The position numbers were made by a program, and so were the translations under genes. This document shows, piece by piece, positions 1 through 64,000 of a stretch of 64,000 nt of DNA. Position 1 is the first letter of the stretch, and each line of letters begins with the position of its first letter. A model generated the notes under the pieces. It saw nothing but the letters and a program-made list of their open reading frames with translations. It made no database searches and had not been told where the DNA came from. Source of the DNA: Falsochrobactrum shanghaiense (GTDB lineage: Bacteria > Pseudomonadota > Alphaproteobacteria > Rhizobiales > Rhizobiaceae); assembly GCF_003149535.1 (NCBI RefSeq), contig NZ_QGDB01000002.1:124001-188000 (forward strand), given 5' to 3'.

Positions 1-796
1 CATTGATTACATGGGCCTGTCCGCTCATCAGCGCCGCCATGCGAGCCGTAGTGTCTTCCATGGCAATGGTTTCAACCGAATCGACATTGGCGCGGTCCGG
101 GTGCCAGTAATTTGGATTGCGGCGGGTGAGCGCCCGCACGCCGGGCTGGAAATCTTCCAGAATGAATGCGCCGGTGCCGATACCCTTGTCGAAATCTTCG
201 CCTTCCGGCCCGATGCCGAGGTGATAATCGACGAAAGCCGCCGGGAAATCGACATTGCCTGCATCAAGCGTGACGGTGATTTCATGGGTGTCGGAAGCAA
301 CAATATCCGTGACCGCGAGCAAGACGCCCTTGCCGCCCGACTTGGTGTCGTCGCCGCGATGATGATTGAGCGAATAGACCACATCCCTGGCGGTCAGTTC
401 CTTGCCATTATGGAAGGTCACACCCTTGCGCAGACGGAATACCCATTTGCTGGCATCGGCATTGGCCGGTTCCCAGCTTTCCACCAAAGCGCCGGTGAGC
501 TTTCCATCGGGGCCAAGCTCCAGCAGCGTGTTGAAGAGCTGGAAGCCGACCGTATACATATATGCCATCGTATAGGAGGCCGGATCGAGATGGTCCGAGC
601 TGGAGGCCGAATGCATGGCGATAACCAGATGCCCGCCCTTGCCGGGCTTTGCATCCTGCGCGCGCGCCCGAGTGGGCAGCAGCAGCCCCGATGCGCTCAT
701 GCCGAAGCCGGCAGCGACGGCTGCTCCGGCTGTCATGCCGAGAAACTGCCGCCGCGAGGGTTGCAATGAAACGATCGGAGTTTTCTGATGGGACAT
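1..796 (-). CDS. Peptide/nickel-type ABC transporter substrate-binding protein, 5' part (runs off the window)
   Basis: Periplasmic solute-binding protein of the SBP_bac_5 (DppA/OppA) family, which delivers a peptide or related solute to an ABC importer. Only about 265 N-terminal residues are inside the window. The start ATG is at 794-796. A twin-arginine signal is visible (S-R-R-Q-F-L at residues 14-19, hydrophobic stretch, likely cut after A46 in ARA-Q), so the protein is probably exported folded by Tat. Family features follow: an LDPA segment, the W-x-F-x-L-R-x-G-V-x-F-H-x-G motif and A-x-D-V-x-Y-S-L. The transporter subunits must lie to the left, outside the window. Substrate unknown. Confidence 0.9.
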   Translation of the reverse strand, partial: MSHQKTPIVSLQPSRRQFLGMTAGAAVAAGFGMSASGLLLPTRARAQDAKPGKGGHLVIAMHSASSSDHLDPASYTMAYMYTVGFQLFNTLLELGPDGKLTGALVESWEPANADASKWVFRLRKGVTFHNGKELTARDVVYSLNHHRGDDTKSGGKGVLLAVTDIVASDTHEITVTLDAGNVDFPAAFVDYHLGIGPEGEDFDKGIGTGAFILEDFQPGVRALTRRNPNYWHPDRANVDSVETIAMEDTTARMAALMSGQAHVIN

Positions 797-929
797 GGCT
801 TACACTTTAACGCTTGAGATTTTTCATACAGCTTTGTCAGGCTTGTTAATCTCATTGGAAGGAATCCTCAACAAGCAATAAATAAAATAATCTCTCGGCT
901 CCGATTAGAATATTATTCCAACCGGAGAG

Positions 930-1647
930 ATCGGGCATCTGGTTCAGGCTGGCGAGATTATGCGGCTCGCGCTATGTTCGTCCTCCGATCATTTTCGGCG
1001 ATGTTTCGCGCCCTGAACCGATGACCGTCGGCTGGTGGCAATATGCCCAGTCCCTGACCACGCGTCCCGTCAAGTCCATGCTGACCGGCCCTGTGACCAT
1101 CCTCAACTGGTCGTTTGTTCGCAATGATATTGCACGCGCGCAAACCTGTCGCCAGATTGCATTCGCCATTCGCGACGAGGTTGTCGATCTTGAAAAAGCA
1201 GACGCCGTCATGGTTCAGATCGATGAAGCCGCCCTGCGCGAGGGGCTTCCGCTGCGTCGTTCGGAATGGAAAACCTATCTGAACTGGGCCGTGGAATGTT
1301 TCCGCATCTGCGCAAGCGGTGTTTCCGGCCATACGCAGATTCACACGCATATGTGCTATTCGGAATTCAATGACATTATCGACGCGATCGCGGATGGAAT
1401 TGCTCGATGCATTCAAGTCCTTCAAATATCCAAATGAAATCGGGCCGGGTGTTTGCGATATTCACTCGCCCCGCGTGCCCGGCGTCCCGGAATGACCGTT
1501 CTTCTCTCGCTTGCGCGTGAGAGGCTGTCCGACCGCCAGCTTTGAGTTAATCCCGATTGCGGGTTGAAGACACGAAAATGGGAAGAAGTCCGCCCGGCAC
1601 TCATCAATATGGTGGCCGCAGCCAAGGCGCTGCGCGCGCAGGCATAG
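930..1647 (+). pseudogene. metE: Decayed metE (cobalamin-independent methionine synthase) C-terminal relic
   Basis: Translation in shifting frames gives clear MetE C-terminal blocks: [17 protein letters not shown] near 965-1015, then the catalytic-domain blocks [37 protein letters not shown] and [17 protein letters not shown] at 1021-1395. Next comes a frame jump to [20 protein letters not shown] from about 1398, and finally [19 protein letters not shown] ending at the TAG at 1645-1647. Against the family, about 15 codons (the ALDADVITIETSRSD block) are missing near 1395, a TGA has replaced a conserved Trp near 1545, and the whole N-terminal half is gone. It cannot make an active enzyme. Confidence 0.9.
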
Positions 1648-1659
1648 GCTTGAGAGATG

Positions 1660-1684
1660 CCCTCGTGCCGTCCCGGCACGAGGG
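1660..1684 (+). terminator. Rho-independent-like hairpin after the metE relic
   Basis: Perfect 11-bp stem (1660-1670 with 1674-1684), 3-base loop, followed by TTTCTG. It sits 12 bases after the relic stop codon and is probably the surviving metE terminator. Confidence 0.75.
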
Positions 1685-1904
1685 TTTCTGTGTCGCATCG
1701 TCGCGCAACTTCACGATTTTTTCAATAATCTTTTCATAGTATTATCTTGACGGCTTCTAAAGAGAATATAGGCTAAGACAGAAGCGGCCTTTATGTTTGC
1801 ACGCGATAGAATTTTCGCTTTGAAATGCAAAAACGGCGTGGGAAAGTGATACTCTGCTTTCATCGCTTTCAAGTTCGCTTCAAAGCATCCTGAGGAGGTT
1901 ACCC
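1685..1904 (+). promoter_or_regulatory. Leader region of the dehydrogenase operon
   Basis: AT-richer stretch without a convincing gene. A possible promoter is TTGACG at 1747-1752 with a weak -10 near 1767-1774 (TATAGGCT). A very strong Shine-Dalgarno sequence (GAGGAGG near 1891-1898) precedes the short reading frame at 1905. Promoter assignment is by eye only. Confidence 0.3.
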
Positions 1905-2015
1905 ATGGCAGACGAAGACAAGCCCCATGCCGGGCATTGCACCGCTTTCATCAAGCTGTCCGGTGCTCCCGCTCCAGGCGAACGCCTTCCCCTTTTGATC
2001 CTACAGGAAGCATGA
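1905..2015 (+). CDS. Possible 36-residue leader peptide
   Basis: ATG at 1905 lies 6-7 bases after a near-perfect GAGGAGG ribosome-binding site and opens a 36-codon frame ending at TGA 2013-2015. The peptide has no recognisable domain, signal or membrane segment. It precedes the dehydrogenase small-subunit gene by about 110 bases. It could be a translated leader, the remnant 5' end of a lost gene, or chance; the strong ribosome-binding site is the only real support. Confidence 0.3.
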   Translation: MADEDKPHAGHCTAFIKLSGAPAPGERLPLLILQEA

Positions 2016-2128
2016 CAAGAGCGTGAAAAAGAGCGGTCTGCGGCTGTTTGCAAACAGCGGCCCGATTTCAATTCATGACGCGCAGCGGCCTCTGGTGCCG
2101 CTTCGGGTCCGTACTGAACGAGGGGACT

Positions 2129-2638
2129 ATGAACAAGCGCATTGATGACGGCGATCAGCCGGATACGACAAGACGTGTGCTGCTTTTTGGACTGGTTTCG
2201 GCCTATACCGCAACCCTTGTTCCCTGGGCGATGGCGCAGGAAGCGGCGGATGCCGATGAGGGCGCATTTCTGGCGTTGTCGGCCATTCTGGTCGGACGCC
2301 AGTCGCTTGATGCGGCACAGGCGCAGCGGCTTTACGCGGCCCTTGTCGAAGACGATCCCGGCTTTCCAGCGGCGGCGAAAGCGCTTCTTGCCCTGATCGA
2401 AGAGCGCAGGATCGACCCGATGCAATTGCAAACCATACTTGACGACGAAAAGTCGCCGCTTGTGGCCTTGCCGCGGCGGATCGTAACCGCCTGGTATATG
2501 GGCATTGTGGGTGAGGGCGCGAAAGCGCGTGCTCTTGCCTATGAAACGGCGCTGAACGCACAAGTGGTCGGCGATGTGCTGAAACCGCCAACCTATTCTT
2601 ACGGCGCCTATGGCAGCTGGACGAGCAAACCAATCTAA
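2129..2638 (+). CDS. Membrane-bound sugar/alcohol dehydrogenase small (gamma) subunit, FAD-SLDH type
   Basis: 169-residue subunit of a three-part periplasmic dehydrogenase (sorbitol/gluconate/FAD-glucose dehydrogenase class). The chosen ATG follows GAGGGG; an upstream in-frame ATG at 2048 has no comparable site. The N-terminus carries a twin-arginine signal (T-R-R-V-L-L-F-G around residues 14-21, cleavage likely after the AMA-Q of PWAMAQ). In this family the small subunit supplies the Tat signal, and the signal-less flavoprotein is carried out with it as a complex. Ten bases separate it from the flavoprotein gene, consistent with one operon. The substrate cannot be read from the sequence. Confidence 0.85.
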   Translation: MNKRIDDGDQPDTTRRVLLFGLVSAYTATLVPWAMAQEAADADEGAFLALSAILVGRQSLDAAQAQRLYAALVEDDPGFPAAAKALLALIEERRIDPMQLQTILDDEKSPLVALPRRIVTAWYMGIVGEGAKARALAYETALNAQVVGDVLKPPTYSYGAYGSWTSKPI

Positions 2639-2648
2639 GGAAAAAGCC

Positions 2649-4280
2649 ATGGCGGATAATTTATCAGCGGATTTCGTCGTTGTCGGTTCAGGCATTATCG
2701 GATCGCTTGTGGCGCGCAAGCTCGCGCTGGCCGGGGCGTCGGTGATTATTCTTGAGGCGGGACCGCGCGTGACGCGCGAGGAACTGGTGGCGCGCTTTCG
2801 CAATTCTCCGCGCCGCAGCGACTGGATGTCGCCCTATCCCTCCGTGCCGTGGGCGCCGCACCCGATCTATCAGCCAGAGCCGAACAATCATATCGTTCAG
2901 GCCGGACCCTACCCCTACGCAGCCGAATATATAAGGCAGGTGGGGGGCACGACATGGCACTGGGCGGCACATGCCTGGCGCAATGTGCCCAATGATTTCA
3001 AGATCAAAAGCCTATATGACGTCGGCGTCGACTGGCCCTTCGGCTATGACGATCTTGAGCCTTTCTATCAGGAAGCCGAAGAGCTTATGGGAGTTTCGGG
3101 TGCGGACAATACCGGTTCGCCGCGCAGCCAGCCGTTCCCGATGGAACCGGTCGCAGAACCTTATGCCATGCGCCGGCTGCGCGAGCGGCTCGCGCCCGAT
3201 TATGAAGTCGTGTCCAACACCACAGCGCGCAACAGCCGCCCCTATGACGGACGGCCTGCCTGCTGCGGCAATAATTCCTGCCAGCCGATCTGCCCGATCG
3301 ATGCGCAATATCATGGCGGCCTGTCGGCTGATGCCGCCGAGGCGGCGGGGGCGAAGCTGATCCCCAATGCCAATGTCTACAAGCTCGAACATGACGAGAA
3401 GGGCAATATTACCGCAGCGCTTTATTATGACCCGGACAAGGGCACCCACCGCGTGACCGGCAAGACCTTCATCGTCGCCGCCAACGGTATTGAAAGCCCG
3501 CGCCTGCTGCTCTTGTCGTCGAGCGACAAATATCCGAACGGCCTTGCCAACAGTTCTGATATGGTTGGCCGCAACCTGATGGACCATCCAAGCACGTCGC
3601 TGACCTTCGATGCCGACGAGGATGTCTGGCTGGGGCGCGGGCCGCAAAGCCCCAGTTCCATCAACATCATGCGCGACGGTGCCTTCCGTTCCGAACATTC
3701 GCCATACCGGCTCGATTTCACCAATATCTCGCGTGTCGACGGCGTCACGCGCAGCCTGATCGGCGCGGGCGTCTATGGGGCGGAGCTTGAAAAACGCCTC
3801 CGTCACAGTGCTGCGCGCGAAATGAACGTGAAGAATGTGCTTGAAGTGCTGCCGGACCCGGAGCGCAGGATCAAGCTGAGTTCCGAGAAGGACGCCATGG
3901 GCCTTCCCAAGCCGGAGGCGCATTATTCGATCGACGATTATACCCGCCGGGGGCATGAGCGCTCGCAGCAGGATTTCCGCCGCATCGCCGAGTTGATGGG
4001 CGGCACCAATCTGCGCTTCAGCAAGGAAGGCGAGTTCGCTAACAACCAGCATATTTGCGGCACGCTCAGCATGGGCAACGACCCCAAAACCTCGGTCTGT
4101 GATCAATGGGGTCGCGCGCACGATCATGAGAACCTGTTTTTCGCCAGTACGGCGGTTCTGCCGACCTCCTCGACCTGTAACTCGACGGAAAACGGTCTGG
4201 CGGTGGCGCTGCGTTCGGTCGCTCATATTCTGGAACAGCAGGGCGCGTCGCTCAATGTAAACGGGGGAGCAAAGTCATGA
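2649..4280 (+). CDS. GMC-family FAD dehydrogenase, large catalytic subunit
   Basis: 543-residue flavoprotein that oxidises a sugar, polyol or sugar acid at the periplasmic face and passes electrons to the cytochrome subunit. The start ATG is near AAGGAAAAA; an upstream in-frame extension would overlap the small subunit. Visible features: an N-terminal FAD Rossmann motif (V-V-G-S-G-I-I-G-S), E-A-G-P, the GMC C-terminal block with N-Q-H-I-C-G-T near residue 465, and T-x-P-T-S-S-T-C-N-S-T-E-N-G close to the end. Cysteines 205, 206 and 211 form the CC-x4-C pattern that binds a 3Fe-4S cluster in Burkholderia FAD-glucose dehydrogenase. It lacks its own signal, as expected for a partner of the Tat small subunit. 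It overlaps the cytochrome gene by 4 bases (ATGA). Confidence 0.92.
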   Translation: MADNLSADFVVVGSGIIGSLVARKLALAGASVIILEAGPRVTREELVARFRNSPRRSDWMSPYPSVPWAPHPIYQPEPNNHIVQAGPYPYAAEYIRQVGGTTWHWAAHAWRNVPNDFKIKSLYDVGVDWPFGYDDLEPFYQEAEELMGVSGADNTGSPRSQPFPMEPVAEPYAMRRLRERLAPDYEVVSNTTARNSRPYDGRPACCGNNSCQPICPIDAQYHGGLSADAAEAAGAKLIPNANVYKLEHDEKGNITAALYYDPDKGTHRVTGKTFIVAANGIESPRLLLLSSSDKYPNGLANSSDMVGRNLMDHPSTSLTFDADEDVWLGRGPQSPSSINIMRDGAFRSEHSPYRLDFTNISRVDGVTRSLIGAGVYGAELEKRLRHSAAREMNVKNVLEVLPDPERRIKLSSEKDAMGLPKPEAHYSIDDYTRRGHERSQQDFRRIAELMGGTNLRFSKEGEFANNQHICGTLSMGNDPKTSVCDQWGRAHDHENLFFASTAVLPTSSTCNSTENGLAVALRSVAHILEQQGASLNVNGGAKS

Positions 4281-5668
4281 GCCGTATTCTGTCCCGACTA
4301 TCCGCTCGCCTCGCCGCTTTGCTCGCATTGCCGGTTTGTGCTTCCTTTCTTGCAATTCCGGCGCTTGCGGCGGATGCAGACCTGATCGCGCGCGGCAAAT
4401 ATGTCGCCACCGCATCCGACTGCGTGGCCTGCCATACGGCGCACGGCGGCCAGCCCATGGCGGGGGGCCTGCCGCTCGCAACCCCCATCGGCGCGATCAT
4501 GTCGACCAATATCACGCCCTCGAAAGAAAACGGCATCGGCAATTATACGCTGGAGCAGTTCGATGCGGCGGTGCGTAAGGGCGTGCGTGGGGATGGCAAG
4601 CATCTTTATCCCGCCATGCCCTATACGTCCTATGCGTTGCTGAGCGATGAGGATGTCGCGGCGCTCTATGCCTATTTCATGGAAGGCGTCGAGCCGGTGG
4701 AGACGCGTCCGCCGGAGACGAAACTGCCATTTCCATTCAATATCCGCCTGTCGATGGCGGCGTGGAATATGCTGTTTTTACAAAACGGTCCCTATAAGCC
4801 CGATCCGGCGCAGAATGATGAATGGAATCGCGGTGCCTATCTGGTGCAGGGAGCAGCGCATTGCGGCACCTGTCATACGCCGCGCAATCTTTTCATGGCC
4901 GAGCAGACTTCGCGCGAAATGGCGGGCGCGGACATCGGCCCATGGCATGCGCCCAATATCACATCGGATGCCAATAGCGGCATCGGCGGCTGGAGCGTGG
5001 AGGAACTTGTCGCCTATATGAAACATGGCCATATCGCAAAAAGCCAGGCGGCAGGCCCGATGGCGGAAGCGGTTGATCACAGTTTCCGCTTCATGACCGA
5101 CGAAGACGTGAAGGCCATGGCGGTTTATCTGAAAACCGTCGCGCCGGTACGTGACGCAGCCGATACGCAGCCGGTCTTTTCGTGGGGCAAGCCGTCCGAC
5201 GAACTGGCAAGCATCCGTGGCGTGGCCTGGCCGCAGGATCACGATACATTAAGCGGAGCGCAGCTTTATGATGCCTATTGCGCGACCTGCCATCAGGCAG
5301 ACGGGCAGGGCAGCAGGGGCTTGCCGTCGCTGGTGCATAATACTGCACTTGGCCGGGAGAACACCAACAATCTCGTCATGGTGATACTGGAAGGCTTGCG
5401 GCGGCAACCCGATGTGCTGATGCCGGGCTTCGGCAAGGAATTGTCGGATAAGCAGGTTGCGACGCTGAGCAATTATCTGATCGGGCATTTCGGCAATCCC
5501 GCCGCCAAGGTCACGACGGAACAGGTCGCGCAGTTGCGCGCTGGCGGAGCAAGCTCCGACTGGCTGATCTGGGCCGCTCGAATTGGTCTGGCTGTCGGTG
5601 TACTCGTTGTTCTCGGCATTCTGTCGGCTTTGCTTGTGCGCCGCAACCGGAAGCGTTCAGCCGCATAA
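4277..5668 (+). CDS. Triheme cytochrome c subunit of membrane-bound dehydrogenase
   Basis: 463-residue electron-transfer subunit that takes electrons from the flavoprotein and hands them to ubiquinone or the respiratory chain. Three CxxCH haem c motifs start at residues 49 (CVACH), 196 (CGTCH) and 335 (CATCH). A Sec-type signal peptide spans about residues 1-35 and a single C-terminal membrane anchor lies near residues 430-455, followed by R-R-N-R-K-R. Length and three-haem layout match the gluconate/sorbitol dehydrogenase cytochrome family. It is translationally coupled to the flavoprotein by the ATGA overlap. Confidence 0.92.
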   Translation: MSRILSRLSARLAALLALPVCASFLAIPALAADADLIARGKYVATASDCVACHTAHGGQPMAGGLPLATPIGAIMSTNITPSKENGIGNYTLEQFDAAVRKGVRGDGKHLYPAMPYTSYALLSDEDVAALYAYFMEGVEPVETRPPETKLPFPFNIRLSMAAWNMLFLQNGPYKPDPAQNDEWNRGAYLVQGAAHCGTCHTPRNLFMAEQTSREMAGADIGPWHAPNITSDANSGIGGWSVEELVAYMKHGHIAKSQAAGPMAEAVDHSFRFMTDEDVKAMAVYLKTVAPVRDAADTQPVFSWGKPSDELASIRGVAWPQDHDTLSGAQLYDAYCATCHQADGQGSRGLPSLVHNTALGRENTNNLVMVILEGLRRQPDVLMPGFGKELSDKQVATLSNYLIGHFGNPAAKVTTEQVAQLRAGGASSDWLIWAARIGLAVGVLVVLGILSALLVRRNRKRSAA

Positions 5669-5704
5669 CTTTGAACGCAATAGTCCCGTTCTTACTGCAA
5701 GATG

Positions 5705-5737
5705 CAGGGAAATCAGTTCACCGGACTGGTTTCCCTG
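5705..5737 (+). terminator. Terminator of the dehydrogenase operon
   Basis: 13-bp stem with one mismatch (5705-5717 with 5725-5737) and a 7-base loop, followed by TTTGTCTTCTTG. It lies 37 bases after the cytochrome stop. Confidence 0.75.
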
Positions 5738-6290
5738 TTTGTCTTCTTGTGTGGGAAGGATGCGAAAATACAATTACCGGGTGTAATTCAGGCGATCCCG
5801 CCCAAATGCAAACCGCTTCGGGCTGGTCCATTCGAGAATGTAATTTCAATCCTTAGTGGGTAATAGACGGATATTGGATTTACCGGAGGTTGATGTCGTT
5901 CACCAGAGTCATCCATATGAAGTATAAACAGTACATATCGGGTAAACTATGCACGGTTGCATTATAATTCTCTAATATAATTAATTACTACAATATAATG
6001 AATACGCCTGAATCTGATTTTACAATATACTTGCATTTTTATAATAATAACTTGCTATCAACTATTGCTCCTATACGATGCGCGCTGAACGGGACGGCGA
6101 ATCGGGAGGGTGGACAGGCACGGCTTTAATTGGTTTCGTCGCGACAGTGGCTCCGATAATCTCGCGTTTAACACTCCCCCCGGTGTTCCCCTTTGAGAAG
6201 ATATTGTGCGTTTGCGGCTTGCGGCGGTTTCAGCATCGCCGTGGATTCTGGCGGCATGGCGCGCAATTCAAAGCGGTAGCGGGATGAGAC
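5738..6290 (+). promoter_or_regulatory. Long AT-rich region before the giant autotransporter
   Basis: About 550 bases with no convincing gene. The stretch 5925-6065 is strikingly AT-rich against its surroundings (many TATAAT/AATATAAT-like words near 5965-6000 and 6040-6055), with more than one possible -10 box, then GC rises again toward 6291. A reading frame at 6078-6287 looks like chance. I read it as the promoter and regulatory region of the autotransporter; no clear operator was found. Confidence 0.45.
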
Positions 6291-9200
6291 ATGATGCAAT
6301 TGGATGCCAGGTCGACGCAGGAAGATAGCGCTCATCCCATTCTCAAACGAAGAAATCAGGCCCCCTCATCGCGCGAGCGCGCATTCCTGCGCCTGCTGCG
6401 CGGCGGGCGCATGACGAAATATAAGGGCGAGGTTGCCAGCTATGCGCCCTGTATGGGGGCAGTGGTTCTGGCCGTTGCGCGTTTGGCGCGTGCAAGCGTG
6501 CTTCCGGCAGCATTGCTGGCAGGGCTTATGCTTTATCCGGCTGCGGCCGCAGATCGATATTGGGACGCCAACCAGACCACGCCCGGATATGGCGGCGCAG
6601 GCACCTGGAACCTGACTTCATCCTTGTGGAGTCCAAACGCCGACGGTGTCAGCGGCCCCTATACGGCATGGAACGATGCGGCACTGGATACCGCGATTTT
6701 CGGGGGCACCGCGGGGACGGTAACTCTCGGCTCGCCCATCAGTGTGGGCGGTCTCACTTTCAACGTGGGCGGCTATACGCTCAACGGCAGCGTTCTGACG
6801 CTGGGCGGCGCAACGCCCACGATAGCTGCCAATAGCGGGACAACGACGATCAACTCGGTGCTCGCGGGGGCTTCCGGCTTCACGAAGGCTGGCAGTGGAA
6901 CGCTGGTTTTACGAGGTGCAAATACATTCACAGGCAATATCAATCTGCTTGCAGGTACGCTCGATATTAATGGCAATGCGGCGCTGGGTGCTGCTGCAAA
7001 TCGTGTCATTACAACACATGGTACGACATTCATTGCTTCCGGCGCCTTGAATGCCGCTCGTATTGTCGAATTGGGCAGTGGCAGTACGAAAATTGCTGGC
7101 AGCGGCGTAGGCTCGGCGCATTTCACCGGCATAGGCGGTCTTCAGGCGTTCAATGGCGTCACGCTCGATAATGACGCAAACGATTTCACCGGACAAATGA
7201 CGTTCTTCGTCAACGGTACGGCGTTTTTCACGTCGGTTCGCAATATCGGTGAGGCCAGTTCGCTCGGTCAGGGTATTGCTGCCAACGAACCCATTAAATT
7301 TACCGGGGCAGACCAATATTCCGACTCGTTAAGATACATTGGGACGGGGAATAGCTCCAACCGGAACTGGGAGTTTGCCAGCAGCGGTGGCACCTCGGGC
7401 AATAACTTCATAAATGCCGGCACGGGCACACTGACGCTGAGTGGCAATATAAACCTCAATATGCCATCAATTCGTCCCATGACATTTTCTGCTGATAGCG
7501 CCGATTTCGAGTTGCTGGGCGAGATCAGCGGTGCGACTGGTGCACCCGTGACCTTTGCAGGCAAGTCGGGCCGCATAATCACTTTGGGCAGTGCCAATAG
7601 CTATAGCGGCACAACCACCATTCGGGATCATGTGACCGTGCAGGCGAGCGTGCTGGCGGATACCGGCGTCAATAGCTCCTTCGGTACAGGCAGCAGCGGC
7701 GGTGTCCAGATTTCCAATGGCGGCGTGCTTAGCTATGTCGGCACGGGTTCAAGCAGCAATCTCGACTGGTCCATCAAGACAAACGGCAGCATTCTCAATG
7801 ATGGTTCCGGTGCTCTGGATTTAAGCGGCAATGCAGTGTTGTCGTCCGAGGTGGTCAGCGGCTTGCGGCTCGGCGGCGACTTCACCGGTACGAATACCTG
7901 GTCCGGCAATATTTCGGGCTCTGGAAAACTGGTAGGCAGTGGCGCCGGTAGATGGGTGCTGAGCGGGGATAATTCCGGGCGCACGGGCGCCATTGAAGTG
8001 CTCGGAGGCACTTTGAGCGCTGGCAGCGCCACGGCATTTGGTACGGTCACAGGTGTGACGGTCAATAGCGGCACGCTCGATATGGCTGGCCATGACCTGA
8101 TGACGCCGATCCTTTCAGGCACCGGCGGCACCATTGCTCTGGGGTCGGGCAATCTCACGGTCAGTACAACTGTAGAGCAGAGTTTTTCCGGCGAAATCAG
8201 TGGTACGGGCAGCCTGATCAAGGCCGGTACAGGCAAGCTGATCCTTGGCGGACAAAATAGCTATACCGGCGCAACCCAGATTGGCGGCGGCACCCTCTCG
8301 CTCGATTTCGCGGCGGATGGCGCTCCCGCGAGCAATATCATTTCCGCAAACTCGGCATTGAATCTGGCTGGCGGTGAGCTCAAAGTCATTGGTGCGGATG
8401 GCGCGGCCAACAGCCAGAGCTTTAACGGCCTCAATATCAATGCCGGCAGCAACCGCATCACCGCGACCTCCGGTGCGGGCGGCAGCATGAATGTCAGCTT
8501 CGGCACCATCAGCCACACGGGCGGCATCGTGGATTTCGCAACGCCAGCCAACGGCGATTTCACGACCACCAACACGGCGCTGGGCGGCTGGGCGACGGTC
8601 AATGGAGCCGATTACGCCAAGGTTGACGGCGAGGTCATCCGCGCCTTCGAGGAAGCGGATTATGTCGACAAGGATGATGCCGGTAGCTGGCGGACCGGTG
8701 AGGTTATCAGCGATACGGGCAACGCTGCAAACACACCCTTTTTCGGAACAGTCAGCAGCAGCCAGCAGCTTGGCGGATTGAAATATACCGCAGCCGCCGC
8801 CTCGACCGTGAATATTGCCGCTGGCCAGACGCTCGGTATCGATGGCACCATCATCGTTGCCGCCTCCGTTGGCGCAACCGGCAAGACCATAGCGGGCGGT
8901 TCGCTGACCGGCGGAGCAGGCGGCACTACGCTCGGCCTTCTGCATAACGGCACCGGTACATTCAATATCGCCTCCACTATCGTCGACAACGGAGCAGGCA
9001 CCGGTTTCGTCAAGGGTGGAAGTGGACTGGTGAGCCTGAGCGGAGCCAATCTTTATACGGGTGCGACGACGCTGAGCGGCGGAACGCTCGTGATCGATAC
9101 GGTCGCTAATAGCGGCACTGCGAGCAGCATTGGCGCGGCGTCGGCGGATTCCGCCAATTTGCTGATCGAAAGCGGAACGCTGCGTTATGAGGGTGCGACT

Positions 9201-12200
9201 GCCCAGACCGATCGCGGTTTCACCCTCATCAACGGCGGCCCGAGCAGATCTATCGATGTTGTCGGCGGCGACGCAAATCTTACTTTTTCGGGCATAGTGA
9301 CCAGCCCCGACGATGCAGGGTTTACCAAACTTGGTGCGGGCAAGCTGACGCTGGCCAATGGGAATAACGACTATATCGGCGTGACGACCGTTTCCGCAGG
9401 CACATTGTCGATCAACACCCTGACTGATGGCGGGACAGCGAGCGGCATCGGTGCGGCTGGCAGTGATCCTGCCAATATCGTTCTGGCAGGCGGCACGCTC
9501 GAATATACGGGTGCGGACGCCAGCAGTGACCGCAGCTTTACACTGCAGGCGGGTGGGGGGATTGGCGTTGCCGATGCCGCCGCGACACTGACCATGTCCG
9601 GCGCTGCGATCGGCGCAGGCGGTCTGCGCAAGGAAGGCGAGGGAACGCTCGTCCTTGCCGGAATGAACAGCTATACCGGCGAAACAACGGTCAGGAGCGG
9701 CACGCTGCGGGCCGGTTCTGCCGACGCCTTCGGCCGCCAGACGGACTGGATAGCGGTGAATACGGGTGCAACGCTCGATCTTGGCGGGTTTGACATCCAG
9801 ACCGGGGCGCTGCGTGACGACCAGCCGGGCGGCGGTGGCGAGGTTTTTCTGGGATCGAAAACGCTGACCATCGATGGTGCGAACGGAACATTTACGGGCG
9901 CGATCACCGGCACGGGCGGCATTATCCGCTCGGGTAACAGTACGCAGGTATTTAGTGGCTGCGGCAATAATTATGTGGACACCACGACGCTTAATGGCGG
10001 CACGTTGAGCGTCGATTGTCTTGCCGATGGCGGCGAGGCAAGCGGCATTGGCGCGTCCGGCAGCGATTCCGCCAATCTCGTTTTCAGCGGCGGCCGGTTG
10101 AGCTATACAGGTGTTAGCACAAGCACAGATCGCGGTTTCACGCTGGCTTCGGACGGCTTTATCCGGATCGATGATGCAGCCACGGAACTTGAGTTCAGCG
10201 GTGATGTCGTCGGGGGAGGACGGCTGCGCAAAGAGGGCAGCGGCGTTCTGATCCTTTCCGGCACCAACAGCTATACCAACGACACGCTCATCAGTGGCGG
10301 CGTGGTTCGGGCAGGCTCGAACCAGGCCTTCGGGACGCGGGCAGTCTCGCTGAGCGATACGGCTGGGGCAGTGCTCGATCTGAACGGGCTGGACAATACG
10401 ATCGGCTTCCTGTCTGGCGGCGGTACGACGGGCGGCAATGTCACGCTTGGCAGCGCCACGCTGACGCTTAACTGGGGCAGCGGGAGCGGGAGTTTCGCCG
10501 GGGCCATCAGCGGCAGCGGCGATCTGATCAAGGACGGCGGCATAACGCAAACCTTCACGGGCTGCGCGAGTGACTATACCGGCAGAACGCTCATCAATAA
10601 GGGTGTGCTTGTAGTTTCATGCCTTGCGGATGGCGGCGAGGCAAGTTCCATCGGTGCCTCAACTGCCGATGCGGGCAATCTCGTCATCAATGGCGGAACG
10701 CTGCGCTATGACGGCACTGGCGGCAGCACGGACCGCCGGTTCACATTGGGCGCGTCGGGCGGCAATATATTCAATGCGTCGGGCACCGGCGCGATCGACT
10801 TCACCAGCGCTGCGCCTGTCACTTTCACGTCGCCCGATACGGACCAGAGCCTGACCCTGACCGGCACCAACACGGCAGACAACACGTTTAGCGCACTGCT
10901 TCCCAACAATAGCAGCGGCGTCACCTCGCTTGTCAAGAGCGGCACCGGCACATGGGTATTATCCAACCCCGCCAGCAGCTATACAGGCAAGACGACGATC
11001 AGCGGCGGCGTTCTGGTTGTAGACAAAATATCCAATGGCGGCGAAGCCAGCAGCATCGGCGCATCCTCCCTTGCCGCGTCCAATCTTGAAATCGGCAATA
11101 ATTCGACGCTGCGTTATCATGGAGACGGCGATACGACCGACCGGTTGTTTACGCTGGCTGCGGGTACGACCTTCATCGAATCTTCCGGAACCGGTGCGCT
11201 GGTTTTCAGCAACACCGCGCCCATAACGCTGAGAGGTAACAACACCGATCGCACCATCGCCATTGGCGGCATCAATACCGGTTTCAACACGATGGGCGGG
11301 ACCATCGCCGACAGTGGAACGGGGAAGACGACGCTGGCCAAGAATGGCGTCGGCACATGGGTGCTGACGGGCAACAATACCTATACCGGCAACACTGTCA
11401 TCAATAACGGCAACCTGATCATCGGCAACGGCGGCACGACCGGCAATGCGGGGGCGGGGAATGTCATCGTCGACGCTCCGACATCCACATTGTCGTTCAA
11501 TCGAAGCAATACATTTGATTTTACGGGCACATTGAGCGGTCCGGGCAGCCTGGCGCAGATCGGCAGCGGAACCACGGTGCTGACCGCTACGGGCAATAGC
11601 ATCGGCGCTACCAGCGTCGATAACGGAACCTTGCAGGTCGATGGCGATCTCGTCACGCCGACAGTTGCCATGAACGGCACTTCCACCCTCACGGTGAATG
11701 GCACGGTTGAAACTGCGTCCGGCGGCACGGTGGACCTCACGGGCGATGCCGGTTCCGGCACGATCAACGTCAATACAGGCGGCGTGCTGCGCGCCAATGG
11801 CAATCTGGGCGCGGGCGATGACACCATCAATTTGAGCGGCACGCTCGATACCGGTGCAGGCAGCAAGCTTCTGCTGGGCACCGGGAATGATACGCTTGCC
11901 CTTTATGACAGCGCCAATCTTTCTGGCGGCGGGATCGATGCAGGAACGGGCGAAGATACGCTCAAGGTCGATACCATGGCAGGACGCACGCTTGACGAAG
12001 CCAATATCAGCAATTTCGAAAGCCTCGTCAAATCAGGTGCCGGAACGCTGACCCTCACCGGCGCTTATGACTATAGCGCAGGCACGAGGATCGAAGCGGG
12101 AACGCTGCAGATCGGCACCGGGGCCATATCCGCATCGCTTGGCAGCGGCGATGTGCTTAACAATGGCACGCTGGCCTTCAATCTCGACAATGATTACAGC

Positions 12201-15200
12201 TTCTCCGGCACGATTTCGGGCAGTGGCGGCGTGAACAAGCTTGGCACCGGCATGACCGTCCTGACCGGCGATAACAGCTATGCGGGTGCGACCAATATCC
12301 AGGCGGGCACGCTTCTGGTGAACGGCGATCAGTCGGGCGCCACCGGCCTGACGACGGTTGCGGGCGGCAGCACTCTTGGCGGCATGGGCGTTCTGGGCGG
12401 AAACGTCACCGTGGAGAACGGCGCCGTGATCGCTCCGGGAGACGCGGGGAATGCGCCGGGCACCTTGGGCGTCAATGGCAATCTGACGCTCGCTTCCGGC
12501 TCCAGCCTCGTTTTCAATTTCGGTGCAGCCAATATTGTCGGCGGACCGCTGAACGATCATCTGGTTGTCGGGGGCAATCTCAGCCTCGACGGCACGCTGA
12601 ATGTGACGCAGACAGTGGGCGGCAATCTCGGCCCCGGCATCTATCGCGTCATCAGCTATGACGGCACCCTTACCGATAACGGGCTGAATGTGACATCGCC
12701 GGATTATTCCGTGCAGACCTCGATTGCCAATCAGGTCAATCTCGTCAATTCCGCCGGATTGACGCTCAGCTACTGGGACGGCGAAGCCGGACCTCATTCC
12801 GATGAGATAATCGATGGCGGCAATGGCGTCTGGCGTGCTGCGGGCGACCGCAACTGGACCGACGAGACCGGCCTTTACAGCGCCCCCTTCGCCAATGGCA
12901 GCTTTGCGATATTTGCCGGGTCTTCCGGCACCGTGACCGTGGATAATGCGGATGGGCAGGTGCGGGCGACCGGCATGCAGTTTGCCACCGGCGGCTATGC
13001 AATTGAAGGCGGCGGCATGGAACTGCTCGGGCCTGTCTCCACGATCCGCGTCGGCGACGGAACGGCGATGAGCGCAGGCTATGTCGCGACGATCGATTCA
13101 ATTCTTTTCGGAAATTCCCGGTTGCAGAAGACCGATCTCGGCACGCTGGTGCTGGGCGGCGTCAACAGCTATAGCGGCGGCACGATGATCGATGGCGGCG
13201 TCGTGCAGGTTTCAGCCGATGTCAATCTGGGTGCTGCGGGTGGCGCGCTGTCGCTGGGCGGCGGCACGCTGCGCAACACAGCCGCCATGAATTCGGCACG
13301 CGCTACAACGCTGCTGGCTGGCGGCGGCACCTTCGATACGCTCGCCGATCTGACCCTGAACGGTATTATCGACGGCGTGGACGGCCTGACCAAGACCGGC
13401 GGCGCGACGCTGACGCTGACCGGCACCAACAGCTATGGCGGCGGCACGGCAATCAATGGCGGGACAGTTGCGGTCTCGGCAGACCAGAATCTGGGTCAGG
13501 CCAACGGCGCTGTGACCTTCAACGGCGGCACGTTGAACAATACGGCAGGCTTCATGTCCAGCCGCAATGCCGTGCTCAATGCCGCCGGAGGGACATTCAA
13601 GACGGATGGCGCTCTCTTGTGGTACGGTTCGGTCGACGGTGCGGGCGCCCTGACCAAATCGGGCGCCGGTCCGCTTATTCTCGCCGCGGACAACAATTAT
13701 CTCGGCGGCACGACAATTGCCGGCGGCTTGCTGCAACTGGGCTTTGGTGGCCCCACCGGCTCCATCCTTGGCGATGTGGTCAATAATGGCGCGCTGGCCT
13801 TCAACCGTTCCGATCTCGTCACTTTCAATGGGCTGGTTTCCGGTTCGGGTTCTCTCGAACAGAAGGGGCCGGGTACGCTCGTTCTGACGGCGGATAACAG
13901 CTATACCGGCCAGACGAGGGTGAGCGGCGGCGCGCTTTACATCCATGGCGACCAGTCGCTGGCGACCGGAGGACTGACCGTCGCTGGCGGTGCAGCGTTC
14001 GGTGGTGTGGGCACGATCGGCGGCAATGTCACGCTCGATGCATTGGCGACGCTCAATCCCGGTGATCTGGGCATAACGCCCGGCACGCTGACCATCAACG
14101 GCCATCTGGCGATTTCGCCCGATGCGACGCTGGCTTACAATTTCGGTCAGGCGGGGGTTGTCGGCGGCGCTTATAACGACCTGACGGTCGTTCACGGCAA
14201 TCTCGATCTTGCAGGCACCATCAATGTCGATGAGGCGGCGGGCGGCAATTTCGGCCCCGGCATATATCGTGTCATCAGCTATGACGGCACGCTGACCGAT
14301 GGCGGACTTGTGAGCACCTCACCCGATCATGCGGTGCAGACGGCGATCGCCAATCAGGTCAATCTCGTCAGCACCAGCGGTCTTCAGCTCGACTACTGGG
14401 ACGGCGCGGACCCGTTGCTTCACCACAATGATGCGGTCAATGGCGGCGACGGTATCTGGCGTCTGGGCGGTAATCCGAACTGGACCGGCTCGACCGGCGA
14501 TCTCAACGGCATATTCGATAATGGCAGCTATGCGGTTTTCGCAGGCCGCGCCGGTGACGTGACGGTCGATGAAAGCGCTGGTGAAATCAGCGTTGCCGGA
14601 ATGCAGTTCGCCACGGACGGCTATCTGGTCAGCGGTGACAGCATCACTCTGGATGGTCCGCAAGCAACGCTCCGCGTCGGCGACGGCACCCTGCCGGGGG
14701 CTGATTATATCGCGACGATCGCGTCTGAACTGACCGGCGACAGCCAGCTTGTGAAGACCGATCTGGGTACGCTGGTGCTGGATGGCGTCAACAGCTATTT
14801 GGGCGGCACGGCGATCAATGGCGGCACGGTGCAGATTTCTGAAGACGGCAATCTCGGGGCTGCGTCCGGGGCATTGACCTTCGATGGCGGCGCCTTGCGC
14901 AACACGGCTGCCCTGTCTTCCACTCGCGATGCAAGCCTGCTTGCCGATGGCGGCACGTTCCGCACCGATGCGGAGCTGACATTGTCGGGCCTGATCAGCG
15001 GCGCGGGCGCTCTCACCAAGAGCGGAAACAGCGCCCTGACCCTTGCCGGAGACAACTCCTACGGCGGGTCGACGAATGTTCTGGCGGGCGGGTTGTTCGT
15101 CAATGGCGAGCAGAGCGCGGCACGCGGCATCACGGCTGTTGAAAGCGGGGCATCGCTGGGCGGCAGGGGCATTATCGGCGGCGACGTGACAATCGCGGAC

Positions 15201-17777
15201 GGCGGCACCCTTGCGCCGGGCGCTGCGGACGGCACGCCGGGCACATTGTCCATTCTGGGCAATCTCAGCCTTGGCAGCGGCTCGATCCTCGATTACAGCT
15301 TCGGGGCAGCCAATGAAGTTGGCGGATCGATGAACGATCTGACGGTGGTGGGCGGCAATCTCGTTCTCGATGGCACGATCAATGTCTCGGTTGCGCCGGG
15401 CGGCTCTTTCGGGCCGGGCGTCTATCGCGTGTTCAGCTATGACGGGACGCTGACCAACAACGGATTGTCCATCGGAACCGTACCGTCTTCCGACGCCTTC
15501 GTGCAGACCTCCATTGCCAATCAGGTCAATCTGGTGAGCACTGATGGGCTGACGCTGAATTACTGGGATGGCGATGCAGGCCCCAAAAACAATGGCGTCG
15601 TGGATGGCGGCGACGGTGTCTGGCAGTCTTCCATCGGAAACGAACACTGGACCGACAGCAGCGGCAACCTCAATGCGCCCTATTCCGATGGCTCCTTTGC
15701 AATCTTTGCAGGCAAGGCCGGTAGGGTGAGCGTGGATAACAGTCTCGGTCAGGTGACGGCGTCGGGCATGCAGTTTGCCACGGATGGCTATGTGATTGGC
15801 GGCGGCGATCTCGATCTGACCGGAAGCCCGACATCGACGATCCGCGTCGGCGACGGAACGACAGCCGGAGGCGGCATCACTGCCACCATCGATGCAGCGC
15901 TCACCGGCAATACGCAGCTCGTCAAGTCCGATTTTGGTACACTCGTGCTGACCGGCACAAACAGCTATACCGGCGGCACGGCTGTTCATGGCGGCGCGCT
16001 GGCGATCTCATCCGATGCCAATCTGGGTGAAGAAAGCGGGCAGGTCAGTCTCAATGGCGGCACGCTTCACACCATGGCGAGCTTTGAGAGCGCGCGGACG
16101 CTCGATGTGTCCGGCGAGGCCAGCCTGCGCACGGATGCAGGAACCCTGCTGAGGTGGAACGGGTTTGTTTCGGGCGGCGGGAACCTGCAAAAATCCGGCG
16201 GCGGCAGATTGAATATCGCATCCGACAGTTTCGCTTTTGCAGGCAGCGCATCGGTTCAGGAAGGCGTGCTGGAAGTCAGCGGTAGCCTGTGCGGTGAGGT
16301 CAGCGTTCTTTCCGGCGGCAGGCTTGAGGGCAATGGCACGGTCTGCGACACTAATAATTTCGAGGGCGGCACGATAGCGCCGGGCGTTTCCATCGGCATG
16401 CTGACCGTTGACGGCGATTATCGCGGACAGGGCGGCATGCTGGAGATCGAGGCCGAACTTGGCGGCGATTCATCGAAGGCCGACCGGCTGGTCGTGACCG
16501 GCAACACATCCGGCACCAGCAATGTGAAGGTGCTCAATCTTGGCGGCGGCGGCGCGCAGACGGAAAACGGCATCAAGATCATCGAGGTCGGCGGCCGCTC
16601 GGAAGGATCGTTCAACCTGCTTGGCGATTATCGCTTCCAGGGCGAGCAGGCCGTGATAGGCGGGGCCTATGCATACAGGCTCTACAAGAACGGCGTCACG
16701 ACGCCAGCCGATGGCGACTGGTATCTGCGTTCTTCCTATCTTCATCCCGACGATCCGCAACCGCAGCCACAGCCGCAGCCGCTCTATGCGCCAGGCGTGC
16801 CGCTTTATGAAGCCTATACCAATGTGCTGCAAAGCTTCAACGAAGCCGGCACCTTGCAGCAGCGGGCCGGCAACCGGTCATGGGGCGCTGCTGCGACCCC
16901 GCAGGGCGCGGATATGCCGGGAGCCGGGCCGGTCGACAGCAGTGCGATCTGGGCGCGCATCGACGGGGCGCATTCCAGTTTCACGCCGGAACGCACGACG
17001 AGCGGTGCCGATTACGATACGACGGTGTGGAAAATGCAGGCGGGTCTGGACGGCATGCTGCATGAAGGCGCAGCCGGAGTCCTGATCGGCGGTGTGACCG
17101 CGCATTTCGGAACGGTTTCCTCCAGCGTCTCCTCGCTTTTCGGTATCGGTTCTATCGATAGCACGGGCTATGGGTTTGGCGGCACGCTGACCTGGTATGG
17201 CGAAAATGGTTTTTACACCGATGCGCAGGCGCAACTGACATGGTTTGACAGCGACATCCACTCAGCCACGCTGGGCAGGATGCTTGTCGAGGGCAATGGC
17301 GGCTTTGGTTATGCGCTGAGTATGGAAGCCGGTCAGAAGATCGCATTGCAGGACGGCTGGTCGCTGACCCCGCAGGCGCAGCTGGCTTATTCCTCGGTGC
17401 GCTTCAGCCGCTTCACCGACTCTTATGGGGGGCAGGTTTCGACGGATGACGGAGATCGCTTGCTTGGCAGGCTCGGTCTGGCCGGTAATTATGAGCATCA
17501 ATGGGTAGACGGCTTTGGCCAGTTGCGCCGGTCGAGTGTCTATGGCATCGCCAACCTCTACTATGATTTCCTCAATGGTTCGGATGTCGATGTTTCCGGC
17601 ACGGGCTTTACAAGCCGCAATCAGGCGCTCTGGGGCGGTATCGGACTGGGCGGAACGCTGAGCTGGGATGACGGGCGCTATGCGCTTTATGGTGAAGCGC
17701 TGGCAAAGACCAGCCTGAAGGACTTCGGCGACAGCAGGAGCATGGGCGCAAGGCTCGGCTTCCGGGTGAAATGGTAA
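6291..17777 (+). CDS. Giant PATR-repeat autotransporter adhesin (type Va secretion)
   Basis: 3828-residue monomeric autotransporter. The ATGATG at 6291 follows a weak GGGATGAG; an internal ATG at 6411 (residue 41) would put the signal peptide at the usual place. The signal ends near AAA-AD (residue 87). The passenger holds about twenty passenger-associated repeats of the form G-T-L-V-L-x-G-x-N-S-Y-T-G-x-T-x-I-x-x-G-T-L, predicted to build a long beta-helix. A YWD...GVW block typical of passenger starts occurs at residue ~88 and again near 2160, 2700 and 3089. A PQPQPQPQP linker lies near 3487, an AYTNVLQSF junction follows, and the outer-membrane barrel spans about 3545-3828, ending in aromatic W. 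Size and repeat type resemble the Brucella Bma adhesins (BmaC binds fibronectin); orthology is unproven. Only six cysteines lie in the passenger, in three close pairs. Confidence 0.9.
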   Translation: MMQLDARSTQEDSAHPILKRRNQAPSSRERAFLRLLRGGRMTKYKGEVASYAPCMGAVVLAVARLARASVLPAALLAGLMLYPAAAADRYWDANQTTPGYGGAGTWNLTSSLWSPNADGVSGPYTAWNDAALDTAIFGGTAGTVTLGSPISVGGLTFNVGGYTLNGSVLTLGGATPTIAANSGTTTINSVLAGASGFTKAGSGTLVLRGANTFTGNINLLAGTLDINGNAALGAAANRVITTHGTTFIASGALNAARIVELGSGSTKIAGSGVGSAHFTGIGGLQAFNGVTLDNDANDFTGQMTFFVNGTAFFTSVRNIGEASSLGQGIAANEPIKFTGADQYSDSLRYIGTGNSSNRNWEFASSGGTSGNNFINAGTGTLTLSGNINLNMPSIRPMTFSADSADFELLGEISGATGAPVTFAGKSGRIITLGSANSYSGTTTIRDHVTVQASVLADTGVNSSFGTGSSGGVQISNGGVLSYVGTGSSSNLDWSIKTNGSILNDGSGALDLSGNAVLSSEVVSGLRLGGDFTGTNTWSGNISGSGKLVGSGAGRWVLSGDNSGRTGAIEVLGGTLSAGSATAFGTVTGVTVNSGTLDMAGHDLMTPILSGTGGTIALGSGNLTVSTTVEQSFSGEISGTGSLIKAGTGKLILGGQNSYTGATQIGGGTLSLDFAADGAPASNIISANSALNLAGGELKVIGADGAANSQSFNGLNINAGSNRITATSGAGGSMNVSFGTISHTGGIVDFATPANGDFTTTNTALGGWATVNGADYAKVDGEVIRAFEEADYVDKDDAGSWRTGEVISDTGNAANTPFFGTVSSSQQLGGLKYTAAAASTVNIAAGQTLGIDGTIIVAASVGATGKTIAGGSLTGGAGGTTLGLLHNGTGTFNIASTIVDNGAGTGFVKGGSGLVSLSGANLYTGATTLSGGTLVIDTVANSGTASSIGAASADSANLLIESGTLRYEGATAQTDRGFTLINGGPSRSIDVVGGDANLTFSGIVTSPDDAGFTKLGAGKLTLANGNNDYIGVTTVSAGTLSINTLTDGGTASGIGAAGSDPANIVLAGGTLEYTGADASSDRSFTLQAGGGIGVADAAATLTMSGAAIGAGGLRKEGEGTLVLAGMNSYTGETTVRSGTLRAGSADAFGRQTDWIAVNTGATLDLGGFDIQTGALRDDQPGGGGEVFLGSKTLTIDGANGTFTGAITGTGGIIRSGNSTQVFSGCGNNYVDTTTLNGGTLSVDCLADGGEASGIGASGSDSANLVFSGGRLSYTGVSTSTDRGFTLASDGFIRIDDAATELEFSGDVVGGGRLRKEGSGVLILSGTNSYTNDTLISGGVVRAGSNQAFGTRAVSLSDTAGAVLDLNGLDNTIGFLSGGGTTGGNVTLGSATLTLNWGSGSGSFAGAISGSGDLIKDGGITQTFTGCASDYTGRTLINKGVLVVSCLADGGEASSIGASTADAGNLVINGGTLRYDGTGGSTDRRFTLGASGGNIFNASGTGAIDFTSAAPVTFTSPDTDQSLTLTGTNTADNTFSALLPNNSSGVTSLVKSGTGTWVLSNPASSYTGKTTISGGVLVVDKISNGGEASSIGASSLAASNLEIGNNSTLRYHGDGDTTDRLFTLAAGTTFIESSGTGALVFSNTAPITLRGNNTDRTIAIGGINTGFNTMGGTIADSGTGKTTLAKNGVGTWVLTGNNTYTGNTVINNGNLIIGNGGTTGNAGAGNVIVDAPTSTLSFNRSNTFDFTGTLSGPGSLAQIGSGTTVLTATGNSIGATSVDNGTLQVDGDLVTPTVAMNGTSTLTVNGTVETASGGTVDLTGDAGSGTINVNTGGVLRANGNLGAGDDTINLSGTLDTGAGSKLLLGTGNDTLALYDSANLSGGGIDAGTGEDTLKVDTMAGRTLDEANISNFESLVKSGAGTLTLTGAYDYSAGTRIEAGTLQIGTGAISASLGSGDVLNNGTLAFNLDNDYSFSGTISGSGGVNKLGTGMTVLTGDNSYAGATNIQAGTLLVNGDQSGATGLTTVAGGSTLGGMGVLGGNVTVENGAVIAPGDAGNAPGTLGVNGNLTLASGSSLVFNFGAANIVGGPLNDHLVVGGNLSLDGTLNVTQTVGGNLGPGIYRVISYDGTLTDNGLNVTSPDYSVQTSIANQVNLVNSAGLTLSYWDGEAGPHSDEIIDGGNGVWRAAGDRNWTDETGLYSAPFANGSFAIFAGSSGTVTVDNADGQVRATGMQFATGGYAIEGGGMELLGPVSTIRVGDGTAMSAGYVATIDSILFGNSRLQKTDLGTLVLGGVNSYSGGTMIDGGVVQVSADVNLGAAGGALSLGGGTLRNTAAMNSARATTLLAGGGTFDTLADLTLNGIIDGVDGLTKTGGATLTLTGTNSYGGGTAINGGTVAVSADQNLGQANGAVTFNGGTLNNTAGFMSSRNAVLNAAGGTFKTDGALLWYGSVDGAGALTKSGAGPLILAADNNYLGGTTIAGGLLQLGFGGPTGSILGDVVNNGALAFNRSDLVTFNGLVSGSGSLEQKGPGTLVLTADNSYTGQTRVSGGALYIHGDQSLATGGLTVAGGAAFGGVGTIGGNVTLDALATLNPGDLGITPGTLTINGHLAISPDATLAYNFGQAGVVGGAYNDLTVVHGNLDLAGTINVDEAAGGNFGPGIYRVISYDGTLTDGGLVSTSPDHAVQTAIANQVNLVSTSGLQLDYWDGADPLLHHNDAVNGGDGIWRLGGNPNWTGSTGDLNGIFDNGSYAVFAGRAGDVTVDESAGEISVAGMQFATDGYLVSGDSITLDGPQATLRVGDGTLPGADYIATIASELTGDSQLVKTDLGTLVLDGVNSYLGGTAINGGTVQISEDGNLGAASGALTFDGGALRNTAALSSTRDASLLADGGTFRTDAELTLSGLISGAGALTKSGNSALTLAGDNSYGGSTNVLAGGLFVNGEQSAARGITAVESGASLGGRGIIGGDVTIADGGTLAPGAADGTPGTLSILGNLSLGSGSILDYSFGAANEVGGSMNDLTVVGGNLVLDGTINVSVAPGGSFGPGVYRVFSYDGTLTNNGLSIGTVPSSDAFVQTSIANQVNLVSTDGLTLNYWDGDAGPKNNGVVDGGDGVWQSSIGNEHWTDSSGNLNAPYSDGSFAIFAGKAGRVSVDNSLGQVTASGMQFATDGYVIGGGDLDLTGSPTSTIRVGDGTTAGGGITATIDAALTGNTQLVKSDFGTLVLTGTNSYTGGTAVHGGALAISSDANLGEESGQVSLNGGTLHTMASFESARTLDVSGEASLRTDAGTLLRWNGFVSGGGNLQKSGGGRLNIASDSFAFAGSASVQEGVLEVSGSLCGEVSVLSGGRLEGNGTVCDTNNFEGGTIAPGVSIGMLTVDGDYRGQGGMLEIEAELGGDSSKADRLVVTGNTSGTSNVKVLNLGGGGAQTENGIKIIEVGGRSEGSFNLLGDYRFQGEQAVIGGAYAYRLYKNGVTTPADGDWYLRSSYLHPDDPQPQPQPQPLYAPGVPLYEAYTNVLQSFNEAGTLQQRAGNRSWGAAATPQGADMPGAGPVDSSAIWARIDGAHSSFTPERTTSGADYDTTVWKMQAGLDGMLHEGAAGVLIGGVTAHFGTVSSSVSSLFGIGSIDSTGYGFGGTLTWYGENGFYTDAQAQLTWFDSDIHSATLGRMLVEGNGGFGYALSMEAGQKIALQDGWSLTPQAQLAYSSVRFSRFTDSYGGQVSTDDGDRLLGRLGLAGNYEHQWVDGFGQLRRSSVYGIANLYYDFLNGSDVDVSGTGFTSRNQALWGGIGLGGTLSWDDGRYALYGEALAKTSLKDFGDSRSMGARLGFRVKW

Positions 17778-17787
17778 GGCAGGCCCC

Positions 17788-18933
17788 TTACGCCACGATC
17801 TGCAACTCCGTGCAGATATTGTTTCGCCCCATATCCTTGGCGCGATAGAGTGCTGCATCGGCGCGACGAAAGACCGTGTCAAAATCACGGTCCGCAACCG
17901 TGCAGAATGCGATGCCTGCGCTGGTGGTGGTGAAGAACTGGCCCTGTGGCGTGATGAACGAATGTGTGGAAAGGGCCGTGCATATTTTTTCCACGGTGGC
18001 GAGCGCCTGTTCTTTGGGGACTCCGCGCTGAATCATGACGAATTCCTCCCCGCCTATTCTGGCGAAGGAAGCACCGGTTACGGCATTCGCCCGCAGGATG
18101 TCGGAAAACGCATGGAGAACCTGATCTCCCACGGTATGCCCGTAATTGTCGTTGATCGATTTGAAGCCATCCAGATCGAAGACGATTATACAATCGCCTG
18201 CGTTCATCGGGGCGGCGGCGAGATTGTCATAGAGCGCTCTTCTGTTAAGCAGGCCGGTCAGGCTGTCGGTGCGGGCTTCGTCGGCATGCCGCCTTGCTAT
18301 GCGCGATTGCGTCAGGCTGAGTGAAAGCGCACCAATCCCGGTAATCCCGACAATCGCCATGACGGCATTGAGATCTTCCGCCCAACTGCTCGGAATTGCG
18401 GTCATGACCCATTGCTGTTCGAGCAAGATTACGCCGCAGCACAACAGGAAGGAAACGCCGGTGAGCGTATAAAGGCTCACGATACCGCCGATCTGAACCG
18501 GAGCCTCCCTGTAGACGACACTATATTCGCCCGCCGACAAAAGCAGAAGCAGCGCTGCCGAAAGATTGAACACCGCCACGCCTATGCCCGCAAAGCCCAG
18601 GATGATCGGCACCGACATAGCCGTAACGAGGATGATCGCGAGGCCGACAAGGCCGGGCCAGCTTACAGGTCTGTGTGAAATCTGCCGCGCGCCCACGAAG
18701 ACGAATACAAAACCGATCGTGTCTATGCCCAGTGCCAGAACGGAAGCAAAGGCGAATGGGAATATTTCGGAATAATAAAGCCCGGTGCCTACCCCCAGCA
18801 GGATCATTCCCAGACCACCCCACAGCAGGAATCGATCCATCGGGTTCTGGTTCCAGACGCTCAAGATTGTCAGGGCAATCGCCAGTGAACAAAGGCCAGC
18901 CGCAAAGAAGAGTGTGTTTGGGTCCAGTCCCAC
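17788..18933 (-). CDS. Membrane-bound diguanylate cyclase (GGDEF)
   Basis: 381 residues. GTG start at 18933 preceded by GAGG at good spacing. About six hydrophobic segments fill residues 5-215 (an integral-membrane sensor region of no named family). A GGDEF domain then spans 220-375, with D-S-L-T-G-L-L-N-R-R, F-D-L-D-G-F-K and the signature G-G-E-E-F, so it should make cyclic di-GMP from GTP. No RxxD inhibitory site precedes the signature. Convergent with the autotransporter, only 10 bases from its stop. Confidence 0.88.
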   Translation of the reverse strand: MGLDPNTLFFAAGLCSLAIALTILSVWNQNPMDRFLLWGGLGMILLGVGTGLYYSEIFPFAFASVLALGIDTIGFVFVFVGARQISHRPVSWPGLVGLAIILVTAMSVPIILGFAGIGVAVFNLSAALLLLLSAGEYSVVYREAPVQIGGIVSLYTLTGVSFLLCCGVILLEQQWVMTAIPSSWAEDLNAVMAIVGITGIGALSLSLTQSRIARRHADEARTDSLTGLLNRRALYDNLAAAPMNAGDCIIVFDLDGFKSINDNYGHTVGDQVLHAFSDILRANAVTGASFARIGGEEFVMIQRGVPKEQALATVEKICTALSTHSFITPQGQFFTTTSAGIAFCTVADRDFDTVFRRADAALYRAKDMGRNNICTELQIVA

Positions 18934-19286
18934 GCCGACCTCGCAATATGGGAGACTATGATTGGGAAGAAAGTCTATAGGGAGAAGCGCAAAGAAGCGA
19001 TACCGATATTATGAGTTGGATGGCTTTCTTTCGGTCTTTTCGTAATTATGCTCGCCCACCCGGTCCCGAGGGGAAGTTTTGCGCGACAATCGCAAGCTGC
19101 TCATCGAACAAGCGAAGAATAAACGGCCGACAATGCAATCGTAATGCGCCTGCAACAATCACGCAATAATGTATAGGTAAGTGAATACTTATGTGACACT
19201 ATCCGCAGTAGAAATGGTTTGAGCGGCGTCAGGCTGCCAGTTCAGGCTTGATGCGTATTCCGGCATATAATTGATGAGGGATTCTC
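18934..19286. promoter_or_regulatory. Intergenic region between GGDEF and MFS genes, with a palindrome
   Basis: 350 bases without a gene, between divergent genes. A perfect inverted repeat TAAGT-GAAT-ACTTA lies at 19178-19191, about 95 bases before the MFS start, and is a plausible operator. No dedicated regulator is adjacent. Confidence 0.4.
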
Positions 19287-20798
19287 ATGGTACAGACTGC
19301 GACTGCAACCTATCGTGGCAATGACCGGCTGCTGTTCGGGATTATTCTGGGCGTCCTCGCCTTCTGGCTGTTCGCGCAGACGACGCTGAACATTGCGCCC
19401 GACATGGCTGCCGACCTTCAGATCGAGCAATCTTTCATGAATATCGCCGTATCGATCACGGCACTGTTTTCCGGCATTTTCATCGTCGTCATGGGCGGTC
19501 TGGCCGACCGCATCGGCCGCGTCAAGATCGTCATATACGGCTTCGTCTTCTCCATCATCGGCTCGCTGCTTGTCGGACTGGCTCCTTCCGGTGGCTTCGG
19601 CGGTACTTTCCTGATGCTGGGCCGCATTTGCCAGGGCCTGTCGGGGGCATTCATCATGTCCGCCTCGCTGGCGCTGGTGAAGGCTTATTGGGATGGCGCG
19701 GAACGTCAGCGCGCCATTTCGCTGTGGTCGATGGGCTCGTGGGGCGGATCGGGTTTTGCCGCGCTGTTTGGCGGCCTGATGGCGCAGAATGTCGGCTGGC
19801 GCTGGATTTTCATCATCGCCGCCGTCGTGTCGCTGATCGGTTTGCTGATGGTTCGCGGCACGCCTGAAAGCAAGGCTCCGCCGAAGGAAGGCTACAGGTT
19901 CGATCTGCCGGGCGTCCTGACTTTCATGGTCGCCATGGTTGCTTTGCAAATTCTGGCGACGCAGGGCGGTGCATGGGGCTGGACCAGCCTGCCTTCACTG
20001 GCCCTTCTGGTGGTCGCCGTGGTGTTCGGTGTGATCTTCTATCGCATTGAAAACAACAATCCCAATGCCTTCGTGCAGTTTCGCCTGTTCAAGAACCTCA
20101 CCTATACGGGTGCTACGATCTCGAACCTGCTGCTGAATGCCACCGCCGGCATCATTATGGTGGCAATGCTCGTGCTGCAGCAAGGCGGCGCGATGACGGC
20201 GCAAAAGGCCGGTTTCCTCACGCTCGGCTATGCCATCACCATTCTCGCCTTCATCCGGTTTGGTGAAAAGCTTCTGCAGCGCCATGGCCCGCGCAAGCCG
20301 ATGCTGTGGGGCAGCTATATCGTCGGCCTGTCCATTCTGCTTTTGATGCCGACCAACCTGATGCTTGGCACCTATACGGTGCTTGCGGTGATCGCCTTCT
20401 CGCTTTTCGGCATTGGCCTTGCCTTCTATGCCACGCCCTCCACCGATGCGGCGCTGTCCAATCTGCCCGAGGATCAGGCGGGTGCAGGTGCGGGTATCTA
20501 CAAGATGGCGTCATCACTTGGCGCTTCGTTCGGCGTGGCGATCTCTTCGACGATCTATACCTCGATTGCGGGCAATCCCGATGGGATCAAGTGGATCGAG
20601 GGGGTGATTACCTTCGTCGGCAATCAGGAAAATCTCGCCACGCGCGAGGCGGCTTTCTTCGCCTTGTTTGCCAATCTGGTCATGGTGGTGGCAGCGGTCG
20701 TCTCGATTGTGACGACGGTGCCCAAAGGCAAATCCGACGACCGCACAGATTCCATTCCGGCAAAGGACATCGTCCGGCCGGTCACGCAGGAGAAATGA
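19287..20798 (+). CDS. MFS drug/solute efflux-type transporter (14-TM class)
   Basis: 503-residue inner-membrane major facilitator with about 14 hydrophobic segments, the length of the DHA2 subfamily. The loop 2-3 motif G-G-L-A-D-R-I-G-R and the R-I-x-Q-G-L-S-G motif in TM4 are visible. Start ATG at 19287; GATGAGG lies upstream. It is followed after one base by an M20 amidohydrolase, so the pair is almost certainly co-transcribed. Transport may involve the amidohydrolase substrate or product; direction is not decidable. Confidence 0.88.
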   Translation: MVQTATATYRGNDRLLFGIILGVLAFWLFAQTTLNIAPDMAADLQIEQSFMNIAVSITALFSGIFIVVMGGLADRIGRVKIVIYGFVFSIIGSLLVGLAPSGGFGGTFLMLGRICQGLSGAFIMSASLALVKAYWDGAERQRAISLWSMGSWGGSGFAALFGGLMAQNVGWRWIFIIAAVVSLIGLLMVRGTPESKAPPKEGYRFDLPGVLTFMVAMVALQILATQGGAWGWTSLPSLALLVVAVVFGVIFYRIENNNPNAFVQFRLFKNLTYTGATISNLLLNATAGIIMVAMLVLQQGGAMTAQKAGFLTLGYAITILAFIRFGEKLLQRHGPRKPMLWGSYIVGLSILLLMPTNLMLGTYTVLAVIAFSLFGIGLAFYATPSTDAALSNLPEDQAGAGAGIYKMASSLGASFGVAISSTIYTSIAGNPDGIKWIEGVITFVGNQENLATREAAFFALFANLVMVVAAVVSIVTTVPKGKSDDRTDSIPAKDIVRPVTQEK

Positions 20799-20799
20799 C

Positions 20800-21960
20800 A
20801 TGAACGCCATCGTCAGGAAACTCGAAGCAGACAATGCCGTCATGAAGGAATGGTTCGAGCATATGCATCGCCATCCCGAGCTTTCGATGCAGGAGACGCG
20901 CACCGCCGAATTCATTGCCGACACCTTGCGCAGCTTCGGCGGTTTTGATGTGCAGACCGGGATCGGCAAATATGGCATCGTCGCTTCCCTCAAGGTTGGC
21001 GACGGGGACAAGGTGATCGGCCTGCGCGCCGATTTCGACGCGCTGCCGATTCAGGAGGAAAACGACTTCCCCTATCGCTCGACGGTTGCCGGTGTGTCGC
21101 ATCTTTGCGGCCATGACGGCCACACGACCATGCTGCTGGCCGCGGGCAAATATCTCGCTGAAACGCGCAATTTCAATGGTACGGTGCGGCTGATCTTCCA
21201 GCCCGGCGAAGAAACCATGGAGGGCGGCCCGGCCATGATCGATGACGGGTTGTTCGAGCGCTTCCCTGTCGATGCGGTCTTCGGCATGCACAACATTCCG
21301 GGGCTGGAGGAAGGCAAGTTCTACTTCCACCCCGGCGAGATGATGTCCGCCGTGGACAACTGGGAAGTCGAGATCATCGGCAAGGGCGGTCATGGCGGCA
21401 TCCCGGAGCTCACCATCGATCCCGTCGTGGCAGGCTCCTCCATCGTCATGGCGATCCAGAGCATCGTTTCGCGCAATGTCGCTCCGGCGAACCGCGCGGT
21501 CGTGACCATCGGCGCGTTTCTGGCGGGCAATGCCGGTAATGTGGTGGCGGGCAGTGCGATCCTGCGCTTCTCGATCCGTTCGACCACGCCCGAGGATCGC
21601 GAGATGATTCTGGGCAATATCCGCCGCATCGTCGATCATCAGGCGCAATCCTTCGGCTGCACCTTTGAAATCCGCGAGGGCATTCCCGGTGCCGTACTGG
21701 TGAATGACGCGGAGGAAACCGACAAGGCTGCGAAAATCGCGCAGGCTGCCTTCGGGGAGGCTCAGGTGGTCTATCCCGGCCCGTCTTTCCTTGCCTCGGA
21801 AGACTTTGCTTTCATGCTGCAAAAGAAAAAGGGAACTTACTGTTTCCTTGGCAGCGGTCGGGGCAAGATGGTTCACCATCCCGAATATTTCTTCAACCAG
21901 AATATCCTGCCCATCGGCGCGGCCTATTGGGTGGCGCTGACGGAAAACTACCTGCGCTGA
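20800..21960 (+). CDS. M20 family amidohydrolase (hippurate/N-acyl amino acid hydrolase type)
   Basis: 386-residue cytosolic metallo-hydrolase that cleaves an amide bond of an N-acylated amino acid or similar conjugate. Visible motifs: R-A-D-F-D-A-L-P, the H-L-C-G-H-D-G-H metal block near residue 100, Q-P-G-E-E-T-x-E-G-G near 133, M-H-N-I-P-G, and G-x-G-G-H-G-G-I-P of the dimerisation lid. The ATG is preceded by AGGAGAAAT within the end of the MFS gene. Exact substrate (hippurate, indole-acetyl amino acid or other) is not decidable. Confidence 0.9.
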   Translation: MNAIVRKLEADNAVMKEWFEHMHRHPELSMQETRTAEFIADTLRSFGGFDVQTGIGKYGIVASLKVGDGDKVIGLRADFDALPIQEENDFPYRSTVAGVSHLCGHDGHTTMLLAAGKYLAETRNFNGTVRLIFQPGEETMEGGPAMIDDGLFERFPVDAVFGMHNIPGLEEGKFYFHPGEMMSAVDNWEVEIIGKGGHGGIPELTIDPVVAGSSIVMAIQSIVSRNVAPANRAVVTIGAFLAGNAGNVVAGSAILRFSIRSTTPEDREMILGNIRRIVDHQAQSFGCTFEIREGIPGAVLVNDAEETDKAAKIAQAAFGEAQVVYPGPSFLASEDFAFMLQKKKGTYCFLGSGRGKMVHHPEYFFNQNILPIGAAYWVALTENYLR

Positions 21961-21977
21961 TCTGCTCATACTGCATC

Positions 21978-22010
21978 GCTGGCGGGGAATATGTCGATAT
22001 GCCCGCCAGC
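21978..22010 (+). terminator. Hairpin after the M20 amidohydrolase
   Basis: Perfect 9-bp GC-rich stem (21978-21986 with 22002-22010) with a 15-base loop, 18 bases past the stop codon. No following T-run, so termination is only likely. Confidence 0.5.
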
Positions 22011-22033
22011 ACACGCTCTGAGCTTGTTGTTTT

Positions 22034-22086
22034 AACGCATGTCGTTATCCCGAAACCGGTTCCCACTTTCGGGCGACACGCTCTAA
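22034..22086. repeat. Rhizobiales/Brucella-type short intergenic palindromic repeat
   Basis: Holds the inverted pair CCCGAAA...TTTCGGG framed by GCATGTCGTTAT and CGACACGCTCTAA, wording common between genes in Brucella and relatives. It overlaps the last codons of the leftward MFS gene, whose stop codon lies inside it. Confidence 0.7.
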
Positions 22087-23288
22087 AGACGTTTATTTAA
22101 TTTCAAGCAATAATATGAACATGCTATCAATAAAAACCCTGTAACGATAAATACAGCGGAAACATTAAAATAAATCAATATAACGGCGAATAATGCGGAA
22201 GGCAGTATCTGCGCCAGATCCCGGTATGTATTATATATGGGGACCAGCCGAACTCTTTGATGGGGGCGGACAGCCCGCAAGAAAGCTGCGTTTCCACCAC
22301 TATCGACAGCGCTGATCGCAAGAGAAGCTCCAATCAATAAACCTATTGATAGCAGTGCATGGTCTTTTCCAACTATGCCGGAAATCGCCGTCAAAATTCC
22401 ACAGGCCAGATAGCCATAGAAGAAAGTAAGCCGAAGCCCATGTTTTCGCGAGATGGTTTGCCATGCAGGGGCTAAAAGCAATGTGGCCGATCCAATTGCA
22501 ATGATAATGCCGCCGGTCGAGTAACCATATCCGGCTTTCACTGCATATACAGGCGTATATACGCCATAGACCTGCCACCACCATGAACGCACTATCGCGA
22601 GAAACCAGGCCAGTTTCAGCCGGGGTTGTGAGGCGAATAGAAATACGTCCTTAAAGCTCGGCAAGGCGAGTTTGACCGATGCGGTTAGTTTAAGGGACGA
22701 AGGTATCAGCGCAAGCATGATAACAGGCACCAAAACGGCACAGAGCCCGCTAATGGCAATCGGTATCCAGATATTGCCGATATATATGGCCCAGCTACCG
22801 ATCAGCGGCCCCGCCAGATAAGTAACTCCGGCAAAAAGTATGCGCCGGGATTCGAAAAACGACAGGTCTTTGCGTGGAATTATCTGTGTCGTGTAAATAT
22901 TGATGGCGCTTTCGAAAAGCGTGAACATCAGGAATTGAAACAGCAAGCCCGGAAATAATAAATAAGCATTATAAGACAGAAAAGCCGCGGCTGATAATAT
23001 ACCGAATATAACGGCTAAGAGCAGCGAATTCCATAATCCCAAACGCGATATGATCCGCGGCAGGAAGACACTGAAGACGAGGCAAATCGAACTGGATATA
23101 AGATATAAGGTGCTTATAAGGCTGATTTCACCGAAAGCCCTCAGTGCCAATATAGGTATCACCGCCACGACTGACGTTCGAGCCAACACCATGGTGGCAT
23201 AGATGACAGACAGGGTCCATTGTGGGGATCTGGTTCGCTGATGTATGAATATGATGCGTCCCCATGGATTGAGATTGTTCTTGTTCAA
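22083..23288 (-). CDS. MFS transporter of the opine-like catabolic operon
   Basis: 401-residue, 12-TM major facilitator. The first helix begins near residue 27, so the start must lie upstream of codon 30; TTG at 23288 is the best in-frame candidate, directly downstream of an in-frame TGA, but it has no good ribosome-binding site. The 3' end runs into the intergenic repeat. AT content and use of ATA/TTA codons are higher than in the neighbours, hinting at later acquisition. Last gene of the leftward operon, 45 bases after the Rossmann-protein gene. Substrate unknown. Confidence 0.8.
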   Translation of the reverse strand: MNKNNLNPWGRIIFIHQRTRSPQWTLSVIYATMVLARTSVVAVIPILALRAFGEISLISTLYLISSSICLVFSVFLPRIISRLGLWNSLLLAVIFGILSAAAFLSYNAYLLFPGLLFQFLMFTLFESAINIYTTQIIPRKDLSFFESRRILFAGVTYLAGPLIGSWAIYIGNIWIPIAISGLCAVLVPVIMLALIPSSLKLTASVKLALPSFKDVFLFASQPRLKLAWFLAIVRSWWWQVYGVYTPVYAVKAGYGYSTGGIIIAIGSATLLLAPAWQTISRKHGLRLTFFYGYLACGILTAISGIVGKDHALLSIGLLIGASLAISAVDSGGNAAFLRAVRPHQRVRLVPIYNTYRDLAQILPSALFAVILIYFNVSAVFIVTGFLLIACSYYCLKLNKRL

Positions 23289-23333
23289 GCCGTATCGTCA
23301 TCGTTGGATCGGAGCCGCTCCAAAGTCCAGCGT

Positions 23334-24416
23334 CTATGCGGGTTCGCTCATTAGACGATCCCGCAGCTTGAGCATATCCTCACATACAATTTCCAGATCC
23401 TTGACTTCAAATCCGTCCGCGAACTGGAACTTTTCCTCTTTGAGCAATTCGTGGAGCCTGCCTTTATATTGGGCTGTCTGCCCTTCGACAATTAATCCGC
23501 CGCGTTGTTCGAAGCTGGCGTTCCAGGCAATGGCTTCCTCTGCACTGATCGCGTGCGGCAAATCCAGTATAAGCTCATTGTTTACAAGGCGCACGGGATA
23601 GCCTCCCGGCAGGCCTGCCGGACCCGGCACATGTCCGCTCCAGCCCGTCCCTGCGGCAAGGGCGAGTATAAGTGTGACGCCCGATGCCCCCGAAATTTCG
23701 ATCGCCGGTTCTGGCGTGAGCTGGCATTGTTCGAAGGTCTTGAAGACATCTTCCAGTTTTTGATCGCCAATATAAACCAGGGGTGCGATGGAGCCGGAGC
23801 GTTCTTCGGGGGGCTTGCGCCAGGCCGACAGGCATTGATAGTGCGCAATTACACGTAAAGGTGCTGCCTGCTCGCTCTCATATGCGCCCGCAAAGACGTT
23901 GGAGAGGATTGCGACATTGCCGGTGCCGCAAAGCACGTCATGTCCCATTGCCTTGATGATGCCGTTTACCACGTCAGGAAAAGGGCAGTTGATCAGCAAG
24001 GGCCTGTTTTTGCGGCGTGAGATTGCTGCGGCCATGCGTGTTGAAATCAGGGACTGAAAAACGGCGGTGGCGCTCAGGCCGCCATCGGCGACCAGTTGGG
24101 TCCAGCGGTTGCCCTTGTCGGAAATGACGGTTGATGTCTGAATAGAGGCGGCCTGGACGACGATGCGCGGATCGCACGCTTCCAGAAGGTCGTCGCTGGC
24201 GCCATCGGCAACCATATCGACTTCGATGGTCGAGAAACGAGCCGGGGTGGAGAACATCGCCGCGCGCGCATTACCGGCGGTTTTCAGCCAGTTCAGCCGC
24301 ATTTTATTTCTGCCCGCAATGACGACATTGACCGGCTGTTTCGCCGTCGAAGCAATGTCCAGCGCGATACGCCCCGCAAACATGCCCGTTCCAGTAATCA
24401 AAACATCGCAGCTCAT
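23334..24416 (-). CDS. NAD(P)-binding Rossmann protein, saccharopine/opine-dehydrogenase-like
   Basis: 360 residues. The N-terminus V-L-I-T-G-T-G-M-F-A-G-R-I-A-L-D-I followed by V-V-I-A-G-R-N is a nucleotide-binding Rossmann motif with an arginine that could favour NADP. The rest shows no family signature I can name securely; saccharopine-dehydrogenase-like or opine-dehydrogenase-like is the closest guess. The start ATG at 24416 overlaps the stop of the CoA ligase gene by 4 bases, so the two are translationally coupled. It may reduce or oxidise a pathway intermediate. Confidence 0.7.
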   Translation of the reverse strand: MSCDVLITGTGMFAGRIALDIASTAKQPVNVVIAGRNKMRLNWLKTAGNARAAMFSTPARFSTIEVDMVADGASDDLLEACDPRIVVQAASIQTSTVISDKGNRWTQLVADGGLSATAVFQSLISTRMAAAISRRKNRPLLINCPFPDVVNGIIKAMGHDVLCGTGNVAILSNVFAGAYESEQAAPLRVIAHYQCLSAWRKPPEERSGSIAPLVYIGDQKLEDVFKTFEQCQLTPEPAIEISGASGVTLILALAAGTGWSGHVPGPAGLPGGYPVRLVNNELILDLPHAISAEEAIAWNASFEQRGGLIVEGQTAQYKGRLHELLKEEKFQFADGFEVKDLEIVCEDMLKLRDRLMSEPA

Positions 24417-25936
24417 AATGCCTTACCTTTCACCAATTGCGGGGCCTCCCACCGCGTTTCCGGGTTAATTTGGAGCAAATGCTTTTGAATTCTCTGACTG
24501 GGCGTCCGGGGAAACTGCTCTACGATGGAGATATATCGTGGCCGCTGGTGTGGCGCTAAGCGGCTTGCGAGCCAGCTCGATATTTCCTCCGGGGCAGGTG
24601 TCGTGCCGGGGCGAGGCTCTATAAAAAGATGAATGTCATATTCACCGATTTCAGCCTTTACGCCGACCAGAGCGGCTTCCTCGATGTCAGGATGGCGATT
24701 GGCGACGCTTTCCACTTCGTAGGCTGAGACATTCTCACCTTTGCAGCGTATGGAATCGCCCGTGCGGCCATGGAAGAACAGATGGCCTTCTGCATCCCAT
24801 GATCCCAGATCGCCGGTATAAAAACCGTCGGGCCGCACAGCCCTGTCCGTCGCCTGCGCGTTGCGGTAATATCCGGGCGTGATCGCGCCGGGCAATGTGG
24901 TGCTGACGACGATTTCGCCCTTTCCTTCGCCCCACCCCAGAATGCGACCATCTTCCCCCACAAGGCGGACATCGAAATAGGGTAATGGCCGACCGACCGA
25001 ACCCACGACATTCTCGTCATTATAGGTTGTCAGCGAAGAGCATTCGGTCATGCCGTAACATTCGCGGATCTGAACTCCGAAGCGCTCCTCAAAGGCGCGC
25101 CAGACCGAAGGAGCGCAACCGCCTCCCCATGCAACTCTCACCTGATGATTTCTGTCATGGAAGCTCTCGGGCTGCTTGAGCAATATCTGGATTATGCCGC
25201 CCAGATGGTGAATGTGCGTGCAACCGGTTTCGCTGACCTGCTTCCAGAACTGCGAAGCGCTGAAGCGCTCCGCCACCGTCAGCGTAATATCCTCGAATAA
25301 AGGCAACAGGATCACCTGTGCGCCGCCGATATGATAAAATGGCTCCCACATGAAAAACTTGTCGCCCGGCTCAAGATCGGTGCAAAGCGCTACGGAATGG
25401 CAGGCGAGTTCCAGCATCATGTGGCTGACCATGACGCCCTTTGCCGGGCCGGTCGTGCCGGAGGTGAACATGATTGCAGCCAGATCGTCCGGCTGGGGCA
25501 GATCGACAGGGGGGGCGTCGCCCTTGTATTCGGGGAAGGCAGTTTCCGTCACGATATGTATCGCGGTGCCGGTCAGTTGCGCATGCTCTTGAACGGTATT
25601 GGCGACATCCGGTTCACAGAATGCGATTTTGGGCAGGGTTGTGTTGAACACGTTTTCCAGTGCGCTGCCGACCAGCGCCGGATTGACGGGAACCCACACC
25701 AGACCCCGCCGCAGCAGGGCAAAGATCAGCGCCAGCGAATAAGGGCTGTTGGGCATCATCACGACCACGCGATCGCCTGCCTTGGCGCCGGCATCCGCAA
25801 GCAGCTGTCCCAGAGCCTCGGATGCCCTGTAGAGATCGCCGAAATTGCACAACTGACCGTTCAATGTCGCATAGGCATTTTGCGCATTGTTGTGAGCGCG
25901 GTTGAGAAATGACCGCACCAGTCCATGGATATGCAT
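24413..25936 (-). CDS. AMP-forming acyl-CoA synthetase (CaiC-like)
   Basis: 507-residue ANL-superfamily ligase that activates a carboxylic acid with ATP and joins it to CoA. Visible: the P-loop F-T-S-G-T-T-G-P-A-K-G-V near residue 155, E-C-Y-G-M-T-E-C-S-S near 302, and Y-T-G-D-L-G near 385. The C-terminal hinge and catalytic block has S-I-R-C-K-G-E-N-V-S-A-Y-E-V-E. Sequence style is that of crotonobetaine/carnitine-CoA ligases. Start ATG at 25936 with AAGGA upstream. It sits in an operon with a crotonase-like enzyme and an importer, so the substrate is probably the imported molecule or a degradation product. Confidence 0.9.
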   Translation of the reverse strand: MHIHGLVRSFLNRAHNNAQNAYATLNGQLCNFGDLYRASEALGQLLADAGAKAGDRVVVMMPNSPYSLALIFALLRRGLVWVPVNPALVGSALENVFNTTLPKIAFCEPDVANTVQEHAQLTGTAIHIVTETAFPEYKGDAPPVDLPQPDDLAAIMFTSGTTGPAKGVMVSHMMLELACHSVALCTDLEPGDKFFMWEPFYHIGGAQVILLPLFEDITLTVAERFSASQFWKQVSETGCTHIHHLGGIIQILLKQPESFHDRNHQVRVAWGGGCAPSVWRAFEERFGVQIRECYGMTECSSLTTYNDENVVGSVGRPLPYFDVRLVGEDGRILGWGEGKGEIVVSTTLPGAITPGYYRNAQATDRAVRPDGFYTGDLGSWDAEGHLFFHGRTGDSIRCKGENVSAYEVESVANRHPDIEEAALVGVKAEIGEYDIHLFIEPRPGTTPAPEEISSWLASRLAPHQRPRYISIVEQFPRTPSQRIQKHLLQINPETRWEAPQLVKGKAL

Positions 25937-25980
25937 TTTGCATCCTTAGTAATCAAATCAAGAAGAGGGTTGTCTTTGAG

Positions 25981-27713
25981 CTATTTTTCGAGTTTGCGGG
26001 CCAGGAGCAGGATCGTTGTCACAACAAGCAACACGATGACCGAAACTGCCGCGAGAGTGGGGTTGAGTTGCAGGAACATGTCGTCCCACATTTGTTTCGG
26101 CAGCGTTGTTTTAAGTCCGCCCGATACGAAAATCGCGATTGTCAGCTCGTCAAGCGATGTCACGAAAGCAAACAGGGCCGCAGAGAGCAGACCGCCTCGC
26201 AACAACGGAATGGTGATGAGCCGCAATATAGTGAGTTTGGTCGCCCCCATGGTTTCTGCGGCCTGATTAAGACGCCAGTCATAATTTTTCAGAACAGAGC
26301 CGATGGTGATGAAAGCATAGGGGAGCGCCAGCAAGGTATGGCCGATGACAAGACCGGTATCCGTAGCGACCAGACCGATCTGGGCCATCAGATAGAACAG
26401 GCCGACCGCAATCACGATTCTTGGCACGATCATCGGCGCGAGAATAAGCCCGAAGATGAAGCCGTTCATGCGGGAACTGCTGCGGGATAGAGCCAGCGCT
26501 GCCAATCCGCCCAATATCGTGGCAAAGAATGCCGTGGCAAATGCGACGCCGAAGGAGCGTATGGTTGCGCTCATCCAGATGGCTGAATTGAAATATTGCT
26601 CAAACCAGCGCAGAGAGAAGCCGGGGGGCGGGAAAGCCAGATTTCTGCCGGAGGTAAAGCTGAGAGGTATGACGATCAGGCCGGGCAGCATCAGGAAAAT
26701 TATCAGCAGCACCACATAGGCAGTACGGACCGGATTGCTGTTTGCACCGGGCGAGGAAAGGCGGTCGAGCGGTCGAAAGATCTTCGCAAGGAGCGCCAGT
26801 ATCCCATAGCCCGACTTTCGTAACAGGCTATCGGGGGACAATGATTTCTTGCTTTGCGCCCCATTGCCAGCCGACAGGGAGGAAAGGCCAAACAGCCTGT
26901 TATAAATTGCGATTACCAGCAGCGCGGCAACGACCAGCATTGTCGCCAATACTGCGGCAAAGGGCCAGTTTACGATTTCCTGCACCTGCGTGATGATCGT
27001 CTGGGCCAGCATCGTCTGCTGGCGTCCGCCCAGAAATGCAGGAACGATGAAGAAGCCGAGCGAGGTTATGAAGGTGAGCAGTCCCGCAGCAACCACGCCC
27101 GGCATGGAAAGCGGAAAATAGACGAGCCAGAAGCGGTCCGAACGGCTTGCGCCCATCGTCGATGCTGCGAGTGTCAATCGGTTGTCGATGCCCGACATCA
27201 CGGGCAGCATGGAAAGAACGGCCAGCGGGATCATGGCATGGACCATGCCGATCAGAACGCCAAGCTCGTTATACATCAGGTTGACAGGGCGTTCGGCGAG
27301 GCCGGAACCCAGAAGCAGGCTGTTGAACACGCCGTTTTTGCCAAGAAGGATCATCCAGGCAAAGGTCTTCACCAGATAAGACGTCCAGAATGGCAGAAGC
27401 ACCAGCAGCAACATATTGCTGCGCTGGCGGCCTTCCAATCCTGCAAGCCACATGGCGATGGGGTAGCCGAAGAGCACGGAGAACAAGGCCGTAAGCGCAG
27501 AAATCTCCAGCGTTATGCCTAATATTCTCCAATAAAGAAGGCTGTCACCCAGTCGTTCATAGTTAGACAATGTGAAGCTGCCGGCTGCTTCATCCGTAAA
27601 ACTCAGGCCCAGAAGCCGGAACATGGGGAAAAGGAAAAATACAGCCAGCAGCAGAAGCGCCGGAACGGCGAGCCAGAGTGGATCCGGCTTCCAGTGTTTT
27701 GCCGATACGCTCG

Positions 27714-27717
<4 letters not shown>
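25981..27717 (-). CDS. Fused ABC transporter permease (PotB-PotC type)
   Basis: 578-residue integral membrane protein made of two binding-protein-dependent permease domains in one chain, each with about six membrane segments. The two EAA-type loops that contact the ATPase are visible: A-A-S-T-M-G-A-S near residue 190 and A-A-E-T-M-G-A-T near 495. Separate PotB and PotC proteins are each about 280 residues, so this is a full fusion. Start ATG at 27717 overlaps the ATPase gene stop by 4 bases. Polyamine, iron(III) and amino-acid-like solutes are all handled by this family. Confidence 0.92.
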
Positions 27718-28796
<1,079 letters not shown>

Positions 28797-28865
28797 TACT
28801 ACTCCGTAGCATAGCAAGTCTTCTCAGGCCGCTTGCGGGCTTGAGACATGAGTGTGTCGCTTGGA

Positions 28866-28904
28866 GCGCACCCCGAAAAGCATGAAACGGTTTTCGGGAT
28901 GCGC
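28866..28904. repeat. Rhizobiales short palindromic repeat inside the ABC operon
   Basis: Inverted repeat with arms GCGCA-C-CCCGAAAA and TTTTCGGG-A-TGCGC around a 10-base centre. The same wording is frequent between genes in Brucella and other Rhizobiales. Placed between the binding-protein and ATPase genes, its RNA hairpin could make the binding-protein message more abundant than the rest. Confidence 0.7.
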
Positions 28905-29029
28905 GTTTAAACAAAAGCGTGGAGCGCCGATCTGATCCAGCCAGATCGACATGTGTTTCGCGGCAAAGCGATAAAATCGCTTTCCTCAGGGATGGCCTTG
29001 AACCCGGATTCGCCACACTGGAAGGCCCG

Positions 29030-30085
29030 TTATCGCAACAGCCAGCCGTTGAAGCGTTCGGTCGCTGCATTGCGATGTTCGAGCCAATAAGGATCGGATG
29101 CCAGCGACATCAACTTCAGGTTTTCAGGAGATGTCGGCAGAATCGTCGCGCGGTCGGGCTCGATGAAATCATAGGCTTTCAGATTGGTCGGGCCGTAAGC
29201 GAGATATTCCGTAAACTTCGCCTGCTGCTTGCCCTGAGCGCAAAAGGCGATGAATTCGCGTGCAATATCCGCCTTGGGGCTGCCCTTGGGTACGCCCCAT
29301 CCTTCTATCGAATAAAGCCCCTGATTCCAGACGAGTTCAGCGGGAGTGCCATTGTCGATTGCCGCCTGAAAGCGGGCATTCCAGCCTGCAATCATGTCCA
29401 CTTCGCCGCTTTCGAGAAGCTGGGTCGACTGCGCGCCGCCAGTCCACCAGACATCGATATGATCCTTGATTTCATCCAGCTTGCGGAATGCACGATCCAC
29501 ATCCAGCGGATAAAGATCCTGTGGAGCCACACCGTCCGCCATCAAGGCGATTTCCAGCGTGTCGAGCGGATTCCTGCGCAACGACCGGCGGCCGGGGAAA
29601 TCGGCGACGTTCCAGAAATCCGCCCAGCTTTTCGGCGGGTTCGGGCAGGTCTCCTTGTTGTATGCAAGCACTGTCGAATACACATCCGTCCCAAGCATAT
29701 TCGTATGCACTGCTTCCGGCATGACATCGGCGACAGCTTCTGCGGGCAAATTCAGCGGTTCGAGCAGATCGTCCTTTTCCAGAATGAGGCGCGCTGAAAG
29801 GGTAATCGTGCAGACATCCCAGATATAGGACTTGGTTTCCACAATCGACTTGAACTGCGCCGTTGGTTCGGCATCTCGCGCCACGCCCTGAATTTCGATG
29901 CCGGTCTGAGCGGTGAAATCATCGTAGAATGCGACACGATAGCCGTCCCCGAAAGGGCCGCCGGGATCGGCGACGACAAGACTTTGATTGGCCCATGCCT
30001 TGCGATTGATCATCGGCATGGCGAGCGCAGCCGCTCCCCCGATGAGCAGGGTCCGGCGGCTGATTTCGAAAGAAGAATTTTTCAT
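29030..30085 (-). CDS. ABC transporter substrate-binding protein (PotD/polyamine type, Tat-exported)
   Basis: 351-residue periplasmic binding protein for the adjoining importer. The N-terminus I-S-R-R-T-L-L-I-G-G is a twin-arginine signal, probably cut at KAWA-N near residue 33. The mature part has the SBP_bac_8/PotD layout (A-D-x-G-G-P-F-G-D, Y-N-K-E-T-C-P near 150, Y-P-L-D-V-D-R near 185, a W-T-G-G-A stretch and W-G-V-P-K-G-S near 265). Start ATG with AAGGGGA upstream. Ligand class by family: polyamines, opines or similar cationic compounds. Confidence 0.9.
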   Translation of the reverse strand: MKNSSFEISRRTLLIGGAAALAMPMINRKAWANQSLVVADPGGPFGDGYRVAFYDDFTAQTGIEIQGVARDAEPTAQFKSIVETKSYIWDVCTITLSARLILEKDDLLEPLNLPAEAVADVMPEAVHTNMLGTDVYSTVLAYNKETCPNPPKSWADFWNVADFPGRRSLRRNPLDTLEIALMADGVAPQDLYPLDVDRAFRKLDEIKDHIDVWWTGGAQSTQLLESGEVDMIAGWNARFQAAIDNGTPAELVWNQGLYSIEGWGVPKGSPKADIAREFIAFCAQGKQQAKFTEYLAYGPTNLKAYDFIEPDRATILPTSPENLKLMSLASDPYWLEHRNAATERFNGWLLR

Positions 30086-30172
30086 TGTATCCCCTTGTTA
30101 TAGTTAGATGAGAATAGAAAATGCCCGGATTGCCTGATTATGTCGCAACCCAGGGGCGTTATCCTGCAGAAG

Positions 30173-30949
30173 CTACGCCTTGACTTTTCGGGCAGCGCGC
30201 TCCGCAAAGAATTTCTCCATCATTGCCTGCGGTTCGCCCGACGCATAGGCTTCGGTCTGTATGCGAATTCCTGCCCGCATGGCCTCGTCAAAACCCTGCT
30301 GGGTGACTTCGGCGATGCGTTGACGGTTAAGACGCATGGCGCCGACCGGCTTGGAGGCCAGCAGATTGGCCAGATCGAGCGCTTCCTGCTGCACCTTTTC
30401 CTGATCGACCAGTCGTGAAATCAACCCGAAGGAATAGGCCTCGTCAGCGCCCAGCATGCGGCCGGTCAGGGTCAGGTCGATGGCGCGCGCCAATCCGACG
30501 ATCTCACGCATGATCCAGTTTCCGGTAACGGTCGGAATGCCTGAATTGATTTCCGGCTGGCCCATTGAAACGCCCGGATGAGCTACGCGCAGATCGCACA
30601 GCAAGGCTATCTGGAAAGCAGACCCGGCGGCAACCCCGTTCAGAGCAGCGATGATTGGCTTGGAAGAATTGCGAAACAGCGAATAAAGGACGTTCCATTC
30701 ATCCATCCACCCCTCGGCGCTGGAGGAATCGAAGGTTTTGGTTTCACTCAGGTCCTGACCCGCACCAAAAGCGCGATCACCCGCTCCCGTCAGAATCACT
30801 GCGCGAACCGAAGTGTCGCGCTCCGCGTCCTTCAAGGCTTCGATGAGCTGGTCACGCATGGATTTATTCCATGCATTGAGTTTTTCAGGACGGTTCAGGG
30901 TGATCCGGCGAACAGCCCCGATGGTTTCTGTGAGAATAAACGCGCTCAC
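30173..30949 (-). CDS. Enoyl-CoA hydratase/isomerase (crotonase) family protein
   Basis: 258-residue crotonase-fold enzyme, first gene of the leftward catabolic operon. GTG start with GGAG at proper spacing. The oxyanion-hole segments are visible (D-R-A-F-G-A-G-Q-D-L-S near residue 63 and N-G-V-A-A-G-S-A near 108). Of the two glutamates used by true hydratases, the second is kept (Q-P-E-I) but the first position is Gln (A-F-Q-I-A-L-L-C-D). The reaction may therefore be isomerisation, hydrolysis or a variant hydration. A CoA ligase in the same operon can supply its substrate. Confidence 0.85.
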   Translation of the reverse strand: MSAFILTETIGAVRRITLNRPEKLNAWNKSMRDQLIEALKDAERDTSVRAVILTGAGDRAFGAGQDLSETKTFDSSSAEGWMDEWNVLYSLFRNSSKPIIAALNGVAAGSAFQIALLCDLRVAHPGVSMGQPEINSGIPTVTGNWIMREIVGLARAIDLTLTGRMLGADEAYSFGLISRLVDQEKVQQEALDLANLLASKPVGAMRLNRQRIAEVTQQGFDEAMRAGIRIQTEAYASGEPQAMMEKFFAERAARKVKA

Positions 30950-30960
30950 TTTAATCTCCG

Positions 30961-30978
30961 TTATTGCAATGTGATAAT
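30961..30978. promoter_or_regulatory. Putative operator A of the opine-like regulon
   Basis: TTATTGCA-ATGT-GATAAT, an imperfect palindrome (TTAT...ATAA arms) beginning 12 bases upstream of the crotonase GTG start. The same spaced motif occurs at 32059-32076 before the other operon. Confidence 0.6.
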
Positions 30979-31207
30979 TCTTATTTTATAGAAACAAGGA
31001 AACTTGGCGACGTCAAGGAAAAGTTCGGACTTCTCCAATTTTTCGGCAAAGCGAATTACATGAACGGCAGCAATCATTCTAAGTCGGCAATAGTGACAGT
31101 GCTTATGATTCTGGCGTATCCCTGCAGCGCGATGCGGCTTGTCATGCCGGCGGGTATCTGGAATGGGTTAACGTTTGCAATCCTGACGATTGAGAGTCGG
31201 AGATAGG

Positions 31208-31990
31208 ATGACAGTAATGAAGGCTACCAAGAAAAAATCAGATCCCTTGATGGTGCAATCTGTTGCAAAAGCATTCCATATTCTTCAGTCGTTCGATCGT
31301 TACAACCCGGCCATGACGCTCTCGCAACTGGCGCAGAAAGCGGATGTCGACATCAGCACCGCGCAGCGTTTCACCCATACGTTGCAACAGCTTGGCTATC
31401 TCAATAAAAACCCGTTCAACCGCCAGTACGAACTGTCGATCAAGGCGCTGGATCTGGCATATCACTTCACGCGAAGCTCGCGGCTGGTAGACCGCGCCAT
31501 GCCCATTCTCCAGCATCTTAGCAAGCAAACCGAAGAAACTGTGAACCTGACGGTCCTCGATGGGCACGAGATCGTATTCGTAACGCGCTTTCTCAGCCGC
31601 CATCTTCTTAATACTGACGTTATCGTGGGTTCACGCTTGCCGGCATTCTGCACCGCGCCGGGGCGGGCAACGCTTTCCCGTCTGCCCAGAGAGCGGGTTC
31701 TTGAAATACTCGCGGCGTCGGAACTGCGCAGCTATACGCGTGATACGCCAACGGACCCCGAGCGTATTCTGGCAATGATCGCGGAAACGCGCGCTGCGGG
31801 TTTTGCGACGGCTTATGAAGAAATCTATCATGCGGATGCGTCAATCGCCGCCCCGATCGTCGGGCCGAATGGCGATGTGGTCGCTGCTGTCAGCGTCGCT
31901 GTCACGCTGGCGCGCTACAAGCGCGAAGATGTGCCCGAGCGTTTCGCCAACCTGGTGATCGCCGCCGCTCATTCCATATCCGTCGGCTAA
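31208..31990 (+). CDS. IclR-family transcriptional regulator of the opine-like operons
   Basis: About 260 residues from the ATG at 31208 (AGAGTCGGAGATAGG upstream); ATG 31217 is an alternative. N-terminal winged helix (residues 13-75, with M-T-L-S-Q-L-A-Q-K-A-D-V-D-I-S-T-A-Q-R as the helix-turn-helix) and a C-terminal ligand-binding domain ending near 250. It stands between the leftward importer/CoA operon and the rightward oxidase operon, and is the natural candidate for the protein binding the two shared motifs. The effector is unknown, presumably the pathway substrate. Confidence 0.9.
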   Translation: MTVMKATKKKSDPLMVQSVAKAFHILQSFDRYNPAMTLSQLAQKADVDISTAQRFTHTLQQLGYLNKNPFNRQYELSIKALDLAYHFTRSSRLVDRAMPILQHLSKQTEETVNLTVLDGHEIVFVTRFLSRHLLNTDVIVGSRLPAFCTAPGRATLSRLPRERVLEILAASELRSYTRDTPTDPERILAMIAETRAAGFATAYEEIYHADASIAAPIVGPNGDVVAAVSVAVTLARYKREDVPERFANLVIAAAHSISVG

Positions 31991-32015
31991 ATCGATCGGC
32001 TTTCATGCATTTTAA

Positions 32016-32044
32016 TTGACAAGGGCGGGAACTTGCCTTTACCT
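32016..32044 (+). promoter_or_regulatory. Putative promoter of the oxidase operon
   Basis: Consensus -35 TTGACA at 32016-32021 and a weak -10 (TTACCT, 32039-32044) at 17-base spacing. The shared motif lies just downstream (32059-32076), where a bound repressor could block the polymerase. Confidence 0.45.
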
Positions 32045-32058
32045 TTATTCAATAGCAA

Positions 32059-32076
32059 TTATTGCATTTCGATAAT
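32059..32076. promoter_or_regulatory. Putative operator B of the opine-like regulon
   Basis: TTATTGCA-TTTC-GATAAT, matching the site at 30961-30978 at all 14 fixed positions. It ends 14 bases before the ATG of the 2Fe-2S subunit gene and overlaps a second small palindrome (GCAAT-T-ATTGC, 32055-32065). Confidence 0.6.
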
Positions 32077-32090
32077 GAGGGTGCAAACCC

Positions 32091-32396
32091 ATGCGCGTAA
32101 ACCAGTTTCTCCCTTTGCGAACCGATAAAAAGCCGGGCCTTGTCATCTATTTTGACGGCGCCCCCATCCATGCATGGCATGGAGAAACGGTGATCTCCGC
32201 TTTGCTGCGGCATCAGCACCACCTGTCATATTCGGAATTCGACGGGGCTGCGCGGGCGGGCTTTTGCCTTATGGGTGCCTGTCAGGATTGCTCGGTCTGG
32301 ACGGATGAGGGCAGGCGTTTGCGCGCTTGCCGTACCCCGGTGGAAGACAATCAGCGGCTATTGAGCCGCGCGCCGATGCATGGTTTTCACCCATGA
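32091..32396 (+). CDS. 2Fe-2S ferredoxin-like subunit of dye-linked dehydrogenase (HcnA/LhpF type)
   Basis: 101-residue electron-transfer subunit. Cys59, Cys64, Cys67 and Cys80 give the plant-ferredoxin pattern C-x4-C-x2-C-x12-C for one 2Fe-2S cluster. Its size matches the small subunit of hydrogen cyanide synthase, opine oxidase-like and D-hydroxyproline dehydrogenase complexes. First gene of the rightward operon; its stop overlaps the next start (ATGA). Confidence 0.88.
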   Translation: MRVNQFLPLRTDKKPGLVIYFDGAPIHAWHGETVISALLRHQHHLSYSEFDGAARAGFCLMGACQDCSVWTDEGRRLRACRTPVEDNQRLLSRAPMHGFHP

Positions 32397-33808
32397 CAGG
32401 CAATGGTTCCAGCACTTTGCGCCCTGTTATCATTGGCGCAGGGCCTGCGGGGCTTGCCGCGGCTCAAGCCTTCGTTGAAGCAGGAATCCGGCCTGTTGTG
32501 CTGGAGGAAACGAATTTTGCCGGGGGACAGGGAACGCGCCGGCTTAATCCGGCAATCGAAGAACTCGGCAGTACAATTTTTGGCCGCAAGGCTTACGAAC
32601 ACGCTCTGGCGCGGCAGAAACAGGAAGATGCAGTTCTGGCGCAATGCGACTATCGGTCCAATACTCTCGCATGGGGAATATATGACGGCACCATTTCCAC
32701 CCTGTCAGACGGGCGGCACGATGAAATAGCCTATGAGCAATTGCTCGTGGCAATTGGCGCGACCGACCGGATAATGGCCGTAGAGGGTTGGCAATTGAGC
32801 GGAGTCTACTCCCTCGGCGGGGCGCAAGTGGCCCTTAAAACGCATGCGAGCAGTATCGGCAGAAAGCTCGTATTTGCCGGTTCGTCTCCATTGCTTTATC
32901 TGGCCGCGGCGCAATATGCCCGTCTGGGTTTCACGGACATCACCATTCTTGACACGACGCCGGCAGGCAAAAAATATCGCGCGGCTTTCGCGATGGCCCG
33001 CTATTCTCTGAAAACCCTTCTGGAAGGCATGGGGCTCATTCGTGAGCTTCGCGCTTTCGGCGTCAGGATCAGGCAGGGTGCCCGGCTGATCCGCTTTGAG
33101 GGCGATCAGCGCGTGCGCTCGGTGGCCTATCTGGAAAAAGGGGCCAAACGGCAGTCGATCGAATGTGACGCCGTAGCCTTTGGGTTTGGGCTGAGGCCGG
33201 AAATACAGCTCGCCGAACTGGCGGGCGCCAGACTGGGCTTCAGTAATGAGTTTCGCCAATGGTTTCCCCTGATCGATGATGATGGGCGCGCGGGCGCAAA
33301 TCTCTGGCTTGCCGGGGACAGCGCCGCCATAGGAGGGGCCGATGCAGCCGCCGCGTCGGGCCGTTTGGCGGCATTGGCCATGCTGGGCCAGCACGGCAAA
33401 CCGATCGATCACAGGGAGGTTGCGCGGCTGCGCGCGCGAGTGAAGAGGCTGCGGAATTTCCAGAAGGCGATGGCCAAAGCTTTCCTCTGGCCGGGTGAGG
33501 AGGCACGCCATATCAGCGACGAAACCTATGTTTGCCGTTGCGAACGCGTCACGGCCGGAGAAATCCGGCAGGCTATCGGCTCTGTGGTCGCGCATACGGA
33601 TGTGAACCGCATCAAGGCTATAACGCGTTGCGGCATGGGGCGTTGCCAGGGCCGCTTTTGCAGCCAGACCCTGCAAGAGATTGCAATCTCGCTCTCTGGG
33701 AAAGAACCGGACGCAGCTGGATGGCTGCGCGCGCAGGCGCCGTTCCGCCCTGTTCCAGTAAGCGGTGACGCCGGGTTCCTCAACCAAGGGGAACGAGACG
33801 GTGCATAA
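32393..33808 (+). CDS. FAD/NAD(P) oxidoreductase subunit with C-terminal 2Fe-2S domain (HcnB/OoxA/LhpE type)
   Basis: 471-residue flavoprotein subunit. Start ATG 32393 overlaps the previous stop. FAD motif I-I-G-A-G-P-A-G-L-A-A-A near residue 12, then a pyridine-nucleotide-disulfide-reductase fold with F-G-F-G-L-R-P-E and A-G-D near 310. It ends in a BFD-like iron-sulfur module (C-R-C-E-R-V-T near residue 382 and C-G-M-G-R-C-Q-G-R-F-C near 413). In octopine/nopaline oxidases and D-hydroxyproline dehydrogenase this subunit partners a DAO-fold subunit, which is the next gene. Confidence 0.9.
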   Translation: MTGNGSSTLRPVIIGAGPAGLAAAQAFVEAGIRPVVLEETNFAGGQGTRRLNPAIEELGSTIFGRKAYEHALARQKQEDAVLAQCDYRSNTLAWGIYDGTISTLSDGRHDEIAYEQLLVAIGATDRIMAVEGWQLSGVYSLGGAQVALKTHASSIGRKLVFAGSSPLLYLAAAQYARLGFTDITILDTTPAGKKYRAAFAMARYSLKTLLEGMGLIRELRAFGVRIRQGARLIRFEGDQRVRSVAYLEKGAKRQSIECDAVAFGFGLRPEIQLAELAGARLGFSNEFRQWFPLIDDDGRAGANLWLAGDSAAIGGADAAAASGRLAALAMLGQHGKPIDHREVARLRARVKRLRNFQKAMAKAFLWPGEEARHISDETYVCRCERVTAGEIRQAIGSVVAHTDVNRIKAITRCGMGRCQGRFCSQTLQEIAISLSGKEPDAAGWLRAQAPFRPVPVSGDAGFLNQGERDGA

Positions 33809-34982
33809 GAAACATGATGCCATTATTGTCGGTGGCGGGTTGTTCGGCGTTTCAACAGCCTATTTTCTGGCCAAGGCGGGCTGGAGCGTATTGCTGATCG
33901 ATCGCGGCTTTATTGGTGCAGCGTCCAGTGGAGCAAATTTTGGCGGGTTGCGCTTGCAGGGCCGTGCGCTTGAGCAATATCCGCTCTCATTGCTCGCACA
34001 GCAATATTGGGAGAGGTTTCAGGAGGAATTCGGCTCTCCTTGCGAATATGAACGCAATGGCATGATTTACTTTGCCCATAGCGACAAAGGACGCGAAAAG
34101 CTTCTGCATTACGCAGAAAATTCCCGCCAATGCGGACTTGCAATCAATCTTTGGGAAGGTGAGGAATTGCGAAAGAACCTTCCCTGGCTGAGCGGGGATG
34201 GCATCATCGCATCCTATTCCCCGGCCTGTGCGGTTGCCAATCCCCGGCTTGCCACCCCGGCCATAGCCCGCGCATTCAAAAGGCTGGGCGGTTCCATTCT
34301 CGAAAATTGTGTCATCGAACAATTCCGGAAGGACGGGGATGGTTTCGTGCTGACAAGCGCGGACGGGCAGGAATTCATGGCCGCGACCCTCATTAATGCG
34401 GCTGGAGGTTGGGCGGACAGCATAGCCGAAACGTTCGGTGAGACGGTCCCTTTGCTACGGGCCGGTCCGCCGCAATTCGTTACCGAGCCTCTTCCCTATG
34501 TTCTCAAGCCGTCCATCTATACGATTGAAGGAGATCTGATCATCCGGCAGATTTCCCGCGGAAACTTCATTTTCGCCGGCTACCCCCGCACGATGTCCAA
34601 TGAAGATGGCAGGCACACATTCGTTCCCCCGGCCAAAACACGCAATGGCATGCAGGCAATCGGTCGTTATATCCCTGCCTTGAAACATGCCGAGGTCATT
34701 CGCGTGTGGTCCGGCGTTGAAGCCTATCTGCCAGACATGCTTCCCGTCATCGGTGCATCGCAAACCACCCCCGGCCTGTTTCATGCCTTTGGCGGCAGCG
34801 GCGGGGGCTTTCAGGTGGGGCCAGCCGTGGGTCTTTGCCTCAGCAATATAATATTGGGACGACCCAATGATGTGCCTATGGAACCATACGGCATTGGTCG
34901 GTTCAGGTCTCAAATCAAGACAAGCGATAAGCTGAAACTGGAATTCGATGCGGCCCGGCCCACCCAACGGCGGCATCTGTAA
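33801..34982 (+). CDS. DAO-fold FAD oxidoreductase subunit (HcnC/OoxB/LhpB type)
   Basis: 393 residues from GTG 33801, which follows AAGGGGAACG and overlaps the upstream gene by 8 bases; an earlier in-frame codon would give an unnatural N-terminus. The N-terminal FAD motif A-I-I-V-G-G-G-L-F-G-V-S-T-A and the C-terminal F-G-G-S-G-G-G-F block place it in the glycine/D-amino-acid oxidase superfamily. With the two preceding genes it should form a membrane-associated heteromeric dehydrogenase that oxidises a secondary amine (an opine-type or proline-type compound) and feeds the respiratory chain. Confidence 0.88.
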   Translation: MHKKHDAIIVGGGLFGVSTAYFLAKAGWSVLLIDRGFIGAASSGANFGGLRLQGRALEQYPLSLLAQQYWERFQEEFGSPCEYERNGMIYFAHSDKGREKLLHYAENSRQCGLAINLWEGEELRKNLPWLSGDGIIASYSPACAVANPRLATPAIARAFKRLGGSILENCVIEQFRKDGDGFVLTSADGQEFMAATLINAAGGWADSIAETFGETVPLLRAGPPQFVTEPLPYVLKPSIYTIEGDLIIRQISRGNFIFAGYPRTMSNEDGRHTFVPPAKTRNGMQAIGRYIPALKHAEVIRVWSGVEAYLPDMLPVIGASQTTPGLFHAFGGSGGGFQVGPAVGLCLSNIILGRPNDVPMEPYGIGRFRSQIKTSDKLKLEFDAARPTQRRHL

Positions 34983-34994
34983 GAGGAAAACGGG

Positions 34995-36293
34995 ATGGTG
35001 CTGGCGAAGCGGGATGCCACCAAGAATCGACAGGCAATATGTGTCGTCGGAGGAGGGCTGGTAGGGCTGTTCACCGCGCTCGCTCTTCAGGAGCGGGGCA
35101 AGAATGTCGTTTTGCTGGAACATGCAGAGATCGGCGGTCGGCAGGCAGCATCATTTGGCAATGGCTGCTGGATCAATCCCGGAGCGATCATGCCGATGTC
35201 ATTACCGGGTCTTTTGTGGCAGGTGCCCGGTTTCCTGCTCAACCCGAATGGTCCTTTCACCATTCGATGGAGGCATCTTCCATCATTGGCGGGATGGCTC
35301 CTGCGTTTTTTATGGGCCGGGCGAAGCTGGGAACAGGTAGAAAAGCAGATCAGGCAACGCCTTCCCCTGCTGGATAATCCGGTCAGTCATTATCAAGCGC
35401 GCGCGCAACAGGCCGGTGTTCCTGAACTGATTTTGCCGACGGGCACGATGTATGTCTATCGCAGTCGCAAGGAACTGGATGCCGATGCCCGAAGCTGGGA
35501 ACTGCGAAGAAAAAACGGCATCAAGGTTCGCCTTCTTGAAGCGGATGAATTGAGAAAACGTGAGCCGGAACTCTCGCCTGCCTATCAATACGGCATGATG
35601 ATCGAGGAGGCGGCTACATTGGCCGACCCTTCGGCGTTTTGTCAGGCTCTGGGGCAATTGTTCACGTCGCGCGGCGGAGAAATCATTCAAGCCGGAGCAA
35701 CGGGCTTCATCCTCGATGACGGGAAACTCGTGGCTGTCCGGTCAGATCAGGGGGAAATATACTGTAATCAGGCCGTGGTGGCGGCGGGTGCATGGTCCAA
35801 GGCACTTGCAGCGAAACTCGGTGATCGTGTTCCTCTCATATCGGAGCGCGGTTATCATGTCACGATCAGCGATCCGGGCTTTCGCATCAATCATGGATTG
35901 ATGGATGCCGATGGCAAGATGGCAATCGTCATGACCTCGACCGGACTGCGATTTGCCGGACAGGTCGAACTGGCCAGCCTGACGGCGCCGCCGCGATGGA
36001 AGCGTGCGCGCATTCAGCTGAAATATGCGAAAAGACTGTTCCCGCCGCTCCGGCAGGGCGTCGAGCTTGAGAGAGCTGCGTATGATCTATGGATGGGGCA
36101 TCGTCCGTCGACGCCCGACAGCCTGCCGGTCATAAGCCGTTCCAATGCTTCGCCCGATATTGTCTATGCTTTCGGCCACGGCCATACGGGTGTTTCCATG
36201 GCGCCTGCAACCGCTAAACTGGTTGGGCAATTGCTTTGCGACGATCCTGAGAGCGATCATCAGGCTCGTGCTTTTTCCATAAAGAGATTTTGA
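34995..36293 (+). CDS. DadA-like D-amino acid dehydrogenase
   Basis: 432-residue FAD enzyme. FAD motif C-V-V-G-G-G-L-V-G-L-F-T-A at residues 15-27, E-H-A-E-I-G-G-R-Q, then the DadA-type block A-S-F-G-N-G-C-W-I-N-P-G near 54 and a C-terminal W-M-G-H-R-P-S-T-P-D-S-L-P-V-I with G-H-G-H-T-G-V-S-M-A-P. Length equals that of DadA. It is a second amine-oxidising enzyme in the same operon, perhaps acting on the D-amino acid set free by the first. Its end overlaps the next gene. Confidence 0.88.
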   Translation: MVLAKRDATKNRQAICVVGGGLVGLFTALALQERGKNVVLLEHAEIGGRQAASFGNGCWINPGAIMPMSLPGLLWQVPGFLLNPNGPFTIRWRHLPSLAGWLLRFLWAGRSWEQVEKQIRQRLPLLDNPVSHYQARAQQAGVPELILPTGTMYVYRSRKELDADARSWELRRKNGIKVRLLEADELRKREPELSPAYQYGMMIEEAATLADPSAFCQALGQLFTSRGGEIIQAGATGFILDDGKLVAVRSDQGEIYCNQAVVAAGAWSKALAAKLGDRVPLISERGYHVTISDPGFRINHGLMDADGKMAIVMTSTGLRFAGQVELASLTAPPRWKRARIQLKYAKRLFPPLRQGVELERAAYDLWMGHRPSTPDSLPVISRSNASPDIVYAFGHGHTGVSMAPATAKLVGQLLCDDPESDHQARAFSIKRF

Positions 36294-37264
36294 TGTCGAC
36301 GGATCTTCTCTATCTTTCACGCGCGGATGTCGAATGTCTCGTTCCTTCGAGAAGCAGCCTGCGCGCCGCTCTGGCCGAAGCCGTACGCCAGACGGCGTCC
36401 GGGCGGCTGAAATTCCTGCCCAAGTCTACTCTCACCTATGCAACCGGCCATAGTTTCCAGTCGATGCCCGCGCTTCTCGACAAGGGCGAAGCTACGGGGT
36501 TCGCCACGGTTAAATGGGTTTCCGTCGTGCCGGCCAGGGCTCATTCCAGCCTTGATAATATACATTCGATCATATGCGTTAACGATCTGCACACGGGACA
36601 GCCATTGGCCCTCATGGATGGCAATTACATCACCCTCGTCAGAACGGCTGCGCTTTCCGCACTTGCAGCGGAGCATATGCTCGATGGCGAACCTGCGGCA
36701 CTCGGCTTTATCGGCTGCGGCCAGCAGGCGGCGGAGCATTTATCGGCCTTTCATGACCTTTATCCTTCTCTGCGGCATGTGATCTGTTTTAGCCGCAGCG
36801 AACAATCGGCGCAGAAGCTTGCAGCTTCCGCCGAGGCGCTTTCCCTGAAATCGCAGATCACAAAATCGCCGGAATACGTGCTGCAACACAGCGATATAAT
36901 CATCAGTACCGTTCCTGCCGCTCCGGGTCTTGCTCCCTTTCTCGATGCAGGAATCATGAAAGATGATGCATTGGCGATCATGGTTGATCTGGGCCGCAGC
37001 TGGGTTCCCGAAGGTTTTGCGGCTTTCGCGCATATCGCCACGGATAGTCTGGAGCAAAGCGTGCGGCCCTATGACAATCAGGGCAATGAGCTGCAAACGG
37101 CCAGAGCGCAGATGGATTTGGAAACCCTTGTGGAACAGCCGCTGAAAGAGCCGGGCAAGAAGGCATTTTTCTTCAAGGGAATCGCTTCCGCTGATCTCGC
37201 CATTGCCGCCCTTGTCTATCAAAATGCGCTGGAGGAGAAAAAAGGCCATCGCCTTCCACGCTGA
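36293..37264 (+). CDS. Ornithine cyclodeaminase / mu-crystallin family protein
   Basis: 323 residues from ATG 36293, which overlaps the previous stop codon. Family features: K-F-L-P-K-S-T-L near residue 43, G-F-A-T-V-K-W near 72, L-M-D-G-N-Y-I-T-L-V-R-T-A-A near 108, and a Rossmann segment L-G-F-I-G-C-G-Q-Q-A near 142. Members are ornithine cyclodeaminases, ketimine or pyrroline-2-carboxylate reductases and opine-type dehydrogenases. Together with the upstream oxidases, reduction of a cyclic imine is the most natural role. Last gene of the operon. Confidence 0.88.
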   Translation: MSTDLLYLSRADVECLVPSRSSLRAALAEAVRQTASGRLKFLPKSTLTYATGHSFQSMPALLDKGEATGFATVKWVSVVPARAHSSLDNIHSIICVNDLHTGQPLALMDGNYITLVRTAALSALAAEHMLDGEPAALGFIGCGQQAAEHLSAFHDLYPSLRHVICFSRSEQSAQKLAASAEALSLKSQITKSPEYVLQHSDIIISTVPAAPGLAPFLDAGIMKDDALAIMVDLGRSWVPEGFAAFAHIATDSLEQSVRPYDNQGNELQTARAQMDLETLVEQPLKEPGKKAFFFKGIASADLAIAALVYQNALEEKKGHRLPR

Positions 37265-37373
37265 TGGCCGCGCTTTTATCGAGGCAGCGCCCCTACAGGC
37301 GAGCAGACATAATATGCGTTGAATTGTTGCGATCCGCTTATTAGATCATCTAACGGCGTAGGTACGCCTGGAG

Positions 37374-38096
37374 ATGAGGTTGTTTCGAATATCAAAAAAC
37401 GTATGGAAGCGAACGATTGCGGTAGCCCTGATCGCAGCATTCCTGTCGATCTCGTTTTCCGTGGGCGTCCGTCTCGTCGTCGGCGCGGAAGCGGACCGTA
37501 TCACTGATTTCACGCGATTGGCGCTGCCGTTTCTTATCGCGATTCCATTGGGGCTTTTCTGGTTTTCTTATCTGGAAAAAATCGAGGAGTCCTATCGAAA
37601 GGCCGTGAAACGGGCGAGCGAACTCGCACGCATCGCGAGCGTCGATCCCTTGACCGGCGTTCTCAACCGGCGCAGTTTCATCGAACAGTTTGAAGCGGCG
37701 TCCGGGGCTGGCGTCAAAGGCTGGCTTTTGATCGCCGACATCGATTACCTCAAGAACGTCAATGACCAGTACGGGCATCTGGCCGGAGACGCTGCCGTTA
37801 TTGCGATAGCGCAGGCGCTGGTTCAGGAACTGCCGCCCGATAGTCTGATCGCGCGCATCGGCGGCGATGAATTTTGTGCCTTCGTGCCGAAAGCATCATG
37901 CAGCAATCTGGATGCCGTCGTCGATAATATCAATGTGTCGGCTACCGCCATCTTGCGCAAGACGAGACCTGAAATCACACTACCCGTAACGGCTTCTATC
38001 GGCAGTTTTAGCTGCAAACCCAATCAGACATTCGAAGAAATCCTTTCGTCTGCCGATGAGAAGCTTTACCGGAAGAAAAGGGCGCGGGTGCAATAG
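37374..38096 (+). CDS. Small membrane diguanylate cyclase (GGDEF)
   Basis: 240 residues: two membrane helices (about 14-36 and 47-64), a short coiled linker, and a GGDEF domain from about 82 (D-P-L-T-G-V-L-N-R-R-S; signature R-I-G-G-D-E-F). Predicted to make cyclic di-GMP; no RxxD product-inhibition site is seen before the signature. GGAG lies directly before the ATG, closer than usual. First of three GGDEF genes in a row. Confidence 0.85.
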   Translation: MRLFRISKNVWKRTIAVALIAAFLSISFSVGVRLVVGAEADRITDFTRLALPFLIAIPLGLFWFSYLEKIEESYRKAVKRASELARIASVDPLTGVLNRRSFIEQFEAASGAGVKGWLLIADIDYLKNVNDQYGHLAGDAAVIAIAQALVQELPPDSLIARIGGDEFCAFVPKASCSNLDAVVDNINVSATAILRKTRPEITLPVTASIGSFSCKPNQTFEEILSSADEKLYRKKRARVQ

Positions 38097-38202
38097 GCCT
38101 GCGTAAAGGAACCATCGGCGAACGATTGACCCCGGCAGGCGTTAATGCCAAAGCGGGTCTGCCTGCCTCAATGGTTCACATAATTCTGCTCTGGAAGACA
38201 TC

Positions 38203-39549
38203 ATGCAAGAAACTGCTCTCGCCTATTACCTGCATCTGGATGACGGAGAGAGAAAAAGCCATCTTTCCCGCCTGTCGGGGGTTATCGAGGCTCATGCAGA
38301 AGAATATGTAAAACTGTTTTACGCGAATTTTCTCAAGGACAAGCAGGCCTCAGTTTTTTTAAGCCAGTCGATCGTGCATCAGCGCTTGAGCCGCTCATTG
38401 CATCAATGGTTGCTGGATATGCTGAAAATCACGCCGGGCGAGGGCGTGGCGGAGTTTGCAGAGCGTCAGAAGATGATCGGCGCTATTCATGCCCGCATCA
38501 AAATCCCGGTTCATCTGGTGCTTGAGGGGGCGAGCCTCCTGAAAACAGAGATTGCAAAGGCCCTGATGCACGAGAATGCCGATGAGGCCGCGGCCCCCAT
38601 CACCCTGGTCAATGAACTCATCGATTATGCAATGCTTCATATGAGCAAGGCCTATGTCAAGGACGTGGCCGAGCGTGTGCAGATCGATGAGGCTTATCGG
38701 CTGTTCTCGCTGGGGCAGGATGTGGGTCTGGAGCGGGAGACGCAAAAATCCGCGCTCATGGAATGGAGCCAGAACGTTCTGTTCCAGATATTGGGCAATC
38801 CCGGGACACTTGAACTGGAACCCTTGTCGAACTCTCCGTTCGGCCTATGGGTGCGGCATCGGGGTGCGGTGATGTTCGAGGATTCCGTCATGCTCAGCCA
38901 TATCCAGCGAACCATTTCCGAGATCGACGAGAATTTGCTGCCCAGATTTATCGGCAATATCGACCGTTCCGCCGCCGTGGCGCGCCTGCATGTTCTGATT
39001 GACGAACTGAAATATCTTCTGAACGACCTGTTCCAGAGTCTGGCGGCGGCTTCGAATGCGCGCGACCCCCTGACCCTCACGCTCACCCGCCGCTTCCTGC
39101 CATCGATTCTGGGGCGTGAGGTGACGATGGCGAACGAGCGGAAGACGCCATTGACACTGCTTATGATCGACGTCGATCACTTCAAGAAAATCAATGACAA
39201 CTGGGGCCACTCCGCCGGCGATCATGTCCTGCGCCAGATGGCGGAAACCATCATAGCCAGCACCCGCGCCTCGGACTATGTGGTGCGCTATGGGGGAGAG
39301 GAGTTTCTGGTTATTCTGGTCGAAACCAATGAGAGCGACGGATACGGGATTGCTGAACGCATCCGCGCCGATTTCGAAGCCAGGGAGTTCAGGGTCGCGG
39401 ATGGAACGTCAATACGGGTCACGATTTCCATCGGCATTGCATGCCATGACGGGCATCCCGACTTCCAGCGCCTGATCGATTCTGCGGACGGTGCCTTATA
39501 CAACGCGAAATCGGCGGGGCGAAACCGTATCGGGGCAGTTCAGGGGTGA
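38203..39549 (+). CDS. Globin-coupled diguanylate cyclase (DosC-like oxygen sensor)
   Basis: 448 residues: N-terminal sensor globin (about 10-155), a middle helical domain (165-290) and a GGDEF domain (about 295-448) with signature Y-G-G-E-E-F. His96 in G-A-I-H-A-R is the expected proximal haem ligand and Tyr40 in L-F-Y-A-N-F the expected distal residue, close to Tyr43 and His98 of E. coli DosC. R-A-S-D upstream of the signature is an intact inhibitory RxxD site. Oxygen (or NO/CO) binding should therefore control c-di-GMP production. Start ATG with GGAAG upstream. Confidence 0.9.
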   Translation: MQETALAYYLHLDDGERKSHLSRLSGVIEAHAEEYVKLFYANFLKDKQASVFLSQSIVHQRLSRSLHQWLLDMLKITPGEGVAEFAERQKMIGAIHARIKIPVHLVLEGASLLKTEIAKALMHENADEAAAPITLVNELIDYAMLHMSKAYVKDVAERVQIDEAYRLFSLGQDVGLERETQKSALMEWSQNVLFQILGNPGTLELEPLSNSPFGLWVRHRGAVMFEDSVMLSHIQRTISEIDENLLPRFIGNIDRSAAVARLHVLIDELKYLLNDLFQSLAAASNARDPLTLTLTRRFLPSILGREVTMANERKTPLTLLMIDVDHFKKINDNWGHSAGDHVLRQMAETIIASTRASDYVVRYGGEEFLVILVETNESDGYGIAERIRADFEAREFRVADGTSIRVTISIGIACHDGHPDFQRLIDSADGALYNAKSAGRNRIGAVQG

Positions 39550-39607
39550 ACATGCAGCGCCTTGTTAGCGCTGGTGCGCATTGCTTCAGGCAGAATAGAG
39601 CTGGGCT

Positions 39608-41044
39608 TCAGACTGAATAGAGCTGGCGCTTTTGCTCGTACATCAAAAGGTCCGCGCGCCGGGCGACGGATTCGAGTTTTCCTCCTGCAACCGTCGTCGC
39701 CGCGCCGATGGCGATATTGAGCGGCAGCTGGGAATAGTACTGATTGTTGATCTCCACCAGCCGCCTGATGTCTTCCACCATCGTTTCAGCGCCGCGCTCA
39801 TCCACATAAGGCCGAACGATTGCGAATTCATCCCCGCCGATGCGGGCGGCGTGGCCGGGTTGTTCGACGGCTTCGTTCAAGACCTCGCCGATACGGCGCA
39901 GCAATCCATCGCCCGAAGCATGCCCCCAAAGGTCGTTGACGGTCTTCAGCCCGTTCAGGTCGATGATGATGATGGAAACCGGCATATGCGCCTGCCGTTC
40001 CAGCCGGTTCAGCTCATCGACATAGAAGGCGCGATTATGCAGCTTGGTCAGCACATCGTGCTTGCCGAGATATTCAAGATAGGCTTCCGCCTTCTTGCGC
40101 GCGGTGATGTCGGTGAGGGCCACCTGTACGAGCGACCAGTCCTTTTCGTGACCGGGCAGCACCGAGAATTGCAGCAGAACATGCCGCTCGCTGCCGTCGA
40201 GGGCATAATTGACCACCTCGCGGCGCTGGAAAAGAACGCCGTTCCACAGATCGATCAGCTGCTCGCGGAAATGCGTCTCCATCTCGCCGCGAAATATCTG
40301 CGGCAGGCATTGCAACAGGGTTGGCTTGTCGGGCGCCAGAAACAGCTCCAGCGTTTCGTTATTGACTTCCAGCACCCGGATTTCGTTCATGCATTGGCGC
40401 ACGAATTCCGGATGCACATCGGTGAAAACGCGAAAGTCGACAATGCCGCGATGGCGTATGTCGTCCACGAGTTTCTTGATCTGGCTGAAATCCTCGACCC
40501 AGAGCGAGACCGGCGAATGGTCAAACAGCCCCTGGGCATGGCGCTTGTGACGCTGCTGCTCGCGCAAGGCGTCCTCGCGTACGGTCACGTCCGCAAGCGA
40601 GAGCAGGACGCGATCCCAGCCCTCCTCGTGGCCGGGCAGGATGCGGCCCCTGAGCTGGATGTCGAGACGCCTGCCGTCGAGCGAATAATTGACCGTATTG
40701 CTGATGAATGTATCGGAGCCATTCCAGAGCTGCACCATTTCATCGATATGCGGCTCCAGCATGTCGTCGCGGAAGATATGCGCCAGATTGGCAACCAGAT
40801 GATCGATGTCGTCTGCCGCAAAAAGCGAAAGCGTCTTGCGGTTGACCGCCAGAACGCGGATATGGCTCGTACAGATACGAAGGCGGCTCGTATCTTCCAT
40901 CAAGAACGCCTTGAGGTCGGTGACGCCCTCAGCCCGCCATGCGTCGAACTGTTTGCGCAGGCCGCTATAGTCTTCAAGCCAAAGGGAAATCGGAGCCAGA
41001 TCGAAGACGCTGGCTTTGTCGTTCACGGCGGTGTCGATGTTCAT
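39608..41044 (-). CDS. Cytosolic two-PAS-domain diguanylate cyclase
   Basis: 478 residues with no membrane segment. Two homologous sensor halves (about 10-150 and 160-300), both starting F-D-x-x-P-x-S-L-W-x-E-D-x-S, have PAS-type character with a V-N-Y-x-L-D-G-x-x-R motif. The GGDEF domain covers about 310-478, with signature R-I-G-G-D-E-F. Predicted cyclic di-GMP synthase; ligand of the PAS domains unknown. Convergent with the globin-coupled cyclase gene. Confidence 0.88.
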   Translation of the reverse strand: MNIDTAVNDKASVFDLAPISLWLEDYSGLRKQFDAWRAEGVTDLKAFLMEDTSRLRICTSHIRVLAVNRKTLSLFAADDIDHLVANLAHIFRDDMLEPHIDEMVQLWNGSDTFISNTVNYSLDGRRLDIQLRGRILPGHEEGWDRVLLSLADVTVREDALREQQRHKRHAQGLFDHSPVSLWVEDFSQIKKLVDDIRHRGIVDFRVFTDVHPEFVRQCMNEIRVLEVNNETLELFLAPDKPTLLQCLPQIFRGEMETHFREQLIDLWNGVLFQRREVVNYALDGSERHVLLQFSVLPGHEKDWSLVQVALTDITARKKAEAYLEYLGKHDVLTKLHNRAFYVDELNRLERQAHMPVSIIIIDLNGLKTVNDLWGHASGDGLLRRIGEVLNEAVEQPGHAARIGGDEFAIVRPYVDERGAETMVEDIRRLVEINNQYYSQLPLNIAIGAATTVAGGKLESVARRADLLMYEQKRQLYSV

Positions 41045-41189
41045 CAGGTACCAACTCTAAGCCCGCTTTGTCGAGGCGGATGGCAGTAAAATATCAGGCT
41101 GGCCTTATATTATGAAAGATCCGGGTAAGCCAGTTCTTTTGAGCCTGTATTATCGTCATCAACTGCCTTTGGCCGGTTCCTGTTCACGC

Positions 41190-41307
41190 TTTTGCTGGAA
41201 ATGCTCTCTTTTCTCCGCATTATCCGGACGCATCGGAGCAGGAAAAGAAATCACTCCAGTGAAGTGATTTCCCTGCGAAGGTGCTACGCAGTTTTGCTGG
41301 AAATGCT
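41190..41307. repeat. Direct repeat pair framing a small hairpin element
   Basis: An identical 16-base word TTTTGCTGGAAATGCT occurs at 41190-41205 and 41292-41307. Between them lies an 8-bp stem (41248-41255 with 41263-41270). The unit follows the fba stop codon on the minus strand and may act as its terminator, or it may be a small mobile palindromic element with duplicated flanks. Confidence 0.45.
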
Positions 41308-41311
41308 TGTA

Positions 41312-42346
41312 TCAATACAATCGGGCCATTTCTTCGAGCGACAGCACATCGATGCGCGCGCCGTGGCCGGCAGCGCCAAAGCGTTCGAAACGCTCGGCAC
41401 AAAGGGTCTCCATCCGCGCAAGGCCGGATTTCATCATCCCGCGTATATCGAATGATGCCGGATTTTCCGTCAGATATTCGCGCGCCGAACCGGTCAGCGC
41501 CATGCGCAGGTCGGTGTCGATATTGATCTTGCGAACGCCCATGCGGATGCTGTTTTCGACCTCTTCCAAAGGCACGCCATAGGTCCTGGGGATATTGCCG
41601 CCATTGGCATTGATGAGTTCCTGCAATTCTTCAGGCACGGTGGAAGCGCCATGCATGACCAGATGCGTATCGGGCAGGCGGGCATGAATGGCTGCAATCA
41701 CATCCATGGCAAGGAGATCGCCGGTGGGCTTGCGGGAAAACTTGTAGGCCCCATGTGATGTGCCGATGGCAACGGCGAGCGCATCGACCCCGGTTGCCGC
41801 GACGAAATCGAAAGCCTGTTGCGGGTCGGTCAGCAATGCCTCGCGTTCAAGGGTTCCCACAATGCCATGGCCGTCCTCCTGTTCTCCGCCGCCTGTCTCC
41901 AGCGAACCCAGCACACCGATTTCGCCCTCGACCGAAACCCCGGCCGCATGGGCGAATGCCACGGTTTTTGCGGTAACGGCCACGTTATAGTCAAAACTGG
42001 CGGGCGTTTTGCCATCGGCTTCCAGCGAGCCGTCCATCATGACGCTGGTAAAGCCGAGATCGATGGCGCTCCGGCACATATCCGGGCTGGAGCCATGATC
42101 CTGATGCAAGCAGATGGGAACCTTGGGAAAACGCTCGGCGGCGGCTTTCACCATCGCGCTCAGCAATATGTCGTCGGCGTATTTTCTGGCGCTCTGGCTT
42201 GCCTGCACGATGACCGGGCTGTCGGTGCGCTCTGCCGCGCGCAGGACTGCCAACAGGGTTTCCAGATTGGTTATGTTGAATGCGGGAATGCCGTAATCAT
42301 GCGCGGCTGCTTGGTCGAGAAGCTGGCGCAGGGTTGCAAGGGCCAT
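41312..42346 (-). CDS. fba: Class II fructose-1,6-bisphosphate aldolase (CbbA type)
   Basis: 344-residue zinc aldolase that reversibly joins DHAP and glyceraldehyde-3-phosphate to fructose-1,6-bisphosphate. Visible: N-terminal G-I-P-A-F-N-I-T-N, zinc-ligand block C-L-H-Q-D-H-G near residue 80, V-E-G-E-I-G-V-L-G near 138, A-I-G-T-S-H-G near 192, and H-G-A-S-T-V-P with N-I-D-T-D near 280. Length and wording match the rhizobial CbbA-type enzymes. Last gene of the leftward acid-sugar operon; upstream OtnC-type chemistry would supply its DHAP. Confidence 0.93.
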   Translation of the reverse strand: MALATLRQLLDQAAAHDYGIPAFNITNLETLLAVLRAAERTDSPVIVQASQSARKYADDILLSAMVKAAAERFPKVPICLHQDHGSSPDMCRSAIDLGFTSVMMDGSLEADGKTPASFDYNVAVTAKTVAFAHAAGVSVEGEIGVLGSLETGGGEQEDGHGIVGTLEREALLTDPQQAFDFVAATGVDALAVAIGTSHGAYKFSRKPTGDLLAMDVIAAIHARLPDTHLVMHGASTVPEELQELINANGGNIPRTYGVPLEEVENSIRMGVRKINIDTDLRMALTGSAREYLTENPASFDIRGMMKSGLARMETLCAERFERFGAAGHGARIDVLSLEEMARLY

Positions 42347-42380
42347 GATAATATATCTCCGGAATGACGAGGCGCTCGGT

Positions 42381-43019
42381 TCAATTGGGAAAAACGCGAT
42401 TGATTTCAGCGATCTGTTCTGCGCGCAGCGGCGAAGCTTTTCGGTCGCCGATTATGAAATAGAGCCTGGCTGTTTCCTCCAGCTCTTCATAGGCATGGAC
42501 CGCCTCTTCCAGCGTCGCGCCTGAAACGATGGGGCCGTGATTGGCCAGCAGCATCGAATGGTGGTTTCTTGATGCCGCGCGCACCTCGTCGGCCAGCGCG
42601 CGATCGCCGGGGCGATAATAACGCACCAGAGGAAGCTTGCCCACGCGCATGACATGATAAGCCGTCAGCGGCGGCAGCACGTCGTCCGCCTGTTCGTGGC
42701 ACAGGCAGGAAACAGCGGTCGAATAGGTGGAATGAAGATGGACGATGGCTTTTGCCGCCGCACGTTCATCGTAAACCGCGAGATGGAAAAAATATTCCTT
42801 GGACGGTGCATCGCCGCTGATGAGTTCGCCAGCGGGTGTGATCTTCGCGATGCGGTCCGCTTCCAGAAATCCGAGGCTCGAATTGGTCGGGGTAATCAGG
42901 ATCGAGCCGTCTTCAAGACGCACGGAAAGGTTTCCGGCGCTGCCATGCGCCAATTGCCTGTTATAAAGCAGCGCCCCCATGCGCACCAGCTTTTCGCGGA
43001 GTAACGCTTCCGCACTCAT
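42381..43019 (-). CDS. otnC: Class II aldolase/decarboxylase, OtnC-like (3-oxo-tetronate 4-phosphate decarboxylase)
   Basis: 212 residues from ATG 43019, overlapping the kinase stop by 4 bases. Class II aldolase/adducin fold: G-S-A-G-N-L-S-V-R near residue 27, metal-binding H-L-H-S-T-Y-S near 95, and the third histidine in A-Y-H. In this family OtnC turns 3-keto-tetronate-4-phosphate into DHAP and CO2. The neighbouring DUF1537-type kinase strongly supports that role rather than fuculose-phosphate aldolase. Confidence 0.85.
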   Translation of the reverse strand: MSAEALLREKLVRMGALLYNRQLAHGSAGNLSVRLEDGSILITPTNSSLGFLEADRIAKITPAGELISGDAPSKEYFFHLAVYDERAAAKAIVHLHSTYSTAVSCLCHEQADDVLPPLTAYHVMRVGKLPLVRYYRPGDRALADEVRAASRNHHSMLLANHGPIVSGATLEEAVHAYEELEETARLYFIIGDRKASPLRAEQIAEINRVFPN

Positions 43020-44293
43020 GCGCCGTTCCCTCCGGCCAATGCGCAAAGTGCATCGGTAAAGAAGGCTGGCCCGCCGAAATTGCCGGATTTAAGCGCAAGC
43101 GCAATCTCCTTGTCGCGACTGAAGAGCACGGGAACGCCGGGGCTGACCTCCGGGCCGATGGAGAGTTCATCAAGGCCAAGCGCAAGCGCCACTGCGCCGG
43201 AGGTTTCGCCGCCTGCCACAACCAGCCTTTGCACGCCACCATCGACCAGTCCGCGCGCCGTTTGGGCAAACAGCGCGTCCAGTTTTTCAGCGACCGCATC
43301 GCGGCCATAGCGGCGCTGCGCATGGCCGACTTCTTCGGGTGTCCCCGATGAATAGGCAAGCGGTGCATTGCCGTGATTGGCGGATATGAAATCGATGAGA
43401 TCGGATGATGTCGTCTGGCCGGACATCACCGCATCGACCGAAATCGCCAGCGTGGGATGATTGCGCGCATGATTGTCGATCTGTCCGCGAGTTGCGCCCG
43501 AGCAGCTTCCCGCGAGGATCGCTTCGGGGCCGCGCTGGCCCTTGAACGAACCCAGCCTGCCGGACGCAAGCCCTCTGGCGATGAAATTGCCCGCAAGCCC
43601 CAGCGCAATGCCCGAACCGCCCGTCAGAAGCGGGGCATCGGCGCAGGCGCGGCCAATCATCACCAGATCGCTGTTGCTGATGGCATCCACGACCACCAGC
43701 GTATCGCCGTCATCGGCGCTTGCCTTGAGTGCGCAACGAATTGCTTCCGGCCCCATGCGCACGGTCGGGCTTGCCACCAGCCCGACATTGGTTTGCGTCT
43801 GCAACCGCAGCCAGCGCCGGATGTCGGAATCCGTCATCGGGGTTTGCGGATGGTTTTCCATTCCCGACTGGTTCAGCAAGCGGTCATTGACGAAGAGATG
43901 GCCCTGATAGAGCGTCCGTCCCATGGCCGGAAAGGCCGGGCAGACGACGACGCCCCTGACGCCAAGTGCTGCGGCCAGCGCTTCGCCGACCGGGCCGATA
44001 TTCCCCTTCGGGGTTGAATCGAATGTCGAGCAATATTTGAAGACGAATTGCCTGCAACCCTGCGCTTGCAGCCATGCAAGAGCGGCCAGTGAATCACGAA
44101 TGGCGATTTCCGGCGCAACCGAGCGGGATTTCAATGAAATAACGCCCGCTTCGACCTCTGGCGCGGCATCCTGTTTTGGAACGCCGATATATTGCGATGT
44201 CAGCAAGCCGCCTTCGCCGTTTTGCCCTCTGGCGAGAGTATTGGCGATGTCGCTGGCGCCGGTAAAATCGTCTGCAATTACGCCTAACAGCAT
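43016..44293 (-). CDS. otnK: Four-carbon acid sugar kinase, OtnK-like (DUF1537)
   Basis: 425-residue ATP-dependent kinase for keto-tetronates or tetronates. N-terminal I-A-D-D-F-T-G-A-S-D is the family signature (substrate domain), with K-Y-C-S-T-F-D-S-T-P-K-G-N-I-G near residue 85. The C-terminal nucleotide domain shows G-S-C-S-G-A-T near 258 and G-G-E-T-S-G-A-V near 375. Start ATG 44293 overlaps the upstream stop (TGATG); a GTG one codon earlier is possible. With OtnC, and an OtnI-like gene at 53983, it forms the known tetronate breakdown set. Confidence 0.9.
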   Translation of the reverse strand: MLLGVIADDFTGASDIANTLARGQNGEGGLLTSQYIGVPKQDAAPEVEAGVISLKSRSVAPEIAIRDSLAALAWLQAQGCRQFVFKYCSTFDSTPKGNIGPVGEALAAALGVRGVVVCPAFPAMGRTLYQGHLFVNDRLLNQSGMENHPQTPMTDSDIRRWLRLQTQTNVGLVASPTVRMGPEAIRCALKASADDGDTLVVVDAISNSDLVMIGRACADAPLLTGGSGIALGLAGNFIARGLASGRLGSFKGQRGPEAILAGSCSGATRGQIDNHARNHPTLAISVDAVMSGQTTSSDLIDFISANHGNAPLAYSSGTPEEVGHAQRRYGRDAVAEKLDALFAQTARGLVDGGVQRLVVAGGETSGAVALALGLDELSIGPEVSPGVPVLFSRDKEIALALKSGNFGGPAFFTDALCALAGGNGA

Positions 44294-44967
44294 CACACCT
44301 GCTCCAGAATGAGGGACTTCATCTTCTTCACGGCCGCTTCGGGCGCGGTGAATACGGGCTTGGCAATCGCCCTGCGCACCTCTTCCGCAGCCCGTGAAGT
44401 CGAAAAATGCGCCAGCATGATTGCATCATGATCGGCAAGGCGCGGCGCCATTTCCGCGACAAGCCGGTTGTGCGAAGCCGCATCTCCCCTGCGCAGCAGT
44501 TCTATGGCGTTAGGCACGACAATGGTTTCCAGCTTGCTGGCGGAACCCGTCTCGGCTGCAAAATTCCCGAACTCTTCTTCCATCGTCGGCACGGCCGGCG
44601 CGAAAGTGGCAAGCATGCCGATCCGGTTTCCCTCGGCAATGGCATCGCGAAACATCGCCTCATTGGGACGAAGGATCGGCAAGGGCAGTTCAGCGATCAT
44701 GCGGTCGATCGCCGGTCCAAAGGCCGAGCATGTCACGAGTATCCCATCGGCGCCGATCCGCACGGCATAACGGCCAAAATCGACAAATCTCGCGATCAGA
44801 CCTTCGGAAAGCCGCTCGCCTTCCTTTGCGCGGTCAATCGTCAATCCATCGTCGAGCAGATTGACCGCTTCCGCTTCCGGCCACAGCGTGGTCATGGCCG
44901 TTTTTATGGGCTCCATCGCCACGGGTGTCGCGTGAAGAAGAACGATGCGGGGGGCTTTCGTGGACAT
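44293..44967 (-). CDS. Asp/Glu/hydantoin racemase-superfamily protein
   Basis: 224 residues. The N-terminal half has the superfamily pattern, with Cys80 in L-V-T-C-S-A-F-G-P. The second catalytic cysteine of true racemases is missing: the equivalent stretch reads A-I-M-L-A-H-F-S-T-S-R. A two-thiol racemase mechanism is therefore unlikely. It could be an isomerase or decarboxylase acting on the acid substrate, as arylmalonate decarboxylase does with a single cysteine. Encoded in the acid-sugar operon, 13 bases after the ModA-like gene and overlapping the kinase gene. Confidence 0.8.
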   Translation of the reverse strand: MSTKAPRIVLLHATPVAMEPIKTAMTTLWPEAEAVNLLDDGLTIDRAKEGERLSEGLIARFVDFGRYAVRIGADGILVTCSAFGPAIDRMIAELPLPILRPNEAMFRDAIAEGNRIGMLATFAPAVPTMEEEFGNFAAETGSASKLETIVVPNAIELLRRGDAASHNRLVAEMAPRLADHDAIMLAHFSTSRAAEEVRRAIAKPVFTAPEAAVKKMKSLILEQV

Positions 44968-44980
44968 GGTTTACTTCCGA

Positions 44981-45688
44981 TCAGGCAGCGATTTGAGATT
45001 GCAGGGGGAGAAGGCCGCAGCGCTCATAGGCATTGGCCGAATAACCGTTCGACAGCAATTCGATAAACCGCTGCGCGGCGAGCGGTTCCCTTGCGTCAGT
45101 GAAGATCGCCGCCGAAAAATTGGTCCGTTTTTGCAATGGTTCGGGAAACGGCCCTGCAATCTCCACGCCCTCGATGGACATCAGTTCGCTGATTTGCTGC
45201 ACGGCGAGATCGGCCTGACCGGAAACGAGCTTTTCAGCGGTGAAGCCGGAAGGGATCGCCAGCGCTCGCTGCTTGACATGATCCGAAATGCCGAGCTGCT
45301 CGATGACCTTCAGGAAATGGATGCCGCTTGCCCCGGTCAGGGAATAGGCGACGGAGCGCGCTTGCAGCAGCGCGGTGCGGAAAGCCTCCACGGATGAGAG
45401 ATCGGGCAGGGGCGCACCCTTGCGAACGGCGATGCCAAACCCTGCCTGCGCAATCGGGCAGATCGTTTCGCGGCTGATGATCCCGCTTTCGGCCAGATCC
45501 TCAATCGGCTCGTCTATCGCGATGAGGACATCGCTGCGCGCGCCCAGCCGGACTTTTTCCATCAACAGCCCGGTCGGGTTCCAGAACATCTGGGCATTGT
45601 TGCCTGCCTGCGTCCATGCGGGCAGGATATAGCGCTTCATCGCCAGTTCGACGGCGAGCGTGCTCATCACTCGGACAGTTTGTACCAA
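44981..45688 (-). CDS. Leaderless ModA-like substrate-binding domain protein
   Basis: About 235 residues of the periplasmic-binding-protein type II fold (SBP_bac_11, ModA-like): V-R-V-M-S-T-L-A-V at the start, L-I-A-I-D-E-P, A-V-R-K-G-A-P-L-P-D-L, Y-S-L-T-G-A-S-G near 130, and a Y-S-A-N-A-Y-E end. I chose TTG 45688, preceded by a perfect GGGAGGAAG. The frame is open back to ATG 45802, but those 38 codons contain an apparent operator and show no signal peptide. No signal peptide is present with either start, and no permease is nearby, so a cytosolic ligand-binding role is likely. First gene of the leftward acid-sugar operon. Confidence 0.75.
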   Translation of the reverse strand: MVQTVRVMSTLAVELAMKRYILPAWTQAGNNAQMFWNPTGLLMEKVRLGARSDVLIAIDEPIEDLAESGIISRETICPIAQAGFGIAVRKGAPLPDLSSVEAFRTALLQARSVAYSLTGASGIHFLKVIEQLGISDHVKQRALAIPSGFTAEKLVSGQADLAVQQISELMSIEGVEIAGPFPEPLQKRTNFSAAIFTDAREPLAAQRFIELLSNGYSANAYERCGLLPLQSQIAA

Positions 45689-45796
45689 GACTTCCTCCCG
45701 TTTTATCCGCCCGCCTGATGGATTGGGCGCAACGATATTTGTCATTGGCCTGATTACAGAAGTGCTGCGCCGCAAGGTCAACGATTGAACATGGTT

Positions 45797-45811
45797 TTTC
45801 ATGAGGTGAAA
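45797..45811. promoter_or_regulatory. Putative operator 1 of the acid-sugar regulon
   Basis: TTTCATGAGGTGAAA; with flanking bases the arms are 7 bp (TTTTTCA/TGAAAAA, 45795-45813). It lies in the divergent region between the ModA-like gene and the IclR gene. Confidence 0.6.
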
Positions 45812-45926
45812 AATCCGTGCCGGTTCTCTCCTTGAGCCTGGTCGCGCCAGATTGCCCCATGTCCGGCGGCAGCAGCAGCCTTTCAGTCGGCAAGGCGGGG
45901 CTGTTTGCGCATGGAAGCAGCGGCAA

Positions 45927-45941
45927 TTTCACAATATGAAA
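45927..45941. promoter_or_regulatory. Putative operator 2 of the acid-sugar regulon
   Basis: TTTCACAATATGAAA, perfect 5-bp arms, 77 bases before the IclR ATG. Similar to sites at 45797, 46914 and 49650. Confidence 0.6.
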
Positions 45942-46017
45942 ATCATGCTTGCGTAAATTGCGGCTGCTTGACGCTGAACCGCTGCGATCCTACGCTTGAA
46001 ACATTGGCAGGAGGACC

Positions 46018-46878
46018 ATGATGCAGATCGTAAAAGAACGGCCCTGGGAGGAGGCGCAATTTCGCCAGAACCAATACAGGATGGTGGCAGGGGCAAAGGC
46101 CGGACATGACGGAAAAAGCATTCAATCGGTCGATCGCGCCCTGTCGATCATGGAAGCGCTGTCGCTCAGCGACACGCCGCTCATGCTCAACGAGATCGCC
46201 AAGCTGACCGGCATCAATCTTTCGACCTGTCACCACCTGATCAAGACGATGGTGAAGCGCGGCTATATCGTTTATGCTGGCCGCAGCAACGGTTATTTGC
46301 TGAGCACGAAGCTTGAAGCCATTGCCCAGCGTTCCGTGCGCGAATTCAATCTGGTGGAATTCGTTCGCCCGAAATTACAGGAACTGAACCTTGATCTGCG
46401 CGAAGCCGTTCAGATGGCGGTTCTCAGAGGATCGGCCCTGGTGACGCATATTCGCATGGCATCTCATATCGCGCCTGCACTGGATCATCGTGATCATGCA
46501 AGCCTGCATGCATCCCACGCGCTGGCCACCGGAAAGGCGATCCTCGCCTGGCTGCCGGAAGCGGAACTGGCGCGGGTGCTCACCGATAATGGAATGACTT
46601 CCTTTACCGATGCGACGATAAATTCGCTCGGCGCCATCATCGAGGAACTCCGGCTGGTCCGCCGTTCCGGTTTTGCGATGGATGACGGCGAATACCGGAC
46701 CGATTCAGTGGGTTATGGCGCTGCGGTTCGCGATATGTCGGGTGCCGTGGTCTGTTCGGTGGGCGCTATCATTCCCAAAAAGCGCGCAAGCGACGCATAC
46801 CGGCAGCACGTGGCGAATGCGGTCGTGAACTGCGCGCGCGAACTTTCGGGGCGCATGCCGGCAGGATGCTTCGTGTAG
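46018..46878 (+). CDS. IclR-family regulator of the acid-sugar/gluconeogenic locus
   Basis: 286 residues; ATG 46018 follows AGGAGG. Winged helix around residues 35-105 (M-L-N-E-I-A-K-L-T-G-I-N-L-S-T-C-H-H is the recognition part), then an effector domain to about 280 containing H-A-L-A-T-G-K-A-I-L-A-W near 165 and D-D-G-E-Y. An N-terminal extension of about 30 residues precedes the usual start. It is divergent from the ModA-racemase-otnK-otnC-fba operon and heads the gnd-fbp side, so it is the natural binder of the four palindromes here. Confidence 0.9.
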   Translation: MMQIVKERPWEEAQFRQNQYRMVAGAKAGHDGKSIQSVDRALSIMEALSLSDTPLMLNEIAKLTGINLSTCHHLIKTMVKRGYIVYAGRSNGYLLSTKLEAIAQRSVREFNLVEFVRPKLQELNLDLREAVQMAVLRGSALVTHIRMASHIAPALDHRDHASLHASHALATGKAILAWLPEAELARVLTDNGMTSFTDATINSLGAIIEELRLVRRSGFAMDDGEYRTDSVGYGAAVRDMSGAVVCSVGAIIPKKRASDAYRQHVANAVVNCARELSGRMPAGCFV

Positions 46879-46913
46879 AATATAAACGGATAGGCATTTT
46901 GTTGCCTGTCAGT

Positions 46914-46928
46914 TTTCATAATATAAAA
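46914..46928. promoter_or_regulatory. Putative operator 3, upstream of gnd
   Basis: TTTCATAATATAAAA, one base off the TTTCA-N5-TGAAA pattern, in an AT-rich spacer 79 bases before gnd. Confidence 0.5.
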
Positions 46929-47006
46929 TAACACTCTGAATAAGAGACACTATCCCAGATAAAGCATAGTAACTTCTATAAATAGTAATAATGTCGGGAG
47001 TTGATC

Positions 47007-48434
47007 ATGGGTTCACAAGTAGCGGATATTGGGGTTATTGGTCTTGGCACCATGGGCGCCATGCTTTCTCTGAATTTTGCAGAAAAAGGGTCTGATGTTG
47101 CTGTTTTCAACCGGACGGTTGCCAAGGCGGATAAATTGCGCGAGGACAATCCCGAGCTTGCGCCGCGCCTTCATCCCCGGCACTCCCTTGAAGACTTCGT
47201 CGCAGCCCTGCGCACGCCGCGCGTGATCGTCCTGATGGTCAATGCCGGACACGCGGTCGATGAGCAGCTTGAGCATCTTGCTCCCCTGCTGGAAAAGGGC
47301 GACATCGTCATCGATGCGGGCAATACCGACTTCAATGATACGGTCGCCCGAAACCGGCGCTGGGACGAAACAGGCATCCATTTCGTCGGCATGGGCGTAT
47401 CGGGTGGCGAGCAGGGCGCACGGCATGGCCCGTCGATCATGGTGGGCGGGGATCGCCGCGTCTGGAGCCGCCTGAAGCCGCTGCTTGAACCAATTTCCGC
47501 AAAATATGAGGGCAGCCCTTGCGTTGCATGGCTGGGGCCAGACGGGGCGGGGCATTTTGTCAAGACGATCCATAACGGCATCGAATATGCCGATATGCAG
47601 ATGATCGCCGAAATATACAGCATCATGCGCGATGGCCCCGGCCTTTCAGCCAGCGAAATGTCGGAGATTTTCCGCGACTGGAATAGGCGCGGGCTGTCGT
47701 CCTACCTGATCGAAATCAGCGCGGTCGTTCTGGCGGAAGCCGATCCCGATACCGGCAAGCCGCTGGTCGATGTCATTCTCGATGAAGCAGGCCAGAAAGG
47801 CACCGGCCGCTGGTCGGTCATCGAAGCGCAGAAGCTCGGAGTCGGCGCGACCACGCTGGAAGCTGCGGTTTCTGCGCGCGGCATTTCATCGCTGCGTCCA
47901 GAGCGTCTTGAGGCGAGCCGGATTTATGGGAATATTGCACTTGCGGCCAATGAATTCGGCAAGGATCAGCAGGCTATCGCCGAGCTTGAATCCGCCCTTG
48001 AGACGGCGAAAATCATCGCCTATGCGCAGGGCTATGCCATCATGTCGGCGGCTTCGAAAGAATATGGCTGGGATTTGCCGCTGGGCGAAATCGCCCGCAT
48101 CTGGCGCGCGGGCTGCATCATCCGCTCTATCTTCCTTCAGGATATTACCAAAGCCTATGAATCGGGCGCGCCGGTCGTCAATCTGCTTCAGGAGCCATCT
48201 TTCGCAAAGCGCGTAAGTGCGGGGCAGCAGGCTTTGCGCAATGTGGTCGCCAAGGCGGCTGCGGCAGGCATCCCGGTGCCCGCACTTTCGGCGGCGCTGG
48301 CCTATTTTGACGATTATCGGCGCGCGCGCGGATCGGCCAATCTCATTCAGGGCCAGCGCGATCTGTTCGGCGCGCATACTTTCCGCCGACTGGATGCGGA
48401 AGGCACCTTCCATCACCAGTGGCCTGCCGTTTGA
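47007..48434 (+). CDS. gnd: 6-phosphogluconate dehydrogenase (decarboxylating)
   Basis: 475 residues from ATG 47007 with CGGGAG upstream. Converts 6-phosphogluconate to ribulose-5-phosphate, CO2 and NADPH. N-terminal Rossmann motif V-I-G-L-G-T-M-G-A-M-L, then F-N-R-T for NADP phosphate, G-M-G-V-S-G-G-E-Q-G-A near residue 129, catalytic K-T-I-H-N-G-I-E-Y near 186, and the tail K-G-T-G-R-W and F-H-x-x-W. Full length for the long-chain Gnd family. Second gene of the rightward run with an operator-like site in front. Confidence 0.94.
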   Translation: MGSQVADIGVIGLGTMGAMLSLNFAEKGSDVAVFNRTVAKADKLREDNPELAPRLHPRHSLEDFVAALRTPRVIVLMVNAGHAVDEQLEHLAPLLEKGDIVIDAGNTDFNDTVARNRRWDETGIHFVGMGVSGGEQGARHGPSIMVGGDRRVWSRLKPLLEPISAKYEGSPCVAWLGPDGAGHFVKTIHNGIEYADMQMIAEIYSIMRDGPGLSASEMSEIFRDWNRRGLSSYLIEISAVVLAEADPDTGKPLVDVILDEAGQKGTGRWSVIEAQKLGVGATTLEAAVSARGISSLRPERLEASRIYGNIALAANEFGKDQQAIAELESALETAKIIAYAQGYAIMSAASKEYGWDLPLGEIARIWRAGCIIRSIFLQDITKAYESGAPVVNLLQEPSFAKRVSAGQQALRNVVAKAAAAGIPVPALSAALAYFDDYRRARGSANLIQGQRDLFGAHTFRRLDAEGTFHHQWPAV

Positions 48435-48502
48435 GGCGGGCCGGCGCGCCGGTGGCAATGATCAGTCCTGTTCATGCGGCGCGATGAGTTCGAGGCAGCA
48501 GG

Positions 48503-48529
48503 GCTGTCGCATTGATCGAGTGCGACAGC
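48503..48529 (+). other. Hairpin between gnd and fbp
   Basis: Perfect 9-bp stem (48503-48511 with 48521-48529), 9-base loop, in the 179-base gnd-fbp gap; the self-complementary CCGGCGCGCCGG is just upstream. No T-run, so processing, attenuation or a weak terminator are all possible. Confidence 0.4.
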
Positions 48530-48613
48530 CGCGCCTGACACGAGCCGGAATAACCGGCCAGATTTCAAATTTCTCCTTCCCTCCATACAGGCCCCACATT
48601 GAGGAATGTATCG

Positions 48614-49603
48614 ATGCCCCTTTCCCTTGAAAACTATCTGGATGATGCTGCGAATACGCCGGAGCTGAAACCCGTTGCAAAAACCCTTGTGGAACTGACC
48701 AGGGCGGCGGTGAAGGTTCAGCAGGCGATTTCGACCGCAGGCATATCCCATACGGACGGCAGCGCCGTGCCGGAGCAAAACGCCAGCGGCGAGACGCAGA
48801 AGGCGCTCGATATATTTGCCGATGAAGCATTTTTGCAGGCAGCGAAAAATGCACCCGTCTTCTCCTATGGCTCGGAAGAGCAGGAAGAGCCGGTCGTGCT
48901 TGGTGCGGGTGAACTGGCTCTTGCCATCGACCCGCTGGATGGCTCGTCCAATATCGAGACCAATGTTTCGGTCGGGACCATCTTTTCGCTGCTGCCGGTT
49001 CTCCCCGCACACAAAGTGATGGCTTGCGAAGCCTACAGGCAACCGGGCAACAGGCAGCTTGCCGCGGGCTTTTTTGTCTATGGAGCGCAGCTCCTGCTGG
49101 TTCTCACGCTGGGGGCGGGGACGCGCATTTTCATCTATCAGCCGAAAAGTGGCGGCTTTTTTCTGCTGAACGCCGAAACGTCTCTCCCCGGTGACAGCCG
49201 GGAATATTCGATCAATGCATCCAACCGGCGCTTTTGGCCGTCTTCTGTCGCCCGTTATATCGAGGATCTGGAGGCGGGCGAAGACGGGCCGCGTGGGCGC
49301 AATTTCGGAATGCGTTACGTCGGCTCGCTGGTTGCCGATACATATCGCATTCTGCAACGCGGCGGTGTTTTTCTTTATCCCGCCGATGAGCGTCAGGGCT
49401 ATGCGAAAGGCCGTCTGCGGCAAACCTATGAGGCAAATCCGATAGCCTTCTGCATCGAGCAGGCAGGCGGGGCTGCAACAAACGGCACGGCGCGTATTCT
49501 CGACCTTGTGCCGGATGGTCTGCATGCCCGCACGCCCTTCATCTTCGGCACGCAGGGCGAAGTGGCGCTCATTGCGGAATATGCTGGCTTGCCGACCGCT
49601 TGA
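48614..49603 (+). CDS. fbp: Class I fructose-1,6-bisphosphatase
   Basis: 329 residues from ATG 48614 (GAGGAA upstream). Hydrolyses fructose-1,6-bisphosphate to fructose-6-phosphate, the committed step of gluconeogenesis. The metal and phosphate motif D-P-L-D-G-S-S-N-I-E is near residue 102; N-A-S-N near 203, R-Y-V-G-S-L-V-A-D near 236, Y-P-A-D near 256 and E-Q-A-G-G-A-A near 284 complete the family picture. Forms a logical pair with fba at 41312. Confidence 0.95.
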   Translation: MPLSLENYLDDAANTPELKPVAKTLVELTRAAVKVQQAISTAGISHTDGSAVPEQNASGETQKALDIFADEAFLQAAKNAPVFSYGSEEQEEPVVLGAGELALAIDPLDGSSNIETNVSVGTIFSLLPVLPAHKVMACEAYRQPGNRQLAAGFFVYGAQLLLVLTLGAGTRIFIYQPKSGGFFLLNAETSLPGDSREYSINASNRRFWPSSVARYIEDLEAGEDGPRGRNFGMRYVGSLVADTYRILQRGGVFLYPADERQGYAKGRLRQTYEANPIAFCIEQAGGAATNGTARILDLVPDGLHARTPFIFGTQGEVALIAEYAGLPTA

Positions 49604-49649
49604 GAGCGGATTTGATCTCCGATTTTTATCCCTGATTTTCACCCCCGAT

Positions 49650-49664
49650 TTTCATAATGCGAAA
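49650..49664. promoter_or_regulatory. Putative operator 4, upstream of the Zn-dehydrogenase
   Basis: TTTCATAATGCGAAA, weaker member of the TTTCA-N5-TGAAA set, about 200 bases before the dehydrogenase ATG. Confidence 0.4.
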
Positions 49665-49786
49665 TAGCCATCTGCTTCGTTGACCATGGTCGATCATGGG
49701 GCGATAGTTCATGTAGATATAAGTATAGATATTGGTATATCGCGCTTCCTTATTTGAAAGTGAAGTTTGCTTATATTTGAAGTGCG

Positions 49787-49822
49787 CCAAAGTATAAATA
49801 ATCTAATAGAGGTATACTTTGG
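49787..49822. promoter_or_regulatory. Long perfect inverted repeat before the Zn-dehydrogenase
   Basis: 10-bp arms CCAAAGTATA (49787-49796) and TATACTTTGG (49813-49822) with a 16-base AT-rich spacer. It ends 40 bases before the ATG. Either an operator for a dimer or tetramer, or a 5'-leader hairpin. Confidence 0.6.
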
Positions 49823-49862
49823 CTTGAGCCGCATGAAAATCATTCTTTGGAGGAGAAGCGGT

Positions 49863-51026
49863 ATGCCGCAGGCAGCGAATGTAAAAACACATCCGGATTA
49901 TCCCATCCCGGAAAAGATGAAAGCCTGGGTGTTGGGTGATCCCGGCCAGCTTTCCCTTGTCGAAAAGGCCGTGCCTACCCCTAAAAAAGCTGAAGTTCTG
50001 GTGCGTATCGATGCGGTTGCAATCTGCGCGACCGATTTCGAAATCATCGAGCATGGACCGCCGGCCATGATCGAGGGCGGTGCGCCGTTTAACAAGAATT
50101 ACACCCCCGGACATGAATATATGGGGACGGTCGTCGCATTGGGCCCCGGTGTTGACGAGTTCAGGATCGGCGAGCGCGTTACCGTTGAAATTCACGCCGG
50201 TTGCGGACAGTGCAAGCGCTGCCGTCAGGGCATGTATACGTCCTGCCACAATTACGGAAAAAACTACGGCGACGTCGACAAGGGCCACCGCGCAAACGGT
50301 TTCACGACCGATGGCGGCTTCTGCGAATATCAGGTCAACAACATCAATACGCTTATTCATGTCGATGATGCGATGAGCGACGAGGAGGCCACGCTTGTCG
50401 TAACGGCCGGAACCTCGATGTACGGATTGACCGAACTTGGCGGACTGGTTGCAGGTGACGCTGTCGTGGTAAGCGGACCCGGTCCCATTGGCCTGCTTGG
50501 CGCTGCGGTCGCAAAGGCGCTTGGTGCGCAGCCTGTCATTCTGACCGGCACGCGCGACAATCGTCTGGAAATGGGCAAGCGGCTTGGTGCCGACCATGTG
50601 ATCAATGTGCGCAAGGAAAATGTGGTGGAAGCCGTCCGCCGCATCACGGACGGAAAGGGTGCGGATTTCGTCGTCGAATGTTCAGGCGCGCCCAATGCGG
50701 TCAACGAAGCGGCACAGATGCTCAATCGCGGCGGCAAGATTTGCCTTGCCGCTTTCCCGAGCGAAGAAGTGCCGATCGATGTCGCCTATCTGGTCCGCAA
50801 CAATATCTATCTCTACGGCATTCGTGGAGAAGGTAAGTCGGCGACGCATCGCGCGGAAGCGTTCATGCGCCAGAAGCGCTTTGATGCCACGATCATCCAT
50901 ACCCATACTTTCGATATGGAAGATCTGCCCGAGGCTCTGCGTTATGCGAAAGACCGCGTCGATGACGCCATCAAGGTCGTCGTAAAAAACAAGAGGGCTG
51001 CGCAAATGGCGCAGGCCGCCGAATAA
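49863..51026 (+). CDS. Zinc-dependent medium-chain alcohol/polyol dehydrogenase
   Basis: 387 residues from ATG 49863, preceded by GGAGGAG; the frame is open further upstream but runs through the inverted repeat. MDR-family motifs: catalytic-zinc C-A-T-D near residue 47, G-H-E-Y-M-G near 77, four structural-zinc cysteines in C-G-Q-C-K-R-C-R-Q-G-M-Y-T-S-C near 106-120, and the cofactor loop G-P-G-P-I-G-L-L-G near 206. Resembles threonine/sorbitol dehydrogenases. In this locus an acid sugar or polyol is a fair guess for the substrate. Confidence 0.88.
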   Translation: MPQAANVKTHPDYPIPEKMKAWVLGDPGQLSLVEKAVPTPKKAEVLVRIDAVAICATDFEIIEHGPPAMIEGGAPFNKNYTPGHEYMGTVVALGPGVDEFRIGERVTVEIHAGCGQCKRCRQGMYTSCHNYGKNYGDVDKGHRANGFTTDGGFCEYQVNNINTLIHVDDAMSDEEATLVVTAGTSMYGLTELGGLVAGDAVVVSGPGPIGLLGAAVAKALGAQPVILTGTRDNRLEMGKRLGADHVINVRKENVVEAVRRITDGKGADFVVECSGAPNAVNEAAQMLNRGGKICLAAFPSEEVPIDVAYLVRNNIYLYGIRGEGKSATHRAEAFMRQKRFDATIIHTHTFDMEDLPEALRYAKDRVDDAIKVVVKNKRAAQMAQAAE

Positions 51027-51034
51027 CTTCCAGA

Positions 51035-51060
51035 GCCAGTGCCGTCGGCCCGGCACTGGC
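51035..51060 (+). terminator. Hairpin between the Zn-dehydrogenase and dctA-like genes
   Basis: Perfect 10-bp GC-rich stem (51035-51044 with 51051-51060), 6-base loop, then TTCCTC. Begins 9 bases after the stop codon. Strong hairpin, poor T-run: partial terminator likely. Confidence 0.6.
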
Positions 51061-51178
51061 TTCCTCATCGATATGTCCGGCAAAAGGCAGCGCAATATAA
51101 ACGGTGCTGGTTGGAGGTTGCAGGGTCTGGATCGAGGAAGGAAAGGGAGTTGAAGCAATCATTCTCTGGGAGGAGAAA

Positions 51179-52555
51179 ATGGTGCAAGCAAATACAATCG
51201 ACAACACCCCAAAAAAGGGCTTTGCACGAACCTGGCTCGGCAAGCTGTACGTGCAGGTCATCATCGGCGTGATTATCGGAACCATGATCGGCTATTTCGA
51301 GCCGCAGCTCGGCGTGATGCTCAAGCCGTTTGGCGACGTGTTCATCCGCGCGATCAAGCTCATCGTCACACCGATCATATTCCTGACCATCGTCGTTGGT
51401 ATCGCGACGATCGGCGATATGCGCAAGATCGCCAATATCGGCGTCAAGTCGCTGATCTATTTCGAAGTCGCTTCCACAATCGCCTTGCTGATCGGAATGT
51501 TCGTCGCCAATGTCTGGCCAGTTGGCCGCGGCATCAATGCCGATCCGGCAACGCTCGATGCAGGCGCGGTTTCCACCTATGTCACCAAGGGTGGAGAAGT
51601 CACGCTGGTCGAATTCCTGATCAATATCATCCCCAACACATTCGTCGCGCCTTTCGTCAGCGGCGAGATTCTGCCCGTGCTGTTCGTCGCGGTCCTGTTC
51701 GGCCTCGGGCTTTGCAAGCTCGGCGACCGGGCGAAGCCGTTTGTCGGCATGCTGGATACGGCATCGCACGCATTGTTTGGCATGGTCAACATCATCATGC
51801 GGGCCGCGCCGCTGGGCGCTGCAGGCGCCATGGCTTTCACCATCGGCAAATACGGCATTGGCACATTGATGAGCCTCGGCGAGCTGGTGCTTGCGGTCTA
51901 CCTCGTCAGTGTCCTTTTCGTCATCTTCATTCTTGGCGGGTTCCTGCGCCTTGCCGGTTTCAACCTTTTCAAAGTGCTGTCCTACTTCAAGGATGAGATT
52001 CTCGTCGTGTTCGCCGCCACATCGGCAGAGACGATGATCCCGCGCAGCATGGCGAAGCTTGAGCATCTGGGCGTGCGCAAGGAAGTGGTCGGACTGGTCA
52101 TTCCCACCGGCTTTTCCTTCAACATGGACGGAACCGCGATCTATATGACCATGGCCGTCCTGTTCATTGCCCATGCGACCAATATCGAACTGTCGCTGGC
52201 GCAGCAGCTGACCATTCTGTTCATCATGCTGTTCACCTCCAAGGGTGCAGCCGGTGTCACGGGCGGCGGCTTCATCGCACTTGCCGCAACCATGCCCGCA
52301 GTCGGCGTCCTGCCGGTGGCTGGCCTTGCCCTGCTGATCGGCGTGGACCGCTTCATGGCGGAAATCCGCGCAGCGACCAACCTGACGAGCAACATCATTG
52401 CAACGCTGGTCATCGGACGCTGGGTCGGGGCCGTCGATAATGAGCGCGCCAAGGCCATTCTCGACAGCGGTGAAATGCCGGAAAGCTTCGTGCCGAAGGA
52501 AACGGGATCCCTCGCACCCGTGCGCGGAATGGCCCAGCCGGTCGCGAGCGCCTGA
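51179..52555 (+). CDS. DAACS-family dicarboxylate/amino acid:cation symporter (DctA/GltP type)
   Basis: 458-residue inner-membrane symporter. ATG 51179 follows GGGAGGAG. Motifs: N-terminal Y-V-Q-V-I-I-G-V-I-I-G, the serine-rich hairpin region A-A-T-S-A-E-T-M-I-P near residue 280, and the unwound-helix motif N-M-D-G-T-A-I-Y near 317, with T-S-K-G-A-A-G-V-T-G near 350. DctA/GltP proteins use H+ or Na+ to import C4-dicarboxylates or acidic amino acids; a C4 acid would fit the locus. Confidence 0.92.
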   Translation: MVQANTIDNTPKKGFARTWLGKLYVQVIIGVIIGTMIGYFEPQLGVMLKPFGDVFIRAIKLIVTPIIFLTIVVGIATIGDMRKIANIGVKSLIYFEVASTIALLIGMFVANVWPVGRGINADPATLDAGAVSTYVTKGGEVTLVEFLINIIPNTFVAPFVSGEILPVLFVAVLFGLGLCKLGDRAKPFVGMLDTASHALFGMVNIIMRAAPLGAAGAMAFTIGKYGIGTLMSLGELVLAVYLVSVLFVIFILGGFLRLAGFNLFKVLSYFKDEILVVFAATSAETMIPRSMAKLEHLGVRKEVVGLVIPTGFSFNMDGTAIYMTMAVLFIAHATNIELSLAQQLTILFIMLFTSKGAAGVTGGGFIALAATMPAVGVLPVAGLALLIGVDRFMAEIRAATNLTSNIIATLVIGRWVGAVDNERAKAILDSGEMPESFVPKETGSLAPVRGMAQPVASA

Positions 52556-52624
52556 ATCAAGAACCTGAAGCCGCTCGCAATGGATCGGAGCGGCTGCTGA
52601 ACCCCTCCAACAAGCCAATGACAA

Positions 52625-52662
52625 CATTCCGGTCACGCGTTCATTCGACAGTGACCGGAATG
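52625..52662 (+). other. Strong 12-bp stem before the M24 peptidase gene
   Basis: Perfect 12-bp arms (52625-52636 with 52651-52662) and a 14-base loop, placed between the symporter stop and the ribosome-binding site (AAGGAAAGGA) of the next gene. Not followed by T-run. Candidate operator, attenuator or RNA-stabilising structure. Confidence 0.5.
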
Positions 52663-52681
52663 CAAGGAAAGGAAATTTGCC

Positions 52682-53890
52682 ATGAGCTTTGCATTTTCAG
52701 AAGGAAATCCCGTCGAGGATACTTCAAGACGACACAAGCCGCCCTTCGACACGGACCGTCTGGATCGTTTGATGGAGGAAGCCAATCTCGACGCATTGCT
52801 GGTGACGTCCAAGCATAGCATCCAGTATCTTCTCGGCGGCTACAGGTTCTTCTTTTATGACTACATGGATGCCCATGGATTGAGCCGTTATCTGCCCTTC
52901 TTCATCTATGTAAAAGGTCGCCCGCTCGATTCCGCCTATGTCGGCGCGCCTATGGAACGATATGAAAAGCAGCTTGGCAGCTTCTGGGTATCCAACCTCA
53001 ATCTCAAGAACTATGTAAGCCCCGGTTATGCGGGGGCTGCGGCTGAATTGCTCAGGAACATTCAGGGCGGAAAAGGCCGCATCGGCATTGAGGTCGGTTT
53101 CATGCCGATCGATGCCTATCAGGTGCTGAGCGAGCAATTGCCGGACGCCAGGCTGGTGGATGCGACCTACACGCTGGAAGTCCTGCGCGCGCTAAAGACG
53201 CCAGAGGAACTGAAAATCCTGCGCGAAGCATCGGAAAAGGTGGTCGATTCCATGCTGGCCGTCATTTCCAGGCACGGTCCGGGCGTAAGCAAGCTGGCGC
53301 TGTTTGAAGCGCTGCGGCAGGAGGAAACCGCGCGGGGGCTGAAATTCGAATATGCGCTGACGAATATCGGCACCGCATTCAACCGCGCTCCCTATGACAA
53401 AGTCTGGGAAGATGGTGAAACGCTGGCGCTTGATTCAGGCGGCAATTACAAGGGCTATATCGGCGATGTGTGCCGCATGGCCTATACGAAGGAACCCGAT
53501 CAGGAACTGATCGATCTTCTGGGGCAGGTCGAACTGGTGCAGCAGACGGCGCGAAAGAACCTGCGCCCGGGCACGCGCGGCGGCGATATATTTGAAAACG
53601 CCAATGATGCGCTGGCCAAATGTTCGGCGAACAACAAGATGTTCTTCTCCGCCCATGGCATGGGCATCGTCAGCCATGAAGCGCCCTGGCTGATGAGCAC
53701 GGCTGTTCCCAATTATCCGGCGCATCATCGCGAGCAGCCGCTTGAGGAAGGGATGGTGATTTCCATTGAAACGGAACTTCACCACACCGAACGCGGCTTC
53801 ATCAAGCTTGAGGATACGGTGGCGATTACGGCGACCGGATGCGAAGGCTTCGGCGATCATGGTCGCGGCTGGAATATTGCCGGGCAATAA
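52682..53890 (+). CDS. M24 family metallopeptidase (Xaa-Pro aminopeptidase/creatinase type)
   Basis: 402-residue cytosolic protein with an N-terminal creatinase-like domain (1-160) and a C-terminal pita-bread domain. The five metal ligands are recognisable: two Asp in A-L-D-S-G-G-N-Y-K-G-Y-I-G-D-V, His in H-G-M-G-I-V-S-H, Glu in V-I-S-I-E-T-E and Glu in I-K-L-E-D-T. Creatinases lack these metals, so an aminopeptidase/prolidase-type activity is more likely. Its place in a sugar-acid operon is unexplained, though the proline-racemase-family gene further down hints at proline-containing substrates. Confidence 0.88.
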   Translation: MSFAFSEGNPVEDTSRRHKPPFDTDRLDRLMEEANLDALLVTSKHSIQYLLGGYRFFFYDYMDAHGLSRYLPFFIYVKGRPLDSAYVGAPMERYEKQLGSFWVSNLNLKNYVSPGYAGAAAELLRNIQGGKGRIGIEVGFMPIDAYQVLSEQLPDARLVDATYTLEVLRALKTPEELKILREASEKVVDSMLAVISRHGPGVSKLALFEALRQEETARGLKFEYALTNIGTAFNRAPYDKVWEDGETLALDSGGNYKGYIGDVCRMAYTKEPDQELIDLLGQVELVQQTARKNLRPGTRGGDIFENANDALAKCSANNKMFFSAHGMGIVSHEAPWLMSTAVPNYPAHHREQPLEEGMVISIETELHHTERGFIKLEDTVAITATGCEGFGDHGRGWNIAGQ

Positions 53891-53982
53891 TATCCGATAT
53901 TATCATGCTCTACGGCGTCGCATCGCATGTTTGCGACGCCGGACTTTTCCCTGAAGATTACTGACAAACAGGTTTGGCAGAC

Positions 53983-54792
53983 ATGGCTGGCTTCAAATAT
54001 AGCGCTCACATAGGTTATTTGTTCACGGAAATGCCGCTGGCTGAACGCATTGCGGCAGCGGCGCGCCATGGTTTCGCCGCTGTTGAATATCCTTCGCCCT
54101 ATCATGTGCCTGCACAGGAAGTGGCGGACTGGCTTCGCGCGGCCAATGTCGCCTATACGCAGTTCGGCCTTCATGCAGGCAATGCTGAGCGCGGCGAAAA
54201 GGGGATCGCCATATTCCCCGAACGCCGCGAGGAGTTTCGCCAGAGCGTTGCAAGCGGCCTCGACTATGCCAAAACCATCGGCGTTCGCATGGTTCATGCC
54301 ATGGCGGGCATCGTCCCGACCGGCGATCGCAAGCCGCATCATTGGGAAACCTATATCGAAAATCTTGCCTATGCAGCGCAGCAAGCGGCGCGCCATGGTA
54401 TTACAATTATCGTGGAGCCCATGAGCGCGGGCGCTGTCCCCGATTATTTCATCGAGACGCCTGAAAAGGCAGTCAAGGCCATCGAGGAAGCCGGGCAGTC
54501 CAATATCGCCCTGTTGCTTGATATTTATCATACGGTCAGCATGGGGCTCGATCCAGACGAACAGATCAGGAAATACGCTCCCTCTATAGCCCATGTTCAT
54601 ATTGCCGATTTTCCGGGCCGTCATGAGCCGGGAACGGGAACCATCGATTTTGCTTCCATCCGCCAGACGCTCGATGAGGTGGGCTATAAAGGCTGGCTGG
54701 GATGCGAATATTCGCCGGAAGGTCAAACGCAAGCAGGGCTTGGCTGGCTGAAAGAAGCCATCTCCTCTGCTTCAACACATGCAGTTTTTTGA
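53983..54792 (+). CDS. Hydroxypyruvate isomerase-like / 2-oxo-tetronate isomerase (OtnI type)
   Basis: 269 residues from ATG 53983. TIM-barrel of the AP-endonuclease 2/Hyi family: F-x-F-T-E-M-P-L-A-E-R near the start, L-H-A-G-N near residue 61, catalytic I-V-E-P near 143 and I-A-D-F-P-G-R-H-E-P-G-T-G near 202, with G-C-E-Y near 239. Hyi interconverts hydroxypyruvate and tartronate semialdehyde; the OtnI branch isomerises 2-keto- to 3-keto-tetronate before the OtnK and OtnC steps. Their presence in the divergent operon favours the OtnI role. Confidence 0.85.
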   Translation: MAGFKYSAHIGYLFTEMPLAERIAAAARHGFAAVEYPSPYHVPAQEVADWLRAANVAYTQFGLHAGNAERGEKGIAIFPERREEFRQSVASGLDYAKTIGVRMVHAMAGIVPTGDRKPHHWETYIENLAYAAQQAARHGITIIVEPMSAGAVPDYFIETPEKAVKAIEEAGQSNIALLLDIYHTVSMGLDPDEQIRKYAPSIAHVHIADFPGRHEPGTGTIDFASIRQTLDEVGYKGWLGCEYSPEGQTQAGLGWLKEAISSASTHAVF

Positions 54793-54799
54793 GGCCATC

Positions 54800-55765
54800 A
54801 TGAATTCCAAACTTGCACAGCTCAAGCAAATCACCGTCGTTGTCGCGGATACCGGCAATATTGAAGGCATCAGGAAATTGAAGCCGATTGATTGCACGAC
54901 CAACCCGTCGATCATTCTCAAGACACTTTCCTCCGCCGGCGCGGAAGATTTGTTCGATGAGGCCATGTTGTGGGGGGCAAGGCAGGTCGGCTCGCAGGAA
55001 GCGATTACGAAAGCCATTGCCGACCGGCTTGCGGTATCGGTGGGCGCTAGGCTTGCGGCAGAAGTGCCCGGTCGCGTCTCGACGGAGGTGGATGCGGACC
55101 TCTCCTTCAATGTCGCAGCTTCCATTGAACAGGCAAAGCGGATCATCGCCGATTATGAGCAGCGCGGCGTGGGCCGTGAGCGCGTCCTCATTAAGCTTGC
55201 GGCAACATGGGAAGGAATAAAGGCAGCGGAAACCCTGCAAAAAGAAGGCATCGACTGCAATCTGACCCTGATCTTTTCGCTTGCTCAGGCGATTGCCTGC
55301 GCCAATGCAGGTGTCTTTCTGATTTCGCCTTTCGTGGGCCGCATTCTCGACTGGCACACCAAGACAAGCGGAAAAACCTACACAGCCGAAACCGATCCCG
55401 GCGTGCTCTCGGTCAAGACGATCTATAATTATTACAAGTCCAACAATATCAGGACAATCGTCATGGGGGCGTCGTTCCGCAATGCTGGCGAGATAGAGGC
55501 GCTGGCCGGGTGTGATCGCCTGACGATTGCGCCTGCACTCCTTGAGGAGCTTGAGGCGGATAATGGCACGCTCACCCGTCAGCTTGCGCCGGAGAATGTG
55601 CCCACGCTCAAGCCGGTTTCGATGAGCGAAGAACGATTCCGCTGGGCGATGAACGAAGATGCGATGGCGACGGAAAAGCTTGCAGAAGGTATCCGGCTGT
55701 TCGCAAAAGACCTCAATGCCCTGCGCACGATCATCCGCAAACGGATCATCAGCGTCGCGGCATAA
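54800..55765 (+). CDS. tal: Transaldolase (TalB class)
   Basis: 321 residues from ATG 54800 with GAGG upstream, eight bases after the isomerase stop. Transfers a dihydroxyacetone unit between sugar phosphates in the pentose phosphate pathway. T-T-N-P-S near residue 34, E-V-D-A-D-L-S-F near 96, Schiff-base lysine in V-L-I-K-L-A-A-T-W-E-G near 133, and C-N-L-T-L-I-F-S near 155. Standard length for the classical bacterial enzyme. Confidence 0.94.
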   Translation: MNSKLAQLKQITVVVADTGNIEGIRKLKPIDCTTNPSIILKTLSSAGAEDLFDEAMLWGARQVGSQEAITKAIADRLAVSVGARLAAEVPGRVSTEVDADLSFNVAASIEQAKRIIADYEQRGVGRERVLIKLAATWEGIKAAETLQKEGIDCNLTLIFSLAQAIACANAGVFLISPFVGRILDWHTKTSGKTYTAETDPGVLSVKTIYNYYKSNNIRTIVMGASFRNAGEIEALAGCDRLTIAPALLEELEADNGTLTRQLAPENVPTLKPVSMSEERFRWAMNEDAMATEKLAEGIRLFAKDLNALRTIIRKRIISVAA

Positions 55766-55958
55766 GACAAATAGGCAGGACGTTTCAGCTGGAGCACTTT
55801 GACGATCTTTACGCCCGGCTTGTCACATGTGATTAGCGCGCCTTTTGGACTGATTGCGGCGTTTTTTGGCTTTCAAGCCGCGTCGCGCATGTGCTTCTAT
55901 GCGGGTCTGATCCCAAAGCTGTTTTGCAGCTTTCAGACAGAACTCCAGAGGGTAGAAA

Positions 55959-56990
55959 ATGCGGTCATCCAGAATTATTCATGTCGTGAGCTGCCATGCC
56001 GAGGGCGAAGTGGGCGATGTTATCGTCGGCGGTGTGGCTCCGCCTCCCGGAGACACGGTATGGGAGCAGTCGCGCTGGATTGCGCAGGATGAAACGCTTC
56101 GGAATTTTGTGCTCAATGAGCCGCGCGGCGGCGTGTTCCGCCATGTCAATCTTCTGGTCCCGCCAAAAAATCCCAAAGCGCAAATGGGCTGGATCATCAT
56201 GGAGCCGGAAGACACGCCGCCCATGTCCGGCTCCAACTCGATCTGCGTTTCGACGGTCCTGCTCGACAGCGGTATCATTCCGATGACGGAGCCGATCACC
56301 CGGATGGTGCTTGAAGCGCCTGCCGGGCTTGTGGAGGTGGAGGCCGAATGCCGCAACGGCAAGGCGGAGCGCATCACGGTCACCAATGTCAAAAGCTTCG
56401 CGCAAAAGCTCGATGCGACGCTCGACGTGCCGGGTCTTGGCAGGCTGACGGTCGATACGGCCTATGGCGGGGACAGTTTCGTGGTCGTCGATCCAGAGCA
56501 GGCCGGGATTGAGCTTGTACCCGAAAATGCACGGCTGATTGCCGAAACGGGCATCAGGATCACCAATGCAGCCAATGAGCAACTGGGGTTTTCCCACCCG
56601 GAAGACACAGGCTGGGACCATATTTCCTTTTGTCTTTTCGCAGGCCGACCCTATCGTCAGGATGGTGAATTGATGGCCAAGTCGGTGGTGGCGATCCAGC
56701 CGGGAAAGATCGACCGCTCCCCAACGGGTACGGCAGTATCCGCGCGGATGGCCCTGCTGAATGCGCGCGGCGAACTTGCAGAAGGTGAAACCCTGACCGG
56801 TATTTCCATTATCGGCACCCGGTTTGTCGGCAGACTTGTGCAGGAAACGACGATTGCAGGGCAAAAGGCGATCATCCCTTCGATTACCGGTCGCGCATGG
56901 ATCAGCGGCACATCGCAACTCATGCTCGATCCATCCGATCCGTTTCCCGGCGGCTACAAGCTGTCCGACACCTGGCCGATGATAAGATAG
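55959..56990 (+). CDS. Proline racemase-superfamily protein with Ser90/Thr256 active site
   Basis: 343 residues; ATG with GAGGG upstream. Clear family fold: H-A-E-G-E-V-G-D near residue 12, E-P-R-G-G near 50, Y-G-G near 169, and [13 protein letters not shown] near 252. The two catalytic cysteines of proline racemase and 4-hydroxyproline epimerase are replaced: the first (M-C-G-H) reads M-S-G-S-N with Ser90, and the second (S-P-C-G-T) is Thr256. Known Cys/Thr members are trans-3-hydroxyproline dehydratases; Ser/Thr has neither thiol. The true reaction is therefore uncertain. A weak hairpin (55915-55933) separates it from tal. Confidence 0.85.
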
Positions 56991-56999
56991 GAAGCAACA

Positions 57000-57197
57000 A
57001 TGCCAATTATTCGTGTGGAGCTTTTCCCCGGACGCAGTGTAGAGACGAAGACCGAGATCGCCGAGGCTTTTACGCAGGCCCTCGAAAAGATCGCCGGTAT
57101 TTCGCCGCAGGCAACGACCGTCATGTTCAGCGAGGTTTCACCGGAGGACTGGTTTGTGGGCGCCAAGGCGTACAGCAAACCATCCTCACCGGATTGA
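57000..57197 (+). CDS. 4-oxalocrotonate tautomerase-like protein
   Basis: 65 residues with the family start M-P-I-I-R-V-E, leaving Pro as the catalytic N-terminal residue after Met removal, and the usual G-R-S-V-E-x-K and M-F-S-E-V-S-P-E-D-W-F-V-G blocks. It begins 9 bases after the racemase-family gene and is probably co-transcribed. The last residues (S-K-P-S-S-P-D) are unlike the family end, so a small 3' change is possible. Confidence 0.75.
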   Translation: MPIIRVELFPGRSVETKTEIAEAFTQALEKIAGISPQATTVMFSEVSPEDWFVGAKAYSKPSSPD

Positions 57198-57253
57198 CGG
57201 CATTTCGACGAAATGGCTACCCGCTGCATCTTCGGGAAGGTGTGGCGGCGCCC

Positions 57254-57360
57254 CTACACGCGCCGATTTTCGATGCCGACATATTTAAGATACTTGTGAA
57301 TGCCATATTCAGCAGCAAGACCGAACTTGTCGCGCTTGATGAGTGCCAGGGCCGCTGATG
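57254..57360 (-). pseudogene. Possible gene-end remnant, identity unknown
   Basis: On the minus strand the last 35 or so codons of an open frame read like real protein (L-A-L-I-K-R-D-K-F-G-L-A-A-E-Y-G-I-H-K-Y, then a stop at 57254). The frame upstream of it is antisense to the Hsp70-like gene and looks random. It may be the 3' remnant of a lost gene, or chance. Confidence 0.3.
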
Positions 57361-57452
57361 GGTGCGGCGCTTTTTCCCTCCATCTTGCTTGAGCTGTCGG
57401 GTTCGGGCTGTTAAGTCCTCCGCCCGTAAAGATTTCCCGAAAAGGTTTTGTG

Positions 57453-58787
57453 ATGATGAAGGCTGATCCGGGCCGGTTTGACGGCGTGACGCTGGGGATC
57501 GACTTTGGCACGACCAATACGGTTCTGTCCGTTGCCAGTCCCGATGGGACCGCCGCTGTTCTGAGCCTATCCAAGGACGGCAAGGAAATCACCGGCTACC
57601 GCTCGGTCCTCAGCTTCTGGCAGGACCGGGAAACCGGCCACCGCACATATGAAAGCGGCCCATGGGCGATGGATGCATTCGTCAATGCGCCGCATTCCAC
57701 GCGCATGCTGCAATCGTTCAAGAGTTTCGCGGCGTCAAAATCCTTTGTCGATACGCCGGTCTTCGGCAAGCGTTTCAAATTCGAGGATATTCTCCAGACC
57801 TTTCTCGAAAGCGTTGCGGCGCGGCTGGGTGACAAACTGCCAGCGCGAAAAAATCGCGTGGTCATTGGCCGTCCGGTCATTTTCGCCGGTGCCTCGCCCG
57901 ACGAGCAGCTTGCCATGCAGCGTTATGAAAAGGCATTCCGCGCCTTTGGCTTTACCGATATTCACTATGTCTACGAACCGGTTGCCGCTGCCTATTTCTA
58001 TGCGCAGGAACTCAAAGCGGATTCCACCGTACTGGTGGCGGATTTTGGCGGCGGCACCAGCGATTTTTCCATCGTGAAATTCGAGGTCGGAAAAGACGGG
58101 CTGAGCTTTGCCCCGATGAGCCAGACCGGCGTGGGCATTGCGGGCGACACATTCGATTACCGCATCATCGACAATGCTGTCTCGCCGCTTCTGGGCAAGA
58201 ACGGCGAGTATAAATCATTTGGCAAGAAACTGCCCGTTCCCCGGCATTATTATGCGAATTTTGCGCGGTGGAACACGCTGTTCCTGATGAATTCACCCGC
58301 GACGATCCGCGAACTGACGGACCTCGCAAAGCAGGCTGTCGATCCCCAACCGCTCGAACATTTCATCAATCTGATCGAAAACGATTATGGTTATGAAATC
58401 TATCGCGCCGTCTCGGATCTGAAAATACGCCTTTCCTCCGACAGAATGTCGGCCTTCCGCTTCAGGGCGGATGATTTTGAAATCCGCACCGACATCACCC
58501 GCAATGATTTCGAGAACTGGATTTCCGACGATGTGCGCCAGATCGGGCGCTCGGTGGATCAGGCTGTCGAAAAAGCGGGGCTGGATTTTGCGGATATTGA
58601 CCGCGTGTTCCTGACGGGCGGCACCAGCTTTGTGCCGGTCATCCGCACCATATTCGAGAGCCGTTTTTCCAAAGCCATGGTTACAAGCTCGAACCAGTTC
58701 GATTCCATCGCCACCGGCCTTGCGCTGATCGGGCAGGATGCGGATATTGCCCGCTGGGCGGTGAAAGCGCTTCCAGCAAAACTGTGA
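57453..58787 (+). CDS. Hsp70-like chaperone, YegD type
   Basis: 444 residues; ATG 57453 (GTG 57450 or ATG 57456 also possible). Actin-like ATPase of the Hsp70 superfamily: G-I-D-F-G-T-T-N-T near residue 13, V-Y-E-P-V-A-A-A near 172, D-F-G-G-G-T-S-D near 194 and L-T-G-G-T-S near 387. It ends at about 444 residues, as YegD does, without the substrate-binding and lid domains of DnaK. Role unknown. Transcribed alone or with the tautomerase; 256 bases separate them. Confidence 0.9.
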   Translation: MMKADPGRFDGVTLGIDFGTTNTVLSVASPDGTAAVLSLSKDGKEITGYRSVLSFWQDRETGHRTYESGPWAMDAFVNAPHSTRMLQSFKSFAASKSFVDTPVFGKRFKFEDILQTFLESVAARLGDKLPARKNRVVIGRPVIFAGASPDEQLAMQRYEKAFRAFGFTDIHYVYEPVAAAYFYAQELKADSTVLVADFGGGTSDFSIVKFEVGKDGLSFAPMSQTGVGIAGDTFDYRIIDNAVSPLLGKNGEYKSFGKKLPVPRHYYANFARWNTLFLMNSPATIRELTDLAKQAVDPQPLEHFINLIENDYGYEIYRAVSDLKIRLSSDRMSAFRFRADDFEIRTDITRNDFENWISDDVRQIGRSVDQAVEKAGLDFADIDRVFLTGGTSFVPVIRTIFESRFSKAMVTSSNQFDSIATGLALIGQDADIARWAVKALPAKL

Positions 58788-58834
58788 AAGTGGTTCCGGC
58801 GTTTCTGCTGTAACAAGACCGCCCTAAGTCGTGC

Positions 58835-59488
58835 TCAGCGCAGGCTGAACATATCGACGAATTCCTGCGCTTTTGCCAGATCCCCTCGCGCGCCGATCAA
58901 TCCCCCGGCGATCAGTTGCGACAAGGGGGCCTTGCCGTAAACGGCAATTGCCATCGTGTTGCCGGTGCCCGTCAGGATGAAGTCCGCATCGGGTCGGGCT
59001 ACGGCCCTTGTCGAAAAATCACCGTCGGCCAGTTGCATTTCGAAGGCTTCCTTTCCCATCTCGAAGCCAGCCAGAGCCATCCGGTCTGCCGCTTTTTCTG
59101 CCACAAGGTTCACACTCATCGAGATCATGAGCGCCGTCGGGCTGATGAAACGCGAGGGATCGTGCCCCGGCAGCGTCACGCCCCAGCGGCACAGCGCTTC
59201 AAGGATCGGCAGCAGCCCCCTCCCGGCATCCGTCAGGCTGTAAAGCCCCAGCCGTTCATCGTGGATGACGATCCCCGCCTCCTGTAATTGCGCCAGCCGC
59301 CCGGTCAGGACGCTGGCCGTAATGCCCGGCAGGCCGGAGCGGATCATCTGGAAACGCTTGGGGGTGAAGATCAGTTCGCGCACCACCAGCAGCGCCCAGC
59401 GATCGCCAATCGTATTGAGCGCGTGCGCGGCCAGGCAGCCTTCATCGTAGCGAGAGCGGGAGTGCGGAGGATGCATGTTTTTAGTCAT
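58835..59488 (-). CDS. HxlR-family regulator with SCP2-like C-terminal domain
   Basis: 217 residues. HxlR winged helix at about 15-110 (the cysteine in Y-D-E-G-C-L-A-A-H, I-G-D-R-W-A-L-L-V-V-R-E-L, F-x-x-I-R-S-G-L-P-G-I-T, L-T-G-R-L-x-x-L). It is followed by a C-terminal domain (125-215) resembling the SCP2 sterol-carrier fold found in a subset of these regulators. Divergent from the DUF1428-GST-glyoxalase operon across 86 bases. Cys18 could sense electrophiles, as in related HxlR proteins; that is inference. Confidence 0.88.
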   Translation of the reverse strand: MTKNMHPPHSRSRYDEGCLAAHALNTIGDRWALLVVRELIFTPKRFQMIRSGLPGITASVLTGRLAQLQEAGIVIHDERLGLYSLTDAGRGLLPILEALCRWGVTLPGHDPSRFISPTALMISMSVNLVAEKAADRMALAGFEMGKEAFEMQLADGDFSTRAVARPDADFILTGTGNTMAIAVYGKAPLSQLIAGGLIGARGDLAKAQEFVDMFSLR

Positions 59489-59494
59489 ATTTTC

Positions 59495-59520
59495 ATACTA
59501 GCAGTTGCTTTTTGATACTA
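59495..59520. promoter_or_regulatory. Putative HxlR operator (direct repeat)
   Basis: ATACTA at 59495-59500 and again at 59515-59520, exactly 20 bases apart (two helical turns), in the divergent promoter region between the regulator and the DUF1428 operon. Confidence 0.5.
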
Positions 59521-59574
59521 CAAGAGTCATGCTGGCTTCAAGGGGCTGCCATCTTGTCCGCGAGGAGACATGAA

Positions 59575-60303
59575 ATGACCTATTATACCGGTACAATCGC
59601 AGCCGTTCCGACGGGTAATAAAGAAGAATATATGAAGCATGTCCATGCGGCCTGGCCGTTGTTTCGCAAGCATGGTGCGGTCCGCATGGTCGAAAGCTGG
59701 GGTGTCGACATTCCCAGGGGCAAGGTCAACGACCTTTATGGCGCGGTCGCTGCAAAGGACGATGAGGCGGTCGTTTATTCCTGGCTGGAATGGTCAGACA
59801 AGGCGGCAGCCGACAAGGCCTGGCAGAATATACAGGACGATCCTGCCATGAAGGATTTGCCGGAAATGCCCTTCGACGGCAGCCGTATGATCTTTGGCGG
59901 CTTCGAGCCGATCTTCGAGGCGGGGAGCGACCGCAAGACGGGCTATATTCAGGGCTTCGCGCTGGCCGTTCCCGAAAAGAACAGGGACGCCTATACAAAA
60001 ATGGCGGGTGACGCCTGGGAAGAAGCCTTCCGGCCCCATGGCTGCCTTGGTCTGGTCGAGGCATGGGGCATCGACGTGCCGCATGGCAAGCAGACGGATT
60101 TTTATCGCGCCACCCATGCAAAAGACGGCGAGGTTCCGGTATTCAGCTGGAGTGCCTGGCCCGACCGGGCGAGTTGTGATGCCGCATCCAAGGCCATGGC
60201 CGCGGACATGGAAGGCAAGGAGTTCCCCGACATGCCGTTTGATGGCATGCGCATGATGTGGGGCGGCTTTGATGTAAGCTTTGACTCGGATCGGGACGCA
60301 TGA
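59575..60303 (+). CDS. Tandem DUF1428 domain protein
   Basis: 242 residues from ATG 59575 (CGAGGAGACATGAA upstream). Two copies of the dimeric alpha/beta-barrel DUF1428 domain (about 1-118 and 123-240), both ending in D-M-P-F-D-G or E-M-P-F-D-G, R-M and G-G-F. Single-domain members are about 120 residues. Biochemical role of the family is unknown. First gene of a coupled operon with a glutathione transferase and a glyoxalase-like protein. Confidence 0.85.
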   Translation: MTYYTGTIAAVPTGNKEEYMKHVHAAWPLFRKHGAVRMVESWGVDIPRGKVNDLYGAVAAKDDEAVVYSWLEWSDKAAADKAWQNIQDDPAMKDLPEMPFDGSRMIFGGFEPIFEAGSDRKTGYIQGFALAVPEKNRDAYTKMAGDAWEEAFRPHGCLGLVEAWGIDVPHGKQTDFYRATHAKDGEVPVFSWSAWPDRASCDAASKAMAADMEGKEFPDMPFDGMRMMWGGFDVSFDSDRDA

Positions 60304-60977
60304 GCGTCCTTCTCTTCACCTATGACTGGCTGCCGGGCTTCACCCATGGCTTCGTGCGTGACATGCGCGTGCGCTGGGTTCTGGAGGAAACCGGGCGGGC
60401 CTACCGCGTGGCCACCGTTCCGGTCCATCCAAAAAGCGATGAGCATCGCGCCATGCAACCTTTTGCGCAGGTGCCCATTATCAAGGATCGTGACCTGACG
60501 CTTTTTGAAAGCGGCGCGATCCTGCTGCATCTGGCCGAAGGCACCGCGCTGCTGCCGCAACATCGTCGGGCAGAAGTGACGCAATGGCTGATTGCCGCGC
60601 TCAATTCTGTCGAGAGTGCCAGCGCTGGCTGGATGAACATGATCCTTGCGCAACGCATGCCCCATATTTTCGGGCCTCCTGCCGCGCCTGAGGTCGTTGA
60701 ACATGCGCGTCAGGGCCTGCGAAGGAAACTCAAGGGTCTGGATACGCTGATGGAAGATCGTGAATGGATCGCGGGCGATTTCAGCGTGGCGGATATTATG
60801 CTCGCAGATGTTCTGCGCGTCTGTGCTGCCGAAAAGCAGCTCGATGATTATCCTGCTCTGGCGGACTATGTGACACGCGCCACCGCACGGCCTGCTTTCA
60901 GAAAGGCCATGGAGGATCATATGGCCCATTGGCAGGCTGCGGATGCGGCGCGCGGGATAGGTCAAGCGGGCGCATAA
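60300..60977 (+). CDS. Glutathione S-transferase family protein
   Basis: 225 residues; ATG overlaps the previous stop by 4 bases. Thioredoxin-fold N-terminal domain with the cis-Pro block Q-V-P-I-I and the E-S-G-A-I glutathione contact (residues 57-73), and an all-helical C-terminal domain with D-F-S-V-A-D-I-M-L-A-D. Predicted to conjugate or reduce electrophiles with glutathione. The N-terminal S-V-L-L-F-T-Y lacks an obvious catalytic Ser/Cys at the usual place, so the nucleophile-stabilising residue is unclear. Confidence 0.88.
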   Translation: MSVLLFTYDWLPGFTHGFVRDMRVRWVLEETGRAYRVATVPVHPKSDEHRAMQPFAQVPIIKDRDLTLFESGAILLHLAEGTALLPQHRRAEVTQWLIAALNSVESASAGWMNMILAQRMPHIFGPPAAPEVVEHARQGLRRKLKGLDTLMEDREWIAGDFSVADIMLADVLRVCAAEKQLDDYPALADYVTRATARPAFRKAMEDHMAHWQAADAARGIGQAGA

Positions 60978-60994
60978 AATTGATGGAGGAGAAA

Positions 60995-61795
60995 ATGACA
61001 AGCTATCAGGGCAATCCCTGCTGGTATGAGCTGGGCACCGGTAATCTGGCGGGCGCCTGCGATTTTTATGCCAAAATTTTCGGCTGGCAGATCATGGATA
61101 GCGGCATGGAAGGGTTTGAATACCGCCTTGCCAGATCCGAAGGCGATATGGTCGCCGGGATGATGTCGAACGCCGCGCAGGAAGGAAATCCACCGCCGCA
61201 CTGGCTCATTTATTTTGCCGTCGATGATTGCGACAAGAGTGTCGCGGCCATCAAGGCTGCGGGTGGTAAAATCTTCAGGGAACCCGCCGACATTCCCGGC
61301 ACGGGCCGCTTTGCCGTGGTTGCCGACCCCCAAGGAGCCGCCTTCGGCTTGCTGCAACCCGATATGAGCCGGATGAGCGATGCCGATCGCACCCGGGCTG
61401 AAGCGGGTGAGGGGGCATTCAATCAGCAAAAGGCCGGGCATGGGAACTGGAACGAACTCATGTCCAGCGACCCGGATGCCGGGTTCGACTTCTATGCCGG
61501 GCTGTTCGGCTGGACGAAGGGCGAGGCCATGCCCATGGGCGAAATGGGTGTTTACCAGTTGTTCCGCCATAAGGGTACGGATATTGGCGGGATGATGGGG
61601 CTTGGCGATGCGCCGGTGCCGGCATGGCTGCCTTATTTTGGCGTCGACGGCGCGGTGAGCGGCGTCGTCGAAACGATAGGATCGGCAGGCGGCAAGGTCC
61701 ATTACGGTCCCATCGAGGTTCCCGGTCCCGCCTTCATCGCCGTGGCGCAGGACCCGCAGGGGGCGTGGTTCGCCGTCGTGGGTGCAGAAAATTAA
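60995..61795 (+). CDS. Two-domain glyoxalase/VOC superfamily protein
   Basis: 266 residues from ATG 60995, which follows a perfect GGAGGAG. Two VOC modules (about 5-122 and 140-265), each starting W-x-E-L and D-F-Y-A-x-x-F-G-W and ending with D-P-Q-G-A. The family includes bleomycin-resistance-like proteins, glyoxalases and dioxygenases. The operon context with DUF1428 and GST suggests detoxification of a reactive carbonyl or electrophile. Confidence 0.86.
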   Translation: MTSYQGNPCWYELGTGNLAGACDFYAKIFGWQIMDSGMEGFEYRLARSEGDMVAGMMSNAAQEGNPPPHWLIYFAVDDCDKSVAAIKAAGGKIFREPADIPGTGRFAVVADPQGAAFGLLQPDMSRMSDADRTRAEAGEGAFNQQKAGHGNWNELMSSDPDAGFDFYAGLFGWTKGEAMPMGEMGVYQLFRHKGTDIGGMMGLGDAPVPAWLPYFGVDGAVSGVVETIGSAGGKVHYGPIEVPGPAFIAVAQDPQGAWFAVVGAEN

Positions 61796-61831
61796 GACGC
61801 GCTTGCATATATTTCCCGAATGCGGAACAGC

Positions 61832-62770
61832 CTATCGGGGAATATCCCGATAAAGGCGAGGATCGAAGTGGAAGCGTTCCATGAACTGTTTCTTGAACAC
61901 GGCAGCGTTCTGGAAGCCGTAATTGAAGGCAATATGCTTGATGCTCAGATTTCCGATCTGATTGGTCAGCATGTCGGCATAAACCTGATCGAGCCGCTTT
62001 TGGGTAATATAGGCCTTGACGCCGAGTTCTTCCGAGAACAGGCGGTAGAGGCTTGAGCGCGAAATATTGAATTCCCTGCAAATCGCATCCACCGTCAGGC
62101 GGACGTCCAGCGCATTCTCGCCTATATGATTTATGATGTCTTCCTTGAGGCTCTGATGTCCGGCTTTTCCTGAAGACATCTCAAAATGCACGCTGCTCTT
62201 CATCGATCCAAGCAGGGCATACTTATATTGTCGAAGCAGGGTTCTGTTCTCCGGCGTCAAATGGTTGAGAAGCTCATGAAGAATATGACGCTCGACGGAA
62301 TAACGCATGGATTGCAGATCGAAGATGAAACCATGCAATTCCCTGCGGCCTGCCAGGCTCCGGCATTCATATTCCGATACGAAAAAGAACATGACCTCGA
62401 TCGGCGCGTCACAACTTGCCTGAAATTCATTCATGCAATCGAGCGCGATCAGGGCGTTTTTATCGATTCTATGCGTCGTGTTTTTAATGTTGAATTCGAT
62501 ATTGCCGGATAGCGGCCAGAGGAAGACAAAGCTGTTCAATGAACAATTCTGGACTTCATCCTGTATTCTGGAAAATATTTCCGGCTCAAGCCGCATTCGC
62601 CCAAAAACAAAACCGGAGTTTAATGTCAGGCTTTCCCCCGGCTTGCGCCCCGAGCCTGCAATGACCGGGCCGACGGATAGTATCATATGCCATAATTCAT
62701 TGCGTGATTTGTTTTCTGCGGCAAAACTATTGTAATTCTTCAAATTAAACACTCCTGTTGCCATCATCAT
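61832..62770 (-). CDS. AraC-family transcriptional regulator
   Basis: 312 residues; start at one of three consecutive ATG codons (62770, 62767, 62764). An N-terminal sensor region of about 200 residues without a clear cupin motif, then the AraC DNA-binding domain (about 212-310) with two helix-turn-helix units: I-C-R-E-F-N-I-S-R-S-S-L-Y-R-L-F and I-A-F-N-Y-G-F-Q-N-A-A-V-F-K-K-Q-F. AT-rich codons set it off from neighbours, suggesting later acquisition. Target genes not evident. Confidence 0.87.
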   Translation of the reverse strand: MMMATGVFNLKNYNSFAAENKSRNELWHMILSVGPVIAGSGRKPGESLTLNSGFVFGRMRLEPEIFSRIQDEVQNCSLNSFVFLWPLSGNIEFNIKNTTHRIDKNALIALDCMNEFQASCDAPIEVMFFFVSEYECRSLAGRRELHGFIFDLQSMRYSVERHILHELLNHLTPENRTLLRQYKYALLGSMKSSVHFEMSSGKAGHQSLKEDIINHIGENALDVRLTVDAICREFNISRSSLYRLFSEELGVKAYITQKRLDQVYADMLTNQIGNLSIKHIAFNYGFQNAAVFKKQFMERFHFDPRLYRDIPR

Positions 62771-62889
62771 GACGGTTTGAAGCGATCAGGAGAAATAGTC
62801 CCGGATCAAGGTCGCTGATCAATTCTCATCAATCCTCAGGGCAAGTCCCCCACCGGGTATATTATATATGACTCCATAAGAGATTAATG

Positions 62890-62916
62890 AAACAAGAGCC
62901 GGTTTGGCTCCTGTTT
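62890..62916 (-). terminator. uvrB terminator
   Basis: 11-bp stem with one G-T pair (62890-62900 with 62906-62916), 5-base loop; on the minus strand it ends in TTGTTTCATT. Lies 15 bases after the uvrB stop codon. Confidence 0.75.
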
Positions 62917-62930
62917 CGGTAAAGCTGTAT

Positions 62931-64000
<1,070 letters not shown>

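Follow-up and report, generated by a model that had tools for sequence, protein, structure and literature searches.

An IclR-linked gene unit in Falsochrobactrum shanghaiense joining an importer, CoA enzymes and a three-part flavin dehydrogenase, with opine-like amino-carboxylates as candidate substrates

The leftward and rightward gene sets that flank an IclR-family regulator gene in Falsochrobactrum shanghaiense are one unit, in which a PotABC-type importer, an AMP-forming CoA ligase and a crotonase are joined to a three-part flavin dehydrogenase and a Rossmann-like protein (ROSS). This catabolic unit is conserved, apparently co-regulated and mostly alphaproteobacterial, and includes one protein family (ROSS) that the libraries searched do not recognize; no description of the joint gene set was found in the open-access literature, and its substrate is named nowhere in the literature found. 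On balance, we favor the reading of a single regulon, controlled by IclR, that would take up an opine-like compound (a carboxylate-bearing secondary amine) and degrade it via two linked routes.

Uptake would proceed through the binding protein and the importer. In one route, the ligase would convert a carboxylate into its CoA thioester and the crotonase, with one Glu taking the alpha proton, would catalyze a beta elimination (of water or of the amine itself) to give an enoyl-CoA. In the other, the gamma-alpha-beta flavin dehydrogenase would oxidize the amino part at its C-N bond, yielding an imine that ROSS may reduce or otherwise process with NAD(P)H; where present, the DadA-like and ornithine cyclodeaminase-family (OCD) enzymes could convert a D-amino acid via the imino acid to the L-form. 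The regulator would work through two similar operators and would probably repress until the substrate releases it. Against this reading, none of the known flavin opine pathways, to our knowledge, needs a CoA ligase. Ligand screening of the conserved binding protein offers a direct way to the substrate, and a clean reporter is available in the operator; were the ligand opine-like, opine use would reach far beyond crown gall, to many other bacteria, and would include a CoA route for opines.

Gene content and recurrence

Open reading frames and Pfam/NCBIfam searches of the window (the whole analyzed stretch of 64,000 nucleotides) agree, and all genes named in a preliminary description of this DNA were recovered where it had placed them (Table 1).

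Table 1. Features of the unit, with positions in the window and the matches or scores that define them.
Feature	Position	Strand	Match or score
MFS carrier, accessory	22083..23288	-	MFS_1 9e-17
Rossmann-like protein (ROSS)	23334..24416	-	no match in Pfam/NCBIfam, none credible in the PDB
AMP-forming acyl-CoA ligase	24413..25936	-	AMP-binding 7e-66 + AMP-binding_C
Fused PotB+PotC-type ABC permease, two domains	25981..27717	-	PotB + PotC models, both below cut-off
PotA-type ABC ATPase	27714..28817	-	TIGR01187 363.6 bits, cut-off 355.6
Periplasmic binding protein, agropine/GABA/mannopine group	29030..30085	-	SBP_bac_8
Crotonase-fold enzyme, Gln113/Glu133 pair	30173..30949	-	ECH_1 2e-45
Predicted operator O1 TTATTGCAATGTGATAA, before crotonase operon	30961..30977	.	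25.7 bits
IclR-family regulator, PcaR/PcaU-like	31190..31990	+	HTH_IclR, IclR_C
Predicted operator O2 TTATTGCATTTCGATAA, before dehydrogenase operon	32059..32075	.	24.7 bits
Gamma subunit, 2Fe-2S	32091..32396	+	Fer2_4 5e-21
Alpha subunit, FAD/NAD fold + BFD-like 2Fe-2S	32327..33808	+	Pyr_redox_2, Fer2_BFD
Beta (catalytic) subunit, DAO fold	33765..34982	+	DAO 4e-66
DadA-like FAD dehydrogenase, accessory	34995..36293	+	DAO 1e-59
OCD/mu-crystallin-family NAD(P) enzyme, accessory	36290..37264	+	OCD_Mu_crystall 3e-33

Recurrence was assessed in named, crotonase-bearing loci that are the best 80 of 575 relatives, and the frequencies are therefore those of near kin. Flanks were sufficient for judgment in 65 of the 80 loci, the 15 with short flanks being left out, and gene presence was called by percent-identity thresholds that we set ourselves. 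Among the 65 judgeable loci (from the best 80 of 575 relatives), importer and CoA enzymes stand together in 55, across several families; the ROSS gene tracks the three-part dehydrogenase, both being present in 38 and neither in 25, with 2 one-sided loci that hold ROSS without the full dehydrogenase trio; the DadA-like gene is present in 12 and the OCD gene in 17. The preliminary description had assigned both operons to one system and proposed a gene-neighborhood search, which, as run here, clearly finds the two halves co-occurring. Because they recur together in 38 of these 65 near-kin loci and the same operator motif precedes both, we regard the association as more than chance. The 25 loci that keep crotonase and ligase without an adjacent oxidizing half suggest that the CoA half can probably work without that half.

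Mapped on a quick tree built from 84 CoA ligases (47 rows with ROSS), the ROSS label required 3 changes, with 0 of 500 shuffles as low; the DadA/OCD label required 11 changes on the same tree. In broader draws, a crotonase orthologue occurred in 4 of 398 genomes of the phylum and the ROSS family in 9 of 397 genomes of the order, the genome studied here being included in both counts; protein P0001 was matched in 13 of 199 genomes of the family at E 0.001, several matches being partial or only about 25% identical. The MFS carrier that had been counted in the leftward operon is indeed there, but a relative occupies the same place in only 4 of the 80 loci (L039, L040, L047 and L083; best 80 of 575 relatives), all of them near kin. 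An M20 hydrolase and MFS pair (19287-21960) was dropped as a part of the system: no relative lies beside L017 or L018, none is listed for L039 and L040 within their flanks, and L047 has one elsewhere.

Operators and the IclR regulator

The operator motif, a 17-bp palindrome (TTATTGCAWTGCAATAA), precedes the crotonase gene in each of the 76 regions from which it was built and, as O1, in 11 of 11 loci outside the training set (L134, a duplicate of L066, being left out). A matrix scan of the window found exactly two strong sites, O1 and O2. On the dehydrogenase side, on which the motif was not trained, a site precedes the 2Fe-2S gene in 39 of the 43 loci bearing that gene and is absent from 4, and the same side of the IclR gene carries a site in 0 of 32 loci lacking it; in non-training loci, O2 was found in 5 of 6 with the gene (missing in L027) and in 0 of 5 without. 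Given the like motif before both operons and just two strong sites in the window, both operons probably form one IclR regulon, with the IclR protein, encoded on the same strand as the Fer2_4 gene, as the presumed ligand of the predicted operators. The site remains at the crotonase gene in Caballeronia and Paraburkholderia, though the IclR gene is at the opposite end, and in Afifella-type loci (L046, L141), where the importer is split off, an 18.1-bit site lies about 450 bp before the importer. The regulator matches the IclR domains and scores 206.6 bits against TIGR02431 (PcaR/PcaU/PobR subfamily), below the cut-off of 284.75.

Remote operators were sought in 16 genomes (this genome plus sets of 9 and 6) with the operator pattern at up to 2 mismatches, and 7 of the 9 matched; the pattern misses weaker sites, as G696 and G765 came up blank, yet the matrix shows both sites at their clusters. 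In this genome 7 places match the pattern, versus 1 for a control pattern. At 10 out-of-cluster matches inspected (5 in this genome, including one about 50 bp before a 730-aa frame and one inside a frame, and 5 in two other genomes), none adjoins a gene with a visible link, and these matches are therefore counted as chance. Six Ensifer-type loci share a further site, located at a frame start outside the module.

It is possible, at a fairly low probability, that one regulator governs two pathways, the core degrading a carboxylic acid while the dehydrogenase, ROSS, DadA-like and OCD enzymes act on a different compound, an amino or imino acid, that merely shares the inducer. The 25 of 65 judgeable loci (best 80 of 575) without an oxidizing half nearby count against the favored reading, and because of them the core may act on a simpler acid and the dehydrogenase on a different compound; crotonase and ligase also stand beside apparent TRAP or Liv carriers (read by eye) in Halomonadaceae, Marinobacterium, Brucellaceae and Desulfobacterales loci. 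Against such a division stand the like operator of the second operon, the near-absolute pairing of ROSS and dehydrogenase within core loci (best 80 of 575), the placement in G018 of the DadA and OCD genes after the ROSS gene inside the leftward operon, and binding-site residues (Arg238 and Glu261 of the binding protein) that are identical in the 47 ROSS-positive and 29 ROSS-negative rows.

The oxidizing half

Enzymes of the OpnDH, D-HypDH and HCN synthase kind are alpha4beta4gamma4 assemblies with FAD, FMN and 2Fe-2S. In the PDB, the beta subunit comes closest to chain 1y56_B (3e-31), which is entered as a sarcosine oxidase and which we take to be the archaeal L-proline dehydrogenase. Motif definitions for the subunits of flavin opine dehydrogenases are given in PMC4575208. 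In agreement with them, the gamma subunit carries C-X4-C-X2-C-X12-C (X11-12 in heterotrimeric flavin dehydrogenases), the alpha subunit GAGPAG and C-X-C...C-X4-C with 29 residues between (judged against pTiA6 OoxA, with 27 and the same pattern, as that source prints X15-20), and the beta subunit a DAO fold with GGGLFG and RVW, whose Arg and Trp are kept in 43 of 43 rows. The beta subunits of the module form their own clade (15 rows, 100/100, in a tree that the program flagged for long branches in other parts), outside the OoxB (type-1 opine) clade, whose 7 rows separate at 100/100 in this tree without NoxB rows; they join OdhB2-like (type-2) rows at 81/81 only alongside other groups, a weak link to reference rows that were inferred from gene order. 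Both placements count against the favored reading. The alpha subunits likewise form their own clade. Motifs and tree support the opine/D-hydroxyproline/L-proline dehydrogenase kind, in line with the preliminary description, which had named opines, D-hydroxyproline and glycine (HCN synthase) as substrates of such enzymes.

OdhABC of Pseudomonas putida (PP_4457-4456) and Bradyrhizobium japonicum (bll7190-7193), as described in PMC4575208, shares with this enzyme the three subunits, equal 2Fe-2S, ADP-binding and Arg-X-Trp motifs and a DAO-fold beta subunit, and the gamma-alpha-beta gene order equals C-A-B of the B. thailandensis cluster in that source; the enzyme here differs in its separate clades, its paired, unassigned ROSS protein, the joined CoA ligase and crotonase, and the adjoining IclR gene. 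The octopine catabolic region of pTiA6 (occ, ooxB-C-A, ocd) similarly unites an importer, a three-part flavin enzyme and an OCD-family enzyme, but its importer is OccQMPT, its regulator OccR, its beta subunit about 25% identical, and the 13 features shown for it include neither CoA ligase nor crotonase. In L188 and L189, PotABC-type genes adjoin OoxB-OoxC-OoxA-DAO, the published OdhB1-C-A-B2 order.

ROSS is probably an NAD(P)-linked oxidoreductase, with G9-T-G11, G35-R-N37, N143-C and F146-P-D-V-V-N151 conserved in 33 rows. It has no Pfam or NCBIfam match, and the best hit of a PDB-sequence profile search (E 0.23) is not credible. A distant relative (26%) gives sub-cut-off matches to Epimerase (E 0.003) and Sacchrp_dh_NADP (E 0.01); saccharopine was dropped as a substrate, this weak domain hint being its sole pointer. 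The DadA-like protein scores 165.5 bits against PRK00711, below cut-off.

A route for cyclic imino acids, in which a proline- or hydroxyproline-type dehydrogenase is followed by the OCD enzyme, acting as a reductase of pyrroline- or piperideine-2-carboxylate, and a ring-opened product passes to the CoA half, appears unlikely. It agrees with the 1y56_B match and with the best models of the OCD enzyme (alanine dehydrogenase, SbnB and pyrroline-2-carboxylate reductase, all below cut-off), and variant loci carry ProC (L078, L107) and a proline racemase (L112). Taken with Octopine_DH (L093) and the Asp/Glu racemase family (L112, L133) of other variants, these amino-acid alpha-carbon enzymes also count in favor of the opine-like reading. 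Among the annotated genes at 17788-42346, however, there is no aldehyde dehydrogenase or DHDPS-type deaminase, and CoA ligase and crotonase would serve no known need.

CoA enzymes and the binding protein

Classical enoyl-CoA hydratase and CaiD use two catalytic Glu (Glu144 and Glu164 in rat hydratase). At the places that presumably correspond by motif, all 81 rows of the crotonase (closest PDB entry 4kd6, 7e-88, for which the open-access literature yielded no paper) carry Gln113 and Glu133, with Gln in the first place. The top NCBIfam match of the ligase is PRK06155 (ATP-dependent acyl-CoA ligase), below cut-off; the crotonobetaine/carnitine-CoA ligase model NF005947 (CaiC equivalog) is third-best at 225 bits, against a cut-off of 651, so the AMP-binding ligase is present as described earlier but "CaiC-like" is a loose term for it. 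As in the CaiD/CaiC and feruloyl-CoA hydratase-lyase/synthetase pairs, one ligase probably feeds one crotonase; the pair here differs in its Gln113/Glu133, in reaching no curated model and in the attached amino-acid enzymes.

A pathway for carnitine or betaine, run by CaiC- and CaiD-like enzymes, is very unlikely. The third-best ligase match and an annotated CoA transferase near one Sagittula locus speak for it; against it stand the ligase score, the replaced first Glu and a region (17788-42346 of the window only) with no annotated acyl-CoA dehydrogenase or CoA transferase. Of the opine-like or betaine-like amine first proposed, the opine-like amino-carboxylate fits best and the betaine has become less likely. 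The substrate may, as the preliminary description suggests, be a conjugate whose amino part would be oxidized and whose acyl part would be activated with CoA. Within the preferred opine-like reading, we doubtfully advance a more specific chemistry, in which the Gln/Glu crotonase would eject an amino acid from the beta carbon of a CoA-activated amine (retro-aza-Michael, giving the enoyl-CoA) and the new-clade flavin dehydrogenase and new ROSS reductase family would invert or oxidize the amino part; beta-alanopine, N-(2-carboxyethyl)alanine, is a candidate substrate that would fit both halves.

The binding protein is closest in the PDB to 4i1d (2e-65), followed by the agropine permease 6hly (1e-51), 4eq7 (3e-49) and MotA 5l9g (8e-43), and more weakly by the spermidine/putrescine-binding 8jv1 (5e-25) and 1pot (1e-8). 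Arg70, Arg238 and Glu261 are invariant in 76 of 76 rows. Arg203 and Asp226 of 4eq7, which we take to be the GABA-binding residues of the GABA protein Atu4243, align with Arg238 and Glu261; 6hly holds Arg and Glu at these places. Against the favored reading, 4i1d, the best solved relative, has Thr at the Glu261 place, and the match to 8jv1 persists. Since the nearest solved proteins after 4i1d include agropine, GABA-sensor and mannopine proteins and the Arg and acidic residues are kept, an opine-like ligand class is suggested. Members of this family (6hly, 5l9g, 4eq7) differ from the protein here in that it is coupled to a CoA ligase and crotonase. Atu4243 is termed highly GABA-specific in PMC3907764, and binders of GABA and 5-aminovalerate are described in PMC11113362.

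Uptake of polyamines or GABA in the ordinary way, beside genes that have nothing to do with it, is likewise highly improbable: the PotA subfamily model was passed and the binding protein is related to GABA-type binders and, more weakly, to 8jv1, but it reaches only 33.4 bits against the PotD equivalog model (cut-off 582), being nearer to agropine- and mannopine-type proteins, and importer and CoA enzymes are kept together in 55 of 65 loci (best 80 of 575) of several families. In the fused permease, the PotB model covers residues 23-274 and the PotC model 330-576.

Conservation and linkage of the two operons

ORF and domain annotation located every gene listed in the preliminary description at the coordinates assigned to it, and that the two operons constitute one conserved regulon is, in our assessment, well supported and very probable. 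Searches of an open-access library for the gene set and for its parts turned up no description of the set. An alignment of the crotonase (A2) was scanned against contigs from the genomes of 84,980 species, which confirmed at least 575 relatives; the best 80 were used, flanks could be judged in 65 of these loci, and gene presence was called by thresholds of our choosing. Within the best 80 of 575, the closest named loci belong to Falsochrobactrum tianjinense (87% crotonase identity) and F. ovis (86%), followed closely by Brucella oryzae (87%) and B. tritici (85%); this points to a probable origin of the window in Brucellaceae of the Falsochrobactrum/Ochrobactrum type. The CoA ligase was found in all 65 judgeable loci of this set, the IclR regulator in 63, and the binding protein in 55. 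As for the Rossmann gene and its partner, the three-part dehydrogenase, 38/65 loci have the pair, 25/65 have neither, and two hold the Rossmann gene without a complete dehydrogenase trio (L054, and L084, in which the DAO gene is retained). Of the same 65, 12 carry DadA and 17 the OCD-family gene, with nine carrying both; the MFS gene is present in four.

When gene presence was mapped onto a quick ligase tree (84 sequences), the label required three changes for the Rossmann gene and 11 for DadA/OCD. Brucellaceae are scattered over several separate branches of this tree, which suggests that the cluster may have been transferred between lineages. Plasmid records carry the two-half block in Sagittula, two Bosea, and Chelatococcus, with corresponding matches in Salipiger, and the core (importer, ligase, and crotonase) by itself in Azospirillum, Ensifer, Caballeronia, and Paraburkholderia. 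A Rossmann-family match was absent from the core-only genome G054, a second locus of which (L140) encodes another crotonase orthologue (63%) adjoining a different IclR gene, a ligase at 39%, and one more crotonase. In Chelatococcus sp. CO-6 (L029, 19692-20788) the annotation splits the Rossmann gene into two coding segments that overlap.

Predicted operators and flanking genes

A 17-bp palindromic motif model, TTATTGCAWTGCAATAA, was fitted on 76 IclR-crotonase intergenic regions including that of the window. Sites were present in 76/76 of these regions (minimum 10.2 bits), all of which formed the training set; the gap between IclR and the 2Fe-2S gene served as the test place, at a threshold of at least 14 bits. 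Here, a site was found in 39 of 43 loci (missing from L042, L048, L050, and L088), and none of the 32 loci without a 2Fe-2S gene showed one within 250 bp of IclR on that side. Elsewhere in the 1.54 million bases scanned there were 12 sites, of which five lie close to genes of the module (one in L046, two each in L107 and L113), and a control consisting of one single-base shuffle of all loci gave two. Among 11 loci outside the training set, part of which are close kin of training loci, the crotonase site was present in 11/11, the 2Fe-2S site in 5/6, and no site was seen in the five loci without the 2Fe-2S gene. Three Caballeronia/Paraburkholderia loci keep the site before the crotonase even though their IclR gene stands at the opposite end of the operon.

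The window holds two strong sites, O1 before the crotonase and O2 before the 2Fe-2S gene, the third-best reaching only 13.1 bits; throughout the organism's own genome, the pattern with at most one mismatch occurs at three places, namely O1, O2, and one inside a frame. Directly 3' of O1 lie a ribosome-binding-like stretch (GGAGATT) and the GTG start of the crotonase, a position that would suit repressor action. Six loci (L068, L071, L077, L078, L081, and L098) share an operator-like site of 18-20 bits at the start of a non-module frame, which reads TGATTGTAATGCGATAC in five of them.

Predicted operators and flanking GGDEF genes in the window
Feature	Position	Score (motif matrix)
O1, predicted operator	30961-30977	25.7 bits
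O2, predicted operator	32059-32075	24.7 bits
GGDEF (diguanylate cyclase) gene	17788-18933	
GGDEF (diguanylate cyclase) gene	37374-38096	
GGDEF (diguanylate cyclase) gene	38203-39549	
GGDEF (diguanylate cyclase) gene	39608-41044	

One of the flanking GGDEF genes encodes a protoglobin and a DosC-like middle domain. At 19287-21960, an M20 amidohydrolase gene is abutted by an EmrB/DHA2-like MFS gene; a distant M20 relative lies near IclR in an Ensifer plasmid locus (L030).

Flavin dehydrogenase, binding protein, and ligand class

Subunit motifs of flavin opine dehydrogenase have been published (PMC4575208), and they are present in the gamma, alpha, and beta subunits, with the spacing in alpha judged against OoxA. 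Trees built from 47 beta and 36 alpha subunits place those of the module in clades of their own (15 rows each; 100/100 for beta, 99/96 for alpha), whereas the pTiA6 octopine enzyme falls in the OoxB and OoxA clades, outside of which both module subunits lie. The module beta subunit joins weakly (81/81), together with several other groups, rows resembling the Bradyrhizobium OdhB2 type, a label assigned to these reference rows by gene order.

The solved proteins closest to the binding protein are, in order, 4i1d, the agropine permease 6hly, and 4eq7, followed by two unnamed ABC proteins, a GABA sensor, and proteins of the MotA/mannopine type. Further down the ranking, 8jv1, which bears the name spermidine/putrescine-binding, matched at 5e-25 and 1pot at 1e-8. 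Arg238 and Glu261 align with Arg203 and Asp226 of 4eq7, which we take to be its GABA contacts; at these places 6hly has Arg and Glu, and 4i1d has Arg and Thr. Arg70, Trp214, Trp235, Arg238, Glu261, and Trp263 show no variation among 76 rows including the window's (47 from Rossmann-positive and 29 from Rossmann-negative loci). Loci with and without the Rossmann gene thus probably take up similar compounds, in which a carboxylate is combined with a positively charged nitrogen. The ligand is likely to be an opine-like amino-carboxylate and not a polyamine or betaine.

Variant loci combine the crotonase and ligase with other carriers, whose types were judged by eye. Apparent TRAP carriers accompany them in Halomonadaceae (L109, L110; DadA- or OCD-type genes nearby), L102 (DadA-type gene nearby), and Marinobacterium (L099; neither type seen). 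In two Brucellaceae loci (L090, L113) and in those of Desulfobacterales (L093, L112), the carriers look Liv-type. An Octopine_DH-family gene was identified by Pfam in L093 and its relative by clustering in L112, which further carries Asp/Glu-racemase-family and proline-racemase genes; a ProC gene, its identity tested in L078 and L107, lies 3' of the ligase in Ensifer-type loci and L107. This recurrence of enzymes acting on amino-acid alpha carbons supports a substrate that carries an amino acid.

Rossmann family, CoA enzymes, and related clusters

Any chemistry and step order proposed for the module are guesses. Gln113 and Glu133 of the crotonase, conserved in 81/81 rows, presumably occupy the positions of the two glutamates of the classical hydratase, and known enzymes with a lone glutamate in the second position include isomerases and hydroxycinnamoyl-CoA hydratase-lyase; with this replacement of the two-glutamate pair, the enzyme is probably not a plain hydratase. 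The ligase matched no specific model among those of NCBIfam.

The Rossmann protein gave no Pfam or NCBIfam assignment and no credible PDB relative. Its relatives at 36-40% identity adjoin opine-dehydrogenase-fold, creatinase-like, and enolase-like enzymes (L022, Aminobacter plasmid), and one at 26% lies near a different three-part dehydrogenase on Rhizobium tumorigenes plasmid pRt932. Such neighbours, together with the pairing with the dehydrogenase, point to redox work on amino or imino acids as the family's putative role. Paralogues of the family share a region with enolase-superfamily, Xaa-Pro-peptidase-like, and Octopine_DH genes in L035 (13995-29062) and L022 (6043-10557), the former additionally with malate synthase G, which hints at an amino acid pathway yielding glyoxylate.

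The different dehydrogenase cluster (L038 on pRt932, and L143 in Rhizobium sp. T136) includes IclR, MmgE/PrpD, alanine racemase, an amino-acid importer, and the distant Rossmann relative, and looks like another opine-type module, of which we know no description. An acyl-homoserine-lactone synthase lies near one of its copies.
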